Source: Nitrospira sp. (lineage in GTDB: Bacteria > Nitrospirota > Nitrospiria > Nitrospirales > Nitrospiraceae). Taken from it: 64,000 bases of DNA. The first letter of the stretch is position 1. The number at the start of each line of letters is the position of its first letter. The position numbers and the translations under genes are program-made. The stretch is from positions 496,001 through 560,000 of the forward strand of contig JARFXP010000003.1 in NCBI GenBank assembly GCA_029194675.1, given 5' to 3'. The notes below the pieces were generated by a model, which had not been told where the DNA came from, ran no database searches, and worked only from the letters and a program-made list of their open reading frames with translations. This document shows, piece by piece, positions 1-64,000 of the stretch.

Positions 1-1
1 G

Positions 2-319
2 CGGTTGGCTGAAATCATCAAGAACCTGGAAAGAGAAGACCAACGCTTCCATATGGAAGGAGGTAGTTGGACCAACAACATCTCCTGGGTTCAGGGCTAT
101 GAAAGCCTGATCGGGCCGATGGAAAAAGTCAGCGCGCTCTTCTACGACAAAGTCATTAGGAAGGGTGTCCCCTCGCGCGACCCTCGCTATCGCAACGCGC
201 TGTTCCATTTGATGGCCTCTCAGACCAGCTGTTATCGCTACTGGGGACAAGGGCTGTGGACAGACTACGGGCGTGAAATCTGTCGACGGGCGGAGCAGAT
301 CCTCTTTCACGACTTTTAG
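2..319 (+). CDS. Glycoside hydrolase family 57 protein, C-terminal end (partial)
   Basis: Open reading frame entering from the left edge; only the last 105 residues are present and the true start lies outside the window. The motif SCYRYWGQG near the end, followed by a WTDYGREICRRAE stretch, is what I recognise from the C-terminus of GH57 alpha-amylase/branching-type enzymes, which act on alpha-glucans such as glycogen. The catalytic nucleophile and acid lie upstream of the window and cannot be checked. The TTG at position 5 is not taken as a start, because the frame is open to the edge and the residues before it fit. Substrate is not inferable from this piece. Confidence 0.65.
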   Translation, partial: RLAEIIKNLEREDQRFHMEGGSWTNNISWVQGYESLIGPMEKVSALFYDKVIRKGVPSRDPRYRNALFHLMASQTSCYRYWGQGLWTDYGREICRRAEQILFHDF

Positions 320-409
320 CAGGCTGCAGAAAAACTCCGTTGATGCCGACGATGCTGCGCCAGAACCTTTCTGGGACGAGTCTCTGTGAGTTGGTGTCGT
401 GAACGGGCC

Positions 410-1198
410 ATGACATCAGTCGTTGCCGTCGTGATTGTCTTTACAGCGATAGTGCTGCTCTCGGCCTGCGCTTCACCTGTCGAGGGCTTGTGGCCTCCTC
501 CTCTGGAGTCTGAAACTAAGACCATCGCGGTATCGCTTGACACATGGCATGCGGTGATCGCCTTTCCTCGTAAAAACGGAACTGACGAATCAGCACTCGG
601 GTCTCAACACACATATTATGAAGAGTGGGGCTATGCGGAGCGCGCCTGGTACCTGGAGGGAAAGACGGGCATGAGCGGCGTTGGGCGAGCACTGTTCTGG
701 CCGACCGAGGGTGTCGTGGAGGTCGGACACTATGATCGGCTCTGGGCGGAACGCACGCCCCAGCCACCTTCCACGCTTTTCACTTTTCGTCTGACCGAAG
801 AGGGCTATCAGCGCCTACATCGGCATTTGCATGCGACTCTGCTGAGGGAGGAGCCAGTGGCCTCCTTTGGACAATCTGTGTTTTATCCCGCGAAGCGTTC
901 GTACCATCTGTTTCATACCTGTCACCAGTACGCAGCTCATGCCTTGCGAGAGGCTGGTTTGCCGCTCTCGCCATTTTGGGCCTTCAACCGAACGAGCTTC
1001 GCCTGGCAACTGCAGCGCGCCGCAAAGATTGCTGAGTCCAATGGGTGGGGTCAGGTGAGAATGAAAGGAAGTCACCGCCAATTTCATCATCCGACGAAGA
1101 AAGGGACCATGACGGTTGCGCGAAAGCCCAACGTTGACATTCCGCCCGGTACGTTAAATAGTGCGTTCAAGCAAGCTGGGCTTAAGAAGGAACGGTGA
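410..1198 (+). CDS. DUF2459-type lipoprotein fused to a HicA toxin domain
   Basis: 262 residues from the ATG at 410; the GTG at 386 would extend it by eight residues ahead of the signal peptide. Residues 1-20 form a lipoprotein signal with lipobox LSAC (Cys20). Residues about 40-200 resemble the DUF2459 (TIGR02117) family, including the CHQYAAHALREAGLPLSPFW end typical of that family. From about residue 204 the chain becomes a HicA mRNA-interferase fold lacking its first few residues: NGWGQVRMKGSHRQFHHP, with the GSH catalytic His near 222, then DIPPGTLNSAFKQAGL. A secreted lipoprotein joined to a cytoplasmic RNase makes no obvious sense, so this is probably a recombination scar. A normal hicBA pair follows 200 bp downstream. 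The frame is intact across the joint. Confidence 0.7.
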   Translation: MTSVVAVVIVFTAIVLLSACASPVEGLWPPPLESETKTIAVSLDTWHAVIAFPRKNGTDESALGSQHTYYEEWGYAERAWYLEGKTGMSGVGRALFWPTEGVVEVGHYDRLWAERTPQPPSTLFTFRLTEEGYQRLHRHLHATLLREEPVASFGQSVFYPAKRSYHLFHTCHQYAAHALREAGLPLSPFWAFNRTSFAWQLQRAAKIAESNGWGQVRMKGSHRQFHHPTKKGTMTVARKPNVDIPPGTLNSAFKQAGLKKER

Positions 1199-1394
1199 AG
1201 GGTATGCGATACCAAACTGTAGATAAACACCGGACTTTTCAGTAAACTTGGTTGCGACAAGCCGTCCGGATAATTGTCTTTTCGCCGATAGGCTGGACAG
1301 TTCGTTCGCCGAGACTTCTGCGCGAGCCGGAAGCTGCCGGTCCGTGCGGTAGTTCCTCTGTTAAGAGATATTGAAGAACATAAGAGGGGTTGCC

Positions 1395-1601
1395 ATGAAG
1401 TTTACGATTACCATCACGCGCGACGAGGATGGAATGTACATCGCTGAGTGCCCGGCTATTCCAGGATGTGTCAGCCAAGGCAAGACGGAAGCAGAGGCAC
1501 AAGCCAATGTGCAGGACGCCATCAAGCAATGTCTTGAAGTGCGTTCCGAGATGGGGATGCCGCTGACCATCCTCACTCGCCAAGTGGAAGTCATCGCATA
1601 A
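1395..1601 (+). CDS. hicB: HicB-family antitoxin
   Basis: 68 residues. The partial RNase-H-like HicB fold is recognisable from MKFTITITRDEDGMYIAECP followed by AIPGCVSQGKTEAEAQANVQ. HicB neutralises the HicA RNase and usually represses its own promoter. The start is the ATG at 1395, preceded by AGAGGGG about 7 bases upstream; a TTG at 1371 in the same frame is less likely. The stop TAA shares its last base with the ATG of the following hicA (TAATG), so the two are translationally coupled in the order antitoxin-toxin. No separate DNA-binding tail (HTH or ribbon-helix-helix) is visible after the core, so autoregulation is uncertain. Confidence 0.85.
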   Translation: MKFTITITRDEDGMYIAECPAIPGCVSQGKTEAEAQANVQDAIKQCLEVRSEMGMPLTILTRQVEVIA

Positions 1602-1828
1602 TGCTGCCGGTTCCTCTTCTTTCCCCTTCCGACGTCATCAAGATGTTTCAGCGCCGTGGCTGGCAGATAGTTCGTCAGAAAGGCAGTCATATCATCATGA
1701 CGAAACCAGGCCACATTGTCACTCTTTCGATACCAAATCACCCGGAAGTGGCACGAGGCACGTTGCGCAGTCTTATTGCAAAAGCAGGACTGACAATCGA
1801 GCAGTTCCTCGACGCCTCGAACAAGTAG
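1601..1828 (+). CDS. hicA: HicA-family mRNA interferase toxin
   Basis: 75 residues with the double-stranded-RNA-binding-like HicA fold: VIKMFQRRGWQIVRQKGSH, the conserved catalytic His of the KGSH motif, and the closing EVARGTLRSLIAKAGL. The family cleaves mRNA without ribosomes and is inhibited by HicB. It overlaps hicB by one base. About 17 residues follow the core. It is complete, unlike the HicA domain fused to the lipoprotein at 410-1198, so this locus carries two HicA sequences but one visible HicB. Confidence 0.87.
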   Translation: MLPVPLLSPSDVIKMFQRRGWQIVRQKGSHIIMTKPGHIVTLSIPNHPEVARGTLRSLIAKAGLTIEQFLDASNK

Positions 1829-1862
1829 GCCAGGGTTCAACGCTGCTCAAGAGAGGCATCCC

Positions 1863-2099
1863 ATGGCAGAAGTCATAGCCATCCTGAGCCTGGTCCCGCA
1901 ATCCTTGCACCTGCGTTCCAACCATCTGTGGTTCGATTACGACGACGAAGCGGATGTGCTGTATATCAGCTTGAGAAAGCCACAACGCGCGACCGACAGC
2001 GACATGGTAGGGCGCTTCATCTATCATTACGATGGAAATCAACTGGTCGGCGTCACTGTCCTGCATGCCAAATCCAGCGCGGGGGCAGAGGCCGCCTAG
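1863..2099 (+). CDS. DUF2283 domain protein
   Basis: 78 residues. The core YDDEADVLYISLRKPQRATDS followed by a glycine and a YDGNQLVGVTVL strand is the DUF2283 signature. This family of unknown function is often found beside small toxin-antitoxin-type genes. The ATG at 1863 has AGAGG eight bases upstream. It lies 34 bp after hicA in the same direction and may share its transcript. No catalytic residues can be assigned. Confidence 0.75.
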   Translation: MAEVIAILSLVPQSLHLRSNHLWFDYDDEADVLYISLRKPQRATDSDMVGRFIYHYDGNQLVGVTVLHAKSSAGAEAA

Positions 2100-2467
2100 T
2101 GAGAGGCTATGCGGTCCGACCCGTTACTCTCTTCTTCATCCGAAATCTCTCACCTCACGCTGGACTGGAACGCGCCCAAAACTAGCGCACGCCGGTTAGC
2201 TCCGCTTTTCGGGGTAGCACTCATGGATCGACAAGCCGTTCGTTGCACTCAGCCGACTGCCTCGGAGGTGAACACGTTCTGCGAAAGATGTTATGCCGAT
2301 CCATATGGGAATCATGAGAATCCATGATAAAAATCCCCACAGTCGGTCTCATTGAAACGCCGACAATTCTGGCGTTATGCTCATACCATTCGATGGTGTG
2401 TTACGGGCAGAAATCGGCACATCCGGCTCTTATGCGGATCGCCCTGAACATTGTTCGCTCGACATCG
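2100..2467. other. Intergenic stretch without a supported gene
   Basis: About 370 bp between the DUF2283 gene and the next small gene. A 72-codon frame (2109-2327) and an N-terminal extension of the following frame are open, but both have irregular composition, no recognisable family and no convincing ribosome binding site. I see no RNA gene or terminator here. Confidence 0.4.
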
Positions 2468-2713
2468 ATGAATAAGGCGAAGAGGCCGACGCGCTTCGGG
2501 AACATCGATGCCCTGGTGAAGAGCGGCGGCGATATCACGATCGGGAGAGTCGGTCCGGTACCCTGCGCTGCGACCGCAGCCGATGAAAGCCAGTCGCTGG
2601 CGATGCTTGTACGCCGACCCAGGGAGTCCCTCGATGCACTCATGGATCGCCTCGACCAAGCAATCGGTAAGGCATGGGACGAGGAGGAGTACATCGACGA
2701 GATCAACGGGTAG
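2468..2713 (+). CDS. Small conserved-looking protein of unknown function
   Basis: 81 residues from the ATG at 2468 (a longer frame from 2324 has an implausible N-terminal part). It opens MNKAKRPTRFGNIDALVKSG, continues GDITIGRVGPVPCAA, and ends in an acidic helix with DRLDQAIGKAWDEEEYIDEIN. I recall similar short proteins scattered among proteobacterial accessory regions but know no function. The acidic C-terminus and the neighbourhood of HicBA and DUF2283 would suit an antitoxin-like protein, but that is only an inference. Confidence 0.5.
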   Translation: MNKAKRPTRFGNIDALVKSGGDITIGRVGPVPCAATAADESQSLAMLVRRPRESLDALMDRLDQAIGKAWDEEEYIDEING

Positions 2714-2969
2714 AGAGGGGACAGTGTGGTGGGAAGGGGACGGGCCGTGACGATGAAGACCAAAATCGAACCTCAAATAATTAATCGCGGGAATGATGTT
2801 AAGCGACGGAGTTCTCAGAGATCACGGTCATGAGGTACGTGGATGAACCTCGCAATCGGGCAGTGGCGACAGCATTGGGGGAGTTCCCATGGCGTTATAC
2901 AGGCCGCATGCTTCTGTGTCGCGCATCGATCCCGAGATCGAGGTGTCACCGGCGAACCAGCATCCGGCC

Positions 2970-3140
2970 TTAGCGCAAGCGGCGCAGGATATTCTGTAAC
3001 ACGGTTTTCCGTTGCTTAAGGTCTTCGCGGAATTCCTGATTCTCCGTGTCCGCTATTTCTCCGCCGAGATCAGATACGGCGCCCTGAAGCGCCCAGATCA
3101 AGATGTCCTGTTCGTTCGGCTCCAGCGATAGCTGTGTCAT
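2970..3140 (-). CDS. Small helical protein of unknown function
   Basis: 56 residues read on the minus strand from the ATG at 3138-3140, with a strong ribosome binding site AAGGGGAGG just upstream. The sequence MTQLSLEPNEQDILIWALQG then FREDLKQRKTVLQNILRRLR is predicted to be two amphipathic helices; comparable 55-60-residue proteins occur in many bacteria without assigned function. The same frame runs upstream without a stop into a decayed NTPase remnant, but the good ribosome binding site and the change in character mark this as an independent gene. Confidence 0.6.
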   Translation of the reverse strand: MTQLSLEPNEQDILIWALQGAVSDLGGEIADTENQEFREDLKQRKTVLQNILRRLR

Positions 3141-3560
3141 AAGCCTCCCCTTTCCTGCAACATTGTAACAGGCGCGTCTCTGCAACTTCCCCTGCAACTC
3201 GCTCGCAAGCTCGTTCAGGAGGCAGTCGCGATTCTCCCTCTTAACTGTTACGAGACGGCAGTCGGCCCCCCCCTTTACCTGTTTGATCAGTCCCTCGCCC
3301 TTCGGTGCAATCGTTGCGACAAGGGTTTTTGGTCCGTCTAACAACAGCCTATCATTCTCGACAGGTCGCCTGGAGAAGCACTTCATCTCACCGATTTCAT
3401 CGATGAGGATCAGGGGAGCCAAGGAGTCCGGAGGTCCAACTCCTGCAGCAGACACTCGAATCCCTAGGCGTCTACGCCTTATCGGCCAACACAGTAGGGT
3501 CCAAGATGTCGCGGATGGGACAAGATCAAACGGACGGAATATCATCTGAGTGGGCGGGGA
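3141..3560 (-). pseudogene. Remnant of a THEP1-type nucleoside triphosphatase
   Basis: On the minus strand the middle and C-terminal parts of the THEP1 (DUF265) NTPase are recognisable: PLILIDEIGEMKCFSRR (the Walker B-like DEIG), then LVATIAPKGEGLIKQVK and VTVKRENRDCLLNELASEL. The N-terminal half with the P-loop is missing. Just upstream, in a second frame, a further family-like stretch reads GPYCVGR, stop, GVDA, stop, GFECLLQELD, so at least one frameshift (near 3425) and two in-frame stops separate the pieces. The gene cannot make a working enzyme. Its former end reads through into the following small gene because its own stop is lost. Confidence 0.65.
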
Positions 3561-3625
3561 AACCTGGGTCGCCTTGAAACTGCGTCAGAACATGCATATC
3601 CCTTAGAGTTCCTCACCAAGAGAAC

Positions 3626-3862
3626 CTATGGCTTCCCCTGTTTCCTCAGCATGCGCGCGACACGCCACGTCACCCATCCCATATACAGGAACAACATGAG
3701 GCCCAGCAGCTCGAGGAGATGAATGAGGTGCCACCCCTCGATCACTTCTACCTGCACGATAATCAACAAAACGGTTGCGACCAGAAAGACGAGTACGTGT
3801 TTGCGGGGCATTGCAAGGACCTCCTGCAGGAATGCCATGAGCCACCCCCGCCGTTCCTCCAT
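3626..3862 (-). CDS. Small two-helix membrane protein
   Basis: 78 residues from the ATG at 3860-3862, which has GGAGGG about 9 bases upstream; a longer frame from 3952 has no support. Two hydrophobic segments are visible, roughly residues 20-38 (HVLVFLVATVLLIIVQVEVI) and 43-62 (LIHLLELLGLMLFLYMGW), with a basic tail RVARMLRKQGKP that should be cytoplasmic. No family recognised. It stands alone between the THEP1 remnant and the citrate synthase region. Confidence 0.5.
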   Translation of the reverse strand: MEERRGWLMAFLQEVLAMPRKHVLVFLVATVLLIIVQVEVIEGWHLIHLLELLGLMLFLYMGWVTWRVARMLRKQGKP

Positions 3863-4300
3863 GGTCAAATGCCCTCCTCTGCTTATGAGTCGTAATTGGT
3901 GCAGATTAGGTGCCACAGAGTTCCCGTTCCTCTGTCGGCTCCGCAGGGACAAGAAGGGTGATGCCCAGAGTGAATGGCCGGCGGGGCGATGCCTGAGACT
4001 GTCTCAGGCAGTGACAAGGCGTTTGTAGCGATTCGGGACAATGCCGTTCATCCTGCTGCCGCCTTCTGCTACGGCTTTCTGCCTGTTGAGGGGCCTGGCT
4101 TGAGATCTTGACCGACAACTCAAGCTGAATTGGAGAGATTTCCACATAACAATCGAACCGGCCAATGGCATTGGCCTTGCTGTTTTACATCAACATGAGG
4201 TGGTGATGCGGGAGGAGCCGCTATGAGGTTGGCCGACTCCATTTCGATCGTACCTATGACCAGAAAACTCTAACGGTGCGGCAATCGAGGACGTGACGTC
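3863..4300. other. Intergenic region upstream of citrate synthase
   Basis: About 440 bp with no supportable gene; open frames on the minus strand here are short and of odd composition. It contains a perfect 19-bp palindrome at 3991-4009 (listed separately). The promoter for the citrate synthase gene should lie near its right end, but I see no convincing -35/-10 pair. Confidence 0.5.
3991..4009. repeat. Perfect 9-bp inverted repeat with 1-base centre
   Basis: GCCTGAGAC, T, GTCTCAGGC. A loop of one base is too small for a good RNA hairpin, and there is no T-run, so it is not a terminator. A dimeric regulator binding site is possible. It lies 290 bp upstream of the citrate synthase start and 130 bp from the start of the minus-strand membrane protein gene. 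Confidence 0.5.
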
Positions 4301-5461
4301 ATGACGGAACCGACCAGCTTGCACGAATTTTCACCGGGGCTCGCCGGCGTTCCTGCGGCCAAATCCTCGATCAGTTACGTGGACGGCCAGGCCGGCTTGT
4401 TGGAGTACCGCGGTATTCGCATCGCAGATATGACCGCTCACAGCACATTCCTGGAAACTTCGTTTCTCCTCTTGTTCGGTCATTTGCCCATTCCAGACGA
4501 ACTCCACCGGTTTTCACAAGACATTAGTCACCACCGACGCATCAAGTACAGGATGACGGATCTCATCAAGTGTCTTCCGGAACAAGGGCATCCGATGGAT
4601 GCGCTGCAGGCGGCTGTGGCAGCACTGGGCATGTATTACCCCGCCCGACAGGTCTTAGACCCAGAGGTTCAATATTGGTCGGTCGTGCGCCTGATCGCCA
4701 AGGTCCCGACTATCATTGCCGCCTATCACCGGCTCAGACGTGGAGATCACGAGGTTCATCCCCGGGACGATGTCTACCATGCGAGCAACTTTCTCTACAT
4801 GCTGACGGAAAAGGTTCCCCACCCCTCATTGGCGAAAGCGCTGGACACCTGTCTCATTCTCCACGCAGAGCATACCATGAACGCCTCCACCTTCAGCGGC
4901 ATGGTGACGGCCTCAACCTTGGCTGACCCGTTCAGCGTCGTCGCCTCTGCCATCGGGACGCTCAAGGGTCCTCTGCATGGAGGGGCCACGGAAGAGGTCG
5001 TGCACATGCTGGAGGAAATCGGCTCGCGCGAGCGGGTCCGGACCTATCTTGAGAAAAAGCTGGCCGCTAAGCAGAAGCTGATGGGGTTCGGCCATCGTAT
5101 CTACAAGGTTAAGGATCCCAGGGCTACCATCCTTCAGAAGGTGGCCAGAGGTCTCGCCGAAGACTGTGGACCATCACCACTCTTGGATCTCGCCGAAGAG
5201 GTTGAACGAGTGGGAGAGGAACTGCTCCACGCAAAGGGTATCCACCCCAATGTCGATTTCTACTCAGGAGTGCTTTACAAGACCATGGGCATTGATCCTG
5301 ACTTCTTCACCACCATATTTGCGATGGCCCGTGTTTCAGGGTGGTTGGCTCATTGGCTGGAGCAGATCAAGGACAATAAGCTCTTTCGCCCGGACCAAAT
5401 TTATGACGGATCACATGGCCGAGTCTATGTCCCCATTGATCGTCGGCGGGGGGGAGCATAG
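4301..5461 (+). CDS. gltA: Citrate synthase
   Basis: 386 residues, the usual length for a bacterial type I-like dimeric citrate synthase. It condenses oxaloacetate and acetyl-CoA to citrate in the cytoplasm, the entry to the TCA cycle. Catalytic residues are visible: His226 in GPLHGGATEE, His265 in MGFGHRIYKVKDPRA and Asp319 in NVDFYSG, and the LHAEHTMNAST substrate loop is at 188-197. In Nitrospira-type autotrophs a citrate synthase can serve biosynthesis even where a reductive TCA cycle runs; whether this one works in that direction cannot be read from sequence. The start ATG at 4301 follows GAGGACG. A methylcitrate synthase activity is the main alternative. Confidence 0.92.
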   Translation: MTEPTSLHEFSPGLAGVPAAKSSISYVDGQAGLLEYRGIRIADMTAHSTFLETSFLLLFGHLPIPDELHRFSQDISHHRRIKYRMTDLIKCLPEQGHPMDALQAAVAALGMYYPARQVLDPEVQYWSVVRLIAKVPTIIAAYHRLRRGDHEVHPRDDVYHASNFLYMLTEKVPHPSLAKALDTCLILHAEHTMNASTFSGMVTASTLADPFSVVASAIGTLKGPLHGGATEEVVHMLEEIGSRERVRTYLEKKLAAKQKLMGFGHRIYKVKDPRATILQKVARGLAEDCGPSPLLDLAEEVERVGEELLHAKGIHPNVDFYSGVLYKTMGIDPDFFTTIFAMARVSGWLAHWLEQIKDNKLFRPDQIYDGSHGRVYVPIDRRRGGA

Positions 5462-5595
5462 TGAAGGTGCTCTCGATAACGATTGTGTCGAAAACGGTCA
5501 TGTCGACCGGGCGGTTCGACGGGTTCTCGGGCGATGAGGCTCGGGATGCAGAACATGAACGATGAGGCCGACGTCCTCCAGGGGTGAGGTGCATC

Positions 5596-6039
5596 ATGAG
5601 AATCCATATTCCCTTCCTTTGTGCATCTGTCAGCATGATGGCGCTGTTCGGTACGGCCCTGACACCAATCTCGACAGAGGCTCAATCCAAGATCCAAGGA
5701 AGCCGCGAACAACGGATTGAGATTGTCATTGAGGATCGTACCTTCTTTCTAGCCAAAGGCGGCCCCATCCAGATAGGGACGCCCATCGAGATCGTCGTGG
5801 AGAATCGTGACAATGTCCGACACGGCATTGCGTCATCGATGCTGACCGGGCTCCTCGTCTCCGGGGAAGACGATCAGATCGTGACGTATGGGAAAGGCGT
5901 GGAAGGATTCTACGTGAATCCTGGGAAGACCCTGGTGATCAGGTTCACCGCTGAAAGGCCGGGGAGCTTTTCTTTTCACTGTGATATCCATGAGCGCATG
6001 AAGGGGGAATTGTATGTGCTGGAGATCCCCACCGCATAG
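5596..6039 (+). CDS. Secreted cupredoxin-like protein
   Basis: 147 residues from the ATG at 5596, chosen because GTGAGGT sits just upstream (an in-frame GTG at 5584 adds four residues). Residues 1-30 look like a signal peptide. The mature part has a cupredoxin fold with a plausible type 1 copper set: His76 in VRHGI, then Cys129, His132 and Met135 in SFHCDIHERMKGEL. This arrangement is typical of periplasmic blue copper proteins or of cupredoxin domains related to cytochrome oxidase subunit II. It may carry electrons or store copper; the partner is unknown. It follows citrate synthase by 130 bp. Confidence 0.75.
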   Translation: MRIHIPFLCASVSMMALFGTALTPISTEAQSKIQGSREQRIEIVIEDRTFFLAKGGPIQIGTPIEIVVENRDNVRHGIASSMLTGLLVSGEDDQIVTYGKGVEGFYVNPGKTLVIRFTAERPGSFSFHCDIHERMKGELYVLEIPTA

Positions 6040-6182
6040 GAAGAAGCCACCGCGCTATGCCTTCGCAGCAGCCGGCCGTGAATGGCAGAGGAGTTCAACG
6101 CAAGCCGGCAGTTCAGGTACCCGTGGTTCTCCTTCACGGTGTGGATTGACCCCGCCTGTATAGGCCGGGGAGGGAGGCTGGT

Positions 6183-6605
6183 GTGGCCAGAACTATCGCG
6201 TCGAAAATCGTGCGGCGAGTCGCCACCATCGATGAGAACAAATCCGTTCTCGAGGCGGCCGAACTCATGACAGAGGAATTCATTGGTTCCGTGGTTGTCA
6301 CGAATGCTTCCGGGATTCGAGGTCTGTTCACGGAGCGTGAGCTGATGATGAACGTAGTCGGTAGGGGGAAAGACCCGGAAAAGGTCAAAATCAAGGATGT
6401 GATGACCAGAAACCCGATCAGGGTCAGTCCGAACGATACAGCTAGTCGCTGCTTGGATCTGATGAAGGAACACCGCTGTCGGCATCTTTTGGTGTTCGAG
6501 GGAGACAAGTTCGTCGGCATCCTTTCACTCCGGGACCTGGTGACGCTGATGATCGATGAGAAGGAAGAGCTGATTCAGCACCTGGAACGATACATCGCTT
6601 CCTGA
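6183..6605 (+). CDS. CBS domain pair protein
   Basis: 140 residues, two CBS domains forming one Bateman module: first about residues 10-60 (TIDENKSVLEAAELMTEE), second about 72-130 (VMTRNPIRVSPNDTASRCLD with GILSLRDLV). Such stand-alone pairs bind adenosine nucleotides and regulate partner proteins. GTG start at 6183 with GGGAGGGAGG upstream. A second, less similar CBS-pair gene follows 265 bp downstream. No enzyme domain is attached, so the regulated partner is unknown. Confidence 0.82.
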   Translation: MARTIASKIVRRVATIDENKSVLEAAELMTEEFIGSVVVTNASGIRGLFTERELMMNVVGRGKDPEKVKIKDVMTRNPIRVSPNDTASRCLDLMKEHRCRHLLVFEGDKFVGILSLRDLVTLMIDEKEELIQHLERYIAS

Positions 6606-6665
6606 TGGATGCTTTTCCGACGATTCCCTTGGGATGAGGACCGCATATGTTCATGATCATCCTGC

Positions 6666-6809
6666 ATGGCGCGGGCTTACATGAAGGTACGCGCCTGCGC
6701 GGAAGCAGAGGATCACCACAAGATCGTCGGATCGACCGACCGCGATGTGTACATGGTTGCAAAAGCCGACCGGCCGTTCGATGCAACGATAGATGAAAGA
6801 GGGGATTAG
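6666..6809 (+). CDS. Possible 47-residue protein
   Basis: Short frame MARAYMKVRACAEAEDHHKI followed by VGSTDRDVYMVAKADRPFDA, ending in a TAG at 6807-6809. Codon choice resembles the neighbouring genes more than random sequence, which is the only support. There is no clear ribosome binding site and no recognised family. It could be a fragment of a longer decayed gene lying between the two CBS genes. Confidence 0.25.
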   Translation: MARAYMKVRACAEAEDHHKIVGSTDRDVYMVAKADRPFDATIDERGD

Positions 6810-6870
6810 CGTGGGATACCAAGGGAAGGTGGATGGCAACGACCGAGCTAGCAATGGGGAGGGAGGCGTT

Positions 6871-7329
6871 ATGAGAGCGGCAGAACATTTTGTGAACGCG
6901 CATGATCCAAAGACATTGACTGTTCGACAAGTGATGGAAAATGACGTTTATACAGTGAGCCCGGATACCAAAGGGATCGCCATCGCGGAAACTATGACCG
7001 ACCAGAACTTTGGGGCCGTGCCCGTCGTGGAAAAGGATTTCACGCTTGTCGGTCTCGTGTCCGAATTCGACCTGTTACGGGTCATGGAGGAGGGGAAAGA
7101 CCTTCGTCAAACCACAGCGGAAGAGATAATGACCAGAAATGTTGTCACGGTCACCGAAGAGATGCTGGTCACGGATTTGACCCATCTGCTTCAGGAACGG
7201 CATCTCATCCGGGCTCCTGTTGTGAGGGGGAGAACCCTGGTCGGCATTGCTTCGAGACGGGATGTCGTTTTCGGCTACTTGAAGGCGACGGCCAAGTATT
7301 GGTGGCCGGGAAAGGGGGTCAGCGGGTAA
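6871..7329 (+). CDS. CBS domain pair protein
   Basis: 152 residues from the ATG at 6871, supported by the ribosome binding site GGGGAGGGAGG. A longer frame from 6793 is open but has poor N-terminal sequence. Two CBS repeats: about 20-75 (VRQVMENDVYTVSPDT, AVPVVEKDFTLVGLVSEFD) and about 90-145 (EIMTRNVVTVTEEM, APVVRGRTLVGIASRRDVV). A nucleotide-binding regulatory module without an attached effector. The C-terminus ends in a short basic/aromatic tail, YLKATAKYWWPGKG. Confidence 0.82.
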   Translation: MRAAEHFVNAHDPKTLTVRQVMENDVYTVSPDTKGIAIAETMTDQNFGAVPVVEKDFTLVGLVSEFDLLRVMEEGKDLRQTTAEEIMTRNVVTVTEEMLVTDLTHLLQERHLIRAPVVRGRTLVGIASRRDVVFGYLKATAKYWWPGKGVSG

Positions 7330-7339
7330 GGTGTGCGAT

Positions 7340-7770
7340 CATTGCAAGAATGTGATCTACGCGGAAGCGCTGGTGATGAAACGCCGGATCATGAATGAGG
7401 GAGGATGGCTTTCCTCCGGCCTCTAGCAGCATTGAGTTACAGGTTCGCGGGCGGGCCGGATCAAGGGCAGGGTCGGCTCGGTCACGCAGCTTCCCATCGT
7501 CACCATGCCGGATGATGATATGACACATCCCATTCCCGATCTGACCGGGTACATCACGGAGGGACAGATTGTGCTGTCCCGGGAGCTGCATCGCAAAGGC
7601 ATCTTTCCTCCTATCGATGTGCTGCCCTGTCTGTCGCGGCTGATGAACCTCGGGATCGGGCCCGGCAAGACCCGCGAGGACCATCGGTCGGTGGCTGATC
7701 AACTCTATGCCTTCTATGCACATGGGCGAGACATCAGGCGGCTCGCCGCGATCGTCGGCGAGGATGGTCC
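7340..7770 (+). pseudogene. V/A-type ATP synthase subunit B remnant
   Basis: From about 7445 the frame reads [20 protein letters not shown], then [20 protein letters not shown] and a continuation to [17 protein letters not shown], unmistakably the C-terminal third of the non-catalytic B subunit of a V/A-type ATPase. Upstream (7340-7440) a degenerate stretch with IYAEAL and GGWLSSGL echoes the preceding part of the family but is broken by stops and frame changes. The end is cut near residue VGEDG, where the sequence passes directly into the 3' end of a truncated etfB on the opposite strand. No other V-ATPase subunits are in the window. Confidence 0.75.
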
Positions 7771-7997
7771 GGCTTCTGAGCCGCATGCGGGCGAAGCGAC
7801 AGCACGGTCACGTCTCCGGCTTCGAGCCGTTCCTTGATCTGCAGCGCCTCTTCAACGGCGAACTCATCGTATGGATTCATGACAAAGCTGAGGCCTGCCC
7901 GTTCGATGTCCGCCCCATCTTGCGTCAGAGCGAGCTTGGACTCAGTGGCCGGTACTTGTTTGATACAGACGATGAGCTTCATCTCGTTCGGCGTCAT
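7766..7997 (-). pseudogene. etfB: Truncated electron transfer flavoprotein beta subunit
   Basis: The first ~70 residues of EtfB are intact ([47 protein letters not shown]). Homology then stops near 7770, where the opposite-strand ATPase remnant begins. A full EtfB has about 250 residues, so the AMP-binding and most FAD-interface regions are gone. The frame opens at 7997 with an ATGA overlap to the end of the ETF-quinone oxidoreductase remnant; MKLIVC at 7982 is the more typical start. The etfA partner is absent. Confidence 0.8.
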
Positions 7998-9736
7998 AGA
8001 CCCCGATAACGCGGTCCTCTCTCAGCAGGAGCCCGCCAAGCGATGTTCTGTATGTGGTCACCCAAGATGATGTCGATGGGATCCTTGATCACGCAGGTCT
8101 TGCAGTGCACGCAGTTAACGAAGTTGATCTGAATGCGGCGGGCGGCTCCTTCGCCGACTAACTCATAGACCCTTGCCGGGCAAAAATGCGTGCAGGGCGC
8201 ATCCCCGAATCGAGCGATGCAGTCTGTCAGACAACGCGCTGGATCGAGGATCCGGATGTGCGAAGGCTGATCCTCTCGATGTTGCGTGCCGGAATGATAG
8301 ACATCGGTCAGCTTGTCAACCAGCACTCCGGCGTCATACTGTGCCGGCTCCTCAGCCCAACGGCCTCGAACGGCTTGGTCAAGCGGCCGCAAGTGTCTGA
8401 AATCCTCCAGGACACCTCCTGGTTTGGCCGGACCGAGTCCAGTCCACATCGTCAGTCCTCCGAGGAGAAGGCCCGGCAGGCGACCGTAGGCAAAGGCGCG
8501 CCTGAAGTTCCGCACCTGATACAAATCCTGCATGATATAGGACGAGACCAATCGGGCTTCATAGGACGAGAGCTTTGAGGCGGAGGTGTCGTTTTACAGC
8601 AGGGCGTCGAACATCGTCTCGGCCGCCAACATCCCGCTTTTCATCGCATAGTGGATGCCCTTCAGATAGGGAACATTCAGCAAACCAGCCGAGTCGCCCA
8701 CGAGCAATGCGCCGTCGACGTACGGTCGAGGAACGGCAAAGTAGCCGCCCTCGGGAAGCGTCTTGGCTCCGTACGCGGTCACCTCGCCGCCCTGGATGAA
8801 CCGCTGAATGAAGGGGTGCTTCTTGAGTCGCTGAAGCTGGGCGTGGGCGTCCATTTGCGGATCATCCCACTCCAGCCCGCAGACCATTCCCACCGCGAAG
8901 AGATTATTATCGAGGCCGTAGCAGAATCCTCCACCGAAGACGCGAGAGCCAAGCGGGTAGCCGACCGTATGAACCGCGAGACCCGGCGACCTTCTCGACT
9001 TCACATGAATCACCTCTTTGACACCCAGGGCGTAGGATTGCGGGTTGCGGCCCTCACGTAGCTTGAAGTGATGGATCAAATCCTCAGCCAGGGTCCCATA
9101 GGGGCCTTCGCCGAAGACCGTGATCTTGGCGTGGATGTTCGTGCCTGGTTGGTAATTGGCTTTCCTGCCGCCATCGGCATCGAGTCCCTTGTCCCCTGTT
9201 TGAACGCCGCAGACTCACGCGCCGTCGTAGAGGATCTTGACTCCACAAGTCTCGTGAAACAGGTAGACGCCGGAGGCTTCTACCTGCGCGGCAAGCCAGA
9301 GGTTCAGCTTCTGGAGGGAGCCGAGGTAGCAACGATCCTGCCGATAGGAAGGTGGAACCAGCACATTGGGCAGCCGAACATTCCCTTCGGTTGTAAGATA
9401 CCGCAGGCTGTGTTGAGTCACGCGGAGCGAGAAGGGAAAACCGCGATCGCGATAATCAGGCAGCAATTCTTCCAGCGCGATCGGGTCGAAGATGGCGCCC
9501 GAAATCGCATGTGCCCCGACGTCGTACCCCTTCTCGATCAGCGCAATTTGCGGCTCAAGTCGAGGACTCGATGTGTTGCCGGCGGAGACCTGATCGTTAT
9601 GGTTCGCAATGAGCTGAGTCAGGCGAAGTGCCGCCGAGAGGTTGGCCGGCCCTCCCCCTACGAAGAGGATATCCACCGCAAGGATCTGACGGTCCTCATC
9701 CATGGGCCTGCCCGCGTAATGGTCCGTCGTCCTCAC
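7994..9736 (-). pseudogene. ETF-ubiquinone oxidoreductase with two premature stops
   Basis: Read on the minus strand from a GTG at 9736 (or ATG at 9703), one continuous frame of about 580 codons covers a whole electron transfer flavoprotein-quinone oxidoreductase: FAD motif ILFVGGGPANLSAALRL, central VFGEGPYGTLAEDL and HFKLREGRNPQSYALGVKE, and the 4Fe-4S ligands in CLTDCIARFGDAPCTHFCP and NCVHCKTCVIKDP. Two in-frame stops interrupt it: a TGA at 9215-9217 between ILYDGA and VCGVQTGDKG, and a TAA at 8594-8596 after MFDALL. The frame is otherwise unshifted. The first stop fits CGA to TGA and the second CAA to TAA, so decay looks recent. It once passed electrons from ETF to the quinone pool. Confidence 0.85.
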
Positions 9737-11003
9737 CTTGAGGACCGGGCCGTCTTGCTCACCCTTCGGAGGGTGGGTGAAATGTCTCCCGGTTCTAATA
9801 CCACCTCAATGAGTGACACCTCGGTCCGATCGCATGCCTGCTGCAGTGCGATCCTGAACTCCTCCGGCGTGCGTGCGCGCCTGCCCTCGGCTCCCAAGGC
9901 TCAGGCCACCGCCACATAGTCCCAGGGATGGATATCCCAAACCGCTCGTGTTCCCGCCAACGCCTCCAGACTGCGGTACCCTCCGTTGTTGAGGACCACG
10001 ACCACAGCGTTCACCCCATAACGCACCAAGGTTCCGATCTCCATGCCCGTTATCTGGAATCCGCCGTCGCCGACCAGTGCAATTGGTCGACGATCGGGCG
10101 CGGCCAGCCCCGCGCCCAGAGCGGCAGGCACGCCGAACCCCATGCTGGCGTAGTAGCCCGGATTCAGGATCGTTTCGGCGTTCAACGCAACCGCGCCGAA
10201 CAAACAATCGCCGGTATCGATCGTGAAGGTGTAGCGTCGATGTAGGTCCCGATAAAGTTCGGATGGTGCTCAGGAAAGACTGCCTTCCCCATGAACGAGG
10301 TGGCGACCGGGATGTTGTAACGCTCAGTGAGCCGGATGACCTGATCCCGAAGACCCAGTCTCATGATGTCGATCCCTGCCAGGATCACGGGAGTCCGGCT
10401 TCGGTTGAGGCGGTCGTCCATCTCCTGCATGGCCTCGGTCAATGCGGCCCGATCCCGATGAGGAGCGACGGGCGTCCATGCTTCGGCCTCATCGATTTCA
10501 GCCCAGGTCAGGTCGCGCGGGATTTCCAGATAGCCCGGCCGCTTTTCGCGCCGCACCGCATCGAGCACCCTGGTGATCTCGCGCGATGCGGTCTTCGGAT
10601 CTTCGAGTGTCGCGCAGGCCGCGGTCATCTCCTCGTAGATGCGACGCTGTGTGTCGAACCCCTTCACCTTGTGATGGATCAACAGTTCCGGGTCTCGGCC
10701 GGCCAGGTCGGGCGCGCCGCTGATGACCAGTACCGGCGCTTTTTCCGCGTAGGCCTGCGCAATCGGATTGACCATGTTGAGCACGCCGGCCCCATAGGTG
10801 CCCATCGCCACCCCGATCCCTTTGAGGCGGGCGTAGGCGTTGGCGGCAAAACCGGCCGAAGGTTCATGCGTGGTCAGAATCGAGCGGATAGGACTGTCTG
10901 CCAGGGCTTCATAGAGCGGGAGCACGTGATCGCCTGGGATGCCGAAGACATGCGCTGTGCCAAGGTCCGACAGTCGTTGGAAGAGACAAGGAGCCAGACG
11001 CAT
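9733..11003 (-). pseudogene. Thiamine-diphosphate-dependent 2-oxoacid decarboxylase, decayed
   Basis: The N-terminal domain is intact from 11003: FGIPGDHVLPLYEALADSPI, the catalytic-type Glu in THEPSAGFAANAYARL and GVLNMVNPIAQAYAEKAPVL. The homology resembles pyruvate/indolepyruvate decarboxylase or acetolactate-synthase-like enzymes. After NFIGTYID (near 10235) about 130 residues are missing and the frame shifts. The C-terminal domain then resumes with RYTFTIDTGDCLFGAVALNA and the cofactor motif VGDGGFQITGMEIG ending in NNGGY. A TGA at 9901-9903 sits where ARALGAEGRR would be expected. Its end overlaps the ETF-quinone oxidoreductase start (GTGA), so the two and etfB once formed one operon for oxidising a 2-oxo acid or its product. 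Confidence 0.8.
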
Positions 11004-11077
11004 TTCAGCCCCTTATGCTGTATCGGTCATTCGCCTACGGCCCCCTGCGCGGCGGCTCGAGGAGACCGTCCCTCGGA

Positions 11078-11746
11078 TTACGAGGCTCGCTTCGTTTTCG
11101 TCTCCTCGGTGACGGTACGCTCCCGGAGCTTTCTGACCAACTCCTCGTGAGAGCTCTCGCGAATGATCTTCTGAAACTGGCTCCGATAGTTACTCACCAA
11201 ACTTACGCCGTCTATGATGATGTCGTAGGCGGACCACCGACCATCCTTCAACAAGAGGCGGTAATCCATCGGAAGCGTCGTCTTGTCCGACCGCAACTCG
11301 GTTCTCACCTCCGCATACGACCCTTCGATCCGTTCGGTTAAGTAACTCACTTCTTGTTTTTTCCCGGTATAGTCTTCGATTCTTCCGGCGTATTTATCGG
11401 AGAGAAAACTCTTGTAGACCTCGACGAACTCATTCCGCTGAGTCCCGGTCAGCGGCTTCCAATAACTGCCCAACACTCGCTTGGACATTTCTGCATAGTC
11501 GAACCTGTCAGCGGCAATCTCTTCGAGCATCCGACGACGCTGTGCCTCTTTAGCCGGGTTTTTCAGGGAAGGGTCTTCGAGGATGCGGAGTATCTGAGTG
11601 ACTGTCTCGCGCACCGCTTCCATCGGAGTTTCCATGCCCCGCGTGGAGGCGGTGACAGCAAAGCACCAAAGAAAAGCGTATGCAAAGGCCGCAAGGCACA
11701 CTAAGCACCTTGCAGTTCGCCGACTCCTTCCGAGCCACTGAATCAT
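11078..11746 (-). CDS. mlaC: MlaC-type phospholipid-binding periplasmic protein
   Basis: 222 residues with an N-terminal hydrophobic signal (about 14-33). The body matches the MlaC/Ttg2D family: VTQILRILEDPSLKNPAKEA, RFDYAEMSKRVLGSYWKPLT, VEVYKSFLSDKYAGRIEDYT and the closing DIIIDGVSLVSNYRSQFQ. MlaC shuttles phospholipids between the outer-membrane MlaA complex and the inner-membrane MlaFEDB transporter. No mlaBDEF genes are nearby, but mlaA is 4 kb away on the same strand. A clear ribosome binding site is not visible at the ATG 11744-11746. Confidence 0.87.
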   Translation of the reverse strand: MIQWLGRSRRTARCLVCLAAFAYAFLWCFAVTASTRGMETPMEAVRETVTQILRILEDPSLKNPAKEAQRRRMLEEIAADRFDYAEMSKRVLGSYWKPLTGTQRNEFVEVYKSFLSDKYAGRIEDYTGKKQEVSYLTERIEGSYAEVRTELRSDKTTLPMDYRLLLKDGRWSAYDIIIDGVSLVSNYRSQFQKIIRESSHEELVRKLRERTVTEETKTKRAS

Positions 11747-11770
11747 GAGGAGAAGGATCTTCGTAACTCG

Positions 11771-11971
11771 TCAATCCAAGAGGAACGTCACCTTTAGATC
11801 TACACGATACAAAACAACCTTGCCGTTTTCAACCACGACATGCTGCTCCTTCACCCAAGCCGATTTGATGCCGTGGATAGACTTGGATGCCTTCGCTATT
11901 CCTTGGACGATGGCATCTTCGAAGCTCACTGATGATTCAGTGCTGATCTCGATGATTTTGGCAACAGACAT
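11771..11971 (-). CDS. Dodecin family flavin-binding protein
   Basis: 66 residues, the standard dodecin length: MSVAKIIEISTESSVSFEDA then IVQGIAKASKSIHGIKSAWV, EQHVVVENGKVVLYRVDLKV. Dodecins form hollow 12-mers that sequester flavins. The aromatic residue that stacks on flavin is Trp39 in the SAWVKEQ stretch. Ribosome binding site AGGAGG lies seven bases before the ATG. It sits 24 bp upstream of mlaC on the same strand and may be co-transcribed with it. Confidence 0.9.
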   Translation of the reverse strand: MSVAKIIEISTESSVSFEDAIVQGIAKASKSIHGIKSAWVKEQHVVVENGKVVLYRVDLKVTFLLD

Positions 11972-12464
11972 AGAACTCCTCCTTTCATGTCATGCGCATA
12001 CGCGCGGCTAGTGCCCCACCAATTCTTTGATCAAGATGACCGGAATCCATGATCGAGTGTTCAGCAAGGTCGACGCCAGACCGTGATCGGTCAGCAGTCC
12101 GGCACTTACGCGATATCTCAAGAGATTTCAGGGATCATGGAGAAGCTTGGGAATGAAGACGAACAGGATTGGGGAACTTTGCTACATCTCATGAAGATGG
12201 TCTGTAGCAATAATGTGCATACTCGGTCGATGAATAAATCGGCCCGACAAATGGCGTTCAGTATAGTCCTCCTTCGCTCCCGACTCAGGTCACAGACTAT
12301 TTCGGAGTTACCTGGTTGAATTGGAGCACGTGGAAAGTTCCATCCAGCCGAGGAATCGCTCAATCCTGAATCGCACACACTAGTTTGTAAACCTAAATAG
12401 ACATTATACGAAGTTCGGTCTTGCGGTGGTTGTGTAAGAAGCCTAGAATGGGTTCACTCTGGTA
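11972..12464. other. Intergenic region between dodecin and the histidine kinase
   Basis: About 490 bp, more A/T-rich than its surroundings, between divergent genes. Both promoters should lie here. I see no convincing gene, tRNA or repeat; the 78-codon frame at 12083-12319 has unnatural composition. Confidence 0.45.
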
Positions 12465-14843
12465 ATGATACCTAAAGCCGGCAAGAAAAGGCGCCGGGCC
12501 AGGGCGCGGCTGGTTTCGCAGACTCGCTCTTCCGAGTCTGAGGGGCGCTCTGCGGCCGAACTACAACAGGACGATTTCTTCGTCGAGGCGTTCCACCTAA
12601 GCCCTCACCCGATCGGTATCACTGAACTGGAGACCGGGACCTGTCTGGAAATCAACGACGCCTGCCTCACAACATTCGGCTTTCGCCGGGACGAGGTGAT
12701 CGGAACGACGACGTTGATGTTGGGGATCTGGCCTGATCCTGATGAGCGGGCTCGGCTCATCGATCGATTGAAATCTGAAGGGTCCGTCCGAAATCATGAA
12801 GTGTCGATGCGGATGAAGAGCGGTGGATTGCGGCAGTTCCTCATCTCCACGGATGTAATCACGCTCAGGGGGAAACCCTGCCTCCTGACGATCGGCAATG
12901 ACATTACTGAGCGCAAGAGGGCTGAGGAGGCGTTGTGCCGGACCCATGAAGAGTTGGAACAACGCGTCCGAGAGAGGACCGCGGACCTCGATCGAACCAA
13001 TGCAGCGATGCGGGATAGTGAGGAGCGATTCCGATTGTTCATCGAGCACGTACCGGCTGCGATTGCGATGTTTGACCGTCACATGTGTTATTTGGCGGCC
13101 AGTCGCCGTTGGATGGAGGATTATCGGCTCGCAGGGGATATCCTTGGCCGATCGCACTATGATGTGTTTCCCGAGATTCCATCACGATGGAAGGAGGTCC
13201 ATCGTCGCGGACTAGCCGGAGAAATTCTGAGAGCACATGAAGACAGGTTTGTTCGATGGGATGGCTCAACGCAGTGGATCACCTGGGATGTTCGCCCCTG
13301 GTTCTGCGGCGGCGAAGTAGGCGGAATTGTAATTGCCACGGAAGATGTGACGGCTCGCGTGGAGGCAAAGAGCGCACTGTATGAAAGAGAGGAACGGTCC
13401 GATCAGGTCATACGCTTGGCCAATTTCGGCATTTTCGATCATGATCACCGCACCGGGAAAGTCTACTGGTCGCCGGTCATGAGGGAAATCTACGGCGTGG
13501 GACCTAATGAACCAGCCTCGCTGGAAGGATATATCCAGTTGATTCATCCGGAAGACCGCGAGGCGGTTGTCATGGCGATCAAGCAGGCCCACGATCCTTC
13601 CGGCGATGATCAGTTCTCAATGGAGCATCGCCTTTTGTATCCTGATGGTAGCGTCCGGTGGGTCAGCTTCCGTTCATGGGCGTTGTTCGATCATGATGGA
13701 CCTGAGCGTCGCCCTATCCGAACATTGGGCGCGATGATCGACATCACGAAACGCAAACATGCCGAGGAGGCGCTGAAAGTCAGCGAGCGACGATTCGCCT
13801 CCTTTATGGATAATTTGCATGGCTTTGCATGGATCAAAGATGCCGAGGGACGGTATCTCTACGTCAATCGACTCTTCCAAGAATCGATACTGAAGGGATT
13901 GGACTGGAAAGAGAAGACTGCCTTCGAGTTGTGGCCGGAGGCAGTCGCCGAACAGTACGAGTTAAACGATACGCAGGTGCGGGAGAGTCGGGTGCCACTC
14001 CACACGGTGGCGCCGTTCATCCAGAATGGAGAGGTTCGGCACGCGATTGTGAGCAAATTCCCCATCGTCGATCACCAGGGAGCGCCGGTGTTGTTGGGAG
14101 GTGTCGCGGTCGACATCACCGAACGCAAGCAGGCGGAAGAGGCGCTTCATCGCAACCAGCTGGAATTGCATCAGAAGCAAGTGCAATTGGAAGAGCTGAC
14201 GTCCAAGCTCCTGGCGGCACAAGAGCATGAGCGGAAGCGAATAGCCCGTGATCTGCACGACGATGTGAGCCAGCGATTGGCCGCTTTGGTCCTGGAAGTG
14301 GCGTCGTTGGAACAGCACCCTTCCGCTGTATCCGCTAAACTAGCTCGATGCCTGAGACCTCTGCGCGAACGGTTGGAACAGCTTTCTGACGATGTGCACC
14401 AGCTTGCATACCGACTTCATCCCTCGCTATTGGAACATGCCGGATTGCGTCCGGCGGTCGAAGACCATGTCCATCAGGTTTCCCGACGAACGGGCTTGCC
14501 CATTCATCTAAAACTTCTTGATGTTCCGAATGCGGTACGGCTCGATCAGGCGACCTGTCTCTTCCGCGTCATGCAGGAAAGCGTCCAGAATGTGGTGAAA
14601 CATGCCCAGGCGACGACCGTGACGGTCCAGCTCCGCGGGTCGTCAAAGGGGGTCGGTCTGTCCATTATCGACAATGGGAAGGGATTTGATCCACTAGACC
14701 TGCGTGCCCATCACCGGGGCCTGGGTTTGTGCAGTATGGAGGAACGGCTTCGACAACTGCATGGATTCTTTCGAATCCAATCTCGGCCATCCCATGGCAC
14801 AAAGGTCTGTGCTTGGGTGCCGTACGAGGTGGAGGCGGCATGA
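12465..14843 (+). CDS. PAS-domain sensor histidine kinase (HisKA_3 type)
   Basis: 792 residues with no membrane segment, so probably a cytoplasmic sensor. After a basic N-terminus come four PAS-type domains at about 45-160, 190-310, 320-440 (PEDREAVV, the PAS-PAC type) and 445-565, each followed by the PAC-end motif D-I-T-x-R-K (GNDITERKRAEEAL, MIDITKRKHAEEAL, AVDITERKQAEEAL). The phospho-acceptor helix is RIARDLHDDVSQRLAAL with His near 598 (NarX/DesK class). The HATPase domain follows with VMQESVQNVVKHAQA and SIIDNGKGFD near 690-750. The stop overlaps the response regulator start (ATGA). The signal is unknown; PAS domains may bind haem, flavin or small molecules. Confidence 0.92.
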   Translation: MIPKAGKKRRRARARLVSQTRSSESEGRSAAELQQDDFFVEAFHLSPHPIGITELETGTCLEINDACLTTFGFRRDEVIGTTTLMLGIWPDPDERARLIDRLKSEGSVRNHEVSMRMKSGGLRQFLISTDVITLRGKPCLLTIGNDITERKRAEEALCRTHEELEQRVRERTADLDRTNAAMRDSEERFRLFIEHVPAAIAMFDRHMCYLAASRRWMEDYRLAGDILGRSHYDVFPEIPSRWKEVHRRGLAGEILRAHEDRFVRWDGSTQWITWDVRPWFCGGEVGGIVIATEDVTARVEAKSALYEREERSDQVIRLANFGIFDHDHRTGKVYWSPVMREIYGVGPNEPASLEGYIQLIHPEDREAVVMAIKQAHDPSGDDQFSMEHRLLYPDGSVRWVSFRSWALFDHDGPERRPIRTLGAMIDITKRKHAEEALKVSERRFASFMDNLHGFAWIKDAEGRYLYVNRLFQESILKGLDWKEKTAFELWPEAVAEQYELNDTQVRESRVPLHTVAPFIQNGEVRHAIVSKFPIVDHQGAPVLLGGVAVDITERKQAEEALHRNQLELHQKQVQLEELTSKLLAAQEHERKRIARDLHDDVSQRLAALVLEVASLEQHPSAVSAKLARCLRPLRERLEQLSDDVHQLAYRLHPSLLEHAGLRPAVEDHVHQVSRRTGLPIHLKLLDVPNAVRLDQATCLFRVMQESVQNVVKHAQATTVTVQLRGSSKGVGLSIIDNGKGFDPLDLRAHHRGLGLCSMEERLRQLHGFFRIQSRPSHGTKVCAWVPYEVEAA

Positions 14844-15493
14844 AACGGCCTCGAATTTTGATGGCAGATGATCACGCCATTGTCCTGGCTGGGCTTCGGA
14901 AGCTGGTGGAAGCCGAGGGCGAGGTGGTCGGTATGGTGGAGGACGGACAGTCACTGATCGAGGCTGCCCAGCGGTTACGCCCCGATATCGTGTTGCTTGA
15001 CATCTCGATGCCGTTGCTCAATGGGTTAGATGCTGCACGCCAGATAAGTAAACTGGTGCCGGAGAGCAAGCTTATCTTCCTCACCATGCATGCCAGTCCC
15101 ACCTATGCGACCGAAGCCTTCAAGGCCGGGGCCTCCGGGTATTTGATAAAACGGTCTGCGGCAGCGGAGCTCAAGCAAGCCATTCAGGCGGTGATGGAGG
15201 GACAACACTATATGACCCCGCTTATCACGAAAGAAGTCTTGGCAGCGACACTCCGCTCTACGGAGAGCCAACCCAGCAAGACATTGGTGCACTCCCTCAC
15301 ACAGCGGCAACGGGAGGTGTTACAGCTTGTTGCCGAGGGAAAAGGTACCAAGGTCATTGCTTCGATCCTGAATATTTCGGTGAAGACGGTGGAATTTCAC
15401 AAGTTTCGCATTATGGGCGAGCTCGATCTCCACTCGACCGCCGAGCTGATCAAATACGCAATCGCCGAAGGCCTTGTGAGCGTGTCATCGTAG
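14840..15493 (+). CDS. NarL/FixJ-family response regulator
   Basis: 217 residues. Receiver domain at 1-120 with the acidic pair ADDH near residues 10-12 and phospho-acceptor Asp54 in VLLDISMP, then the switch Thr and Lys. LuxR-type HTH at about 150-215: LTQRQREVLQLVAEGKGTKV then ASILNISVKTVEFHKFRIM. The ATG at 14840 lies inside the kinase stop region (ATGA overlap), so the two are translationally coupled and form one two-component system. Targets are unknown; no nearby gene is an obvious regulon member. Confidence 0.93.
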   Translation: MKRPRILMADDHAIVLAGLRKLVEAEGEVVGMVEDGQSLIEAAQRLRPDIVLLDISMPLLNGLDAARQISKLVPESKLIFLTMHASPTYATEAFKAGASGYLIKRSAAAELKQAIQAVMEGQHYMTPLITKEVLAATLRSTESQPSKTLVHSLTQRQREVLQLVAEGKGTKVIASILNISVKTVEFHKFRIMGELDLHSTAELIKYAIAEGLVSVSS

Positions 15494-15851
15494 GCGGGCC
15501 CACTGCATACCACCAGAGGGATGGTCGGAGATACCTGATACAACATCATGAAACCATACAGAGACCCCACCATTCAGCGCTAGTAATCTCCCCTCGTATT
15601 TCTGGGTAGTTTCCGAGCTCACAAGATCCGTCCTGCCTCCTTAATATGAAACGTATTGATCGGACTAAATTAACAGTATCGTAGGTTCCCAAGGGTGACA
15701 GGAGCCGAGTTGCTCCCTGACATCAAATCGACTGGTGTTAGTTGTTGCCGTTTTGTCCCGAGAATAATGATGTCTATTCGGTCTCATCCTTGGGAGGTGT
15801 GCTCTGGCTTTCCACTTCGTTGCATGACGGGTTCAAACGAAAGGAGCAACC
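15494..15851. other. Intergenic region downstream of the two-component system
   Basis: About 360 bp without a supported gene. Compared with the flanks it is relatively A/T-rich and contains no obvious terminator for the response regulator. A strong ribosome binding site (AAAGGAGC) at its right end leads into the interrupted micro-ORF. Confidence 0.4.
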
Positions 15852-15953
15852 ATGGATAGTACCTTCTTAGTATTTACGGGTGTGCTGCTCGCGATCTGAT
15901 CGGCACCCTTCGTCCTTCCAATTGGTTATCTTCTTCGAGCGGCAGGCGAATGA
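15852..15953 (+). pseudogene. Interrupted micro-ORF for a one-helix membrane peptide
   Basis: AAAGGAGCAACC precedes an ATG that opens MDSTFLVFTGVLLAI, then a TGA at 15897-15899, then in the same frame SAPFVLPIGYLLRAAGE and a second TGA. Without the first stop this is a 33-residue peptide with a single hydrophobic helix and a clear ribosome binding site. A point mutation in a small membrane peptide is the simplest reading; a 15-residue peptide or stop-codon read-through are alternatives. Confidence 0.35.
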
Positions 15954-15974
15954 AGCGACGGCGAATCCGATGAA

Positions 15975-16895
15975 CTATTCTTGAATCATCTTGGCTCGCG
16001 TTTGTAGGTAGGCATTACGGACTGCAGCGTAGAGATCCAGGGTGGATTCTTCGACACCCTCATACTTCTCTAGATTCAACGAGCGGCTGTTCACAATTTC
16101 CATTCCACGGACGCCAATGAGTATCAGAGAACTTTTGGCAGTATTCGCCTCGAGGAGCGAAGGAATGGCATCAGTCCCGATAATCGGAAAGACCAACCAG
16201 TAAATAGGATTGAGCACAATATCTCCAGCATAACCGACCAGGTCACGAGCCGTAAACGGCGGCAGAAAGGGGAGTACGATATAGGGCCCCGGCCTCACCC
16301 CGTAGAACCCGAGCGTCTGGCCGGTATCTTCTTCCGGCGTCGTAAGATTCAACCGATTGGCCACATCGATAAGTCCCCCGATTCCGGCCGTTGTGTTGAT
16401 GAGGAATCGCCCAATCTCTATACCGGCGCCTTTGAACTTTCCCTGGAAAATATTGTTCATTAAGCGCGGCGTCACACGAGTGTTGTAGAAGAAATTGCTG
16501 ATACCTATCTGAGCGAAATTGGGGACAATGGAGTTATAGCCTTTAGCTACCGGCTTCAGCGCCAAACGATCGAACTCTTGGTTAAAGTGGAACATCTTCG
16601 AGTTGAACGGTTCCCACGGATCATACTCTTCGATCGTCTCTTCGCCAGGCTTGGCAAACGGATCGAACGGTTCTTCAGCAGAAACCTCGTGAGTTGGTAC
16701 AGCTGAGGGGTTGGTCTTGTGAGAAGCATCGGCAATCAGAACTGGTGGGGCGTTCTGCTCGATGTTGGGGGTGAGCGAGCTTGTCGAGCCTTTTTGAACG
16801 GCGCAACCGGAGAGTAGGATCAACGAGACGGCAAAAACAACCGCATATTCACCTCGCCTGAAGCAGACCGGCCTCCACCCAGGTTTTGTCCTCAT
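15975..16895 (-). CDS. mlaA: MlaA (VacJ) outer-membrane lipoprotein
   Basis: 306 residues with a lipoprotein signal ending in the lipobox LLSGCAV (Cys near 31). The family core is clear: EYDPWEPFNSKMFHFNQEFD, SNFFYNTRVTPRLMNNIFQG, RFLINTTAGIGGLIDVANR and GPYIVLPFLPPFTARD. MlaA removes misplaced phospholipids from the outer leaflet and passes them to MlaC. It is longer than the E. coli protein (about 250) owing to a Pro/Glu-rich linker at 40-75. The gene is monocistronic here. Confidence 0.92.
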   Translation of the reverse strand: MRTKPGWRPVCFRRGEYAVVFAVSLILLSGCAVQKGSTSSLTPNIEQNAPPVLIADASHKTNPSAVPTHEVSAEEPFDPFAKPGEETIEEYDPWEPFNSKMFHFNQEFDRLALKPVAKGYNSIVPNFAQIGISNFFYNTRVTPRLMNNIFQGKFKGAGIEIGRFLINTTAGIGGLIDVANRLNLTTPEEDTGQTLGFYGVRPGPYIVLPFLPPFTARDLVGYAGDIVLNPIYWLVFPIIGTDAIPSLLEANTAKSSLILIGVRGMEIVNSRSLNLEKYEGVEESTLDLYAAVRNAYLQTRAKMIQE

Positions 16896-17146
16896 TCTTA
16901 GGATAACCTCTTGAGATTAATGGAACGGGCATCGACAATGGGCTCCGCAATGTACCAAAAGTCGGTTCAACCGCCAATCATTTATTTCTGAACTGTTCTC
17001 CTGGAAAAGCAGTTGACGGACATCCGCCTCGCGATCCTGACATCATCGTTGCGGCACTCTTATCCGTGAGCACCAGCCACACAATGCCGGAACCACATGA
17101 CATGGACGAGGTTAGCAGGCTGTGGAATAGTCGATTTATGTGTTTC

Positions 17147-17255
17147 GACAGGCCTGTCCTGAGTTAGTCGAAGGACTCAGCACGAACGGAAAACCTCAGT
17201 ATATTCAATGATCACTCCGTTCGTCCTGAGGCCATCGAAGGGTGAACGGAGGGTT
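17147..17255. repeat. Intergenic palindromic repeat element
   Basis: Two related and partly inverted units: TTCGACAGGCCTGTCCTGAG with TTAGTCGAAGGACTCAGCAC and GAACGGA, then TCCGTTCGTCCTGAGG with CATCGAAGG and GAACGGAGG. This word set (CGTTCGTxCTGAGxxxxTCGAAGG) resembles a short palindromic intergenic repeat seen dispersed in many bacterial genomes. It lies between mlaA and the glyoxalase-type gene and may act as a transcription end for both. Confidence 0.55.
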
Positions 17256-17267
17256 TTCCGGGACCTA

Positions 17268-17666
17268 TTAGACGATTTTCACGCCGCCGGGCCGTTCGAT
17301 CAGCTCGATTTCATAGCCGTCGGGCGCGTCGATGAAGACGAACCGGCTGCCCGAAGAGGTAGTCGTCGGGCCATCGGTGATCGTGACCTCCTGCGCATTG
17401 AGCGATGCGATCGTTTCGTCGAGGCTTTCGACTTGAAAGGCCAGATGGACGAGATCCTCCTGAACTTTCACCGGCCCACTTGGAGGGAAACTGGTCAATT
17501 CGATCAGTTCGTCACTGTTGGGCACTCTCAGAAAGGCAAGCTGGGATCCGCGAGGAGAGGTCTTTCGCTCGAGCACCTCAAGGCCCAATACGGTCGTGTA
17601 AAACTGGATGGTCTCATCCAAATCGCTGACCCGCATCCTTGTATGTAAAAACTTTCTTACCTTCAT
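17268..17666 (-). CDS. gloA: Glyoxalase I / VOC superfamily protein
   Basis: 132 residues from the ATG at 17666, supported by AGGAAAGAG upstream; a longer frame from 17744 overlaps the neighbouring gene and is rejected. The two beta-alpha-beta-beta-beta modules and metal ligands match lactoylglutathione lyase: His8 (KFLHTRMRV), Glu57 (DELIELTS), His74 (LVHLAFQVE) and Glu near 121 (GYEIELIE). It would convert the hemithioacetal of methylglyoxal to a thioester. Related VOC enzymes could do other chemistry, so the substrate is probable but not certain. Confidence 0.75.
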   Translation of the reverse strand: MKVRKFLHTRMRVSDLDETIQFYTTVLGLEVLERKTSPRGSQLAFLRVPNSDELIELTSFPPSGPVKVQEDLVHLAFQVESLDETIASLNAQEVTITDGPTTTSSGSRFVFIDAPDGYEIELIERPGGVKIV

Positions 17667-17676
17667 CAACTCTTTC

Positions 17677-17865
17677 CTATATGTGAAATAGTTGCCAAAT
17701 CGCCAGTGAAACAAAGAACCAAAACAGGAATCCGACGATCTCAACGCTTACCACATGGCGCTCAAGATTACGGAAACCCGGCGGGCGTAGGATCAAGCGT
17801 CCTGTTCTTAAACAAACGACAGAGACAAAAAATTCGTAAAGCGATTCCAACAGCGCTTGAACCAT
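17677..17865 (-). CDS. Small one-helix membrane protein of unknown function
   Basis: 62 residues from the ATG at 17865, preceded by AAGGAG. A hydrophobic stretch at about 41-60 (SVEIVGFLFWFFVSLAIWQL) suggests a membrane anchor at the C-terminus. It sits between the acetyltransferase (7 bp gap) and the glyoxalase-type gene (10 bp gap), so it is probably co-transcribed with both. No family recognised. Confidence 0.5.
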   Translation of the reverse strand: MVQALLESLYEFFVSVVCLRTGRLILRPPGFRNLERHVVSVEIVGFLFWFFVSLAIWQLFHI

Positions 17866-17872
17866 TGCTTAG

Positions 17873-18343
17873 CTAACTCCTTGTTGGGCCCGCCGTCTTG
17901 CGAAGCAGGATCTCAGCACTACCCGGAATCAGAAAATTGGGCATGGGGCCGATTTCCTGATAGCCATGTTTCTTGTAAAAGGCTCGTGCTGATTCGTTGA
18001 AATCCGATACACAAGCGAAGAGATTCTTGGTCCTCTTGAAGACCAGCTCCTCGATGTGCCGCAGCAGTTGACCGCCGATTCCCTTTTGGCGAGCCCATAT
18101 CGCCACCCCCAAGAGCTCCAGATAGTCGCCCAAGAGAAACTTCTGCTTCACGATGGCGACGCCTGCCACTTTCTCTTCAAGGAGAGCGACATAACAGTCT
18201 CGCCCCTGCGGAGTCGGGCAAAAAATGCGATTCCAATCGTTCTTTGAATAACCGAGTGTCTTCCAAGGGTCGGATTCCCCCAGCAGGTGGACGACGGCAT
18301 TGCGATCGTCCGGGTCCATGTCCCTGATAACCGGGTCAGTCAT
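17873..18343 (-). CDS. GNAT-family N-acetyltransferase
   Basis: 156 residues with the acetyl-CoA-binding motif A at LLGVAIWARQKGIGGQLLRH (the Q-x-x-G-x-G loop) and motif B in SARAFYKKHGYQEIG. The C-terminus LIPGSAEILLRK completes the fold. The acceptor substrate cannot be predicted. The start overlaps the end of the upstream polysaccharide deacetylase gene by eight bases, indicating coupling. Confidence 0.87.
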   Translation of the reverse strand: MTDPVIRDMDPDDRNAVVHLLGESDPWKTLGYSKNDWNRIFCPTPQGRDCYVALLEEKVAGVAIVKQKFLLGDYLELLGVAIWARQKGIGGQLLRHIEELVFKRTKNLFACVSDFNESARAFYKKHGYQEIGPMPNFLIPGSAEILLRKTAGPTRS

Positions 18344-19055
18344 GGGTTTGGGGCTTGCAGGTCAACAACTCGCTGACGGTCATGGGTTGGAGGCCTTTAC
18401 GAGGAAGGACGTCCGTTGCCAGTTGTTCAATCACCTGTCGGGTTTGCTTACCTTTGCCGTTCGCGTGGAAGACGATGATGCTTCCCGGTTTGGCACGAGC
18501 GGCAACTCCGGTGAGAATTTGCTCGGCGGAGAGTGTGGGGTCCGGATCGCCCGATTCGATATTCCATTGGATGAATCGCAGGCGGAGCAGCTTCACCACG
18601 GCGATGGTCACGTCGTTGTATTCTCCATACGGTGGTCGAAACAACGTCGCTTCATGGGCATAACGTTCCTGCAACAGTTTGACGGGGCCGAGAATCTCCC
18701 TGCGCTGTTCGTCGGCATCGTGCATGGGAAGGTGGGCATGCACCTCACCGTGCGTGCCCACTTCAAAAAATCCTAGACCTAATAGATGGGTCACTTCCGG
18801 TTGGTGTTTTGCCATCCACGTGCCGGACATGAAGAAGGTGGCGGGGATACGATGCGTGATCAGATAGTCCATCAACGGCTGATCGTAACCGGACCCCTTA
18901 CGCACGGGACAGAGATCGAACGTCAATGCCACGCCCGGGCATGTCGGTGGGCCGGACTTGACAACTTGGGCAAGACCGTCCGGTGGAACGAATGGCCCAG
19001 AGGTCGTCACTAACAGGAGGCCTAGCAGAAGGCGTAACCGTACGTGTCGCCGCAT
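18336..19055 (-). CDS. Polysaccharide deacetylase (NodB homology), exported
   Basis: 239 residues from the ATG at 19055; a longer frame from 19214 adds a non-signal N-terminus that overlaps the divergent gene. Residues 1-29 are a signal peptide. The NodB barrel begins with VALTFDLCP: the first Asp of the usual TFDDG motif is present and the second is replaced by Leu, as in the LTFDLC subfamily. The zinc-site motif is GTHGEVHAHLP, then LFRPPYGEYNDV and GSIIVFHANGKGKQT. It should deacetylate a cell-wall or exopolysaccharide sugar in the periplasm. It leads the small operon with the acetyltransferase and the glyoxalase-type protein. Confidence 0.85.
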   Translation of the reverse strand: MRRHVRLRLLLGLLLVTTSGPFVPPDGLAQVVKSGPPTCPGVALTFDLCPVRKGSGYDQPLMDYLITHRIPATFFMSGTWMAKHQPEVTHLLGLGFFEVGTHGEVHAHLPMHDADEQRREILGPVKLLQERYAHEATLFRPPYGEYNDVTIAVVKLLRLRFIQWNIESGDPDPTLSAEQILTGVAARAKPGSIIVFHANGKGKQTRQVIEQLATDVLPRKGLQPMTVSELLTCKPQTHD

Positions 19056-19125
19056 AATGGTCAGTATACCTGAACCGGTGGAGAAGAATTGACCCTTTGC
19101 GTATTCGGCTGGTACGGTGTGATCT

Positions 19126-20286
19126 ATGCGGATGCCTTCCTGGGAAATCGGCCGAGCGTTGGGAATTCCGATCCGCATCCATGCCTCATGGTTTCTGGTC
19201 TTTCTCCTGGTCACATGGTCTCTCTCGACCAGCTATCTGCCCGAAAGTTTACCGGGCCTCACTCCCGAGCGTTACTGGGCGATGGGCGGCCTCGCGGCGG
19301 TACTGTTATTCCTCTCCGTCCTCTTGCATGAGCTCGGCCATTCTTACGTTGCGTTGTACTATCGCATCCCTATTGAAAAGATCACGCTCTTCATATTCGG
19401 CGGTGTGGCTCACATGCGGAAAGAAGCTCCGACACCCCTTGCCGAATTCCTCATTGCGTTGGCCGGTCCGGCGGTAAGCTTTGTGATCGGCGGGCTTTGT
19501 TTTGTCTTTGTGGAGCTGGCCCAGGCGATTCAACGGCAACATGGCCTTCAGGGTTGGATCATGCTCGGAGCCCTGTTGGGCTTCGTCAATATGCAACTCG
19601 GCCTCTTCAATATGATTCCGGGTTTTCCGCTGGACGGTGGGCGGGTGTTACGTGCAGGATTGTGGGCCTGGGGAAACGATTTTTATCGGGCCACCAAACA
19701 AGCCGCAGTGGTCGGTCTTGCGTTTGGATTAGTGCTTGGACTGGTCGGCCTTGTTGTGATGTACGGAGCCGTGAGCGGCGGATTGCCCGCTTCGATGGCA
19801 TCGAACGGCGGGTGGATTCTCATCATCGGTATGTTTCTCTTCGCCGCGGCTCTGGCGAGTCGTCGCCAAGCCGCCATCCGTCAGTCACTGGCGACGGTCC
19901 CTATTCGAGATTTAATGGTGACGACGGTTGTCTCAATCCCGTCGCATTGCACCCTGGATGAGGCGGTAAACCAGTACTTCCAGTCCTATGGCTACGGCGG
20001 CTTTCCGGTATTGGAGGATGGACGCCTGGTGGGACTCATCACCGTTCTTGAAATTCAGAACCTGCCGCCGTCGCTGTGGCCCTGGCGCCGGGTCGAACAG
20101 GTGATGCGCCCACATTCGGAGTCGTTGGTGATCGAGCCGGATATTCCTGTGATTCATGCCATGGAGCGCATGGCCCATGAAAGATGGGATCGATTGGTCG
20201 TCATGCAGAATGGGGAAATTGTCGGACTCGTTACCCATTCAGCCATCGTGCATTTTCTGCAGCTAAGAAATTCTTCCGGCCGATAA
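19126..20286 (+). CDS. M50 site-2 metalloprotease with CBS domains
   Basis: 386 residues. Residues 1-225 hold about six membrane segments, with the zinc motif HELGH at 68-72 and the third ligand in NMIPGFPLDGGR. The C-terminal 130 residues are two CBS domains (PIRDLMVTTVVSIPSHC; GGFPVLEDGRLVGLIT; VEQVMRPHSESLVIEPD; RLVVMQNGEIVGLVTHS). This is the SpoIVFB-like class of intramembrane proteases, in which CBS domains sense nucleotides. Its substrate is unknown. It is transcribed divergently from the deacetylase with only 70 bp between them. Confidence 0.92.
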   Translation: MRMPSWEIGRALGIPIRIHASWFLVFLLVTWSLSTSYLPESLPGLTPERYWAMGGLAAVLLFLSVLLHELGHSYVALYYRIPIEKITLFIFGGVAHMRKEAPTPLAEFLIALAGPAVSFVIGGLCFVFVELAQAIQRQHGLQGWIMLGALLGFVNMQLGLFNMIPGFPLDGGRVLRAGLWAWGNDFYRATKQAAVVGLAFGLVLGLVGLVVMYGAVSGGLPASMASNGGWILIIGMFLFAAALASRRQAAIRQSLATVPIRDLMVTTVVSIPSHCTLDEAVNQYFQSYGYGGFPVLEDGRLVGLITVLEIQNLPPSLWPWRRVEQVMRPHSESLVIEPDIPVIHAMERMAHERWDRLVVMQNGEIVGLVTHSAIVHFLQLRNSSGR

Positions 20287-20432
20287 TCAATTCATTGCTC
20301 TTCTCATGTCTTGCCCATATCCAATGACTATTGACCGATGACCAGTGACTCTTTCCCTTTCCGATCGACCGATCACCCGTCCTCCCGAGCCACGGAAGTA
20401 TCTCCTCGATGGTGCCAGCTGGACCGACTCTC

Positions 20433-21281
20433 CTAGGCCTCATAAGCCTTCGTTGTCGGCGAGACGCGGGCGGCTTGTTGCAGCTTGTGGGCGATGATGC
20501 CCCCGAAGAGGAAGAGCCCGGCGGAATAATAGACCCACAACAGCAAGAGGACGACTTCCAGCAACGATCCATAGAGCCGAGCATAGACTGTGGCATACTC
20601 GCTATAGCTGACGAACAGCAACTTGGCTGCGACCCAAAGTAGGCTAAAGATCAGGGCTCCAGCCATTGCGGCTCGCCAGCGAGGACGGCGGCGAGGAACA
20701 AGGCGGTACAATAGGCTGACGGTCAGGAATGCGAGGGCAAAGGGCAGAGTGTAGGTCAGATGAAAATCATGGGCGGCCAGGGCAACGAGATCGAGTCCCC
20801 AGAACCGAGGCGCGTAGGTGGTTAAAAAGGCGATGATTTGCGTGCCCACATACGCCATAAGCAGCAGCAGCCCGGTGGACCACAAGAGCGCGATGGAAAT
20901 TGCGGTTGAAATCAATGGGTGACGCTTTTGAGTGCTCTCAAACACCACGTTGAGCGCATAGTCGAGTTCATAAAAGACGAGGCCTCCAAACCAGAAGAAC
21001 GAGAGAAACACGAGCCACCGCACGTGTTCCAATGCACTGATCCGATGAAGCTCTTCGGCCAGCCGCTCGCCTAAAGAGGGGAGGAATCCCTTGAGGAAGC
21101 TCAGCATGAACTGTTCGCCGATGGCATTCTGACTGACGAGAAAACTGATTCCATACAGGAGGAGAAACGCGAGCGGAAACAGCGAGAGCAGCGAAAAGAA
21201 GGCCAAAGATGCGGCGAGGCTGGCGCAGCCCTGCTGCAAAAAGGACTTCAGGACGTCAAGAAGGAAACGGAGGATATTCAT
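20433..21281 (-). CDS. YihY/BrkB family inner-membrane protein
   Basis: 282 residues with six hydrophobic segments. The family hallmarks are the N-terminal GCASLAASLAFFSLLSLFPL and the central RWLVFLSFFWFGGLVFYELD, later FLTVSLLYRLVPRRRPRWR and ALIFSLLWVAAKLLFVSYSE. The function of the family is unsettled (it was once wrongly called ribonuclease BN). The gene sits downstream of the nuo operon on the same strand and 80 bp away, but need not belong to it. Confidence 0.85.
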   Translation of the reverse strand: MNILRFLLDVLKSFLQQGCASLAASLAFFSLLSLFPLAFLLLYGISFLVSQNAIGEQFMLSFLKGFLPSLGERLAEELHRISALEHVRWLVFLSFFWFGGLVFYELDYALNVVFESTQKRHPLISTAISIALLWSTGLLLLMAYVGTQIIAFLTTYAPRFWGLDLVALAAHDFHLTYTLPFALAFLTVSLLYRLVPRRRPRWRAAMAGALIFSLLWVAAKLLFVSYSEYATVYARLYGSLLEVVLLLLWVYYSAGLFLFGGIIAHKLQQAARVSPTTKAYEA

Positions 21282-21360
21282 GAGGTCTCACATGCACATG
21301 TGAGTCATTCGCATAATAGGAGTGACGCGAGAACGGAGCTGGAGGGCTATTGTAGCGGCT

Positions 21361-22827
21361 TCATCTTAATGTCGATACCGCCCGCATGGCGAGCTGCACG
21401 ACCGGATTGGGGTAGATCCCGAAGATCACCACTCCAGCCACTGCGCAGGCCAGCACGATGGAGAAGGTCGGCGACATGACCAACTGAGGAGCGCTATCCG
21501 TGACGTCACTCGGCTCACGCATGTACATGACCATCACCACTCGGAGATAGTAATAGGCCGACACGGCGGCAAAAATCAGCGCGATGACCGCCAGCCACGT
21601 CATGCCGGCTTCCACGGCAGACATAAAGACGTAAAATTTTCCGATGAATCCTGCGGTGGGAGGAATGCCCGCCAGGGAGACCATGAAGATCAACATGAGC
21701 AACGCCGCCACAGGATGACGTTTGGACAGACCGGTGAAGTCCTCGATCTCATCTCCTTCCATCCCGTCTTTGCGAAGCATGGCGGCGATGGCGAATGCGC
21801 CGAAGGTCATGAATGTGTAGAGCGCAAGATAGAGCAACACGCTTGCGATACCCGAAGAGTTTTCTAACCGTCCGGCCGCCACCACGCCGATCAAGGCATA
21901 GCCGGCATGGGCAATGCTCGAGTACGCGAGCATCCGCTTGATGTTCGTCTGCACCAACGCAACGACATTTCCCAACACCAGGGTGGCGAGGCAGATCAGG
22001 AGGAAAATGGCGGACCAGTTGGCCTTCAAGCCGCCGAGCCCCTCAATAAATACCCGGAGAAAGGCGCCGAAGCTGGCGGCTTTGGATGCCACGGCCATGA
22101 AGGCGGTGACCGAGGTTGGGGCGCCTTGATAGACGTCCGGCGTCCACATATGAAACGGCACGACGGCGAGTTTGAAGCCGAATCCAACCGCGAGGAGGAT
22201 CGTTGCGAATAACAGTAAGGGATCGTCCAGGCTCTGCCCCGCGATCGCTGTGGCAATGGCCGGAAGCCTGGTGCTTCCGGTAGCTCCATAGAGGAGTGAG
22301 ATGCCGTACAAGAGGATACCGGATGAAAAGGCGCCTAGTACGAAGTATTTGGCGGAGGCTTCAAGCGAACGAGGTTCCGATCGCTTCAGCCCCGCCATCA
22401 CGTAGAGCGCGAGGGACATAAGTTCACTACCGAGATAGATCGTCAGCAAGTCGGCTGCCGATACCATCACCATCATCCCTGCGAGAGCAAGCAGGACAAA
22501 GCCATAGTATTCGCCGAAGTACAGCCGCTCTTCCTTGAGGTACGAATGCGACAGGAGAATCGTGAGGCCGGTGACAAAATAAAGCAGCAGCTTCCAAAAG
22601 GCTCCATAGGTGTCGATGACCACCAGCCCGCTGAAAGCCTCGACGGGAGCTCGCATCTGCGAGGCCGTCAACCCCATGCAAATGGCGAGGGTTCCCAGAC
22701 TCAGCCACACCAGCCCGTCTTTGTCGGATGGGCGCAGTACCGGATCGAGCACAAGCACAATGCAGGCAGCGGTGATGACCAACAGCTCCGGCAGAACGAG
22801 GAACAGGTCTCCGACAGAGAAGGTCAT
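21361..22827 (-). CDS. nuoN: NADH-quinone oxidoreductase subunit N
   Basis: 488 residues, 14 membrane helices expected. An antiporter-like proton-pumping subunit of complex I: key Lys and Glu residues occur in LLTIYLGSELMSLALYVMAG and in FGFKLAVVPFHMWTPDVYQG, followed by TNIKRMLAYSSIAHAGYALI. It is the last gene of the operon and starts within the end of nuoM (4-base ATGA overlap). The length fits the family. Confidence 0.95.
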   Translation of the reverse strand: MTFSVGDLFLVLPELLVITAACIVLVLDPVLRPSDKDGLVWLSLGTLAICMGLTASQMRAPVEAFSGLVVIDTYGAFWKLLLYFVTGLTILLSHSYLKEERLYFGEYYGFVLLALAGMMVMVSAADLLTIYLGSELMSLALYVMAGLKRSEPRSLEASAKYFVLGAFSSGILLYGISLLYGATGSTRLPAIATAIAGQSLDDPLLLFATILLAVGFGFKLAVVPFHMWTPDVYQGAPTSVTAFMAVASKAASFGAFLRVFIEGLGGLKANWSAIFLLICLATLVLGNVVALVQTNIKRMLAYSSIAHAGYALIGVVAAGRLENSSGIASVLLYLALYTFMTFGAFAIAAMLRKDGMEGDEIEDFTGLSKRHPVAALLMLIFMVSLAGIPPTAGFIGKFYVFMSAVEAGMTWLAVIALIFAAVSAYYYLRVVMVMYMREPSDVTDSAPQLVMSPTFSIVLACAVAGVVIFGIYPNPVVQLAMRAVSTLR

Positions 22828-24428
22828 GGCTGTCTGCCCTCCGCCTCGGTACTCGTGAAGTCCGCTTCGCCGCCCGCATCGACGAGTCTGCCCGCATCGC
22901 CGACTCCGCGAGGCGTGCGAGGCGTGTGAAGCCCTTGGCTTAGGGTTGAAACCTGCTCAGAAGCCGGCGGCAAGACGCGAGCGATGACCTTCTCGACGCT
23001 TGGGTGCATGCGGGTCAGGATGGGGTTAGGGAACAACCCGATCGCAAAGATCAATACGACGAGCGGCACCAGGGTAACCGTCTCGCGCAGGTTGACATCA
23101 CGTAGTTTCGGAAGCATGTGCGGAGCCGGCACGCCGAATGCGACACGTTGAACCATCCAGAGCAAGTAGGCGGCGGCGAGGATGATTCCCAATGAGGCGA
23201 AGGCTGTGGCGATCTTGCTCCAGAGGAAGGTGCCTATCAGAACCATAAACTCCCCGACAAAACTGTTCGTGCCGGGCAATCCCAACGAAGACAATGCAAA
23301 AATGACCAGGAACGTCGCATACCGCGGCATGGGCCTAGTCAGCCCTATATTGTCCGCGATCTGGCGGCTGTGGGTGCGTTCGTAAATCACCCCCACGCAG
23401 AGAAAGAGCCCCCCGGTCGTGATCCCGTGATTTACCATCTGCATCACAGCGCCTTCGATTCCTTGAATGTTAAACATGAATAGGCCGAGCGTGACGAACC
23501 CCATGTGGCTCACGCTCGAATAGGCGATGAGCTTTTTCAGGTCGGCTTGGGCCAGCGCCATGTAGGCGCCATAGATGATGGCGATAATCGAGAGGACCAC
23601 CATCAAGGGCGTAAAGGTTTGGGATGCGTCCGGCAACATCGGCAAACTGAAGCGCACGAATCCATAGGCGCCCATCTTGAGCAGAACGCTGGCGAGAATC
23701 ACGCTGCCTGCCGTCGGCGCTTCTACGTGCGCATCGGGCAACCAGGTATGGAGAGGAAACATGGGAACCTTGACGGCGAATGCGGCGAAGAACGCGAGAA
23801 AGAGCCAGAACTGCATTGACTTGGAATAGGTGGCCTGACTCAATTGAAGAATGTCGAATGTATGGCCACCCTGAAAATACAACACCAAAATCGCGACCAG
23901 CAGCAAGACGCTGCCGGTGAAGGTATAGAGAAAGAATTTAATCGCGGCATAGAGTCGATTGGGTCCTCCCCAAACTCCTATCAGGAGGTACATGGGGATC
24001 AGCATCGCCTCCCAGAACACATAGAACAGTACGAAATCGAGAGCCGCGAACACTCCGATCATGGCGCCTTCCATGATCAGCAGCATGGCCATGAAGCTCT
24101 GGACTCTCGATTCGATGGAGTGCCAAGAAATCAGGACGCAGAGCGGCATCAGGACCGTCGTCATGAGGACCAACGGCAGACTGATGCCATCGAGACCCAG
24201 CCGATAATGAATCGGCGGCGACGAGATCCACAGGGCCGATTCCATGAACTGCATGTGGCTGGAGGAGGCATCGAACAACCACCAGAGCGGGAGTGAAATC
24301 AGTAAGTCAGCGACGGTGGCGGCGAGGGCGATGAGCCGAGCCGAGGAGTCCTTCACGAAAAAGACCGCAGCCGCTCCGATCAGCGGGAGACAGATCAGTG
24401 CCGTAAGCCAAGGAAAGGAATGTGTCAT
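22824..24428 (-). CDS. nuoM: NADH-quinone oxidoreductase subunit M
   Basis: 534 residues, antiporter-like subunit: FVLFYVFWEAMLIPMYLLIG carries the conserved Glu, KVPMFPLHTWLPDAHVEAPT the Lys region, and ADLKKLIAYSSVSHMGFVTL the second Lys. The last 40 residues (from about 495) are an unusual polar tail rich in Arg, Gly, Asp and Glu after the final helix, with sequence GLHTPRTPRGVGDAGRLVDA. This is not part of the usual NuoM and looks like a late sequence insertion. Confidence 0.95.
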   Translation of the reverse strand: MTHSFPWLTALICLPLIGAAAVFFVKDSSARLIALAATVADLLISLPLWWLFDASSSHMQFMESALWISSPPIHYRLGLDGISLPLVLMTTVLMPLCVLISWHSIESRVQSFMAMLLIMEGAMIGVFAALDFVLFYVFWEAMLIPMYLLIGVWGGPNRLYAAIKFFLYTFTGSVLLLVAILVLYFQGGHTFDILQLSQATYSKSMQFWLFLAFFAAFAVKVPMFPLHTWLPDAHVEAPTAGSVILASVLLKMGAYGFVRFSLPMLPDASQTFTPLMVVLSIIAIIYGAYMALAQADLKKLIAYSSVSHMGFVTLGLFMFNIQGIEGAVMQMVNHGITTGGLFLCVGVIYERTHSRQIADNIGLTRPMPRYATFLVIFALSSLGLPGTNSFVGEFMVLIGTFLWSKIATAFASLGIILAAAYLLWMVQRVAFGVPAPHMLPKLRDVNLRETVTLVPLVVLIFAIGLFPNPILTRMHPSVEKVIARVLPPASEQVSTLSQGLHTPRTPRGVGDAGRLVDAGGEADFTSTEAEGRQP

Positions 24429-24560
24429 CGGTTAATAGTCTTTCAGACCTCGCCACAGGCGGGTCGTTCATCATCGGTCAGTGGTCATCGGAGTGAGGCA
24501 CATGCTCTCCATGCATTGTCCTCTCCGATGACTAATGAACAGTGATCATTGACTTTCCTC
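24429..24560. repeat. Degenerate short-word repeat between nuoM and nuoL
   Basis: The 132-bp junction repeats variants of the word CGGTCAGTGGTCATCGG and GATGACTAATGAACAGTGAT, i.e. a string of TGACxAxTGATC-like units. A related run (GACCGATGACCAGTGACTC) occurs at 20333-20351. It has no coding potential. Confidence 0.5.
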
Positions 24561-26459
24561 CTAGGAAATCAGAAAGACCGTCATGATCACAACAATCCCG
24601 ACCGCCATCGCCAGCGCGTAATGCTGGGTCTGCCCGCTCTGGATCAGTCTCAATAACCATCCACCCCAGGCAACACCGCGCGCGACGCCGTTGACCGCTC
24701 CGTCGATGAGATTGACGTCGACCCGTTTCCAGAGCTCTGAAGCGGTCGTACATGTTGGTCTGACAAACAGCTGGTCGTAGGCTTCGTCGACATACCATTT
24801 ATTCAACGAGCCACGATACAGGCTGCCCAACTGTTTGGCCAAGCGCTCCGGGAGATCCGGGTTGAGCACATAGACGTAATAGGCGGCGGCAATGCCGATC
24901 AGACCCATCGCTGTCGCCGCAGCCATAATCATGAGCCCATCCGAGCCATGGTGAATAGCCGCTTCAGTTCCGGTTGAAAAGACCGGCTCCAGGAACGATG
25001 GGATGCCGAGATAACCGGTCAAAATACTGAAGAATGCCAGAATGATGAGCGGTGTGGTGATCGTTTGCGAGGGTTCATGGAGATGTTCCGCATGGTGCGG
25101 ATCAACATGGGACGTGCCCCAGAACGTCACGAACACGAGCCTGAAGCTGTAGAAGGCTGTCAGGAGAGCCGTCAGCAGCCCGAAGATCGCCAGTACCTGG
25201 CCAAGTGTACCCGACGACCAGGCGGACACGAGGATGTCATCCTTACTGAAGAATCCTGCCGTTAAAGGAAAGCCGGCGAGCGCCAGCGAACCGATCACAA
25301 ACGTCCAGTAGGTAATCGGTAACTTGTCTTTGAGGCCACCCATGTGTCGCATGTCCTGTTCATGATGCAGAGCGATAATGACAGAGCCACAGCCCAGGAA
25401 AAGCAAGGCTTTGAACGCGCCATGTGTCAATAAGTGATACATGCCGGAGGCGTAAGCTCCGAGCCCGCAAGCCATCATCATGTAACCGAGCTGACTGACC
25501 GTCGAATACGCGACCACACGTTTGATGTCGGTTTGAGTCAACGCAATCGTGGCGCCGAGGACCATCGTCGTCGCGCCTGTAATAGCGACCACGCTCATCG
25601 CGGTCGGAGAAAGGTTATAGATCGGGGCGAGACGTGCCACCATGAAGACGCCGGCTGTGACCATCGTAGCGGCATGAATGAGTGCCGAAATCGGCGTGGG
25701 CCCCTCCATCGCGTCAGGCAGCCAGACATGAAGCGGAACTTGGGCGGATTTGCCTACCGCACCGGTGAAGAGCAAGAGTGCGATAAGAGTAAAGACGGAA
25801 ACCTCCCAGGTTCCACCGAAAGGTCCGAGAAGGTTCATCGTGAGATCCTTCGCTTCGTGAGCGGCGGGGAAAATCTCGTGATAGTTGAGCGATCCGAAAC
25901 TGTACCAGACGAGCAGAAGGCCCAGCATGAACCCGAAATCGCCCACGCGATTCACCAAGAAAGCCTTGGTCGCAGCTGCACAGGCGGAAGCACGTTCGTA
26001 CCAATGGCCGATCAGCAGGTAGGAACACAGCCCCACGGCTTCCCAGAACACGAAGAGCTGCAGCAGGTTATCGGCCAAAACCAACATCAACATGGAAAAG
26101 GTGAACAGGGCGATGTAGCTGAAGAAACGGGCATAGCCCGGCTCGCCGTGCATGTAGCCGATCGTATAGACATGCACGAGCGAGCTGACACCGGTGACCA
26201 GCAAGAGCATCACGGCGGTCAGCCGGTCGATATGGAGACCGATGTGAATGTCGAGATTCCCGGATGTAAGCCAGGTATACAGCGGAACTGAAATGACGGA
26301 GCCGGAAGTCACTTCTAAAAAGGCCGCCACCGACAAGACGAGCGACAACACGACCGCCGGAACCGCGACAAGGTGGGCGCGGTCTTTAATGTGCCAGCCG
26401 GCCAGGCCTAAGATGAGAAAAGCGCCCAGCGGAAGAAGTGGGATGAGGGAATACAGCAT
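24561..26459 (-). CDS. nuoL: NADH-quinone oxidoreductase subunit L
   Basis: 632 residues, the largest antiporter-like subunit. Signature stretches: LLQLFVFWEAVGLCSYLLIG with the key Glu, KSAQVPLHVWLPDAMEGPTP with the Lys, TDIKRVVAYSTVSQLGYMMM, and FSKDDILVSAW. The C-terminal half includes the long lateral helix region and ends in a final helix near 610-632. It is separated from nuoK by a 93-bp repeat-bearing spacer. Confidence 0.96.
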   Translation of the reverse strand: MLYSLIPLLPLGAFLILGLAGWHIKDRAHLVAVPAVVLSLVLSVAAFLEVTSGSVISVPLYTWLTSGNLDIHIGLHIDRLTAVMLLLVTGVSSLVHVYTIGYMHGEPGYARFFSYIALFTFSMLMLVLADNLLQLFVFWEAVGLCSYLLIGHWYERASACAAATKAFLVNRVGDFGFMLGLLLVWYSFGSLNYHEIFPAAHEAKDLTMNLLGPFGGTWEVSVFTLIALLLFTGAVGKSAQVPLHVWLPDAMEGPTPISALIHAATMVTAGVFMVARLAPIYNLSPTAMSVVAITGATTMVLGATIALTQTDIKRVVAYSTVSQLGYMMMACGLGAYASGMYHLLTHGAFKALLFLGCGSVIIALHHEQDMRHMGGLKDKLPITYWTFVIGSLALAGFPLTAGFFSKDDILVSAWSSGTLGQVLAIFGLLTALLTAFYSFRLVFVTFWGTSHVDPHHAEHLHEPSQTITTPLIILAFFSILTGYLGIPSFLEPVFSTGTEAAIHHGSDGLMIMAAATAMGLIGIAAAYYVYVLNPDLPERLAKQLGSLYRGSLNKWYVDEAYDQLFVRPTCTTASELWKRVDVNLIDGAVNGVARGVAWGGWLLRLIQSGQTQHYALAMAVGIVVIMTVFLIS

Positions 26460-26552
26460 AAGCTCAGGAGCTGATAGCAGATGGCTGATAGCACGAGCTT
26501 CGGACCTCTGTCCGTGCCATTCGCCGTTCGCTATAAGCCATCTGGGAGTTGG
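26460..26552. repeat. Degenerate short-word repeat between nuoL and nuoK
   Basis: The spacer begins AGCTCAGGAGCTGATAGCAG and continues ATGGCTGATAGCACGAGC, repeating the word GCTGATAGC. Non-coding. Confidence 0.45.
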
Positions 26553-26855
26553 TTACCATTTCAACAGATTGAACTCTTCCACGTTGATCGTGGATCTGGA
26601 TCGGTGCAAGGCGATGATGATCGCAAGTCCGACTGCAACCTCCGCAGCCGCCACCGTCAAAGCAAAAAAAACGAACACTTGACCGCCAAGATCCTGAAGA
26701 TGGTCGGAAAACGCGACAAAGTTAATGTTGGTTGCATTCAGCATCAGCTCCACGGACAGCAGGATGACGATGATGTTGCGCCGGATGAGCACACCCACAA
26801 CGCCGGTCAGGAAGACGATGGCGCTCAAAATGAGGTAGTAAGAGATGGGAATCAT
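26553..26855 (-). CDS. nuoK: NADH-quinone oxidoreductase subunit K
   Basis: 100 residues from the ATG at 26855; an upstream in-frame extension to 26930 translates the repeat spacer and is rejected. Three membrane helices. The conserved Glu residues of the proton path lie in [18 protein letters not shown] and [20 protein letters not shown]. Length is exactly typical. Confidence 0.95.
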
Positions 26856-26954
26856 CCTTGCCTCGTGAAACGTAAAACGTGAAAAGTAAACGGTTGAGAG
26901 GAAAAGGCGGCAGCCGGCAGACTCTTCCATGAACGACCGTCTAACATTTCACTC
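26856..26954. repeat. Degenerate short-word repeat between nuoK and nuoJ
   Basis: The spacer holds GTGAAACGTAAAACGTGAAA followed by AGTAAACGG, tandem variants of GTGAAACGT, and further on TTTCACTCTCATATTTCACG, the complementary word. No gene. Confidence 0.45.
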
Positions 26955-27482
26955 TCATATTTCACGGCTTTCAGAAAAGTCTCGTTTCGCGAGGACGATG
27001 GCGCCGATCATGGCCACTAAGAGAACCAAAGAGGCCACCTCGAAGGGGAATAAATAGGTTGAAAAAAGCGTCTTACCGATGGCCAACGTATTGTCGGCGG
27101 CGATGGCATCATGCGGTCCGGACCGGAGCGATGGACTGTCCGGATCGGTCGATCCCGCTCCGCCGGAGAGCAGCACGATGGACTCGATCACCAACGGCAC
27201 ACAGACAACGGCGGCGACCCGCCATTGGCTGTGGTAACGGTCGTCTTGTTTGACATTGAGCAACATGACGACGAAGAGATACAGCACGAGAATGGCTCCC
27301 GCATAGACGATGACCTGCACGGCCGCGAGGAATTCGGCATGGAGTATGACGAAGAGCCCAGCCATATGGAACAACATAACCAGTAAGGAAAGCGCGCTGT
27401 AGACGGGGTTTCTCAGCGCGACCACCAGCATGGAAGTTATGGCGATTATCCCGGCGAAGTAACCAAAAAACATCTGGGCCAT
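26955..27482 (-). CDS. nuoJ: NADH-quinone oxidoreductase subunit J
   Basis: 175 residues, five membrane helices. Family features: RNPVYSALSLLVMLFHMAGL and the glycine-rich third helix VQVIVYAGAILVLYLFVVML, which forms part of the coupling site between the peripheral and membrane arms. The ending LVAMIGAIVLAKRDF is typical. A loop of about 50 residues rich in Ser, Asp and Gly (STDPDSPSLRSG) lies before the last helix. Confidence 0.94.
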   Translation of the reverse strand: MAQMFFGYFAGIIAITSMLVVALRNPVYSALSLLVMLFHMAGLFVILHAEFLAAVQVIVYAGAILVLYLFVVMLLNVKQDDRYHSQWRVAAVVCVPLVIESIVLLSGGAGSTDPDSPSLRSGPHDAIAADNTLAIGKTLFSTYLFPFEVASLVLLVAMIGAIVLAKRDFSESREI

Positions 27483-27572
27483 GAGACGGTTCCTGGGTTA
27501 GAGGTTCGACCTGGGCCCGACTAACGCAACGGTGTTCCAGTCATCGCTCGTCCGATGAGTACTCTTTGAGAG

Positions 27573-28139
27573 TCAGTCCGGTTTTGACGGCACGTGCTTG
27601 AATGCCACGTTGAAGAACGCGACGTTGGGATGCTGTAGCTCCAGGCGTTTCTCGCGGGTCGGGAATGAACGGTCGCCGATTGCGAGCAATTGCTGTTTGT
27701 TCAGGTGGAGTTGGCGCTTGTCGTATACCGCCCACTCAAATTCTCTCGTCATGCCCAGTGCATCGACAGGGCAGGCATCCACACACATCCCACAGAACAA
27801 GCAACGGGTCATGTCCATGTAATATTCTTTAGAGTAACGCTTCGTCGGCTCACCCGGCACTTCCGCGCTGACGACCCGGATAACGCGCGAGGGACAGGCT
27901 GCTTCACAGAGATCGCATCCCACGCACTTCTCGGTCCCATCGTCGTATCGGAGCAGCGCGAGCATGCCACGATAGTTGTCCGGCAGGGTGCGTTTTTCGT
28001 GAGGGTATTGCAAGGTCACCGGACGATAATTGAGCAGATGCGACAACGTCGCCTTCATGCCGACGAGGATCTCGTAGAACGTGATGGTCTTGAACCATTC
28101 GGACAGACTCAGACGCCTGGTGGTTGTCGTCGATGCCAT
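27573..28139 (-). CDS. nuoI: NADH-quinone oxidoreductase subunit I
   Basis: 188 residues. Two 4Fe-4S clusters (N6a, N6b) are bound by CVGCDLCEAACPSRVI near 75-90 and CLFCGMCVDACPVDAL near 115-130. These carry electrons from NuoG to NuoB. The N-terminus carries the amphipathic helix that lies on the membrane. It is 14 bp from nuoH and 90 bp from nuoJ. The protein sits at the interface of the hydrophilic arm. Confidence 0.96.
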   Translation of the reverse strand: MASTTTTRRLSLSEWFKTITFYEILVGMKATLSHLLNYRPVTLQYPHEKRTLPDNYRGMLALLRYDDGTEKCVGCDLCEAACPSRVIRVVSAEVPGEPTKRYSKEYYMDMTRCLFCGMCVDACPVDALGMTREFEWAVYDKRQLHLNKQQLLAIGDRSFPTREKRLELQHPNVAFFNVAFKHVPSKPD

Positions 28140-28153
28140 GGTGGTCCCGTACG

Positions 28154-29230
28154 CTACTTCATCTGTTGGTAGACGAATACTGCAATAGATGTCACGACAA
28201 TGTTACCCAATGCGATGGGCAGCATCACCTTCCAGCCGAACCTCATGAGCTGATCGTATCGCAGCCTTGGCAACGTGGCCCGGAGCCAGAAGAAGAGGAA
28301 CAAGAAGGAGTATGTCTTGACCGCAAACCACATGATGTTCTCGACCCAAGCCAAGGACGGCAAACCGATGAGCGCCAGAATCGTTCCAGGGTACGGTGCA
28401 TTCCATCCGCCGAGAAACAGGGCGGCGGCTACACAGGACACTAACATCATGTTGGCGTACTCGGCGAGGAAAAAGAACGCGAATCTGAGGCCGCTGTATT
28501 CAGTGAAGAAGCCGGCGACAAGCTCGCTCTCCGCTTCCGGCAGATCGAACGGGACACGATTGGTTTCGGCCACGACGGAGATCACGTAGACGACGAACGC
28601 AAAAATTTGCGGTGCCGGTAACGCGAAGAGGTACCAATTCCAAAAACCTCCGGCCTGGGCATCGGTGATTTTCACGAGGCTGAGCGAGCCGGCCAGAATC
28701 AACACCCCGACAATGGACAGTCCGACGTTGAGCTCGTAGCTGATGATCTGAGCAGCCGATCGTAGCCCGCCGAGCAAGGAGTATTTGCTGTTGGACGCCC
28801 ATCCTCCCAGGATGATGCCATAGGCACTGATCGAGGCGAAGGCTAAGATGTACAGAATGCCGATGTTGATGTCAGTGATGATGAACGGCTTCACGGTGAT
28901 GCCGCCGATCTCGAACGTCCAGTTCGGGCCCCAAGGAATAACCGCGAATCCGATGAATGTCGGAATCAAACAAAGAATCGGCGCCATGGTGAAGAGGAAC
29001 TTGTTGGCACCGGCGGGGACAATGTCTTCCTTGAAAAACAGCTTGATGGCGTCCGCAAACGGTTGGAGAATGCCGTAGGGCCCCACCTCCATCGGACCCA
29101 TGCGGTCCTGCATCCAGCCCAGGACTTTGCGTTCCGCAAGAGTGAGGATGAGGACTGTGATGACCACGATGCCCATGACCGCGGCGATCTGCGTAAGGGA
29201 GATGGCGAGACGCAATCCGAATTCAGTCAC
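28154..29230 (-). CDS. nuoH: NADH-quinone oxidoreductase subunit H
   Basis: 358 residues, eight membrane helices, forming the quinone chamber with NuoB and NuoD. Recognised by ERKVLGWMQDRMGPMEVGPY, then GILQPFADAIKLFFKEDI, and NRVPFDLPEAESELVAGFFT with the conserved acidic loop EYSGLRFAFFFLAEY. Nothing unusual. Confidence 0.96.
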   Translation of the reverse strand: MTEFGLRLAISLTQIAAVMGIVVITVLILTLAERKVLGWMQDRMGPMEVGPYGILQPFADAIKLFFKEDIVPAGANKFLFTMAPILCLIPTFIGFAVIPWGPNWTFEIGGITVKPFIITDINIGILYILAFASISAYGIILGGWASNSKYSLLGGLRSAAQIISYELNVGLSIVGVLILAGSLSLVKITDAQAGGFWNWYLFALPAPQIFAFVVYVISVVAETNRVPFDLPEAESELVAGFFTEYSGLRFAFFFLAEYANMMLVSCVAAALFLGGWNAPYPGTILALIGLPSLAWVENIMWFAVKTYSFLFLFFWLRATLPRLRYDQLMRFGWKVMLPIALGNIVVTSIAVFVYQQMK

Positions 29231-29276
29231 AATTGGACTCCTCGATGAGCATAGTCATCTGTGATGAAGCGCGTCA

Positions 29277-31943
29277 TCACGCCACCTTCATGATAGACAC
29301 CGTCGCTGTCCGAAACGACGGCGCTTGGGTGATCGGATCGATGGCGCATTCAAACAGTTGGACGGCAGCTTGACCAAAGTGATACGGGAACCATGCCGTT
29401 CCTTGTGGGATCCGCTCCATAATCTTGACCTCGGTCGTCATTTCCCCTGACGTGCTGGAGAGGCGGACCCGATCCCCATCCGACAAGGCAAAGCGTGCCG
29501 CGTCAGGTGGACTGATACGCAACCGGCCACTCCCTTCCACCTGTAACAGCCCTTTGGAGCGAGTGGATAACTTTCCGGAATGGAACAGGCTTTGACCTAG
29601 ATCCAACCGCAGGGTTCCATCCGGCCTGGATTTCGGCGTCATGATCCGGTATCGCGTCGCAAGATCACGCTGATACCCCTCGGCGAGATAGTGATCTATG
29701 GCGGTACGGTCGACCTTTTGAGGCGACGGTGTGGGCCCCAGTGAGCCGTAGCCAGGAATAAGGCCCCGGATTTCCTTGAGGATCTCTTTGCTTTCGGCAT
29801 ACTCCATGGGTGAGTTCAACAGGATGGAAAGCGCAGAAAAGACTTCCCAGTCGGGGCGGCTTTCTCCGACAGGTTCGATCGACGGACGAACGGCCTGAAC
29901 ATGTCCCTCGGTATTGGTAAACGTCCCCTGTTTTTCCATCGAAGAGGCGGCCGGCAACACGACGTGGGCCAAGGCGGCCGTCTCGGTTAAAAACAGTTCC
30001 TGGCACACCAAGAGATCGAGGTTGCGCAGTGATTGCTCGGCATGTATCGTCGCGGGGAGACTTCCGACAGGATTCTCTCCGACGATGAACATCGCCTTGA
30101 GGGATCCCTCGTTGGCTCGCTTCAACATCTCGATGAGGGACGCTCCTCTGTCGGTCGGAAGTTCGGCTTTCCATTGCGTCGCGATCCTCTCGCGATCCGT
30201 GCTGTCGGCGAGGAGGCCGGCACCGGGAAGAAATTCAGTGACGGTTCCCATTTCGACCGCGCCCTGGTCGTTGTTTTCTTCGGCAAGCGGCGAAAAACCA
30301 CAGCCGGGCTGATCCAACTTTCCTGTCAGAAGCAGCAGATCGAGGAGGGTCACACATCCGCTGTAACCATGTTCGCTCCGCAGCAAGAGCTGTCCAGCCA
30401 AGATGACGACCCGGCGTGCTCCTGCCGCCACCTTGGCCGCCCTCATAAAAGAATCCGGCTCAATTCCGGTCGCCGCCTGTAGGTCCCGCCAAGAGGTCTG
30501 TTGCAGCGCGCTCGTAATGGCGTCGACATATGCCGGCTGCCGTTGTGCGAGCTCCGGCTGTATCAAATTCTGTTCTACGACGCCCTTCACCAGACCCAGG
30601 ATGGCGTTCTGCATCTCGCTGGGTGGGAGACAGAAGTGATGCTCAGAGAGGTTAGCGATATTACTGATCGTGTCGACGACCGGCTCCAGCGATTCGATCG
30701 TCATCAGTGTCGCCCGCCGTTTCTTCACCGCCTCTTTGACCTTGAGGCCCGTGATGGGATTCGTCTCGGTGATATTCGTGCCGACGAGGATCAGGACATC
30801 CGCATCCAGGATGTCGTCGAAGGTCACGGTCCACCGATGCGTCCCCTGCACGAGTTGCATGGCATGCAGGCCGTTGATATGACCGTAGCGCGCGCTGCTG
30901 TCGATGTTGTTGGTGCCGACGGCCAGGCGCATAAATTTCTGAAAGAGGTACAGTTCCTCGTTGGTGCAGCGGCCCGAGATCAATCCTCCGAAACTCTGTC
31001 CTCCGTGAGCGGCTTTAATCTCGCCGACGCGGGCGGCGACGTACTCCAGCGCTTCTTCCCACGTCGCCCGCACAAGCACGCCATCGCGACGAATGAGCGG
31101 ATGCGTCAGACGATCCGGATGGCCGGCTGCATGGAACCCAAAAAATCCCCGAGCGCACAGGTCGCCGTTGTTGCGGCCCGCTCCATGCGCGGAGTTCACT
31201 TCAATGAGTTCCTGCCCCTTCGTCTGCACGGTGATCTGGCACCCATCTCCGCAGTAACCACAGATAGTGTCGGCTCGTTTCAGCATCCATGGCCGATACT
31301 CATACATGGACAGTCGGCTGGTAATCGCTCCAACCGGACAGATTTGCACACAGCCGCCGCAGAACTCGCAATTCAGAGGATGGGCGCCGAAGTACTTGAT
31401 TTCCGTCATCGTGCCGCGACCGACCGGCGCCAGCGCCTTGACGTCCATCACTTCGTCGCAGTATCGGACACAGCGCAGACACTGCACGCAACGATTCATC
31501 TGCGTTTCGATCAGCGGACTGAAATATTCCTTTTGGAAGATGCGCTTGGTTTCAACGAACCGGCTGGACGCCGTGTACTGGTGCGAAAAGTCTTGAAGGT
31601 CGCACTTGCCCCCTTGATCGCAGACCGGACAGTCCAGCGGATGATTGGCAAGGATAAACTCGAGCACCGATTTATGGGCGTCGTCGACCACGGTGGTAGC
31701 GGTGCGTATGTTCATCCCTTCGTCGGCCGGTGTGCTGCAGGCCGTTTGAAGCTTGGGCATCTTTTCGATTTCAACCAGGCACATACGGCAATTGGCGTCC
31801 GGTTTGAGCTTCGGATGGTAGCAGAAATGTGGAATCATGACGCCGACGCGACGGGCTGCTTCGATCACCAACGTCCCCTTCGGGACGTGGACCGTCATTC
31901 CGTCGATCGTGACGTGAACCATCTGGGGTGTAGTCTCGGTCAT
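29277..31943 (-). CDS. nuoG: NADH-quinone oxidoreductase subunit G
   Basis: 888 residues. N-terminal 2Fe-2S domain (HFCYHPKLKPDANCRMC, ACSTPADEGM), then a His/Cys 4Fe-4S site (HPLDCPVCDQGGKCDLQ), two clusters in NRCVQCLRCVRYC and CEFCGGCVQICPVGA, and a further Cys set CGYCGDGC at the start of the molybdopterin-oxidoreductase domain. That last set is the extra N7-type cluster present in only some bacteria. The molybdopterin domain (from about 230) is structural in complex I. The length fits NuoG with the full C-terminal domain. Confidence 0.94.
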   Translation of the reverse strand: MTETTPQMVHVTIDGMTVHVPKGTLVIEAARRVGVMIPHFCYHPKLKPDANCRMCLVEIEKMPKLQTACSTPADEGMNIRTATTVVDDAHKSVLEFILANHPLDCPVCDQGGKCDLQDFSHQYTASSRFVETKRIFQKEYFSPLIETQMNRCVQCLRCVRYCDEVMDVKALAPVGRGTMTEIKYFGAHPLNCEFCGGCVQICPVGAITSRLSMYEYRPWMLKRADTICGYCGDGCQITVQTKGQELIEVNSAHGAGRNNGDLCARGFFGFHAAGHPDRLTHPLIRRDGVLVRATWEEALEYVAARVGEIKAAHGGQSFGGLISGRCTNEELYLFQKFMRLAVGTNNIDSSARYGHINGLHAMQLVQGTHRWTVTFDDILDADVLILVGTNITETNPITGLKVKEAVKKRRATLMTIESLEPVVDTISNIANLSEHHFCLPPSEMQNAILGLVKGVVEQNLIQPELAQRQPAYVDAITSALQQTSWRDLQAATGIEPDSFMRAAKVAAGARRVVILAGQLLLRSEHGYSGCVTLLDLLLLTGKLDQPGCGFSPLAEENNDQGAVEMGTVTEFLPGAGLLADSTDRERIATQWKAELPTDRGASLIEMLKRANEGSLKAMFIVGENPVGSLPATIHAEQSLRNLDLLVCQELFLTETAALAHVVLPAASSMEKQGTFTNTEGHVQAVRPSIEPVGESRPDWEVFSALSILLNSPMEYAESKEILKEIRGLIPGYGSLGPTPSPQKVDRTAIDHYLAEGYQRDLATRYRIMTPKSRPDGTLRLDLGQSLFHSGKLSTRSKGLLQVEGSGRLRISPPDAARFALSDGDRVRLSSTSGEMTTEVKIMERIPQGTAWFPYHFGQAAVQLFECAIDPITQAPSFRTATVSIMKVA

Positions 31944-32000
31944 GCTCTCCGTTATTCGTTAAGCGTCAAACGCAATGATCTGACGAATAACGATTCACGA

Positions 32001-33308
32001 TTAACGTCTTAGTCCCACCGGCTCGGGTCGGATCAAATTCGCCGTCTCCGCTTCGTTGATGAGGTCGACATACTCCTGCCGCCAATGATTCAGCGTACTT
32101 TGAATCGGAGCGACTTCCGCGTCACCGAAGGCACAGACCGTTCGGCCTGCGATGTTTTTGCATAGATCCGACAAGGTTTCAAGATCCTCCATCCGGCCAC
32201 GCTTCGCTAAGATTCTGCGCAGAGTCTGTACGAGCCAAGAACTGCCCTCTCGACAGGGGGTACATTTCCCACAGGACTCATGGTAGAAAAATTCCATCAG
32301 CCGAAGGGCGGCCCAGACCATGCTGGTGCCTTCCTCCATGACCGTCACGCCGCCGGACCCCAGCATCGATCCCGCCGCCGCAACGTGTTCAAAATCCAAC
32401 TTGACGTCCAGATGGGCCGGAGTCAGAAACGGCGCAGACGCTCCACCGGGAATGAATGCTTTGATCGGCTTATCCGAACGCATGCCGCCGGCATGTTCGT
32501 AGACCAACTCGCGGACCGTCACCCCCATCGGAACTTCATAATTACCTGGTCGTTTCACATGCCCGCTGACGCAGAAGACTCTGGTGCCGGTGCTCTTCGG
32601 CGGCGAGCCGATTGCGGCAAACCATTCGGGGCCTCGGTTGATGATATGGGGGAGGTTCGCCAGCGTCTCGACGTTATTGACCACGGTCGGCTTGTTGTAG
32701 AGGCCATGCGTGGCTGGAAACGGAGGCTTGATGCGAGGGAGCCCGCGTTTGCCTTCGAGCGATTCCAAGAGGGCTGTTTCCTCGCCGCAGATATAGGCCC
32801 CCGCTCCCCGATGCACCCACACGTCTGCGTTGATGCCGGTGCCGAGAATGTTCTTTCCGATATACCCGGCGGCTCTTGCTTCGCCGATGGCCTGTTCCAA
32901 AATCCTCGAGCCCAGCACCATTTCCCCGCGGATGTAGATGTAGGCGGTTTCCGCACCGATGGCATAGCAGGCCAACACGATGCCTTCCAATACTTGATGG
33001 GGGTCTCGCTCCATGAGTTGACGATCCTTAAACGTACCGGGCTCGCTCTCATCGGCATTGCAGCACAGATAACGGGGGCCTTGATAATCTTTCGGCAGAA
33101 ATCCCCATTTCACACCGGTCGGGAAGCCTGCGCCGCCTCGGCCGCGTAATCCGGACTGGCGGACCATCGCCGTCACATCCGGCGGGCCGATTTTCCCGAG
33201 CGTGTTGCGCAAGGCTTGATAGCCACCGGCCTGCTCATAATCCGTCAGCGACCCGGTATATCCAGGGTGCATCATATTCTTCAGAAGGACGAGTTCGTGC
33301 TTGGGCAT
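32001..33308 (-). CDS. nuoF: NADH-quinone oxidoreductase subunit F
   Basis: 435 residues. It binds NADH and FMN: GLRGRGGAGFPTGVKWGF near 50-67 and NADESEPGTFKDRQLMERDP near 85-105, GAGAYICGEETALLESLEGK near 175. The N3 4Fe-4S cluster ligands are in ESCGKCTPCREG near 350 plus a later Cys. It oxidises NADH and passes electrons to NuoG; its partner NuoE is encoded 12 bp upstream. Confidence 0.96.
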   Translation of the reverse strand: MPKHELVLLKNMMHPGYTGSLTDYEQAGGYQALRNTLGKIGPPDVTAMVRQSGLRGRGGAGFPTGVKWGFLPKDYQGPRYLCCNADESEPGTFKDRQLMERDPHQVLEGIVLACYAIGAETAYIYIRGEMVLGSRILEQAIGEARAAGYIGKNILGTGINADVWVHRGAGAYICGEETALLESLEGKRGLPRIKPPFPATHGLYNKPTVVNNVETLANLPHIINRGPEWFAAIGSPPKSTGTRVFCVSGHVKRPGNYEVPMGVTVRELVYEHAGGMRSDKPIKAFIPGGASAPFLTPAHLDVKLDFEHVAAAGSMLGSGGVTVMEEGTSMVWAALRLMEFFYHESCGKCTPCREGSSWLVQTLRRILAKRGRMEDLETLSDLCKNIAGRTVCAFGDAEVAPIQSTLNHWRQEYVDLINEAETANLIRPEPVGLRR

Positions 33309-33320
33309 AATGTCAGCGTT

Positions 33321-33857
33321 TCAACTCTCACCTTTCACGGCAACCGGTTCCGGCCACATAAAGGGTCCGCTTTTCAGCCGACTGGTTCCTGTCGATCGTA
33401 GATCGGCCAAAATTCGGTCCAGTTTGTCCTCAGTCAGCTGCTCATAGTAGTCATCGTTGATCTGCATCATGGGGCCGGTCCCGCATGCGGCCAAGCACTC
33501 CACTAAGCTGAGGCTGAACAGGCCGTCGACGGTCGACTCACCCGGGGCAATCCCTAGCTTCGCCCTGATCCATTCGATGACGGTATCTGAGCCGACGAGG
33601 GCGCACATGAGGGACTTGCACACCTGAATGTGGAACTTGCCCACTGGTTTCAGGTTAAACATCGTGTAAAACGTGATCGTCTCATAAACTTGCGGAGGCG
33701 TCAGCCTAAGAAGATGCGCAATTTCCTGCATCGCCGACTCGGATACATAGCCTTGATCGCGCTGGGCGACATAGAGCAGCGGAATCAAGGCAGAACGCTT
33801 GATCGGGTAGCGGCTCAGAATCTCTTCGATTTCTTTCCCGTACTTGTCCTTCAGCAC
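33321..33857 (-). CDS. nuoE: NADH-quinone oxidoreductase subunit E
   Basis: 178 residues with a GTG start at 33857, chosen because GGAGGAACC precedes it; an ATG at 33872, five codons further out, has a badly spaced ribosome site. The thioredoxin-like 2Fe-2S domain has ligands in CKSLMC (C-x4-C) and CLAAC (C-x3-C). The N-terminal helical part YGKEIEEILSRYPIKRSALI is typical. It forms the NADH module with NuoF. Confidence 0.93.
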   Translation of the reverse strand: MLKDKYGKEIEEILSRYPIKRSALIPLLYVAQRDQGYVSESAMQEIAHLLRLTPPQVYETITFYTMFNLKPVGKFHIQVCKSLMCALVGSDTVIEWIRAKLGIAPGESTVDGLFSLSLVECLAACGTGPMMQINDDYYEQLTEDKLDRILADLRSTGTSRLKSGPFMWPEPVAVKGES

Positions 33858-33897
33858 GGTTCCTCCGCACATCCCTTTACCGAGGTGGCCGTACGCC

Positions 33898-35649
33898 TCA
33901 TCTATCGCACTCCCCCATGACGACGTCGTATGTGCCGAAAATCGTGATGATGTCGGAGATCAAGTATCCACGCGCCATATGGTCGAACGCACCCATATGA
34001 ATGAACGAGGGCGAGCGAATTTTCAATCGATAAGGGCGTGGAGATCCATCACTAATGATAAAAAATCCCAGTTCCCCCTTGGGCGCTTCGGTCGCGCAAT
34101 AGGTTTCCCCCTTCGGCGGCTTGAACCCTTGGGTGAAGATGATGAAATGATGGATCAAGCTCTCCATGTCGCGCATGACTTGCTGCTTGGGCGGAGGAAT
34201 GTATTGCGGCATATCGGCGATGATCGGCCCGGGCGGCATCTGATCGAGACATTGTGAAATGATCCGGGCGCTCTGACGCATCTCTTCAACGCGAATCCAA
34301 TAGCGATCGTAGGTGTCGCCGTTTTTCCCGACCGGCACTTCCCAGTCCACCTTATTGTAAACCCCATAGGGTTCGAGTTTGCGGACGTCATAGGCCACCC
34401 CGGATCCCCGTAACGCGGGGCCGGTCATGCCGAAATTGATCGCATCTTCCCCGGAGATGACGGCGACATGTTTCGTCCGCCCCAACCAAATCCGGTTGCC
34501 TGCGAGCAGCGAATCATACTCGTTGACCTTCTCCGGAAACGTTTCCAAGAATGTTTTGAGGCGGGTGATCAATTCGGGAGTGAAGTCGCTGTCCACGCCG
34601 CCGATCCGATAGTAATTCAAGGTCAGCCTGGCTCCACACAGCCGTTCGAACATATCGAGCAAGGTTTCCCGCTCGCGAAAGGTCCAGAAGAAGATCGTCA
34701 TGGCTCCGATATCCAGCGCCTGAGCACCCAACCAGAACAGATGTCCCAGAATGCGCTGCATCTCCGCGACGATGGTGCGAATATACTCGGCTCGTTCAGG
34801 CACGGTGATTCCGATGAGCTTCTCAACGGCGCGCACATAGGCATAATTATTGGCCATCGCGCAGACATAGTCGAGCCGGTCGGTATGGGGAATGATCTGC
34901 ATGTAGGCGAGACCCTCAGCCAATTTCTCGACGCCTCGATGGAGGTACCCCAGATCCGGCGTCGCCTTGACGATCCTCTCTCCATCCAGTTCGAGAACGA
35001 CTCGGACCACGCCGTGCGTGCTCGGATGTTGTGGGCCCATATTCAGCAACAGTTCTTCCCGCCGGTTCGATGAGGACCCGGTCGGCTCGGAAAGGAACAA
35101 CTTCTTCTCAGCCTCGGGAACCTCGCCTTCGATGTGGTCGACCGGCGGTTCATCGAGGCGCGGGATAAAGTCGAACTGACTCCGCCACCCTCGGCCCTCC
35201 GCCGGGAAGTCCTTCCGCAACGGATACCCTTCCGCATAGTCTTCCGGAAGGAGGATGCGGCGTAGGTCCGGATGCCCTGAAAACCGGATTCCCATCATGT
35301 CGTAGACTTCGCGTTCCAAGAATGTCGCGCCGCGCCAGATGCTTGTTACTGAATCCAGCGACGGGTTGTCTTCGGTGACCCGCGTTTTCAGGCGAATCCG
35401 CCTGCCGTGCGGGAGCGACAACAAGAGATAGATGACCTCAAACCGCTGCTGATCGACCGGATAGTCGGCGGAGCAGATATCGGTGATATGGTCGAAACAA
35501 GCCTCCTGGTCATCGTGCAAAAAACGAGCGACCTCCAAGATCCTCGGCGCAGCGACATGAATGGTCACTTCCGATCGCGCCGTGTCGACATCGATGGAAA
35601 GCACAGCCGCCGGGAACTTTTTGAGCAATGTTTCAGTGAGGGATTGCAT
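33898..35649 (-). CDS. nuoCD: NADH-quinone oxidoreductase fused subunits C and D
   Basis: 583 residues from the ATG at 35649; a 14-codon extension to 35691 is possible but reads spacer sequence. The NuoC part (1 to about 190) has YLLLSLPHGRRIRLKTRVTE, EREVYDMMGIRFSGHPDLRR and ILLPEDYAEGYPLRKDFP. After a linker the NuoD part begins with LNMGPQHPSTHGVVRVVLEL. It includes the quinone-site His of that HPSTHG loop and ends RSPSFIHMGAFDHMARGYLI. Fusion of C and D is known in several lineages. Together with NuoB and NuoH it forms the quinone pocket. Confidence 0.95.
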   Translation of the reverse strand: MQSLTETLLKKFPAAVLSIDVDTARSEVTIHVAAPRILEVARFLHDDQEACFDHITDICSADYPVDQQRFEVIYLLLSLPHGRRIRLKTRVTEDNPSLDSVTSIWRGATFLEREVYDMMGIRFSGHPDLRRILLPEDYAEGYPLRKDFPAEGRGWRSQFDFIPRLDEPPVDHIEGEVPEAEKKLFLSEPTGSSSNRREELLLNMGPQHPSTHGVVRVVLELDGERIVKATPDLGYLHRGVEKLAEGLAYMQIIPHTDRLDYVCAMANNYAYVRAVEKLIGITVPERAEYIRTIVAEMQRILGHLFWLGAQALDIGAMTIFFWTFRERETLLDMFERLCGARLTLNYYRIGGVDSDFTPELITRLKTFLETFPEKVNEYDSLLAGNRIWLGRTKHVAVISGEDAINFGMTGPALRGSGVAYDVRKLEPYGVYNKVDWEVPVGKNGDTYDRYWIRVEEMRQSARIISQCLDQMPPGPIIADMPQYIPPPKQQVMRDMESLIHHFIIFTQGFKPPKGETYCATEAPKGELGFFIISDGSPRPYRLKIRSPSFIHMGAFDHMARGYLISDIITIFGTYDVVMGECDR

Positions 35650-35767
35650 AGTTTCTTCAATCGCAAAGTGTGAAAATTGGAAAGCCCGCAAGGCGAAGGC
35701 CTTCGCAAAGGCTCGATACTTTCATGCTTTAGCACTTTCCCACTTTGTTTCGTACGTCCCCCTGAAT
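35650..35767. other. Spacer between nuoCD and nuoB
   Basis: 118 bp with repeated words such as CAAAGTGTGAAAATTGGAAA and GCTTTAGCACTTTCCCACTT (complementary AAAGTG / CACTTT). Same flavour as the other nuo junctions; no gene. Confidence 0.35.
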
Positions 35768-36247
35768 CTATTTCACGAATACTCTCTCTCGCTGGATCTT
35801 TTCCTGTAACTTCAACAGTCCGTCCAGTAAGGCTTCCGGTCTCGGCGGGCAACCGGGCACATAGACATCAACCGGCACGATCTGATCCACACCCTGGACG
35901 ACCGCATAGCTGTTGTAGTGATTGCCGGATGTCGCGCACGAGCCCATGCACATTACATATCGAGGCTCAGGCATTTGGTCGTAGATCCGTCGAATGACCG
36001 GCGCCATCTTGCGAGAAACCGTTCCCGCGACAATCATGAGGTCAGATTGCCTGGGGGATGCGCGAAAGACACCGGCGCCGAAGCGGTCCAGGTCATAACG
36101 GGAGGAGACGCTGGCGATCATTTCAATGGCGCAGCAGGCCAGCCCAAAAGTCATGGGCCACAGTGCCGACTTCCTCGCCCAGTTGACGACCGCGTCCAGA
36201 TTCGTCGTCACGATATTCGCGTCAAACTGTCGCTCAAGTAAACTCAT
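35768..36247 (-). CDS. nuoB: NADH-quinone oxidoreductase subunit B
   Basis: 159 residues from the ATG at 36247; the open frame continues upstream to 36445, but that part is spacer-like. The N2 cluster ligands are seen in [12 protein letters not shown] (adjacent Cys pair), [11 protein letters not shown] and [16 protein letters not shown]2 passes electrons to quinone. A purine-rich AAAGAGG lies directly before the start. Confidence 0.95.
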
Positions 36248-36383
36248 CCTCTTTTTGCCTCCCTCACAGCGAGAATGGTGAGCGGGTGGCGTCGGCACCA
36301 GGACCCATTCGCCCGCAGCGAAAGGGACCCACTGGGGGATGGGTGGAGCGAGGACGAATGGGTCGGACGACGACAGGACCCGC

Positions 36384-36755
36384 TCAGTCCCATTCGAGCG
36401 CTCCTTTCTTCCATGCGTACCAGAACCCAACCACGAGGATAGCAATGAACAGGACCATCTCCACTAATCCAACCAGCCCAAGACTGTTGAATGCAACCGC
36501 CCACGGGTAGAGAAAGACCACCTCGACATCGAAGATGACGAACAACATCGCGATGATGTAGTACCGCATCGGAAACTGTACCCGAGCATCCTGGAAGAGC
36601 GGACTTCCGCTTTCATACGGGGCCAGCTTTGCCCGATAGGGCTGGTTCGGACGGACAAACTTCCCGAGCAAGAGAATCAGCGTTCCGAGCGCGATACCCA
36701 CCCCGATAAAAATGAGGATCGGGAGATAGTTTTCCGGTACGGGTGAATCGCCCAT
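36384..36755 (-). CDS. nuoA: NADH-quinone oxidoreductase subunit A
   Basis: 123 residues from the ATG at 36755, with TGAGG six bases upstream; an extended frame to 36812 would run into the methyltransferase. Three membrane helices, with the family motif [20 protein letters not shown] containing the acidic loop and then [20 protein letters not shown]. It is the first structural gene of the operon and is followed by a 136-bp spacer before nuoB. Confidence 0.95.
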
Positions 36756-36808
36756 ATAAACCTCAGAACAGGTGACCGAACGTCGGTGCCGCCGCCATCC
36801 GAAATTCC

Positions 36809-38029
36809 TCACGCAGCTGATTGCGTTGTGAGCGCGGAACCAAAGAACGGTTTGTACTGCAAACCGTCGAGTTCAGGCTGCCGGATTCCCTTGTGTTGGA
36901 TGAGGACCTTGAACGTCGTGCCCATCCCGTTTGGTCTCAGCAGATGAATCGCCTCTTTGAACTGCGGGCCGTCCTGCTCCAATTCCGCTATCATTTGCTC
37001 GACGCCGAGTCCCATGAGAAAACTCATCTGGTTCGTGAAGCCGGTCGTCTGGAGTTTCCACCCTTCACCGGCCGCCGCCAAGCTCGAAAAATCCACATGG
37101 GCTGTCATGTCCTGTTCGCCCACGCGCACAAACGGGTCTTCGTTTATCGTTTGTTGGAAATAGCAAAGGAACGTGCCGTGTTTTCTGTCGGATCGATAGA
37201 GGTCCTGTGCCGTGTGGCCGTAATCGATGGTGAGCACGAAGCCACGATCCAGATGCTGAGCGACTTGCTTCATCCAATCCGATGCGCGGAGATTGATCTC
37301 GGTTCGATAGCCTTCCGGCCAATCGGCGCTCACGCGGTGAAGCCGCTGGGCCAGTCTGTCCGACGACAGCGGCATCAGACATTCAACGAATCTCCCGTCT
37401 CGATAATCCACCCAGAGTTCCTCGATTCCCTTTGCCGTGACCTCAATGCGGTGGACCGGAAACGAGTCCACGAGTTCATTGCTGAAGAACAGACCGGTCA
37501 GACCTTGAGGGGCCACAGTCTCTAGGTCGTTCACCCATGTCAGTAGGGCTGCTCGATCCAACCAAGGAGCCAGGTTCCTGCGCTGCAACTCACGCATGGC
37601 CGGGCTTCGGTCTATCAGGACATACCGAAGATGCTGAAAAAGCGAATGATAGCGATGCGCGCATGTCGTCAAGACGTGGTTCGCCAGCAAACCTTTGCCG
37701 GGCCCCATCTCAACGATGGTAAAGGGATGGGGTTGACCGAGTAATCGGTACATCTGTTCGGCTTGTTTGGCCAGAGCTTGCCCAAGGATAGGATGGACAT
37801 CTGAACTCGTGTAAAAATCACCCCGCCGGCCGATCCGTTCTTGCTTTGGTTCAGGGCTACGCATGTAATAGCCGAATTGCGGGTGATAGAGAGCCAACTC
37901 CATGAAACGAACAAACGGAATCGGGCCGGAAGCGGCGATCTCAGCGGCAATGGCAGCAACGAGTTCCGGATGGCCTAAGCTCACGGAAAGCTCCAATTCT
38001 TCACCTTCCAAGACGGAAAAAAGCGACAC
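36809..38029 (-). CDS. MidA/NDUFAF7-type SAM-dependent methyltransferase
   Basis: 406 residues of the DUF185 family. N-terminal hallmark GPIPFVRFMELALYHPQFGY then YYMRSPEP and GDFYTSSDVHPILGQALAKQ; SAM motif I is TIVEMGPGKGLLANHVL near 105-121; later FFSNELVDSFPVHRIEV and VLTIDYGHTAQDLYR. The mitochondrial member NDUFAF7 methylates an arginine of the NuoD-homologous subunit NDUFS2 during complex I assembly. Here the gene lies 53 bp upstream of nuoA on the same strand, so a role in assembling this complex I is a good inference. Confidence 0.85.
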   Translation of the reverse strand: MSLFSVLEGEELELSVSLGHPELVAAIAAEIAASGPIPFVRFMELALYHPQFGYYMRSPEPKQERIGRRGDFYTSSDVHPILGQALAKQAEQMYRLLGQPHPFTIVEMGPGKGLLANHVLTTCAHRYHSLFQHLRYVLIDRSPAMRELQRRNLAPWLDRAALLTWVNDLETVAPQGLTGLFFSNELVDSFPVHRIEVTAKGIEELWVDYRDGRFVECLMPLSSDRLAQRLHRVSADWPEGYRTEINLRASDWMKQVAQHLDRGFVLTIDYGHTAQDLYRSDRKHGTFLCYFQQTINEDPFVRVGEQDMTAHVDFSSLAAAGEGWKLQTTGFTNQMSFLMGLGVEQMIAELEQDGPQFKEAIHLLRPNGMGTTFKVLIQHKGIRQPELDGLQYKPFFGSALTTQSAA

Positions 38030-38275
38030 CCCGAGCCTGTGGGCAGCGCCTGCCCATCGCTGGGTGCTGAAGGGGGGGCTAGAGTAGCCTTCTGAAGTGC
38101 GTTAAGTCAAGACGAGGTCAGGGAGAATGGGTTGGTACGTTCCTCTGCGCGTACGTACGAGTTTTAGATCTTTGCTTCGCTCGCCAAAAGGAACGCCAAC
38201 CGTTCTTGCCGAGGCACTGCGGCTGGCCCAAAGGATTGTGAGCAACACATCGCACTCCTCCACCGAGCACTCTCT

Positions 38276-40999
38276 TCACGCCCCGTGGCACTTTTTGTAT
38301 TTTTTCCCGCTGCCGCAAGGGCATGGATCATTGCGGCCGACCTTGTTTTCGGCTCGGTGGACGGGAGCCGGCGCAGCCGCCGGCTCGTCGCCACGATTCA
38401 AGGTGAGCCTGGGCTGCGGACGCGAGATGACCGGTTGCGGTGAGTGCGCCGGTTGTTCTCCTTCGTGGCGGACCGCCTGCACATGAAACAGTCGATCGAG
38501 CGTATCGGATTTGATTCGTTCCATCATGCCGGCGAAGAGGTCAAACCCTTCACGTTTATACTCAATCAGTGGATCTTTCTGTCCGTAGCCGCGGAGACCG
38601 ATACCGTCGCGCAGGTGGTCCATCGCAAGCAGATGATCCTTCCAATGATGATCGATCACCTGGAGCATGAACGTCTTCTCAAGAAAACGCATCAGGTCTG
38701 AGCTTAGTTCTTGTTCTTTTCTAGTATAGGCGTCCCGCACGTGGGCTCGAAGGTCTTCCTGTAATGCGTCACGTCCGACGTCGCGCAGCGAGTCTCCCCC
38801 GTCGTGCTTACCCTGGGTGATATCCAACCCGAACTGACTCTGCATGACCTCAGTTAAACCTTTGACGTCCCATTCCTCAGGGTATTGATCGGGGGGACAA
38901 TACACATTGAGGGACGATTCCACGGAACCGGCCATCATGTCATGAAGGTCATTGGTGAGGTTGTCTCCGTTCAGCACGGCCCGGCGATGTCGATAGATCA
39001 CTTCGCGCTGCTTGTTCATGACGTCGTCGTATTCAAGCAGCTGTTTGCGGATTTCAAAGTTATGCGCTTCAACTTTCTTTTGGGCGTTCGCGATCGCGCG
39101 AGTCACCATCCCGTGTTCGATGGGGATGCCTTCCTCCATGCCGAGCTTGAGCATCAGCTGTGACACCCGTTCCGAAGCGAAGATCCGCATCAGGTCGTCT
39201 TCCAACGATAGGTAGAATCTCGATGTTCCTGGATCGCCCTGGCGGCCTGCCCGTCCTCGGAGCTGGTTGTCGATGCGGCGGCTCTCGTGTCGTTCCGTAC
39301 CGAGGATATGGAGGCCGCCGGCCGCGAGGACTTCCTGCTTGTTCTTGTCGCAATCGGATCTGATGCCCTCATAGATTTCAAGCTTGCGGTTCTCCGGGAG
39401 GTTCTCTTCCCGATAGAGCACTTGCTTGTACATGAAGTCCGGATTGCCGCCTAATAGAATATCGGTGCCTCGACCCGCCATGTTCGTGGCAATGGTGACC
39501 GCGCCTTTACCGCCGGCTTGCGCGACGATTTCGGCTTCGCGTTCGTGCTGCTTGGCGTTGAGGACGTTGTGCTTGACCCCGTTGCGATTCAAGAGTCCGG
39601 CGAGTCTCTCCGACTTTTCGATCGAAATGGTTCCGACCAATACCGGCTGTCCGCGCTCATGGCATTCTTTGATCTCTTCGACGATCGCTGCGAACTTTTC
39701 CTTCTCGGTTCGATACACGACGTCGGCATAATCTTGCCGAATCATTTGGCGGTTGGTCGGCACGACGTTGACGTCGAGGTTATAGATCTTGGCGAATTCG
39801 GCGGCTTCCGTGTCCGCTGTACCGGTCATGCCGCTCAGTTTCTTGTACATGCGGAAGTAATTTTGAAAGGTCACCGACGCGAGCGTCTGATTCTCGTTGG
39901 CGATCTTCACGCCCTCTTTGGCCTCGACGGCTTGATGCAGCCCGTCGCTCCACCGCCGACCCGGCATTAAGCGGCCGGTAAATTCATCCACGATGATGAC
40001 TTCGCCATCCTTTACGACGTAGTCCACGTCTCGTTTATAGAGCGTGTAGGCTTGCAAGGCTTTCACCACGTGATGGACCATGTCCATGTGGGCCGGATCG
40101 TACAGATTGTCGACGCCGAGAAGTTTTTCAACGCGCGCGTTGCCGTCTTCGGTGAGCGCAGCGGTTTTGGTCTTTTCTTCGATGGTGTAGTCCGCCTCGG
40201 CTTTGAGTTGCGGAATGATCGCGTTGATTCGGTAATAGAGGTCGGTGGTCTGGTCGGTCGGGCCTGAGATGATCAACGGCGTCCGCGCTTCATCGATCAA
40301 AATGCTGTCGACTTCGTCGACGATGGCGAAGTTCAACTCGCGTTGGACGCATTGATTCAAGTCGGTGACCACGAGGTTGTCGCGGAGATAGTCGAACCCA
40401 TATTCGTTGTTGGTGCCGTAGGTGATGTCGGCGCGATACGCCTCAGGTCTTGTGCAAGGGCGAAGGTGTTGCAGTCGCTTATCGGACGCATCGTAGGTTG
40501 GGTCATAGATGAACGACGCGTCGTGTTGAATGATGCCGGTGGATAGACCCAACGCATGGTAGAGCTGCCCCATCCACTGGGCGTCACGCTTGGCGAGATA
40601 ATCGTTGACGGTGACGAGATGGGCGCCTTTACCTTCGAGCGCATTCAGATAGATGGGGAGCGTTGCCACCAAGGTCTTCCCTTCACCGGTTTTCATTTCA
40701 GCGATGCGGCCACGGTGGAGAATCATCCCGCCGATCAGTTGCACGTCGAAATGCCGCATGTTGAGCTTGCGCCGGGACATTTCTCGGCACACGGCAAACG
40801 CTTCGGGCAAGATGTCGTCCAGCGTCTGACCTGCTTCAAGCCGCTTCTTGAAGTCCTGTGTCTTGTCCGCAAGGGCTTGATCGGAGAGCGGCGTGAGTCC
40901 GGCCTCCAAGCCGTTGATCTGCTCCACGATCGGCCGGAGGGTCTTGATTTCGCGGTCGTTTTTACTGCCGAAGATCAGATTGAGTACTTGCGTGACCAT
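38276..40999 (-). CDS. secA: Preprotein translocase ATPase SecA
   Basis: 907 residues, the usual size. Walker A is [14 protein letters not shown] near 100-115, Walker B-like [13 protein letters not shown] near 210, and the helicase-type closing motif [10 protein letters not shown] near 635. The C-terminus has the zinc-binding [17 protein letters not shown] (C-x-C-x8-C-H), preceded by a Pro/Ala-rich linker; this tail contacts SecB and ribosomes. Drives export through SecYEG. It is transcribed alone. Confidence 0.97.
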
Positions 41000-41116
41000 A
41001 GGAGTAAGAAAGGCATTCGTCGTTCTGTAGATGAATTTGATGTCGAAAAGATCTGCCCAGTATACAGGATCTTTCCGATGAATCCTACTCGAACCTCCAG
41101 CGACCTCAGCGCTGCC

Positions 41117-41146
41117 TTGACAAGCGTCATCCGAGTCACCTAGGAT
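41117..41146 (+). promoter_or_regulatory. Putative sigma-70-type promoter of the first His-rich gene
   Basis: TTGACA (41117-41122), 18 bases, TAGGAT (41141-41146), 71 bp before the ATG at 41218. The same layout (TTGACA, 18 bases ending in CACC, then TAGTAT) occurs before the paralogue at 49057, and that conservation is the main support. Confidence 0.5.
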
Positions 41147-41217
41147 TCAATCTAGTTGCATTTCTAGCATCTTGTTGTCTGTCCAGCTACGCGTGAGCTT
41201 TTTTAGAAGTGCCTGCG

Positions 41218-41523
41218 ATGAAGTGCCCGTTCCGAAAAGTCCTGTCGATTTCACTAATACTCTGCATTCTTGCGGTCGGCGGTTTGGCCCAAGCTCAAGC
41301 AGCTGAACACGCCGGACACCATGCGCAACATCAATCGGCGACACACGGGACGCTCCTCTGTTCCTGGATGTGTGCCGCCGGCACGGTGCTCGATAGTGCC
41401 GTCGTTCTGATTCAGGTTGAACAAAGTCCAAACGCGTTTATCCCTCTCACTCAGTCATCGCCCCCTTCAATCGATGCCCCCTGGACTTCTCCCAGCCGAG
41501 CTCCCCCGTCCTTCTCGCTGTAA
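41218..41523 (+). CDS. Small exported His-rich C-x-W-x-C protein, copy 1
   Basis: 101 residues; ATG at 41218, with an in-frame GTG three codons upstream. Signal peptide about 1-29 ending AQAQA. Mature part: a His cluster EHAGHHAQHQSATHG at 30-44, then LCSWMC (Cys48, Trp50, Cys52), a hydrophobic stretch, a Pro-rich linker and a C-terminal RAPP (94-97). Unknown family, but five paralogues lie within 12 kb. The His and Cys residues suggest copper or another soft metal. The R-A-P-P ending and His/Cys content recall DUF2946/CopL-type copper-resistance proteins, a similarity I cannot confirm without a profile search. It is followed 107 bp later by a barrel-like gene. Confidence 0.6.
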   Translation: MKCPFRKVLSISLILCILAVGGLAQAQAAEHAGHHAQHQSATHGTLLCSWMCAAGTVLDSAVVLIQVEQSPNAFIPLTQSSPPSIDAPWTSPSRAPPSFSL

Positions 41524-41630
41524 TCTTTGCTATTCCGTCGGAGCTATTTCGTCGTACAAGGACCCGTGAATGGTCCGACGGCGTGTGGATCAAGAAGATT
41601 CCTTAAGAGAAGGAGGCTGCGCCTTAGATC

Positions 41631-42764
41631 GTGGTCAAGCGTTCCATACTCACGTGCTTGCTCGGGTTTGCGATCATCCTCGCATGGCCCGCTGTTCGAA
41701 CTGCAGAGGCATCCTGCGGAGCGGTGTCGTGTTTTGTCACGATCGGTTCTCAGCAACAGGTTGCAATGGAGGGGCTGCTGACAATCAACGGCATTTACAG
41801 TTACACACCGATGCGTCTGCTCCCCGGAACAAACGGCATCATTCCCGGCATCGATACGACAGAACGACAGCTGATTCTGGACCATCATCAAGAGACTAGG
41901 ACCATTACTCAAACGGGAACCTTCGATCTCAACTACGGACTGACAGAACGGTGGGGAGTGCAAATCACCATGCCCTACATGTGGCGTACACATCATCACA
42001 TCGATGGTCTAGGCGAAGACGGTCCAAATGGCGAAGGCGAGCCCACCACTTTTTCGTCGGACGGACTCGGAGATATGCGTGTCGGCGTCAAATACAATTT
42101 TTTGCCTACTTTGAGAAGCATGGCGGTGTTGGGATTCGGCGTGTATCTTCCAACTGGCGTCACGGATGCACCCGACAGTACCGGGGCTTTGATGGAGCCG
42201 ACCACCCAGCTGGGGCGCGGGCAAGTCGGCTTGAATCCCACGATCTACCAAACCTTCGAAGTGATTCCGCATCGGTTGAGTCAGTTCGTCTTTGCGAGTT
42301 ATCGGCACACGTTTCAAAACAATAAGGGATACCAGTTCGGGGATCAGTGGGATATCAATGGCGGGTTCAACCTCGTGACCGTTCCATGGCTCGTGCTGTC
42401 CGCGCAGCTCAATTACCGATATATGTTGCACGATAGCTTCAATAGTTCGTTACTGCGTTCCGCAACGCCCGCAGACGCGCCGGACTTTCCCGGTGAACCA
42501 GTTGTGATTGATCCGAACATCCAGAATCGATCGGTCCCGACCACCGGCTCAACGTTCCTCGCGTTTACTCCTGGATTTCAAATGAGTTTGGACGGCGTCA
42601 TCAGCTCTGCCTGGACGGAAATGACATCGATCTATTTCTATTCGCAGATCCCGATGGTCCGAGATTCCAACAACAGCCTTGCTCAGGGTACCAGCTTCAT
42701 TTTCGGGGTGACCAGGTCGTTTCAGTTACCCAGGTCGTTTCAGTTACTGAAAGGTAGTTCATAA
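41631..42764 (+). CDS. Outer-membrane-barrel-like protein with CGAVSC motif, copy 1
   Basis: 377 residues from a GTG at 41631, with AGGAGG 13 bases upstream (rather far). Signal peptide 1-27, then the mature N-terminus SCGAVSCFVTIGSQQQV with Cys29 and Cys34. The rest is alternating amphipathic strands with many aromatics and repeated turns (LNYGLTERWGVQITMPYMW, GLGDMRVGVKYNFLPTLRS), ending in FIFGVTRSFQL, as expected of a beta-barrel outer-membrane protein. A parallel Cys-x4-Cys start (SCGSAFC-type) is known in barrel-like proteins near Sco/TlpA genes in proteobacteria, from memory. Metal transport or sensing is an inference. Paired with the His-rich gene upstream and TlpA downstream. Confidence 0.6.
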   Translation: MVKRSILTCLLGFAIILAWPAVRTAEASCGAVSCFVTIGSQQQVAMEGLLTINGIYSYTPMRLLPGTNGIIPGIDTTERQLILDHHQETRTITQTGTFDLNYGLTERWGVQITMPYMWRTHHHIDGLGEDGPNGEGEPTTFSSDGLGDMRVGVKYNFLPTLRSMAVLGFGVYLPTGVTDAPDSTGALMEPTTQLGRGQVGLNPTIYQTFEVIPHRLSQFVFASYRHTFQNNKGYQFGDQWDINGGFNLVTVPWLVLSAQLNYRYMLHDSFNSSLLRSATPADAPDFPGEPVVIDPNIQNRSVPTTGSTFLAFTPGFQMSLDGVISSAWTEMTSIYFYSQIPMVRDSNNSLAQGTSFIFGVTRSFQLPRSFQLLKGSS

Positions 42765-42794
42765 GAAAGCTACGGTGATGATGAGGAGACTACG

Positions 42795-43346
42795 ATGAAG
42801 AGAACCTACAACATGACTCTCTTAAGAATGATGATCCTGAGTCTTGTGCTGGCCATCTCTAGCGGCATGGTGTGGGGAATGGGTTCACGAGTGCCGGCGG
42901 TGGGGACAACCGCAGAGGATTTTCGCTTACCTGACCTGACGGGTAAGGAGCAGAGCTTGAGCCAATATCGAGGCCGGGTTGTGCTGGTGAACTTCTGGGC
43001 CACCTGGTGTAAGCCCTGCACGACGGAAATGCCCGCCATGCAGGCTATCTATGACAAGCTCCGTGAGAAGGGATTCGTGGTGTTGGCCATCAATGAACTG
43101 GAAGACGATGCCCAGGTGCGAGAGCACATCAAGCAACATGGCCATACGTTCCCGGTGCTCATGGATCGAGACAACAAGGTCGCGAACCAATTCGGGGTCT
43201 TCGGCCTCCCGGTCAGCGTGTTTATCGATGAAAAGGGCGTGGTCCAAGAATACATCAAGGGCGGGCTGCTGACCGAGCAAGTGATCCTCGACACGGTAGC
43301 GCGCATCCAGAAACCGGAATCGATGAAGGCTGCCTCTCTGCGATAG
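42795..43346 (+). CDS. TlpA-like thiol-disulfide oxidoreductase
   Basis: 183 residues. Signal/anchor at 5-28, then a thioredoxin-fold domain of the TlpA/ResA class with active site WCKPC (Cys72, Cys75) in NFWATWCKPCTTEMP and the cis-Pro in VFGLPVSVFIDEKG. Such periplasmic proteins reduce cysteines of metal-site proteins, for example during copper-centre or cytochrome c assembly. It lies 30 bp after the barrel gene and 2 bp before the next His-rich gene, so it probably keeps the Cys pairs of these neighbours reduced (inference). Confidence 0.88.
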   Translation: MKRTYNMTLLRMMILSLVLAISSGMVWGMGSRVPAVGTTAEDFRLPDLTGKEQSLSQYRGRVVLVNFWATWCKPCTTEMPAMQAIYDKLREKGFVVLAINELEDDAQVREHIKQHGHTFPVLMDRDNKVANQFGVFGLPVSVFIDEKGVVQEYIKGGLLTEQVILDTVARIQKPESMKAASLR

Positions 43347-43348
43347 CC

Positions 43349-43663
43349 ATGCGCATGACGATGAACGCAAAACGACCGGCCCTAGTCTGGGGATTGTTGC
43401 TCGTCATTGTGTTGATGAACGGGTTGATGGCCGCCCCTAGTGTGGGCCATGCCGAGCATCATGCCGACCATCAGGCAGGGACCCACTCATCCGGTCTCTG
43501 TGCATGGCTGTGTGCGGGCGGCGTGGGGATCGAGTCGTCGACAGTGCAGTTGAATTCAGCACTCCAGCTCCTTGAATGGGTCAGCATTCCTTCCTTTGAC
43601 GTAGTCCTCAGTGTGGTCTCGTTGCCGTACTTCTTCCGTGGGCCTCCCGCCTTTCTTTCGTAG
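43349..43663 (+). CDS. Small exported His-rich C-x-W-x-C protein, copy 2
   Basis: 104 residues; three nearby ATG codons (43349, 43361, also 43355 as ACG-free alternative frames) make the exact start uncertain. Signal-like helix at 10-30. Then HAEHHADHQAGTHSSGLCAW with Cys51-Ala-Trp-Leu-Cys55, a hydrophobic stretch, and C-terminal RGPP at 97-100 followed by AFLS. Same design as the copy at 41218 but clearly diverged. It begins 2 bp after the TlpA stop, so the two are translationally linked. Function unknown; metal binding inferred. Confidence 0.6.
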   Translation: MRMTMNAKRPALVWGLLLVIVLMNGLMAAPSVGHAEHHADHQAGTHSSGLCAWLCAGGVGIESSTVQLNSALQLLEWVSIPSFDVVLSVVSLPYFFRGPPAFLS

Positions 43664-43760
43664 CGTTCGCAGTCTGTAGCAGTTTTCTTAACAACCGAGT
43701 CTTGCGGTGGGGTCCGATGTGCGGATCTTGCCGTGCGATCAACAGAAGGATCATGGAATC

Positions 43761-44825
43761 ATGACGCGCAAGCTCTTGTGCTGTGCTCTCGCTCTCGGTG
43801 GTGTAGTTGGAATGGTGCTTTCGATGCTCAGTCCATCCAGGGTCGAGGCGTCTTGCGGCGCGGTCACTTGCTTTGTCGTCATCGGGTCGCAACAGCAGGT
43901 TTCGCCTGCGGGGATGCTCACCACGAACCTCGTGTACAACTACACGCCCGCCTCTCCCGGACCGGATGGGGCGAACACGATCCCCTTTGCGAACCAGCAA
44001 ACCAAACAACTCATTTTGGGCAATACCCAGGTCGACAATCTGGAAACGCTCGTGCAAACGGCGGCGCTGAATCTGAACTATGGCCTTACGGAACGTTTTG
44101 GATTCGAAGTGATGCTGCCGTATAAGTGGGTGCAGTCCATCGGCCAGTTTGGACCGGGCACGGTCTCGAACTATGACAACAACGGACTGGGCGATGTGAT
44201 GGCGAAGCTGAAATACAACATGCTCCCGACCCTACGGAGCATGTTCGTGCTGGATATGGCCGTCTATTTTCCGACGGGCACATATCAGCAGACGGGACCG
44301 AACGGTCAATATGCGGAATCCACGCTCCAGCTCGGCCGCGGCGCGTTCGGTTTCCAACCAGGCTTCTACCAGACCTACGAAATTCTCCCCCATCGGCTGA
44401 ATCAGTTTTCGCAGGGGGCTTGGCGCTATAGCCTCCGCAATTCTGACGGCTATCAGTTCGGGCAGGAATTCTCGCTCAACGCGGGTTTCAACATTGTGAC
44501 GGTTCCCTGGCTGGTTCTGACCGAACAGATCAACTTCCGGTACAAGACTCAGGACAGTATGGACGCGGCGCTGTACCAGTTCTACGGACCACCGATCGAT
44601 CGGGCGTTACCGGTTGATTTGACCGTAATCAGCCGTTCTGTCCCGACGACGAACTTCACGTTTGTCGGGTTTTCGACCGGCGTGCTGGTCAATCTGTGGG
44701 ACTATGCCCAGGCCTATTTCATCGCGCAGATTCCGATCTACCGAGATTTCAACGGCAACCTGCAACAGGACACGAGCTTCGTGGCAGGGGTGACGAGGAG
44801 CTTTCGAGTCCTGGGTGGGTCGTAA
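43761..44825 (+). CDS. Outer-membrane-barrel-like protein with CGAVTC motif, copy 2
   Basis: 354 residues from the ATG at 43761. Signal peptide 1-30, then SCGAVTCFVVIGSQQQV with Cys32 and Cys37. Closely parallel to the copy at 41631: both share LNYGLTER, GLGD, KYNxLPTLRSM, LGRG, YQTxExxPHRL and a late RSVPTT motif. Strand-like pattern throughout and a final FVAGVTRSFRVLG. Probably an outer-membrane barrel. The preceding His-rich gene is 97 bp upstream and another follows 14 bp downstream, repeating the small-protein plus barrel unit. Confidence 0.6.
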   Translation: MTRKLLCCALALGGVVGMVLSMLSPSRVEASCGAVTCFVVIGSQQQVSPAGMLTTNLVYNYTPASPGPDGANTIPFANQQTKQLILGNTQVDNLETLVQTAALNLNYGLTERFGFEVMLPYKWVQSIGQFGPGTVSNYDNNGLGDVMAKLKYNMLPTLRSMFVLDMAVYFPTGTYQQTGPNGQYAESTLQLGRGAFGFQPGFYQTYEILPHRLNQFSQGAWRYSLRNSDGYQFGQEFSLNAGFNIVTVPWLVLTEQINFRYKTQDSMDAALYQFYGPPIDRALPVDLTVISRSVPTTNFTFVGFSTGVLVNLWDYAQAYFIAQIPIYRDFNGNLQQDTSFVAGVTRSFRVLGGS

Positions 44826-44839
44826 GCCGAGTACCGCGT

Positions 44840-45190
44840 ATGAACCGTGAGACGAATGGCAGGCTGAGGACCGTACGCGCATGGGGTTATCAGTCCCGAT
44901 GCGCTGCGCTTGTTGCTGCGTTGACCTTGTGCCTGGCTCCGCTTGCCCATGCCCATGAAGAGAGGGCGATAGCATCTCATTGTCCCCATGATGCGGCGTC
45001 CGCTGCCAGTCATTGTGTCTGGCACTGTGGCGGGCTCGAGATCCAGGGCGGCGGTGGACAGGGGGAAGTCTCTGCCGATATTCGCGTGAGCCGCGTCTGG
45101 AGCCTCGGTCACATTTCTCTACGGGATACTGTTCCTGAAGAGGAATTCCCGCCTCGTGGCCCGCCGCAAGATGTGCTTCAGACCGTATAG
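44840..45190 (+). CDS. Small exported His-rich C-x-W-x-C protein, copy 3
   Basis: 116 residues from the ATG at 44840, 14 bp after the barrel stop. Signal-type helix about 20-38 (AALVAALTLCLAPLAHAHE). The His cluster is thinner (HAHEERAIASHCPHDAASAA), then HCVWHC (Cys59, Trp61, Cys63) and C-terminal RGPP at 106-109 within EEFPPRGPPQ. It is the most diverged member: it has two additional cysteines (Cys31 in the signal region and Cys48) and a Gly-rich linker. Function unknown. Confidence 0.5.
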   Translation: MNRETNGRLRTVRAWGYQSRCAALVAALTLCLAPLAHAHEERAIASHCPHDAASAASHCVWHCGGLEIQGGGGQGEVSADIRVSRVWSLGHISLRDTVPEEEFPPRGPPQDVLQTV

Positions 45191-45265
45191 AACATGTTCA
45201 CTCAGGGAGCCGGATGCGCTCCCGTCATTATTTAGTAAGCGACACTAACGAGAAAGGAACGGTCC

Positions 45266-46792
45266 ATGGAAGCTATGAAGAGAGGCAGTTATCTACCCAG
45301 TGTCACAACTGGCGCGTTGGGACTCGCGTTGATCGGCCTTGCTGCGTGCAGTTCAGGGGAATCCACTCCGACCACGGGAACACCGGCGCCAAGCGGCGGT
45401 GCCGGACTTAGCAGCGGGCCGATTGCGTTCGTGAACAACACAGGTGACAAGACATTGACCAGTGTTGCGTTGAAAGGCGACTCAGGGAATGCCGTGGTTA
45501 ACACAATTCCCGCGGCGGAATTCGAGAATGTCGCCTTGGGGGATATGCAGTACTCAGACGGAGAATGGCTCTTCGTCAATCTCACAGCCGCCAACAAGGT
45601 TGCGACGATCGATCCCTTGACGGCGGCGACGCCGGTCCATGAAGTCAATCTGCCGGCCGGCACCAGACCGGTCCATATCTACCGAGATACGAACGACGGC
45701 GAGGTGATTTGGAGCATGAACGATGGCGACAATGTCCCAGGAGCCACGACGCCCGGTGACGATCTGGTGAACTGTGGGACGCAAACAGGTGGATCCGTGA
45801 CCGTCATGCACAACTCCCATCTTGGGCCTGGTGCAAACCCACCCGCGGTACAGCGAACGATTTGTGTGTTGGCCGACGGCCACAAGGTCACGGCATTTTC
45901 GTCAGGGGCAGGACTTCCCAAGCGGGCCTTCGTTTCCAGCGAAGTCGGTGGTGAAATCGCCGTGATCGATGATGAGGAGTCATCGGCGGATTACCTTAAG
46001 ATGATCGCGCGCATAGATTTATGCAATTCAACCAAGGAGACGACCCCTTGTAATGATGAGTCGCTCACTCCTTTGACGACTCCGTTCACACCCAATAGCT
46101 CTGGACCCCATGGGATTCGCTGGTCGAAACTCACGAAGAAGGTCTACAGCATTCAAGAAGGATATGGACAAATCGCAGAAATCGATCCAACGACACGTGC
46201 CATCACAAAAACCTTCGATCTCGCCGGCACACCGTACACGTCGTATGGAATCAGCCCTGATGGAAGGTTTCTCATGCTGCGCGGAGAGACGATAGCTCCA
46301 CAGGCGTTGAAGCTGGGCGTCATCGATCTCAGCACCACGAACCCGGTCGTAGCAGACTTGAACGCTCCGGAACTGGATGGGACATCGACCGGGACATTTC
46401 TAACTGGGGGTTCGTTGTTCAAATTCTCCCCCGACGGAAGCCGCTTCTACCTCTTAGTCGGAAATTCCACAGCGGCGACAGTGACGAAGAAAGATCGCCT
46501 CTTTGCGTATGATTCGTCGACCCTCAGCGCGACACCTCCGGCTCTGACGCTCCTTCCTAACGGAGAGATTTCCCTGTTGCAAACAGGGCGGCATAGCATG
46601 GATGTGTTGGCACAAGGAGCAGGTCAAGCCAAATACGTTGTGGTGTCAAATTTTGGTGCTCCTGGTTCGGTGTCCATCATCAATGCGACAGATAATGCGA
46701 TCAAAGAGAACGTGACTGTCGGGACAAATCCGGGAGCAGTATTGGTGTATCAGCCTGGTGCTGCCACATCGGGCAACCAGGCAAGTAACTAG
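45266..46792 (+). CDS. Beta-propeller lipoprotein (YVTN/cytochrome D1-like)
   Basis: 508 residues. Lipoprotein signal with lipobox LAAC (Cys near 28), then a Ser/Thr/Gly/Pro linker. The body is a run of propeller-blade repeats (FVNNTGDKTLTSVALKG, FVSSEVGGEIAVIDDE, YSIQEGYGQIAEIDP, GISPDGRFLML, FKFSPDGSRFYLLVGNS, YVVVSNFGAPGSVSIIN). Blades of this kind occur in nitrite-reductase-like D1 domains and surface proteins. There is no haem-binding motif, so catalysis is doubtful. Start ATG at 45266 with AAAGGA upstream. It ends the gene run before a strong terminator at 46919. A role as periplasmic or surface scaffold in the metal cluster is a guess. Confidence 0.65.
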   Translation: MEAMKRGSYLPSVTTGALGLALIGLAACSSGESTPTTGTPAPSGGAGLSSGPIAFVNNTGDKTLTSVALKGDSGNAVVNTIPAAEFENVALGDMQYSDGEWLFVNLTAANKVATIDPLTAATPVHEVNLPAGTRPVHIYRDTNDGEVIWSMNDGDNVPGATTPGDDLVNCGTQTGGSVTVMHNSHLGPGANPPAVQRTICVLADGHKVTAFSSGAGLPKRAFVSSEVGGEIAVIDDEESSADYLKMIARIDLCNSTKETTPCNDESLTPLTTPFTPNSSGPHGIRWSKLTKKVYSIQEGYGQIAEIDPTTRAITKTFDLAGTPYTSYGISPDGRFLMLRGETIAPQALKLGVIDLSTTNPVVADLNAPELDGTSTGTFLTGGSLFKFSPDGSRFYLLVGNSTAATVTKKDRLFAYDSSTLSATPPALTLLPNGEISLLQTGRHSMDVLAQGAGQAKYVVVSNFGAPGSVSIINATDNAIKENVTVGTNPGAVLVYQPGAATSGNQASN

Positions 46793-46918
46793 TTTTGGTG
46801 CGGATGGGGCGGTCTATCGAGGCTTCATCGATGGATCGCCCATCAGCAGCAACACGAAGCGTTGGTTGATTTGGGTATGGATTTTGTCCGAGCAGGCTGC
46901 CTCCGGCTCGGACCAAGC

Positions 46919-46963
46919 GCGGGGTGAAGGTTGCTTGCCTCCTCCTTCGCCCCGCTCTTTTTT
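46919..46963 (+). terminator. Rho-independent terminator
   Basis: 12-bp stem GCGGGGTGAAGG / CCTTCGCCCCGC (one G-T type pairing), 13-base loop, then TCTTTTTT. It lies 127 bp after the propeller lipoprotein stop. A second small hairpin (CCGAGC...GCTCGG) precedes it at 46889-46912. The whole segment is duplicated at 52798-52906. Confidence 0.8.
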
Positions 46964-46996
46964 CATGCTGGTGAGGTCAGGGGTTGCACGATGTGG

Positions 46997-47344
46997 TTAC
47001 TGCCAACCGCGGATCTGGTAACCGCGCGCGATCAAGCAACGCGTCAGCGCCTGTCGATAGGCTTCCTGTGAAGGCCAGGTCGGGTGAGGATTGTCGACCG
47101 TTCCGAGCACGACACCACTGTCCGTGGTCCCCAGCGGCGGTAGCCAGCGAGGCTGGATACTCACGGGCGCCGCTTGACGGACCTCGGCGCGGCAGGCGCT
47201 GAGATCACGTGAGGCAGTAGCATCTCCGACCGCTAGTGTACGATCACTGCGTTCAAGAATCGGCTGTGGTTGATGGTGGACTGAGGTGCAGGCCGCAATC
47301 AAGGAAAGACAAGTGAGCGTTGTGAATCGAAGTGGTATCCACAT
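46997..47344 (-). CDS. Small lipoprotein of unknown function
   Basis: 115 residues from the ATG at 47344. Signal with lipobox AAC (Cys near 19), then a short domain containing two further cysteines, in SACRAE and TRCLIARGYQIRG. The last stretch (EAYRQALTRCLIARGYQ) resembles the C-terminal part of small bacterial lipoproteins annotated as unknown. It stands convergent to the propeller gene across the terminator. A damaged second copy of its 3' two thirds is at 53102-53340. Confidence 0.5.
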   Translation of the reverse strand: MWIPLRFTTLTCLSLIAACTSVHHQPQPILERSDRTLAVGDATASRDLSACRAEVRQAAPVSIQPRWLPPLGTTDSGVVLGTVDNPHPTWPSQEAYRQALTRCLIARGYQIRGWQ

Positions 47345-47424
47345 GATTCCTGAATGTATTCTATCCCTTGACCTGACTGGTCGCAATGGCGGCGACTACA
47401 CTCGACTCTCTGTCGGCGTGACGG

Positions 47425-48974
47425 CACGCTCCCTAATCTCCAGCTAAGCACGAGACCAGAATTCCCAATATTGTTTTTGAGCGCCTCACGAGCGAGAAAC
47501 TGTATGGCATCGACATTGCGTGATGGTTCACCCAGTGGGTGCATCACCAACCAAGGAGGAGGCCGATGCCTGAGCTGCCGTCTGAACGTCCTCGGCTACC
47601 GTTCGAGATTGATGACCGGATTGATCCGACGCTGGTCACTGCGCATGCGGGGGTGCCGCTGGTGATCGAACTGTTTCGCCGCATGGGAGTGGCGCAGAGC
47701 ATCAATGCCCAGGTCCGGATCAAGCAGCGCCAGCGCGGCTTGGCGCCCGCGCAGTTGGTGGAAACGCTGCTCGCGCTATGGACGGCGGGCGGGGATCGTT
47801 GCCAGGACCTCAAGACGCTGCGTACGGATGTCGCGCTGGCGACGTTGCTGGGCTACGAGTTGCCTGCGGCCACTACGATACGGGACTTCTTGGAGGCGTT
47901 TCATGGGGAGCATCCTCCGTTGTGGCGCACCGGCGAGAAGACGGCCATCCCTGAGGAGTCGGCGCCCCTGGCGGGCGTCGGGGCCGCGAATCGGCGAGTC
48001 CTCGCTGCTGTCCAGCACCAGGCGCCGCAACGCACGGCGACGCTGGATGTGGATGCCACGATTCTGGAAGCCCACAAGCGCACGGCGGCAGTGACGTATG
48101 AGGGCTCGCGGGGCTATCAACCTGTCATCGTCGTCTGGGCCGAGCAGGACCTGATCGTGCACGATGAATTCCGAGATGGGAATGTGCCGGCGGGGTGCGG
48201 CAACGTGCGGGTCCTGGAGCGGGCCGTCGCGAGCCTACCAGCGGGGATCACGCAGACCTTCGTCCGAGGCGATAGCGCCTTGTATGAGCAAGAGGTGCTC
48301 GCGTGGTGTGAGCAGCCCGCGCGCAGAATCGGCTATGCGATCAGTGCCGACATGAGTCCGCCACTACACGCCGAGATCACGCGGCTACCAGAGTGCGCCT
48401 GGCAGTCAGACCGCGACGAGCCGGACGTGATCCGCGAGTGGGCCGAGGTGCCGTACGTGCCTGATGACAAGGACTATCGGAAGGATCGGCCCTGTGTGCG
48501 CCGGTATCTAGCCGTGCGGGTCCGCAAGCGGCAGAGCGACCTGTTTGCCGATGGCAGCACCGTGAAGCATTTCGCGATCGTGACGAACCGGGAGGGGGAC
48601 GGACTCGTCCTGATCCGTTGGCACCGGGAGAAAGCCGGCACCGTCGAACATGTGCATCATGTCTTGAAGAACGAGTTGGCGGCTGCGGCGCTCCCCAGCC
48701 AGAAGTTCGGCGCCAACGCCGCCTGGTTCCGGCTCAACATCCTGACCTACAACCTGCTCAGCGCGTTGAAGCGCCTGGCCTTACCCAGAGATTTGTCGGA
48801 GGCGCGGCCGAAGCGGTTGCGGTTTCTGGTGTTCAATACGGTCGGGACAGTCGTTCATCATGCCCGGCGCACGCTGTTACGGCTCACGTCCACAGTCCAG
48901 CAGGCCCTCATGGCTCTGGCGCGGAGCAAAATCTTGGCTCTCAGCTCCGCTTAGCCGGAGAATAGGGACGCTTG
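47425..48974 (+). mobile_element. IS1380-family insertion sequence
   Basis: About 1.55 kb. Imperfect terminal inverted repeats: left end CACGCTCCCTAATCTCCAGC followed by TAAG (from 47425), right end the complement of CAAGCGTCCCTATTCTCCGG with CTAAG (to 48974). One transposase gene fills the interior. The exact outer bases and target duplication cannot be fixed by eye. The right end lies immediately beside the -35 box of the His-rich gene at 49057. Confidence 0.75.
47566..48954 (+). CDS. IS1380-family transposase
   Basis: 462 residues from the ATG at 47566, which has AAGGAGGAGG upstream (an in-frame ATG at 47539 is less likely). Typical DDE-type IS1380 features: LDVDATILEAHKRTAAVTYE with the first catalytic Asp, the internal QTFVRGDSALYEQEVLAWCE second Asp region, and the C-terminal NAAWFRLNILTYNLLSALKR containing the conserved N-L-x-YN motif. 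The frame is intact and full length, so the element may be active. Confidence 0.9.
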   Translation: MPELPSERPRLPFEIDDRIDPTLVTAHAGVPLVIELFRRMGVAQSINAQVRIKQRQRGLAPAQLVETLLALWTAGGDRCQDLKTLRTDVALATLLGYELPAATTIRDFLEAFHGEHPPLWRTGEKTAIPEESAPLAGVGAANRRVLAAVQHQAPQRTATLDVDATILEAHKRTAAVTYEGSRGYQPVIVVWAEQDLIVHDEFRDGNVPAGCGNVRVLERAVASLPAGITQTFVRGDSALYEQEVLAWCEQPARRIGYAISADMSPPLHAEITRLPECAWQSDRDEPDVIREWAEVPYVPDDKDYRKDRPCVRRYLAVRVRKRQSDLFADGSTVKHFAIVTNREGDGLVLIRWHREKAGTVEHVHHVLKNELAAAALPSQKFGANAAWFRLNILTYNLLSALKRLALPRDLSEARPKRLRFLVFNTVGTVVHHARRTLLRLTSTVQQALMALARSKILALSSA

Positions 48975-49001
48975 ACAGGTATTGTCCTGCTCACCTAGTA
49001 T
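48972..49001 (+). promoter_or_regulatory. Putative promoter of His-rich copy 4, abutting the IS end
   Basis: TTGACA (48972-48977), 18 bases ending CACC, TAGTAT (48996-49001). It matches the promoter proposed at 41117. The first base or two of TTGACA touch the IS terminal repeat, so the insertion lies just at the upstream edge of the promoter. Confidence 0.5.
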
Positions 49002-49056
49002 CTGTTCTTCTTGTATCCATTGTATTTATTGCCTCGGTCTTGTGAGCAGGCCTTCG

Positions 49057-49269
49057 ATGACTGACGCTTTTAGGAAGTTCTTCTCAATCACACTCGTACT
49101 CTGCTTTCTTGCAATCGGCGGTTTGGCCCAAGCTCAAGCAGCTGAACACGCCGGACACCATGCGCAACATCAATCTGCAACACACGGGACGCTGCTCTGT
49201 TCTTGGATGTGTACCGCCTGTACGGTTCTCGACCGTGCTGTCGTTTTAATTCAGGCAGACTCTCCCTAG
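49057..49269 (+). CDS. Small exported His-rich C-x-W-x-C protein, copy 4 (truncated)
   Basis: 70 residues from the ATG at 49057. Nearly identical to copy 1 (41218) over GGLAQAQAAEHAGHHAQHQS and LLCSWMC, with a DNA stretch of about 59 bp identical in the centre, so it is a recent duplicate. It ends early at VVLIQADSP and lacks the Pro-rich linker and RAPP tail. The adjacent sequence shows only weak echoes of the missing part. It has an extra CTAC after the motif (Cys52, Cys55). It may be degraded, though the signal and metal-binding part are intact. Confidence 0.5.
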   Translation: MTDAFRKFFSITLVLCFLAIGGLAQAQAAEHAGHHAQHQSATHGTLLCSWMCTACTVLDRAVVLIQADSP

Positions 49270-49384
49270 TTTTTATTGGTGACCGGCCCAAAGCAGCATC
49301 CTGGTCCGTCTACAACTCATTCGTAGGTTGTAGAACCGGAAACATGGGTGAATCTGCAGAAAGGATCCGCAGTCCCTTGCGGAG

Positions 49385-49699
49385 ATGAAACGGTTCATGT
49401 TCAGGTTGATTCTCGGTCTCACAGGGGTCTTCTTCTCGATGTCCGGCGTTTGGACGACAGATGTGTCGTGTGGATCGGTCACCTATGTTGTCATCGTCGG
49501 CTCTGAACAATGGGCCTCGCCAAAGGGCCTGTTAACCGTAAACGCCCCCTAATAACTACTTCTCAGGAGACATGATCAAAAGTCAGCGGGTGTTCGAGGG
49601 ACAGCTGAAGTGGAATCAACAGCCCAGATTGGGCGTGGTCAAGCCGCTGGTCAGGCTTCGTTCCATCAAACCTATGAGCGTATTCCACAAAGGAAAAGC
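49385..49699 (+). pseudogene. Wrecked third copy of the CGAVxC barrel gene
   Basis: Begins MKRFMFRLILGLTGVFFSMS and DVSCGSVTYVVIVGSEQWAS, the signal peptide and N-terminal motif of the barrel family, with Tyr instead of the second Cys; it stops at TAA 49550-49552 after 55 codons. From about 49600, frame ESTAQIGRGQAAGQASFHQT then YERIPQRKS reproduces a piece from the middle of the family (LGRG, YQTYEILPHRL). About 140 residues between them and the whole C-terminal half are missing. The second piece runs in frame into tonB. Confidence 0.7.
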
Positions 49700-50575
49700 A
49701 TGACATCGACAGATGAAAACCGATTCTTTGTTCCAGCCTGGGGCATTTCGCTGGCCCTGCATGGAGTGGTGGTTGCCTTAGCACTGGCTTTTGCCGCACA
49801 GGTCAAACCAGTCTTGCAGAAGGACTTGTTCCAGTGGGACGTGGCGTTGGTGGAGTCGGCGAAGTCTGAATCCATCCCGGAACAAGCTCAATCAGTCGTG
49901 ACGCCGGAACAGCTATCGGCGAAGGTCATGCCTCAGCCACGTCTCAAACGAGTGACAGAGGCATCTCAGGCGGTAAGACCATTGGAGCAGAAAATCGAGC
50001 CGCCGCCACCGACGATCGAACCGGTACAAACGCTCGAACAGAAGGTGGAAAGCCCTCAGCCTCGCGAAGAACCGATGGAACAACGTATTGTCGAGAGCGC
50101 TGAATCGAAGGTCGAGCCTGCCGTAGAGACGAAGGAACCAGTTGCGGTTGCAGCAGCTCCTACGCCATCGCATGAGGCTGTCACCCAACAAGAGGCACCT
50201 GCAGAATCCTCGTCACAGGAAGCTCGCGTGGATACCGCGCCGGTGGAGGTGGCTAAGGCTCCGGCGCCCGGTCCGGAAACGAAGGTGGATCATCGGTGGT
50301 TGGCCGAGTCGCTGTGGCGGCGGGTGGCCGAGCTCAAGCGCTATCCGAATCAGGCTCGCATGAACGGCCAAGAAGGGAAAGTGGTCTTGAAAGCCATCAT
50401 TCGATCGGACGGCCATTTGGCCGACGTATCCGTCCAGAAGAGTTCTGGACATAGCGTACTTGATGACGCGGCGATCGAGACGGTGAAATTGGCCTGTCCA
50501 CTCCATATGAAGCATGCCATCGGAAAGCCGCAGATCGTCGTGAGTCTTCCGATCGTGTATAGTCTAGCCAATTAG
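49700..50575 (+). CDS. tonB: TonB-family energy transducer
   Basis: 291 residues from the ATG at 49700 with AAAGGAAAAGC upstream; the frame is open 30 codons further through the barrel remnant. N-terminal helix about 11-32 (WGISLALHGVVVALALAFAA), then a long Pro/Glu/Val-rich spacer across the periplasm (about 45-200), and a TonB C-terminal domain: RRVAELKRYPNQARMNGQEG, VVLKAIIRSDGHLADVSVQK and DDAAIETVKLACPLHM. It transmits proton-motive force to outer-membrane receptors. No ExbB/ExbD or TonB-dependent receptor lies in the window. A fragment of a near-identical tonB occurs at 52993. Confidence 0.88.
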   Translation: MTSTDENRFFVPAWGISLALHGVVVALALAFAAQVKPVLQKDLFQWDVALVESAKSESIPEQAQSVVTPEQLSAKVMPQPRLKRVTEASQAVRPLEQKIEPPPPTIEPVQTLEQKVESPQPREEPMEQRIVESAESKVEPAVETKEPVAVAAAPTPSHEAVTQQEAPAESSSQEARVDTAPVEVAKAPAPGPETKVDHRWLAESLWRRVAELKRYPNQARMNGQEGKVVLKAIIRSDGHLADVSVQKSSGHSVLDDAAIETVKLACPLHMKHAIGKPQIVVSLPIVYSLAN

Positions 50576-50654
50576 TGCATGGAGTGAAGCTGAAACTCAT
50601 TATAGATAGTGAAGGATCGGTCGCCCCGGTGCGGGATGTTCTTGAAGGTATGAA

Positions 50655-50960
50655 ATGAAACGTTGGTTCGCACCATGTGTCGTTGGGATAGTTCTGCTCT
50701 ACACCGCCCTCGCATTGGGGGCAGCAGGTTGTCTCTTCATGCCCAGAGAAGAGCACGGGCATGCTCACCACGCTCCGTCTCATGCCGGGCACTCCACGCT
50801 TTGTGCCTGGGCTTGCCAAGTCAACCCGACGGTCAGTCTTCCGACTGCTGCGCCAGTGCTCGCAGGCTTTATTTTGGTGGCGATGCAGCGGTTGGTGACT
50901 GCACTATCACAAGCCCTTCTCTTGTCCGATGTTTCTCGTTCCCGAGCGCCTCCTCAGTGA
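50655..50960 (+). CDS. Small exported His-rich C-x-W-x-C protein, copy 5
   Basis: 101 residues from the ATG at 50655. Hydrophobic N-terminal helix 8-29 that may be an anchor or a lipoprotein-type signal (GAAGC at 22-26). Then EEHGHAHHAPSHAGHSTLCA with Cys50-Ala-Trp-Ala-Cys54, a hydrophobic stretch at about 60-90, and the C-terminal RAPPQ (97-101). The architecture matches the other copies, with the second hydrophobic part stronger. It lies 80 bp after tonB. Confidence 0.6.
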   Translation: MKRWFAPCVVGIVLLYTALALGAAGCLFMPREEHGHAHHAPSHAGHSTLCAWACQVNPTVSLPTAAPVLAGFILVAMQRLVTALSQALLLSDVSRSRAPPQ

Positions 50961-51188
50961 CCCTCCTCTAGATTCGAATCGGTCGTATGCAGTTACCGGC
51001 GTCGGCAGCCCAGCAGGGCTGTGCGTCGTACTGTGTCCCTTCAATAATCTGCTTGAGTGAGGAGTGGGCAATCATGTCTGAACTGACAGCTGTTTCTCCA
51101 TGAGCATATGTGCTTGCGATTGTGGTGCAGCGCGGGACAGAGACGGGGTTTCCATGGGCGGGATGACCAACTCAACGGAGGTGTCGTT

Positions 51189-51407
51189 ATGAACAAATCA
51201 CTCTTGCGCGTAGACGAGGCGGCAGAATATTTGAGTGTAAGCCGATGGACGATCTACCGATGGGTGGAAGAGGGCAAGTTGCGGGGGGCCAAGATCGGGA
51301 AGGGCAGTCTGCGCATTTTTAATGAGTCGGTTCAATGCTTGATCCAGAAGACCGAGGTCCTCAGTGACGGCACGTTGTCTGGCTCCATCCGTCACCGTAC
51401 GCCGTGA
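51189..51407 (+). CDS. Excisionase/MerR-like helix-turn-helix protein
   Basis: 72 residues from the ATG at 51189 with GGAGGTG upstream. The DNA-binding domain covers nearly the entire protein: LRVDEAAEYLSVSRWTIYRW then VEEGKLRGAKIGKGSLRIFN, the classic excisionase (PF12728) layout. It could regulate adjacent genes or be a leftover of a mobile element. It sits between a His-rich gene and the smbP-like gene, so a regulator of this metal cluster is a fair inference. Confidence 0.8.
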   Translation: MNKSLLRVDEAAEYLSVSRWTIYRWVEEGKLRGAKIGKGSLRIFNESVQCLIQKTEVLSDGTLSGSIRHRTP

Positions 51408-51890
51408 CACACCATTGCCATCCGTCGGCCCGAGGGACGCCCGTCATCGGACCTAAAGGCTGAGGAGATGTGATTTATGGAAGGGCGCAAAGAAGTCGTC
51501 CAATATGCTTGGCCTTATGCTATGTGAGCCGATCGCGGTGCCGACCGCTCTCTGCCGGGTCGGGATATTCTGTAGCATCGGTCGGCAACGATCAGTAGAC
51601 GGCTGAGCATCAAAGACGTAGCAGTAAAGTGTGCGGATGAGAGGCCGGGCGTTCATTGTCGATCAAGAGCAGGGTCCGAGTTTGACGGCCTCCTCTCTTG
51701 GACCATCGCGGGGCGCGGGTTTGCACCCTCAACCTCTACCCCGCATTTTTCTGTCGCAAGGTGCGTCGATGGTGTTGTCGGATACGGCGCGCGCGTTGAG
51801 CGTTCAACCGGAACCGGGCTATGAGAGGCGAGTCGAGAGGAAAGAGAGCGGGGCGACTATCATTCATATCTTGCCAAGGAGGAATGTTTC
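51408..51890. other. Gene-free stretch before smbP
   Basis: About 480 bp. It contains a terminator-like hairpin at 51708-51750. An 87-codon frame across it is rejected because it would run through that hairpin and is rich in Arg, Gly and Pro. The ribosome binding site of the next gene (AAGGAGGA) lies at the right end. Confidence 0.45.
51708..51750 (+). terminator. Terminator-like hairpin
   Basis: GCGGGG, then an inner GGGT-TTGC-ACCC hairpin, then CCCCGC and ATTTTT. Compound stem with a wide outer loop, so weaker than the one at 46919; it resembles that element in its GCGGGG/CCCCGC arms. Confidence 0.5.
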
Positions 51891-52196
51891 ATGACACGGA
51901 CAAGAACGGGCAACATGATCGGCGTATTTGTGCTCGTATGTGGATTGACCTTGATGCCGGCGTTGTCGCTGGCCGGGAAAGGCGATGAGCATTCTCAGGA
52001 AGTGATCAAGCACGCCAAGGAAGGAATCGCGCATACGAAGGAAGCAATCCACCACATCGAAGAGTCCGTCAAGGGGACCGGCGATGCGCATGCCAAGGAG
52101 GCGTTGGAGCATGCCAAAGAAGCCATCAAACACGCAGAAGAATCCATCGCTCATGCTGAGATGGGGGCAAAGCAGTCGAAGGAGAAGCAGAAATAG
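51891..52196 (+). CDS. SmbP-like small metal-binding protein
   Basis: 101 residues from the ATG at 51891 with an ideal ribosome binding site. Signal peptide 1-28, then seven-residue-spaced His repeats: EVIKHAKEGIAHTKEAIHHI, EALEHAKEAIKHAEESIAHA, separated by SVKGTGDAH. This is the layout of SmbP from Nitrosomonas europaea, a periplasmic four-helix protein that binds several copper (and other metal) ions. It likely buffers copper in the periplasm. It contains no cysteine. Placement among the His/Cys-rich proteins supports the metal reading of the island. Confidence 0.8.
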   Translation: MTRTRTGNMIGVFVLVCGLTLMPALSLAGKGDEHSQEVIKHAKEGIAHTKEAIHHIEESVKGTGDAHAKEALEHAKEAIKHAEESIAHAEMGAKQSKEKQK

Positions 52197-52362
52197 ACAA
52201 GAAGTGTCGCTGGGAGTGTGCGTGATAAGGTCATCAGCTTGAGCACAAAACGCTCATAGCTCTCATGAGCCATCCGCCACTCTTATTGATCTGATTGTCG
52301 CCTTGGTGAGCAAACATCGGTAAACGGCACGTCATCAGCCATGCAAGGGAGATAACAGAGTA

Positions 52363-52719
52363 GTGAGGTGTATTCATTCCAGTGCATCCCGATGTTGTCT
52401 GAGCCTTGCCGGGCTCATGACCATGGTTTATGGCGCGTTGCTCGTGATGGCTACATGGTGCACACTGACTCATGCGGACCGGTCTCAGAGTCATCAGCAC
52501 CATCATAGTGAGGAAGGATCATCCGATAAGAACTTACTCTGCGCATGGGCTTGCCAGGCAACAACAGATGCTGCCGAAGGAAGCGGGTCTCCGCCGACTG
52601 CCACGGACCTGATGGGCGGGCCTGGCGATATCACTTTCAGTCGATTGTGTCTTTTGCAACCATTGTCCGGCGCTCAGACTCGTGCCCCTCCATCCACTCT
52701 CTTCGCCAGGCTTGGATAA
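52363..52719 (+). CDS. Small exported His-rich C-x-W-x-C protein, copy 6
   Basis: 118 residues from a GTG at 52363 preceded by AGGGAGATAACAG; an internal ATG at 52417 is an alternative. Helix about 13-37, His cluster QSHQHHHSEEGSSDK at 42-56, then LLCAWACQ (Cys60, Trp62, Cys64), a linker and the C-terminal RAPP at 107-110. The order of motifs is identical to copies 1, 2 and 5. It follows smbP by 167 bp. The function is unknown; metal binding inferred. Confidence 0.55.
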   Translation: MRCIHSSASRCCLSLAGLMTMVYGALLVMATWCTLTHADRSQSHQHHHSEEGSSDKNLLCAWACQATTDAAEGSGSPPTATDLMGGPGDITFSRLCLLQPLSGAQTRAPPSTLFARLG

Positions 52720-52797
52720 GCGATAGCCAATAGGTTCACTCTACACGCTTCTGCTTATTGAGCTTCGGCGCATCCACGTAACAACGAAAATCGTTGT

Positions 52798-52906
52798 GTG
52801 TTGTCCGAGCAGGCGACCCTCCGGCTCGGACCAAGCGCGGGGTGAAGGTTGCTGCCTCCTCCTTCGCCCCGCACTTTTTTCATGCTGGCGAGATGGAGGG
52901 TTGCTT
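52798..52906 (+). repeat. Second copy of the terminator segment
   Basis: Matches 46884-46985 almost base for base (GCTCGGACCAAGCGCGGGGT and so on), including the GCGGGGTGAAGG / CCTTCGCCCCGC stem at 52837-52872 and the T-run to 52879. Here it may end transcription of copy 6. It marks the left edge of a mosaic of duplicated fragments. Confidence 0.75.
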
Positions 52907-52992
52907 GGCGGCATACGAACGGTCATAAATGAGCTATGACATTGCCGGATGGTGATCGCCTCCTCTCTCCCGTCGGTGACATTCATTGCGCA

Positions 52993-53095
52993 TGTATGCA
53001 GTGGTGGTCAGCTTGGCGCTTGCGTTTGTCGCTCAGGTCAAACCCGCCTTGCACGAGGATATGTTTCAGTGGGACATAGCATTGGTGGAAGCGAA
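52993..53095 (+). pseudogene. Fragment of a second tonB
   Basis: About 100 bp reading VVVSLALAFVAQVKPALHED and MFQWDIALVEAK, matching residues 22-55 of the intact tonB at 49700 with several differences. Neither start nor C-terminus is present. Confidence 0.7.
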
Positions 53096-53101
53096 GACTT
53101 A

Positions 53102-53340
53102 TTACTGCCAACCGCGGATCTGATAACCGCGCGCGATCAAGCAACGCGTCAGCGCCTGTCGATAGGCTTCCTGTGAAGGCCAGGTCGGGTGAGGATTGTC
53201 GACCGTTCCGAGCACGACACCACTGTCCGTGACCCCCAGCGGCGGTAGCCAGCGAGGCTGGATAGTCACTGGCGCCGCAGAACCGAGGTCGCGTGAGGCG
53301 GTAGGATCTCCAACCCTAGTGGACGATCAATGCGTTCCAG
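53102..53340 (-). pseudogene. Fragment of the small lipoprotein gene
   Basis: Near-identical to 46994-47235 on the same strand sense: ACTGCCAACCGCGGATCTG and about 180 bp more, then a more diverged part with a deletion near 53280. It lacks the signal-peptide end and is interrupted. In the intact locus this sequence directly follows the terminator segment; here a tonB fragment has come between them. Confidence 0.75.
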
Positions 53341-53718
53341 AAAAGGTTACTGAGCCATCCAGCTCTCCTGTAACGGTCATAAATGTGCCGGGCGGGACCG
53401 TCGCCGGGTCAAGAAATTCTCTCTGCAGGGCCACGAACGGCCTTCAGACTTGCTAAGGCCCATCGTTGGCTGAGATGAAGGGGTAGGGGCAGTTGCAGAA
53501 TTTCGATCCTGGTTCCCCTCTTCAATCGTCTCGCACCCAATACCTTCCCCCCGGAAAGGTACTGACTGCCCGTTGAATGTTTTCGGCGCCGCTTTCACCT
53601 GCGTATAGGTGATTTGAGGAGTGCCGGCAGACTGTTGGTCGGCCTGCTTGCCCTTCGATGCACAGCCGAGCGCGATCAACAGCATCGACGTCATCAACGC
53701 ATACCGAAGTTTCAGCAT
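53327..53718 (-). pseudogene. Slp-family lipoprotein with two frameshifts
   Basis: From the ATG at 53718: signal with lipobox ALGC, then ITYTQVKAAPKTFNGQSVPF as in Slp outer-membrane lipoproteins. The frame then changes near 53530 (RGTRIEILQLPLPLHLSQRW in another frame) and again near 53425 (EFLDPATVPPGTFMTVTGEL in the third). All three pieces in order make a complete Slp protein, so the gene was lost by two small indels. Its end overlaps the duplicated lipoprotein fragment. Confidence 0.7.
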
Positions 53719-53797
53719 GGCGCGATTATAACAAACGGCAATGAACCTCATCATCCGCTATAATGACAGCGGGCAATTACCGGGAAAGGAGAATCAG

Positions 53798-54451
53798 ATG
53801 AATCGTTCGCAGAAGTGGATGAGGAGACTTGTCGTGCTGGTCGGAGCCGTATGGTTGCTGACCGTGCCGTTCAACGCGATGGCGGCCAAACCAGAATTGA
53901 AGGGAAAATTCGAAATACTCAAGGACGAGCCGTCGACGCATCAGCCGGGGAAGGTGAAGGTCGTCGAGTTTGCGGACTTCTACTGCCCGCATTGCCATCA
54001 TTTCGAGGAAACCGGGGTGCCGCTCCTCCTGAAAGAGTTCGGAAACAAGGTGGACATCACGATGGTCGGATTCCCCGTCATCCCGGGGAAGCTGCCGACC
54101 GCGTTTGATATGTATGAACAGGCCAAGATGATGGGGAAAGGCGACCAAATGCGGGCGATCTTGTTCCGCACGATCCACAAGGACAAGGTTGACGGTGTGC
54201 TGGATCGCTCCATACGTGCCTTGCTGATCAAAGAAGCCGGCTTGGACGTCGCGGCGTTCGAAGCAGGGCTGGAGAGTGGAAAGCCGGCCAGGTTGTTCGA
54301 AGAAGGTCGTCGATGGGGAGAGCGGATCAAGGTGTCGTCTACACCGTCGCTACTGCTGGACGGGAACATCAAAGTCGATGGTGCCAACATGACGCCTGAA
54401 AACGTTGTAACCATCATCCGGAGCATCCTCGATGCCGACGCAAAGAAGTGA
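53798..54451 (+). CDS. DsbA-like thiol-disulfide oxidoreductase
   Basis: 217 residues from the ATG at 53798 with AAAGGAG upstream. Signal peptide 1-29. Thioredoxin fold with active site CPHC at 63-66 (FADFYCPHCHHFEETG), a helical insertion, and cis-Pro in SSTPSLLLDG. It should act as a periplasmic disulfide oxidase or isomerase. It is directly upstream (16 bp) of the Cys-rich sigma factor, hence probably co-transcribed, and its substrates may include the Cys-rich proteins of this island. Confidence 0.87.
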   Translation: MNRSQKWMRRLVVLVGAVWLLTVPFNAMAAKPELKGKFEILKDEPSTHQPGKVKVVEFADFYCPHCHHFEETGVPLLLKEFGNKVDITMVGFPVIPGKLPTAFDMYEQAKMMGKGDQMRAILFRTIHKDKVDGVLDRSIRALLIKEAGLDVAAFEAGLESGKPARLFEEGRRWGERIKVSSTPSLLLDGNIKVDGANMTPENVVTIIRSILDADAKK

Positions 54452-54467
54452 TCCGTGAGGAGTTAGG

Positions 54468-55025
54468 ATGGAGGAGGGAACCACGAGGGGGGTCATTCAA
54501 CGACTTTTGGAACACGAGTCCGCCTTCAGGCAATTTGTCCGCCGTCGAGTCGGCGATGAAGGTATCGTGGACGATATCCTGCAACAAAGCCTCACCAGAG
54601 CGGTCGAGCGTTCCCACTCGCTGAATAACGAGCACAGCGTGCTCGCCTGGTTTTATCGAATTCTCCGGCACGCGGTGGCCGATTACTATCGCTCTCACGG
54701 AGCCGAGGCTCGTCGAAATGAGGCTTTACAGCGGGAATTGACCATTTCGAGCAGTCATCAGGAGCCGCCATTGGACGAACTACAGGCCACCGCTTGCACC
54801 TGCCTTCACGCTCTTCTGCCCAGCCTCCATGGAAACTATGCCGAACTCATCAAACGCGTCGATCTCAATGGCGAATCACCGGCACAGGTCGCGAAGGGGC
54901 TCAAGATCTCGCGGAACAATCTTACGGTTCGCTTGCACAGAGCTCGTCAGTCCTTACGCGCTTCTTTGGAAGACGCTTGCGGCATTTGCAGTAGACATGG
55001 CTGTTTGAACTGTACCTGCGGCTGA
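54468..55025 (+). CDS. CorE-like ECF sigma factor with Cys-rich tail
   Basis: 185 residues. Sigma region 2 at about 15-85 (RRRVGDEGIVDDILQQSLTR, VLAWFYRILRHAVADYYRSH) and region 4 at about 112-165 (LNGESPAQVAKGLKISRNNL, VRLHRARQSLRASL). Two cysteine features match the CorE group (ECF44): C-T-C at 110-112 in the linker, and a C-terminal cluster CGICSRHGCLNCTC (Cys171, 174, 179, 182, 184). In Myxococcus CorE these bind copper and control activity without an anti-sigma factor. No anti-sigma gene follows. Target promoters are probably those of the adjacent ATPase and Cus genes (inference). Confidence 0.82.
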   Translation: MEEGTTRGVIQRLLEHESAFRQFVRRRVGDEGIVDDILQQSLTRAVERSHSLNNEHSVLAWFYRILRHAVADYYRSHGAEARRNEALQRELTISSSHQEPPLDELQATACTCLHALLPSLHGNYAELIKRVDLNGESPAQVAKGLKISRNNLTVRLHRARQSLRASLEDACGICSRHGCLNCTCG

Positions 55026-55166
55026 CTGTCCCGCCTGTTTCTGCCTTATTTCTGATCTATTTCATTGTGCCCATCAGCGCTCTGTAATATTTGGCGGTTC
55101 GGTCCGTCCTTAAGGGTGAAGGCGACATTGAGCAAGCAGACCGGATAAGATGAAAGGAGACGGACC

Positions 55167-57905
55167 ATGGCCGATCGATCGAGAGGCGGCTGTTGTGGGA
55201 GTCATCATCTAGGAGAGAACGATATGAGTGGCCAGATACCGATGATCCAAATCCCTTCGCGCGCCGGATCGGAGATCGACCCGGTATGCGGGATGACGGT
55301 GGACCCAACTACTGCGGCAGGGCATTACGACTACGAAGGCAAGACGTACCATTTTTGTGCGGTATCCTGTCTCGCCAGATTCAAGGCCGATCCAGATCGG
55401 TTCGTGAAACCGGCGCCGGCCGACCTCATTTCACTGAGCAAGAAAAAACCATTGCCGATGATGATGCCGGCTCAGCCGGAGCCGGCAATCGGTGAAATCG
55501 ACCCTGTGTGCGGGATGACGATACAACCAGACGCGGCCGCCGGTTCGTACGAGTATCGCGGGAAGAAATACTATTTCTGCGCCGCCAGGTGTCTTGAGAA
55601 ATTCCGAGCTGATCCCGAGTATTACCTCAGTCCACCGGAACGGCGTGTTCCGAAACTAGCACCTATATCAGCCAGCGGAGCCGTCAAGTATGTTTGCCCG
55701 ATGGACCCTGAGGTGCTCGAAAACAAACCCGGGGCTTGTCCTGTGTGTGGTATGGCATTGGAGCCGGCCGATGTAACCGCTCCTGATACCCGAACCGAAT
55801 ACACCTGTCCGGTGCATCCGGAGATCGTGCAAGCCGAGCCTGGAAATTGTCCGATTTGCGGGATGGCGTTAGAGCCGCGCGCGGTGACGGTGGAGGAAAC
55901 CAATCCGGAGCTGGTCGATATGACCCGCCGGTTCTGGCAGAGCGTCATTCTTGGCGCTCCAATTTTTGCCCTGATGATTTCCGAGATGTTGCCGAGCCAA
56001 CCGTTACAACACCTCTTCTCCGGAGGAGCATTGATCTGGTTTCAGTTCCTGCTGGCCACGCCCGTTGTGCTCTGGATCGGTCGGCCGCTGTTTGAACGGG
56101 CCTGGTCTTCCATCGTCAACCGTCATCTGAATATGTTTACCTTAATCGGTCTGGGCACCGGTGCGGCCTATCTCTACAGCGTTGCAGCCACGCTTGTCCC
56201 CGAGTTGTTCCCCGATTCGTTCCGTGTGTATGGCGGTGAGCTAGCCGTCTACTTCGAGCCGGCCGTCGCCATCATCGCCCTGGTCTTATTAGGGCAAGTC
56301 TTGGAGCTGCGGGCACGTAGTCGAACCAGTAGTGCCCTGAAGGCCCTTTTGGGGCTCGCTCCGAAAACCGCTCGCGTCGTCCGACTGGATGGTCGTGAAG
56401 ACGATATTCCGTTGGAACAGGTTCAGGTCGGCGATCGGTTGCGCGTGCGACCGGGCGAGAAGATTCCCGTCGATGGGGTTGTGCTGGAAGGTGCGAGCGC
56501 TGTCGACGAATCGATGGTGACCGGCGAGTCGATCCCTGTGGAGAAACAGCCGGGCCAGAAAGTGGTGGGAGCCACCGTCAATGGAACGGGGAGCTTCGTC
56601 ATGCGGGCTGAGCGAGTTGGCCGCGAGACACTGCTCTCGCAGATCGTGCGCATGGTCAGTGAGGCGCAGCGCACGCGCGCGCCGATTCAACGATTGGCTG
56701 ATGTCGTGGCCGCCTACTTTGTGCCGATGGTCATCTTGGTCGCCGCCATCACTTTTGTGCTGTGGGCGCTGTACGGCCCGGAACCTCGGATGGCCTACGC
56801 TCTCTTGAATGCCGTGGCGGTGTTGATCATCGCCTGCCCCTGTGCCTTGGGGCTCGCGACACCGATGTCGATCATGGTCGGAACTGGTCGTGGCGCAACA
56901 GCAGGGGTGCTGATCCGCAATGCCGAAGCGCTCGAGACCTTGGCCAAGGTCGATGTTCTGGTGGTCGATAAGACCGGGACGTTGACGGAGGGCAAACCGC
57001 GCTTAATCACCGTCGCCCCTGTGCCTGACTTTAGTGAGGCGGAGCTGCTCCGGCTCACCGCTGGCCTGGAACAGAACAGTGAGCATCCGTTGGCGTCGGC
57101 CATTGTATCCGGCGCTCGGGACAAGGGGATTCTGCTATCGAAGGTAGAGGACTTTCGTTCTGTCACGGGGAAGGGAATCACCGGCATGATCGAAGATCGT
57201 GCAGTGGCCGTCGGTACCCTGTTGCTTCTTAACGAGCTGGGGATCGAGACGAAACCGCTGCTGGTCCAGGCCGAACCACTTAGGCAAGAGGGCCAGACCG
57301 TCATGTTCGCGGCGATCGACGGTAAGCCGGCTGGGCTGCTGGGAGTGGCGGATCCAGTCAAGTCCACCACGCCGGAAGCCATCGACTTGTTGCACCGTGA
57401 GGGCCTGCGCCTCGTGATGTTGACCGGCGACAATCGGACGACCGCTGAGGCTGTGGCGCGCCGGCTCCAAATCGACGAGGTTCAGGCCGATGTCTTACCT
57501 GAGCAAAAGGCGGCGGTCATCAAGCGGTTCCAGGACGAAGGGCACGTTGTGGCCATGGCGGGAGACGGGATCAACGATGCACCGGCCTTGGCGCAGGCGC
57601 AGGTGGGGATTGCGATGGGGACGGGAACCGATGTGGCGATGGAAAGCGCGGGGGTCACGCTCGTGAAGGGCGATCTTCGAGCCATCGCACGCGCGCGGCG
57701 ACTGAGTCACGCCACGATGCGCAATATTCGCCAGAATCTGTTCTTCGCCTTCATTTACAATACGCTGGGCGTGCCGATCGCAGCTGGAGTCCTCTATCCG
57801 TTCGTCGGAGTCCTTTTGAGTCCCATGATCGCGAGCGCGGCGATGACGTTCAGTTCCGTGTCGGTCATCGCGAATGCGCTGCGATTACGGAACGTGTCTC
57901 TGTAA
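55167..57905 (+). CDS. P1B-type copper-translocating ATPase
   Basis: 912 residues from the ATG at 55167 (AAAGGAG upstream). N-terminal metal-binding array: a CCGSHH start, two YHS domains ([15 protein letters not shown] and [15 protein letters not shown] with their FCAxxCLxxF parts) and two heavy-metal-binding domains ([40 protein letters not shown]). The pump has eight membrane helices, the CPC metal site in [13 protein letters not shown] near 555, phosphorylated Asp in DKTGTLTEG near 600, and [10 protein letters not shown] near 800. CPC pumps export Cu(I) or Ag(I) to the periplasm. The four-module N-terminus replaces the usual ferredoxin-like HMA domains. Confidence 0.93.
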
Positions 57906-57983
57906 CGTTTGATGCGAGTACTGGAGTACGGATGTATGAGAAATGCCATTGACGTTAAGTTGACGGGAGCATAGACTTACCCC

Positions 57984-58361
57984 ATGCGATTAAGTTCGTA
58001 TCATTCCCGATCCGTTCTCGCTGTAACCATCGTGGTACTCCTGCTGGCGTTCAGCTTCAATGCATACGCCTGTCTCCTGCCGTTCTCGGGAACCACTGAT
58101 GTCTCGATGGCAAACGGCTGTTCAACCCCCGCGGAGCAGCCGGTCCGGCTGTTGTGCGACGCCTTCAAAACTCTAGGCGTTGAGTCTTCCCCTCAGTCGT
58201 CTTCGTTGCGCATCGACCATCATTGGTCAGCGGCAGACCAGGCGCCGGCTGCGTTTTCACCCGTGAGCTGTCGACTCGTACGGATTTCGAGTCCATATCA
58301 CTCTCTCGAATCGAGTTCTCCTCCTCATCAGTCGCTTCCAAGCACAGTGCTTCGTATCTGA
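57984..58361 (+). CDS. Small exported protein upstream of the Cus genes
   Basis: 125 residues from the ATG at 57984; no good ribosome binding site. Signal-like helix 9-30 (VLAVTIVVLLLAFSFNAYAC), then Cys-containing stretches GCSTPAEQ and LLCDAFKTLGV, and later a His/Pro-rich end (YHSLESSSPPHQSLPSTVL). Not clearly part of the His-rich C-x-W-x-C family, though size, export signal and Pro-rich tail are alike. Small leader genes of this sort often precede heavy-metal RND operons. Function unknown. Confidence 0.45.
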   Translation: MRLSSYHSRSVLAVTIVVLLLAFSFNAYACLLPFSGTTDVSMANGCSTPAEQPVRLLCDAFKTLGVESSPQSSSLRIDHHWSAADQAPAAFSPVSCRLVRISSPYHSLESSSPPHQSLPSTVLRI

Positions 58362-58509
58362 TCTACCCGGTTCTTCCTTATTCCGTTTCATCATCGTGTG
58401 ATCTGCCCAGCGCTGGATCTCGGTTCATCCCGCCGCTTCCTCTGTAACAAGACGAGGTCCGAGATCCGCGACAGTTGTGGGCAGGAAAGTTCTTGAGGAG
58501 GACCATCCC

Positions 58510-59799
58510 ATGACTCGTTCAATTCAATTCTTACTACCCGCGATAACAATCTTGATCGTGACGTTCGCGATGGATGGACGCCAGGTCGTCCATGCCGCCG
58601 ATCAGACTGCACAATCGTCCATGGCGCTACCAGATTTGATCCAGGAAGCCTTGGCCAGAAACCCGGAACTTGTGGCCGCGCGCAAGCAATGGGAGGCGGC
58701 CACGAATCGAATTGCCCAGGCTCGGTCTCTGGATGACCCCACTTTGTCTGTCCACTTGTGGAATTTCCCTCAGAATTTCAACGTCATCCAGACGCAGAAT
58801 AGTATCTTTGGTCTCTCGCAGAATCTCCCATTCCCGGGCAAGCTGGCCCTGAAAAGCGAAATCGCGAGTCGGTCGGCCGAGATGACCGAGCAGGTGTTGC
58901 GTGCGAAGGAACGAGAATTGGTCGCCCGTCTCAAGCAGACCTACTATGAACTGTTTCTCGCGCACAAGACGATCCAGATTCATCATGCACAGGCCGAATT
59001 GCTCAGGCAGTTCATCGAGATTGCGAACGCGAAGTTCCGGACGGGAAAAGGATCACAGGCTGATGTGCTCAAGGCCCAGGTCGAGCTGTCTGTGTTGCAC
59101 CAGCAACTTCCCGTTCTGGAACAGAGTCGAGAGACCGCCGCAGCGCTGCTGAATACAATTCTGGACCGAGACCCTCGATCACCATTCGGCATTCCTCAGG
59201 AGCCATCGCTGATACCGCTCGACACCACCATCACCGATCTGCACCGTCTTGCCCTGAATGCCAGACCGGAGTTGAAAGCCGCAGAACTGGCGGTCCGACA
59301 AGGTGAACAGTCGCGCGCGCTCGCCCAGCGTCAGTACTATCCGGACTTCAACGTGATGTTTCAGCGTTTCCAAAACTTTCAGGCCAACGACGGATTCGGA
59401 GCCTACGTGGCGATGACCGTCCCCTTCGCGTTTTGGACCAAACCGAAGTATGACGCCGGCGTGCAAGAAGCCGCCGCGTCGGTCGCAGCCGCGCGGGCAC
59501 AACAGCACCAACTGGAAAATCTGACTCGTTTTCAGGTCAACGACCTCTTGGCCAAGGTCCGGGCGAGTGAGCAGGTGGCCAGGTTGTATCACACCACGAT
59601 CCTGCCTCAGGCCATACAGAACCTTGAATCGGCGCGAGCGGGATATCGTGCGGGAACGGGAGGGTTCCTGGATCTTATCGATACCCAGCGGGCCTGGCGA
59701 GGGTATCAAGAGGAGTACTACCGAGCGCTGGTCGAGCGGGAGCGTCGTCTCGCGGAACTCGAACAGGTAATCGGAACTGACCTGAATGGGAGCAGCTAA
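58510..59799 (+). CDS. cusC: TolC-family outer-membrane efflux protein (CusC-like)
   Basis: 429 residues from the ATG at 58510 with AGGAGG upstream. Signal peptide 1-31. Two OEP repeats of paired long helices and strands: MALPDLIQEALARNPELVAA at the start of the first, NARPELKAAELAVRQGEQSR at the second, plus FGLSQNLPFPGKLALKSEIA and AGYRAGTGGFLDLIDTQRAW. It forms the exit duct across periplasm and outer membrane for the pump encoded next. The end overlaps the adaptor region by tight spacing (17 bp). Confidence 0.88.
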   Translation: MTRSIQFLLPAITILIVTFAMDGRQVVHAADQTAQSSMALPDLIQEALARNPELVAARKQWEAATNRIAQARSLDDPTLSVHLWNFPQNFNVIQTQNSIFGLSQNLPFPGKLALKSEIASRSAEMTEQVLRAKERELVARLKQTYYELFLAHKTIQIHHAQAELLRQFIEIANAKFRTGKGSQADVLKAQVELSVLHQQLPVLEQSRETAAALLNTILDRDPRSPFGIPQEPSLIPLDTTITDLHRLALNARPELKAAELAVRQGEQSRALAQRQYYPDFNVMFQRFQNFQANDGFGAYVAMTVPFAFWTKPKYDAGVQEAAASVAAARAQQHQLENLTRFQVNDLLAKVRASEQVARLYHTTILPQAIQNLESARAGYRAGTGGFLDLIDTQRAWRGYQEEYYRALVERERRLAELEQVIGTDLNGSS

Positions 59800-59815
59800 G
59801 AAAGGAGGAACGGCC

Positions 59816-61261
59816 ATGAGTCAGGACCTGCGCAGAAAAGGTCTTGTTGCCGGTGTCGCGGCAGCCGGCCTGTTCGTCGGAGTCATCGCAGGGTTCTTCG
59901 CCGCGCATCGAGTGATGAGCGACATGTCGGGGACGAAGAGCAGTGAGGGGGGGCAGGGCCATGAGATGGAAAGTATGTCCATGAAAGGGATGGATGTCAG
60001 GGAGGGGATGCCGATGGAAGGTGCGAAATCCGTTAGAGACATGGAACCAAGGCCCGGCATGTCAGACGCTTCATCCGGAGCTGTGGTTGTTCCGGCTGTG
60101 ATGAGCCAGTTGATCGGCGTCCGCAGCGTCCCGGTTGCTCTCGCAACGTTGGATGAAGAGATTCGTACGGTCGGCACGGTCGGTTACGACGAACGGAGCT
60201 TCGCGCAAGTCACGCTGAAAATCTCCGGGTGGGTTCGCAAGGTCTTCGTCAATTCCATCGGTCGACCGGTTCGCAAGGGTGAACCACTCTTCACCGTCTA
60301 CTCGCCGGATCTCTTGGCTACGCAAGACGAGTATCTCCTCGCTCTGAAAATGCGTGCGCAACTGGCCGCGAGCCCGCTCGACGAAGTGAAAACCAACGCT
60401 GACGCACTCGTGACGAGTGCGCGGGAGCGTTTGCGGCTCTGGGATGTGACCGATTCACAGGTCGAGGCTCTTGGGCGTCGAGGCCAGGCCGACCTGATGC
60501 TCACGGTCTACGCTCCGTCTTCCGGTATCGTGATGAAACGTGAGGCTTTGCCGGGAAAATATGTGGAGCCCGGCACGATTCTGTACGAGATCGCGGATCT
60601 TTCCATGGTCTGGATCTCCGCCGATATTTATGAATCAGAAGTGGCGGCCACGAAAGTCGGGCAGCCGGCAACGGTGACCTTTGCTGCCTATCCGGGAGAA
60701 ACGTTCAGCGGTAAGGTGGCCCATGTGTACCCGACCCTGAATACCGAAACCCGCACAGCACGGGTGCGGCTGGAATTACTAAATCCTCAGCTGAAATTGA
60801 AGCCGGGCATGTATGGGAACGTGATCCTACAGACGGATGCGGTCAGGACCTTAGTGGTGCCAAAGGAAGCCGTGTTGGACACGGGGCTTCGTCAACTCGT
60901 CTTCATAGATCTGGGGCAAGGCCGGTATGCGCCTGCTTTGGTCAAGTTGGGACGCCGGAGTCATGATTCAGTGGAAGTAATGGAAGGACTCAAAGAAGGA
61001 GATCGGATCGTCACCTCGGCCAATTTCTTATTGGATGCAGAGAGCAAATTGACGTCGGTTTCCAGCATGCAAGCCATGATGGGTCGGATCGGCATGGCGG
61101 ACTGGCAGATGCGCGGCGCACACGAAGGCAAAATGCAAGGCGGAAGAGATACGGAGGGCATGGAAGGCATGGAACTGGGAAAGGAGGCCGTCTCGGCGCC
61201 CCCAGGGCCCTCGGCTTCGCCGCGAGGCGAGCGGGAGCGTGAGAAAGGCGGCATGAAATGA
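59816..61261 (+). CDS. cusB: RND efflux periplasmic adaptor (CusB-like)
   Basis: 481 residues from the ATG at 59816 with AAAGGAGG upstream. Membrane or signal helix 10-33, then a Met/His-rich segment at about 40-85 (HEMESMSMKGMDVREGMP) suited to Cu(I) or Ag(I). Membrane-fusion core: barrel-sandwich (VRKGEPLFTVYSPDLLATQD), hairpin, and WISADIYESEVAATKVGQPA. The C-terminus is again Met-rich (GKMQGGRDTEGMEGMELGK) and ends with a Pro/Ser/Arg stretch. Methionines of this kind in E. coli CusB pass copper to CusA. The stop overlaps cusA by ATGA. Confidence 0.9.
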   Translation: MSQDLRRKGLVAGVAAAGLFVGVIAGFFAAHRVMSDMSGTKSSEGGQGHEMESMSMKGMDVREGMPMEGAKSVRDMEPRPGMSDASSGAVVVPAVMSQLIGVRSVPVALATLDEEIRTVGTVGYDERSFAQVTLKISGWVRKVFVNSIGRPVRKGEPLFTVYSPDLLATQDEYLLALKMRAQLAASPLDEVKTNADALVTSARERLRLWDVTDSQVEALGRRGQADLMLTVYAPSSGIVMKREALPGKYVEPGTILYEIADLSMVWISADIYESEVAATKVGQPATVTFAAYPGETFSGKVAHVYPTLNTETRTARVRLELLNPQLKLKPGMYGNVILQTDAVRTLVVPKEAVLDTGLRQLVFIDLGQGRYAPALVKLGRRSHDSVEVMEGLKEGDRIVTSANFLLDAESKLTSVSSMQAMMGRIGMADWQMRGAHEGKMQGGRDTEGMEGMELGKEAVSAPPGPSASPRGEREREKGGMK

Positions 61262-64000
61262 TTGCGCGACTCATCGAAGTCAGTGCCCGCAATCCGGTCC
61301 TCGTCATCCTGTGTGTCTCGGTGGCGGTCGTCTGGGGTGGCTGGGCCCTGTTTGATGTCCCGCTGGATGCCCTTCCGGACCTTTCGGACGTTCAGGTGAT
61401 CGTCTATACCGAGTGGCAGGGTCGGAGCCCGACCCTCATTGAAGATCAGATTACCTACCCGGTCGTGACCTCTCTGCTCGCAGGCCCCAGAGTCAAGCGA
61501 GTCCGAGGTGTTTCAGAATACGGCGTGTCCTACGTCTATGTGATTTTCGAAGATCGGACCGATCTCTACTGGGCAAGAAGTCGTGTCCTCGAATATCTCC
61601 AGAAGCTCACCGGCAAGTTGCCGATTGGTGTCACGCCGACGCTCGGACCTGATGCAACTGGAGTCGGGTGGGTCTATCAGTACGCATTGGTGGACGAGTC
61701 CGGAGCGCACGATCTGGCGCAGCTCCGGAGCCTTCAGGACTGGTACTTGCGTTACCAACTGGAGAGTGTGCCCGGTGTGGCAGAGGTGTCGGCGATCGGT
61801 GGATTCGTCAAACAATACCAAATTGAAGTGGACCCCAACACGTTAGCTGCTTACCGGCTGCCGATTCAGAGGGTTATCGAAGCCGTTCGCAACAGCAACG
61901 CGGAGGTGAGCGGCCGCGTTTTGGAGATGGCCGGCACCGAATACGTGATCCGAGGGCGAGGCTACCTGCGCTCGACTGACGAGATCGAGCTGATTCCGGT
62001 CGGCACGGATGGACGAGGCACGCCGATACTTGTGCGAGACATCGCGCATGTCCAACTCGGGCCGGATCAGCGTCGGGGCATCGCCGAATTGGACGGCAAG
62101 GGCCAGACCGTCGGCGGGATCGTGATCATGCGGGCCGGAGAGAATGCGCTCGCCGTGATCGAGCGGATCAAGGGGCGGCTGCAAGAAATCACCCCGGCTT
62201 TACCTGAAGGAGTGCGCATAGTTCCCACCTATGATCGGTCCGATCTCATTCATCGCGCGATTGCCGTCCTCCGCGAAAAACTGCTTGAAGAAACTGTGAT
62301 CGTCAGTCTGATCGTGGCGGTCTTTCTGTTTCATGTTCGTAGCGCATTCGTGGCCATCCTGATCCTCCCGGTTGCGGTATTGCTGGCCTTTATCCCGATG
62401 GCTTACTTGAAGATTACGTCCAACATCATGTCGCTGGGCGGGATTGCTATCGCCATCGGAGCCATGGTCGATGCCGCGATCGTGATGGTAGAGAATGCTC
62501 ATAAACGGTTAGAGCAGAATCCCCCCGGGAAAGAGGCACGTTCTATGGGAAAGGAGCCTGCTCTTGCAGGCTCAGGGCGGGAGGGTGTGACGACGCCGGG
62601 GGCGGGCGGGTGTGAAAGTAACCGGGCGGACATCATCATCGCCGCCGCGAGAGAGGTCGGGCGGCCCCTGTTCTTTTCATTGCTCGTCATCGCCGTGTCA
62701 TTCCTGCCGATCTTTGCGCTCGAATCCCAGGAAGGGCGGCTGTTTACGCCCCTGGCCTACACCAAAACTTTTTCGATGCTTTTTGCCGCCGCAATCTCGG
62801 TGACATTGGCGCCCGTGCTCATGGTTGTTCTCATTCGCGGCCACATCCGGGCGGAAACCAAGAATCCCTTGAACCGGTTGCTGATCGCCCTCTATCGCCC
62901 CATCCTCTCCGGCGCGTTGCACGTTCGGTGGCTCACACTCGGCATAGCAGTGGTGACGTTCGGACTTACGGTGTCGGCATTCATGCGACTTGGCGCGGAG
63001 TTCATGCCACCGCTGAACGAGGGGACGATTCTCTACATGCCGACTACCATTCCAGGTCTTTCGATCCCAGAAGCGACGAAGGTCTTGCAGGTCCAGGATC
63101 AGTTGCTTACGACCTTCCCAGAAGTGGAACGGGTATTCGGCAAGATGGGAAAGGCCCCGACCGCCACCGATCCCGCTTTCGTGGGAATGGCGGAGATCAC
63201 CATTACCCTGAAACCGGAGGCACAATGGCGGCCCGGCATGACTTGGGACCGGTTGCTGGATGAGATGGATGCCAAACTGCGCATTCCCGGGTTTCCCAAT
63301 ATCTGGTGGATGCCTATCCAGACCCGCACGGAGATGATCACGACAGGTGTCCGGAGCCCGGTCGGGATCAAGGTGCTGGGGCCGGATTTGAAGACAATCG
63401 AACGAATCGGTCTAGAGATCGAACAGGCCTTGGCGACCGTTCCCGGTACCAGGAGTGCCTTCGCCGAACGGTTGAACGAAGGTTATTACTTGGATCTGAT
63501 CGTCAATCGGCGTGAAGCGGCCCGCTATGGCCTGACGGTGGGCGATGTGCAAACGGTGATCACCTCGGCCATCGGGGGAGAAACCGTGACAACCACGGTT
63601 GAGGGGCGGGAACGGTATCCGGTCAACGTTCGCTACAAGCGCGAGTTGCGCGACGATCCGGACCGGCTCAAACGCGTGCTCATTCCCACGCCGACCGGCG
63701 CGCAGATCCCCCTTGGACAAATCGCGGAGCTGGTGATGACGCAAGGGCCGCCGTCGATCGCGGATGAAGCAGGAGCGCTGGCCGGTCTGGTGTCGGTGTC
63801 GGTCGGTGGTCGCGACTTGCGCAGCTATGTCCAAGACGCCCAGCAAGTCGTCCGCGAGAAGGTCACGATCCCGTCTGCGTACCGGCTGATTTGGACCGGT
63901 CAGTACGAACATCTGGTGCGGGCGGAAGAACGGTTGAAGCTGGTGGTCCCTGCGACTCTAGCCGTGATTCTGTTGCTCCTGTATCTCAATTTCCGATCGC
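61258..64000 (+). CDS. cusA: Heavy-metal RND pump inner-membrane subunit (CusA-like), partial
   Basis: 914 codons to the right edge; about 120-150 residues are missing. RND pump with the proton-relay Asp in GAMVDAAIVMVENAHKR. The three Met residues of the CusA copper/silver site can be placed: LYM in NEGTILYMP, FVGM and TEM, spaced 50 and 49 residues as in E. coli CusA (573, 623, 672). That argues for Cu(I)/Ag(I) rather than Zn/Co. A polar, palindrome-bearing insert of about 35 residues lies in the cytoplasmic loop near residue 425-460 where CusA proteins usually have a shorter linker. Starts inside cusB. Confidence 0.92.
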   Translation, partial: MIARLIEVSARNPVLVILCVSVAVVWGGWALFDVPLDALPDLSDVQVIVYTEWQGRSPTLIEDQITYPVVTSLLAGPRVKRVRGVSEYGVSYVYVIFEDRTDLYWARSRVLEYLQKLTGKLPIGVTPTLGPDATGVGWVYQYALVDESGAHDLAQLRSLQDWYLRYQLESVPGVAEVSAIGGFVKQYQIEVDPNTLAAYRLPIQRVIEAVRNSNAEVSGRVLEMAGTEYVIRGRGYLRSTDEIELIPVGTDGRGTPILVRDIAHVQLGPDQRRGIAELDGKGQTVGGIVIMRAGENALAVIERIKGRLQEITPALPEGVRIVPTYDRSDLIHRAIAVLREKLLEETVIVSLIVAVFLFHVRSAFVAILILPVAVLLAFIPMAYLKITSNIMSLGGIAIAIGAMVDAAIVMVENAHKRLEQNPPGKEARSMGKEPALAGSGREGVTTPGAGGCESNRADIIIAAAREVGRPLFFSLLVIAVSFLPIFALESQEGRLFTPLAYTKTFSMLFAAAISVTLAPVLMVVLIRGHIRAETKNPLNRLLIALYRPILSGALHVRWLTLGIAVVTFGLTVSAFMRLGAEFMPPLNEGTILYMPTTIPGLSIPEATKVLQVQDQLLTTFPEVERVFGKMGKAPTATDPAFVGMAEITITLKPEAQWRPGMTWDRLLDEMDAKLRIPGFPNIWWMPIQTRTEMITTGVRSPVGIKVLGPDLKTIERIGLEIEQALATVPGTRSAFAERLNEGYYLDLIVNRREAARYGLTVGDVQTVITSAIGGETVTTTVEGRERYPVNVRYKRELRDDPDRLKRVLIPTPTGAQIPLGQIAELVMTQGPPSIADEAGALAGLVSVSVGGRDLRSYVQDAQQVVREKVTIPSAYRLIWTGQYEHLVRAEERLKLVVPATLAVILLLLYLNFRS
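62554..62573 (+). repeat. Hairpin inside cusA coding sequence
   Basis: GAGCCTGC, TCTT, GCAGGCTC: perfect 8-bp stem with a 4-base loop, inside the in-frame insert of CusA. It looks like a repeat unit that entered a gene without breaking the frame. Confidence 0.6.

What the first reader, a model, noticed from the sequence alone, without database searches (positions are those of the whole stretch)
36384..38029. Complex I methyltransferase gene heads the nuo operon
A MidA/NDUFAF7-type gene lies 53 bp before nuoA. The eukaryotic family member methylates an arginine in the NuoD homologue. Gene placement here offers direct genomic support that the bacterial family also serves complex I.
Basis: partly seen in the sequence, partly recalled or inferred. 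Interest (0 to 1): 0.52.

Follow-up and report, generated by a model that had tools for sequence, protein, structure and literature searches.

The report
Methyltransferase gene heads complex I operon
In this bacterium the gene for a relative of the human enzyme that methylates respiratory complex I sits right before the complex I genes, and a survey of other bacteria suggests that the two evolve together, so the bacterial enzyme probably does the same job.

Summary
On the minus strand a 406-codon MidA/NDUFAF7-family gene (PF02636) ends 53 bp before nuoA, which starts a complete nuoA-B-CD-E-F-G-H-I-J-K-L-M-N run. A survey supports the interpretation and extends it. (1) In the window's class, midA lies directly upstream of nuo in 64 of 68 genomes with both places listed. 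(2) It is not nuo-linked in other Nitrospirota (0 of 51 loci), but 19 of 81 Chloroflexota genomes have it within 15 kb of nuoD (about 0.6 expected), in several arrangements and on separate branches of the MidA tree. (3) All 88 MidA-bearing Chloroflexota genomes have a NuoD with the target motif LHR[G/S]; of 67 examined genomes without one, none has MidA. Those 67 carry LHTG (the known swap of the Arg to NuoB), 39 of them with an extra LHRN copy. The converse fails: many LHRG genomes lack MidA. Best reading: MidA dimethylates NuoD Arg (window residue 237) during complex I maturation. No methylation was measured. The family's role and the arginine swap were known; the recurrent linkage and the MidA-motif rule were not in the papers I could see.

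The parts
36809..38029 (-). midA: PF02636 SAM-dependent methyltransferase, MidA/NDUFAF7 family, 406 aa (GTG start)
36756..36808 (-). 53-bp gap between midA and nuoA
36384..36755 (-). nuoA (PF00507), 123 aa
35768..36247 (-). nuoB; Thr codon at 36020-36022 is the partner site of the known NuoD-Arg/NuoB-Arg swap
33898..35646 (-). nuoCD (fused NuoC and NuoD), 582 aa; proposed substrate
34936..34938 (-). CGA codon of NuoCD Arg237 in GYLHRGVEK, the position of NDUFS2 Arg85; proposed methylation site
   Evidence: position equivalence from the HRGXE motif in PMC8042128
33321..33872 (-). nuoE
32001..33308 (-). nuoF
29277..31943 (-). nuoG
28154..29230 (-). nuoH
27573..28139 (-). nuoI
26955..27482 (-). 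nuoJ
   Evidence: read from the translation; finds nuoJ-position genes in other nuo runs
26553..26930 (-). nuoK
24561..26459 (-). nuoL
   Evidence: read from the translation
22824..24428 (-). nuoM
21361..22827 (-). nuoN
   Evidence: read from the translation
38276..40999 (-). secA, 246 bp upstream of midA on the same strand; flank, not part of the proposed system

Best explanation
midA is the leading gene of this nuo cluster and encodes the bacterial counterpart of NDUFAF7. Its product uses S-adenosylmethionine to dimethylate (by homology, symmetrically) the arginine of the LHRG motif of newly made NuoD, here residue 237 of the fused NuoCD, before or while NuoD docks with NuoB. The modified side chain then lies beside cluster N2 and the quinone site. 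Placing midA before nuoA would make enzyme and substrate together. Shown: gene identity, order, recurrence of linkage, co-distribution with the LHR[G/S] motif. Inferred: catalysis, the residue, co-transcription, the effect on assembly.
For: Homology: PF02636 full length; aligns to the Dictyostelium arginine methyltransferase 5ztz through the SAM loop (query ivemgpgkg, target ivemgpgrg) and the acidic loop (query snelvdsfpvh, target aqeffdalpih). Family function: NDUFAF7 is needed for symmetric dimethylation of NDUFS2 Arg85 (PMC3829151, abstract and passages). Paracoccus denitrificans NuoD Arg65 is symmetrically dimethylated, while the E. coli arginine is not (PMC3750175, abstract and passages); E. 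coli is among the control genomes where PF02636 does not ring. Linkage: 29 of 29 loci L003-L031; 64 of 68 genomes of the class; Chloroflexota 19 of 81 within 15 kb, with midA right before nuoA in L216-L220, L224 and L231-L233; separate clades. Co-distribution: of 50 genomes from many phyla, 16 of 28 whose retrieved NuoD has R have MidA, against 3 of 22 with T, and those 3 carry a second LHRG NuoD. Chloroflexota: 88 of 88 MidA genomes have an LHR[G/S] NuoD; 0 of 67 examined genomes without one have MidA.
Against: No biochemical data for Nitrospirota or Chloroflexota. The motif occurs without MidA: 17 of 21 MidA-less Nitrospirota, 28 LHRG and 1 LHRS Chloroflexota genomes, 12 of 28 R-type genomes. 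In 5 of 174 MidA-bearing Nitrospirota genomes the motif pattern was not found (G071, G106, G131, G133, G221; unresolved). Linkage is absent in 51 of 51 other-family Nitrospirota loci and in 62 of 81 Chloroflexota genomes (fragmented assemblies lower this count). The statistics are not corrected for shared ancestry. The LHR[G/S] rule was refined after the fact, when LHRS and LHRN copies were seen. Wolbachia MidA was reported, as preliminary, to methylate DNA (PMC12455994, passages).
Confidence: 0.85

Rival explanations
1. The adjacency is inherited gene order with no functional meaning: midA happened to land between secA and nuoA in an ancestor of this class and stayed.
For: secA and nuoA are neighbours in some Nitrospirota without midA between them (L107, L116, L117), so midA is an insertion into, or was lost from, an older junction. 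Most other Nitrospirota have MidA elsewhere (0 of 51).
Against: Linkage recurs in Chloroflexota next to nuo clusters with another gene order and on other MidA branches; order is kept in the class although midA proteins fall to 41-48% identity; the motif co-distribution is independent of position.
Confidence: 0.06
2. MidA serves complex I but not by methylating this arginine: it acts as a NuoD/NuoB assembly chaperone, or modifies another residue.
For: Human and Dictyostelium MidA bind NDUFS2 directly (PMC9006661, passages). Position and co-distribution cannot tell binding from catalysis.
Against: The SAM loop is intact; a methylase-dead Dictyostelium mutant does not rescue (PMC9006661, passages); co-distribution follows this very site and its next residue.
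Confidence: 0.06
3. Bacterial MidA mainly methylates other things, DNA for instance, and the nuo link is secondary.
For: PMC12455994 (abstract and passages) reports 166 methylated bases in E. coli expressing Wolbachia MidA and calls the result preliminary. Many LHRG complex I genomes lack MidA.
Against: A DNA methylase would not be expected to sit repeatedly beside nuo or to be missing wherever NuoD lacks HR[G/S].
Confidence: 0.03

Closest known systems
NDUFAF7 / Dictyostelium MidA (mitochondrial complex I assembly factor)
   Same: Same Pfam family over the whole domain; shared SAM loop and acidic loop; same target motif in the substrate subunit (HRGXE, PMC8042128).
   Different: Here encoded directly before nuoA in a bacterial operon, with a fused NuoCD as substrate; activity untested.
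Paracoccus denitrificans complex I with dimethylated Nqo4/NuoD Arg65 (PMC3750175)
   Same: A bacterial NuoD modified at the same motif position.
   Different: Modification measured there, enzyme not identified in the passages read; here the enzyme gene is seen and the modification is not measured.
NuoD-Arg / NuoB-Arg swap (Thermus against bovine or Yarrowia; PMC5552823, PMC8042128)
   Same: The window has the Yarrowia-like state: NuoD Arg, NuoB Thr.
   Different: The papers treat the swap structurally; the link to MidA presence or absence is what this survey adds.
Wolbachia MidA proposed as DNA methylase (PMC12455994)
   Same: Same named family in a bacterium.
   Different: Proposed substrate is DNA; no nuo association is reported in the passages read.

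Membership tests
MidA/NDUFAF7 (PF02636) | Full-length PF02636 domain | tested here: met
   Profile 2-248 of 249, 220.8 bits, cut-off 23.3
MidA/NDUFAF7 (PF02636) | SAM-binding glycine loop and the following acidic NE..D...P loop of the solved members | tested here: met
   Alignments to 4f3n, 1zkd and 5ztz; the roles of the loops are recalled, not from a call
MidA/NDUFAF7 (PF02636) | Substrate arginine present in NuoD | tested here: met
   GYLHRGVEK, Arg237
MidA/NDUFAF7 (PF02636) | Protein-arginine symmetric dimethylation of NuoD | not testable with these tools
   Needs mass spectrometry
MidA/NDUFAF7 (PF02636) | Required for complex I assembly or activity | not testable with these tools
   Needs a deletion strain
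MidA/NDUFAF7 (PF02636) | Orthology to the eukaryotic enzyme rather than family membership only | not tested
   The tree holds no eukaryotic rows
Type I NADH dehydrogenase (complex I, 14-subunit) | All core subunits in one run | tested here: met
   A, CD, E, F, G, H, I, K, M by library search; B, J, L, N by reading and by matching nuo runs elsewhere
Thr-type complex I (Thermus-like swap) | NuoD Thr with NuoB Arg | tested here: not met
   The window has NuoD Arg and NuoB Thr

The most novel reading that the evidence does not exclude
A two-part rule governs bacterial complex I maturation: MidA is kept only where a NuoD carries HR-G/S (the methylated form), and is dispensable where the arginine has moved to NuoB (NuoD LHTG) or where it is followed by Asn (LHRN). 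Lineages would thus have at least two evolutionary ways out of MidA dependence, and nuo-midA linkage arose repeatedly to couple enzyme and substrate supply.
Probability: 0.5. Interest if true: 0.72.

Novelty: new member of a known kind. Interest (0 to 1): 0.6.

Why it matters
The role of MidA in prokaryotes is described as only inferred in silico, and a DNA-methylation role has been proposed (PMC12455994). Recurrent placement beside nuo, and absence of MidA where NuoD lacks the HR[G/S] site, point to NuoD as the ancestral substrate and name organisms and a single peptide in which to test it. It would place this arginine methylation, needed for human complex I assembly, as an ancient bacterial maturation step, and explain why some bacterial model complexes (E. 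coli, Thermus) lack it.

Tried and rejected
Rejected as a rule: 'Arg present means MidA present'. f16 and other Nitrospirota, E. coli, and Dehalococcoidia-like small Chloroflexota genomes (that label is recalled from genome size and is not tested) have Arg without MidA.

Corrected on the way: the first Chloroflexota count (81 of 109 LHRG genomes against 5 of 73 LHTG-only; Fisher p 5e-21) treated the LHTG-only genomes as lacking any arginine. Follow-up showed that all 10 exception genomes (5 LHTG-only and 2 with neither pattern in Chloroflexota, 3 acidobacterial) carry a second NuoD with LHRG or LHRS, and that 40 of the 68 LHTG-only genomes without MidA also have a second NuoD with Arg, 39 as LHRN and 1 as LHRS (G325). 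Hence the rule is about LHR[G/S], found after the fact. The 17 MidA-less genomes with neither pattern were not examined further and are left out of the 0 of 67. Eight pattern rows were dropped before the count because they read GYVHRG, GYLHSG or GFYHRG. Two weak PF02636 matches (G239, G256; E above 1e-6) were not counted as MidA.

Led nowhere: search for DUF185 with nuo found DUF1852, an unrelated family; COG1565 with NADH gave one unrelated paper; MidA with 'nuo operon' gave none; NDUFAF7 with NuoD and arginine methylation gave none; NDUFAF7 with gene neighbourhood gave none. Two Nitrospira papers on nuo operons contain no 'methyltransferase' (passages). The key paper by Shahul Hameed et al. 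2018 is not held, so what it says about operons is unknown to me. Only 50 of the 80 loci were scanned for MidA genome-wide. Structure prediction was not run: sequence homology to solved members sufficed.

Full report
What is there. The window lies in a 5.2-Mb genome (G000:C3:496001-560000) of the Nitrospira kind: the nearest named relatives by NuoD, L115, L113 and L114, are a Nitrospirae bacterium, a Nitrospira sp. and a Nitrospiraceae bacterium. On the minus strand, in order of reading, are secA (38276-40999), midA (36809-38029), nuoA (36384-36755), nuoB, a fused nuoCD, and nuoE to nuoN down to 21361. Gaps: secA-midA 246 bp, midA-nuoA 53 bp. The genome has four further nuoA matches, one of them at a contig end; only this cluster has midA. 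A 2M-type cluster (L101; the relatives' form with two nuoM is seen in L120-L124) also has LHRG, while two others have HHRG and HHRA.

Identity. The 406-aa product matches PF02636 over the whole profile and three solved relatives, among them the Dictyostelium protein arginine methyltransferase. NCBIfam has no matching model.

Linkage in the phylum. In 29 of 29 best-match relatives' loci (L003-L031) midA is followed by nuoA on the same strand. Using MidA places and motif places, 64 of 68 genomes of the window's class with both rows listed have midA upstream of nuoD on the same strand within 4 kb; the four others are two split over contigs (G056, where L011 does show nuoA adjacent, and G124), one at 7.9 kb (G175) and one unlinked as far as seen (G228); 13 further genomes had no motif row listed. 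In the class, families f5, f6, f8 and f10 are linked, f9 lies about 5 kb off, and the loci of f7 and f11 show no nuoA. In f12, three of four loci have midA 4 to 5 kb upstream of nuoA; the fourth ends at a contig end. In the remaining families, 0 of 51 loci (L036-L083, L098-L100) show nuoA in the stretch held, up to 8 kb each side; neighbours there include nadA twice in the ten proteins scanned.

Linkage elsewhere. A NuoD-based scan of named genomes returned 80 loci from many phyla. MidA lies in 5 of them (L112, L113, L114, L119, L140), always right before nuoA, and all 5 are Nitrospirota by title. In a Chloroflexota sample (201 genomes around G240, whose locus L142 is titled Thermomicrobium) 88 have MidA at E of 1e-15 or better. 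Of the 81 that also show the LHRG pattern, 19 have the two within 15 kb, against about 0.6 expected for random placement in a 4-Mb genome. midA is directly before nuoA in L216-L220, L224 and L231-L233, a little farther in L221 and L222, at the other end of the cluster in L225-L227, and on the opposite strand in L223 and L228-L230. The gene order there (A, B, C, D, H, F, G) differs from the window's. In the MidA tree the Chloroflexota rows and the Nitrospiria rows fall on opposite sides of a starred branch (95/92), and the three Chloroflexota arrangements fall in different groups. That favours several independent origins of the linkage; ancestral linkage with many losses is not excluded. Most unlinked Chloroflexota cases are in fragmented assemblies, so 19 is a lower bound.

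The target site. NuoD carries GYLHRGVEK; the arginine corresponds to NDUFS2 Arg85 (HRGXE motif; PMC8042128, passages). Over 80 loci the residue is R in 52 and T in 28 (one of the two search patterns contained HR, so R is favoured by selection). Where NuoB and NuoD could be paired, NuoD R goes with NuoB T in 79 pairs, NuoD T with NuoB R in 16, NuoD R with NuoB W in 1, and two hydrogenase-like pairs have K with P. The swap is known (PMC5552823 and PMC8042128, passages); this is a wider confirmation.

MidA follows the site. Of 50 genomes, 16 of 28 whose retrieved NuoD has R and 3 of 22 with T have MidA. All 3 of the latter have a second NuoD with LHRG. In Chloroflexota, the pattern searches gave MidA in 81 of 109 genomes with LHRG, 5 of 73 with LHTG only and 2 of 19 with neither. 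The 5 and the 2 all have a second NuoD reading LHRS. So all 88 MidA genomes have an LHR[G/S] NuoD. The 68 LHTG-only genomes without MidA were searched for further NuoD copies: 40 second copies were fetched and read, 39 LHRN and 1 LHRS; the other 28 showed no second full NuoD match in the listing, which was cut. In 12 of these second clusters that I examined with flanks, 11 LHRN and 1 LHRS, NuoB has T. Counting LHR[G/S]: 88 of 117 genomes with it have MidA, 0 of 67 without. The 17 MidA-less genomes with neither pattern were not examined. These counts are not corrected for kinship, and the [G/S] refinement was made after seeing the data.

Against. In Nitrospirota the motif does not separate the groups: 169 of 174 MidA genomes and 17 of 21 MidA-less genomes match the pattern (one of the 21, G226, is inferred as the unlisted one). 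That pattern also accepts A, C, S or T after the arginine and V, I or M before the histidine. The 5 MidA genomes without it are unresolved. So MidA is not needed for every LHRG complex I, as E. coli also shows: its arginine is unmodified (PMC3750175) and PF02636 does not ring in it, while PF00507 does. The same controls show PF00507 but not PF02636 in Thermus composti and Deinobacterium.

Reading. The most likely mechanism is that of NDUFAF7: SAM-dependent symmetric dimethylation of the NuoD arginine during assembly of the NuoB-NuoD module near cluster N2 (PMC3829151, PMC9006661, PMC8042128; abstracts and passages). Shown here: family, order, recurrence, co-distribution. Inferred: catalysis, site, timing, co-transcription. 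A second PF02636 product with another role is not excluded in genomes with paralogues.

What is known. PMC9006661 states that bioinformatic and structural evidence indicates NDUFS2 methylation by alphaproteobacterial homologues. PMC12455994 says that the prokaryotic function has only been inferred in silico and proposes DNA methylation for Wolbachia MidA. Searches for the nuo linkage or for the MidA-motif rule found no paper (open-licence library only).

Noticed in passing
L107, L116, L117; window 36384-40999: secA and nuoA are neighbours in several Nitrospirota with midA between them and in others without it, so midA was inserted into or lost from an older secA-nuoA junction.
   Followed up: partly
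L002 (G000:C4:470085-470459) and similar places in most relatives: A second, roughly 480-aa protein with a weak PF02636 match (20 to 42 bits) is present in nearly all genomes of the order sampled; its identity was not determined.
   Followed up: no
G042, G045, G048, G052, G055, G058: Family f3 genera carry an additional strong PF02636 paralogue (134 to 168 bits) away from nuo.
   Followed up: no
L037 8938-15923, L039 458-7443: In family f15 midA lies tail to tail with a group-4-hydrogenase-like cluster whose NuoD homologue has Lys at the site (GYVHKG) and NuoB Pro.
   Followed up: no
L264-L303: Second complex I clusters of many Chloroflexota have NuoD LHRN instead of LHRG, keep NuoB Thr where examined, and come without MidA: a third state of this site, not described in the papers read.
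   Followed up: partly
L101, L102, L103 (G000): The window's genome has several complex I clusters with different site motifs: LHRG, HHRG and HHRA.
   Followed up: partly
window 36846-36868: A nine-pair stem-loop followed by a T-rich tail lies at the 3' end of the midA coding region on the minus strand; terminator-like sites are only slightly above chance here (4 found, 2.4 expected).
   Followed up: no
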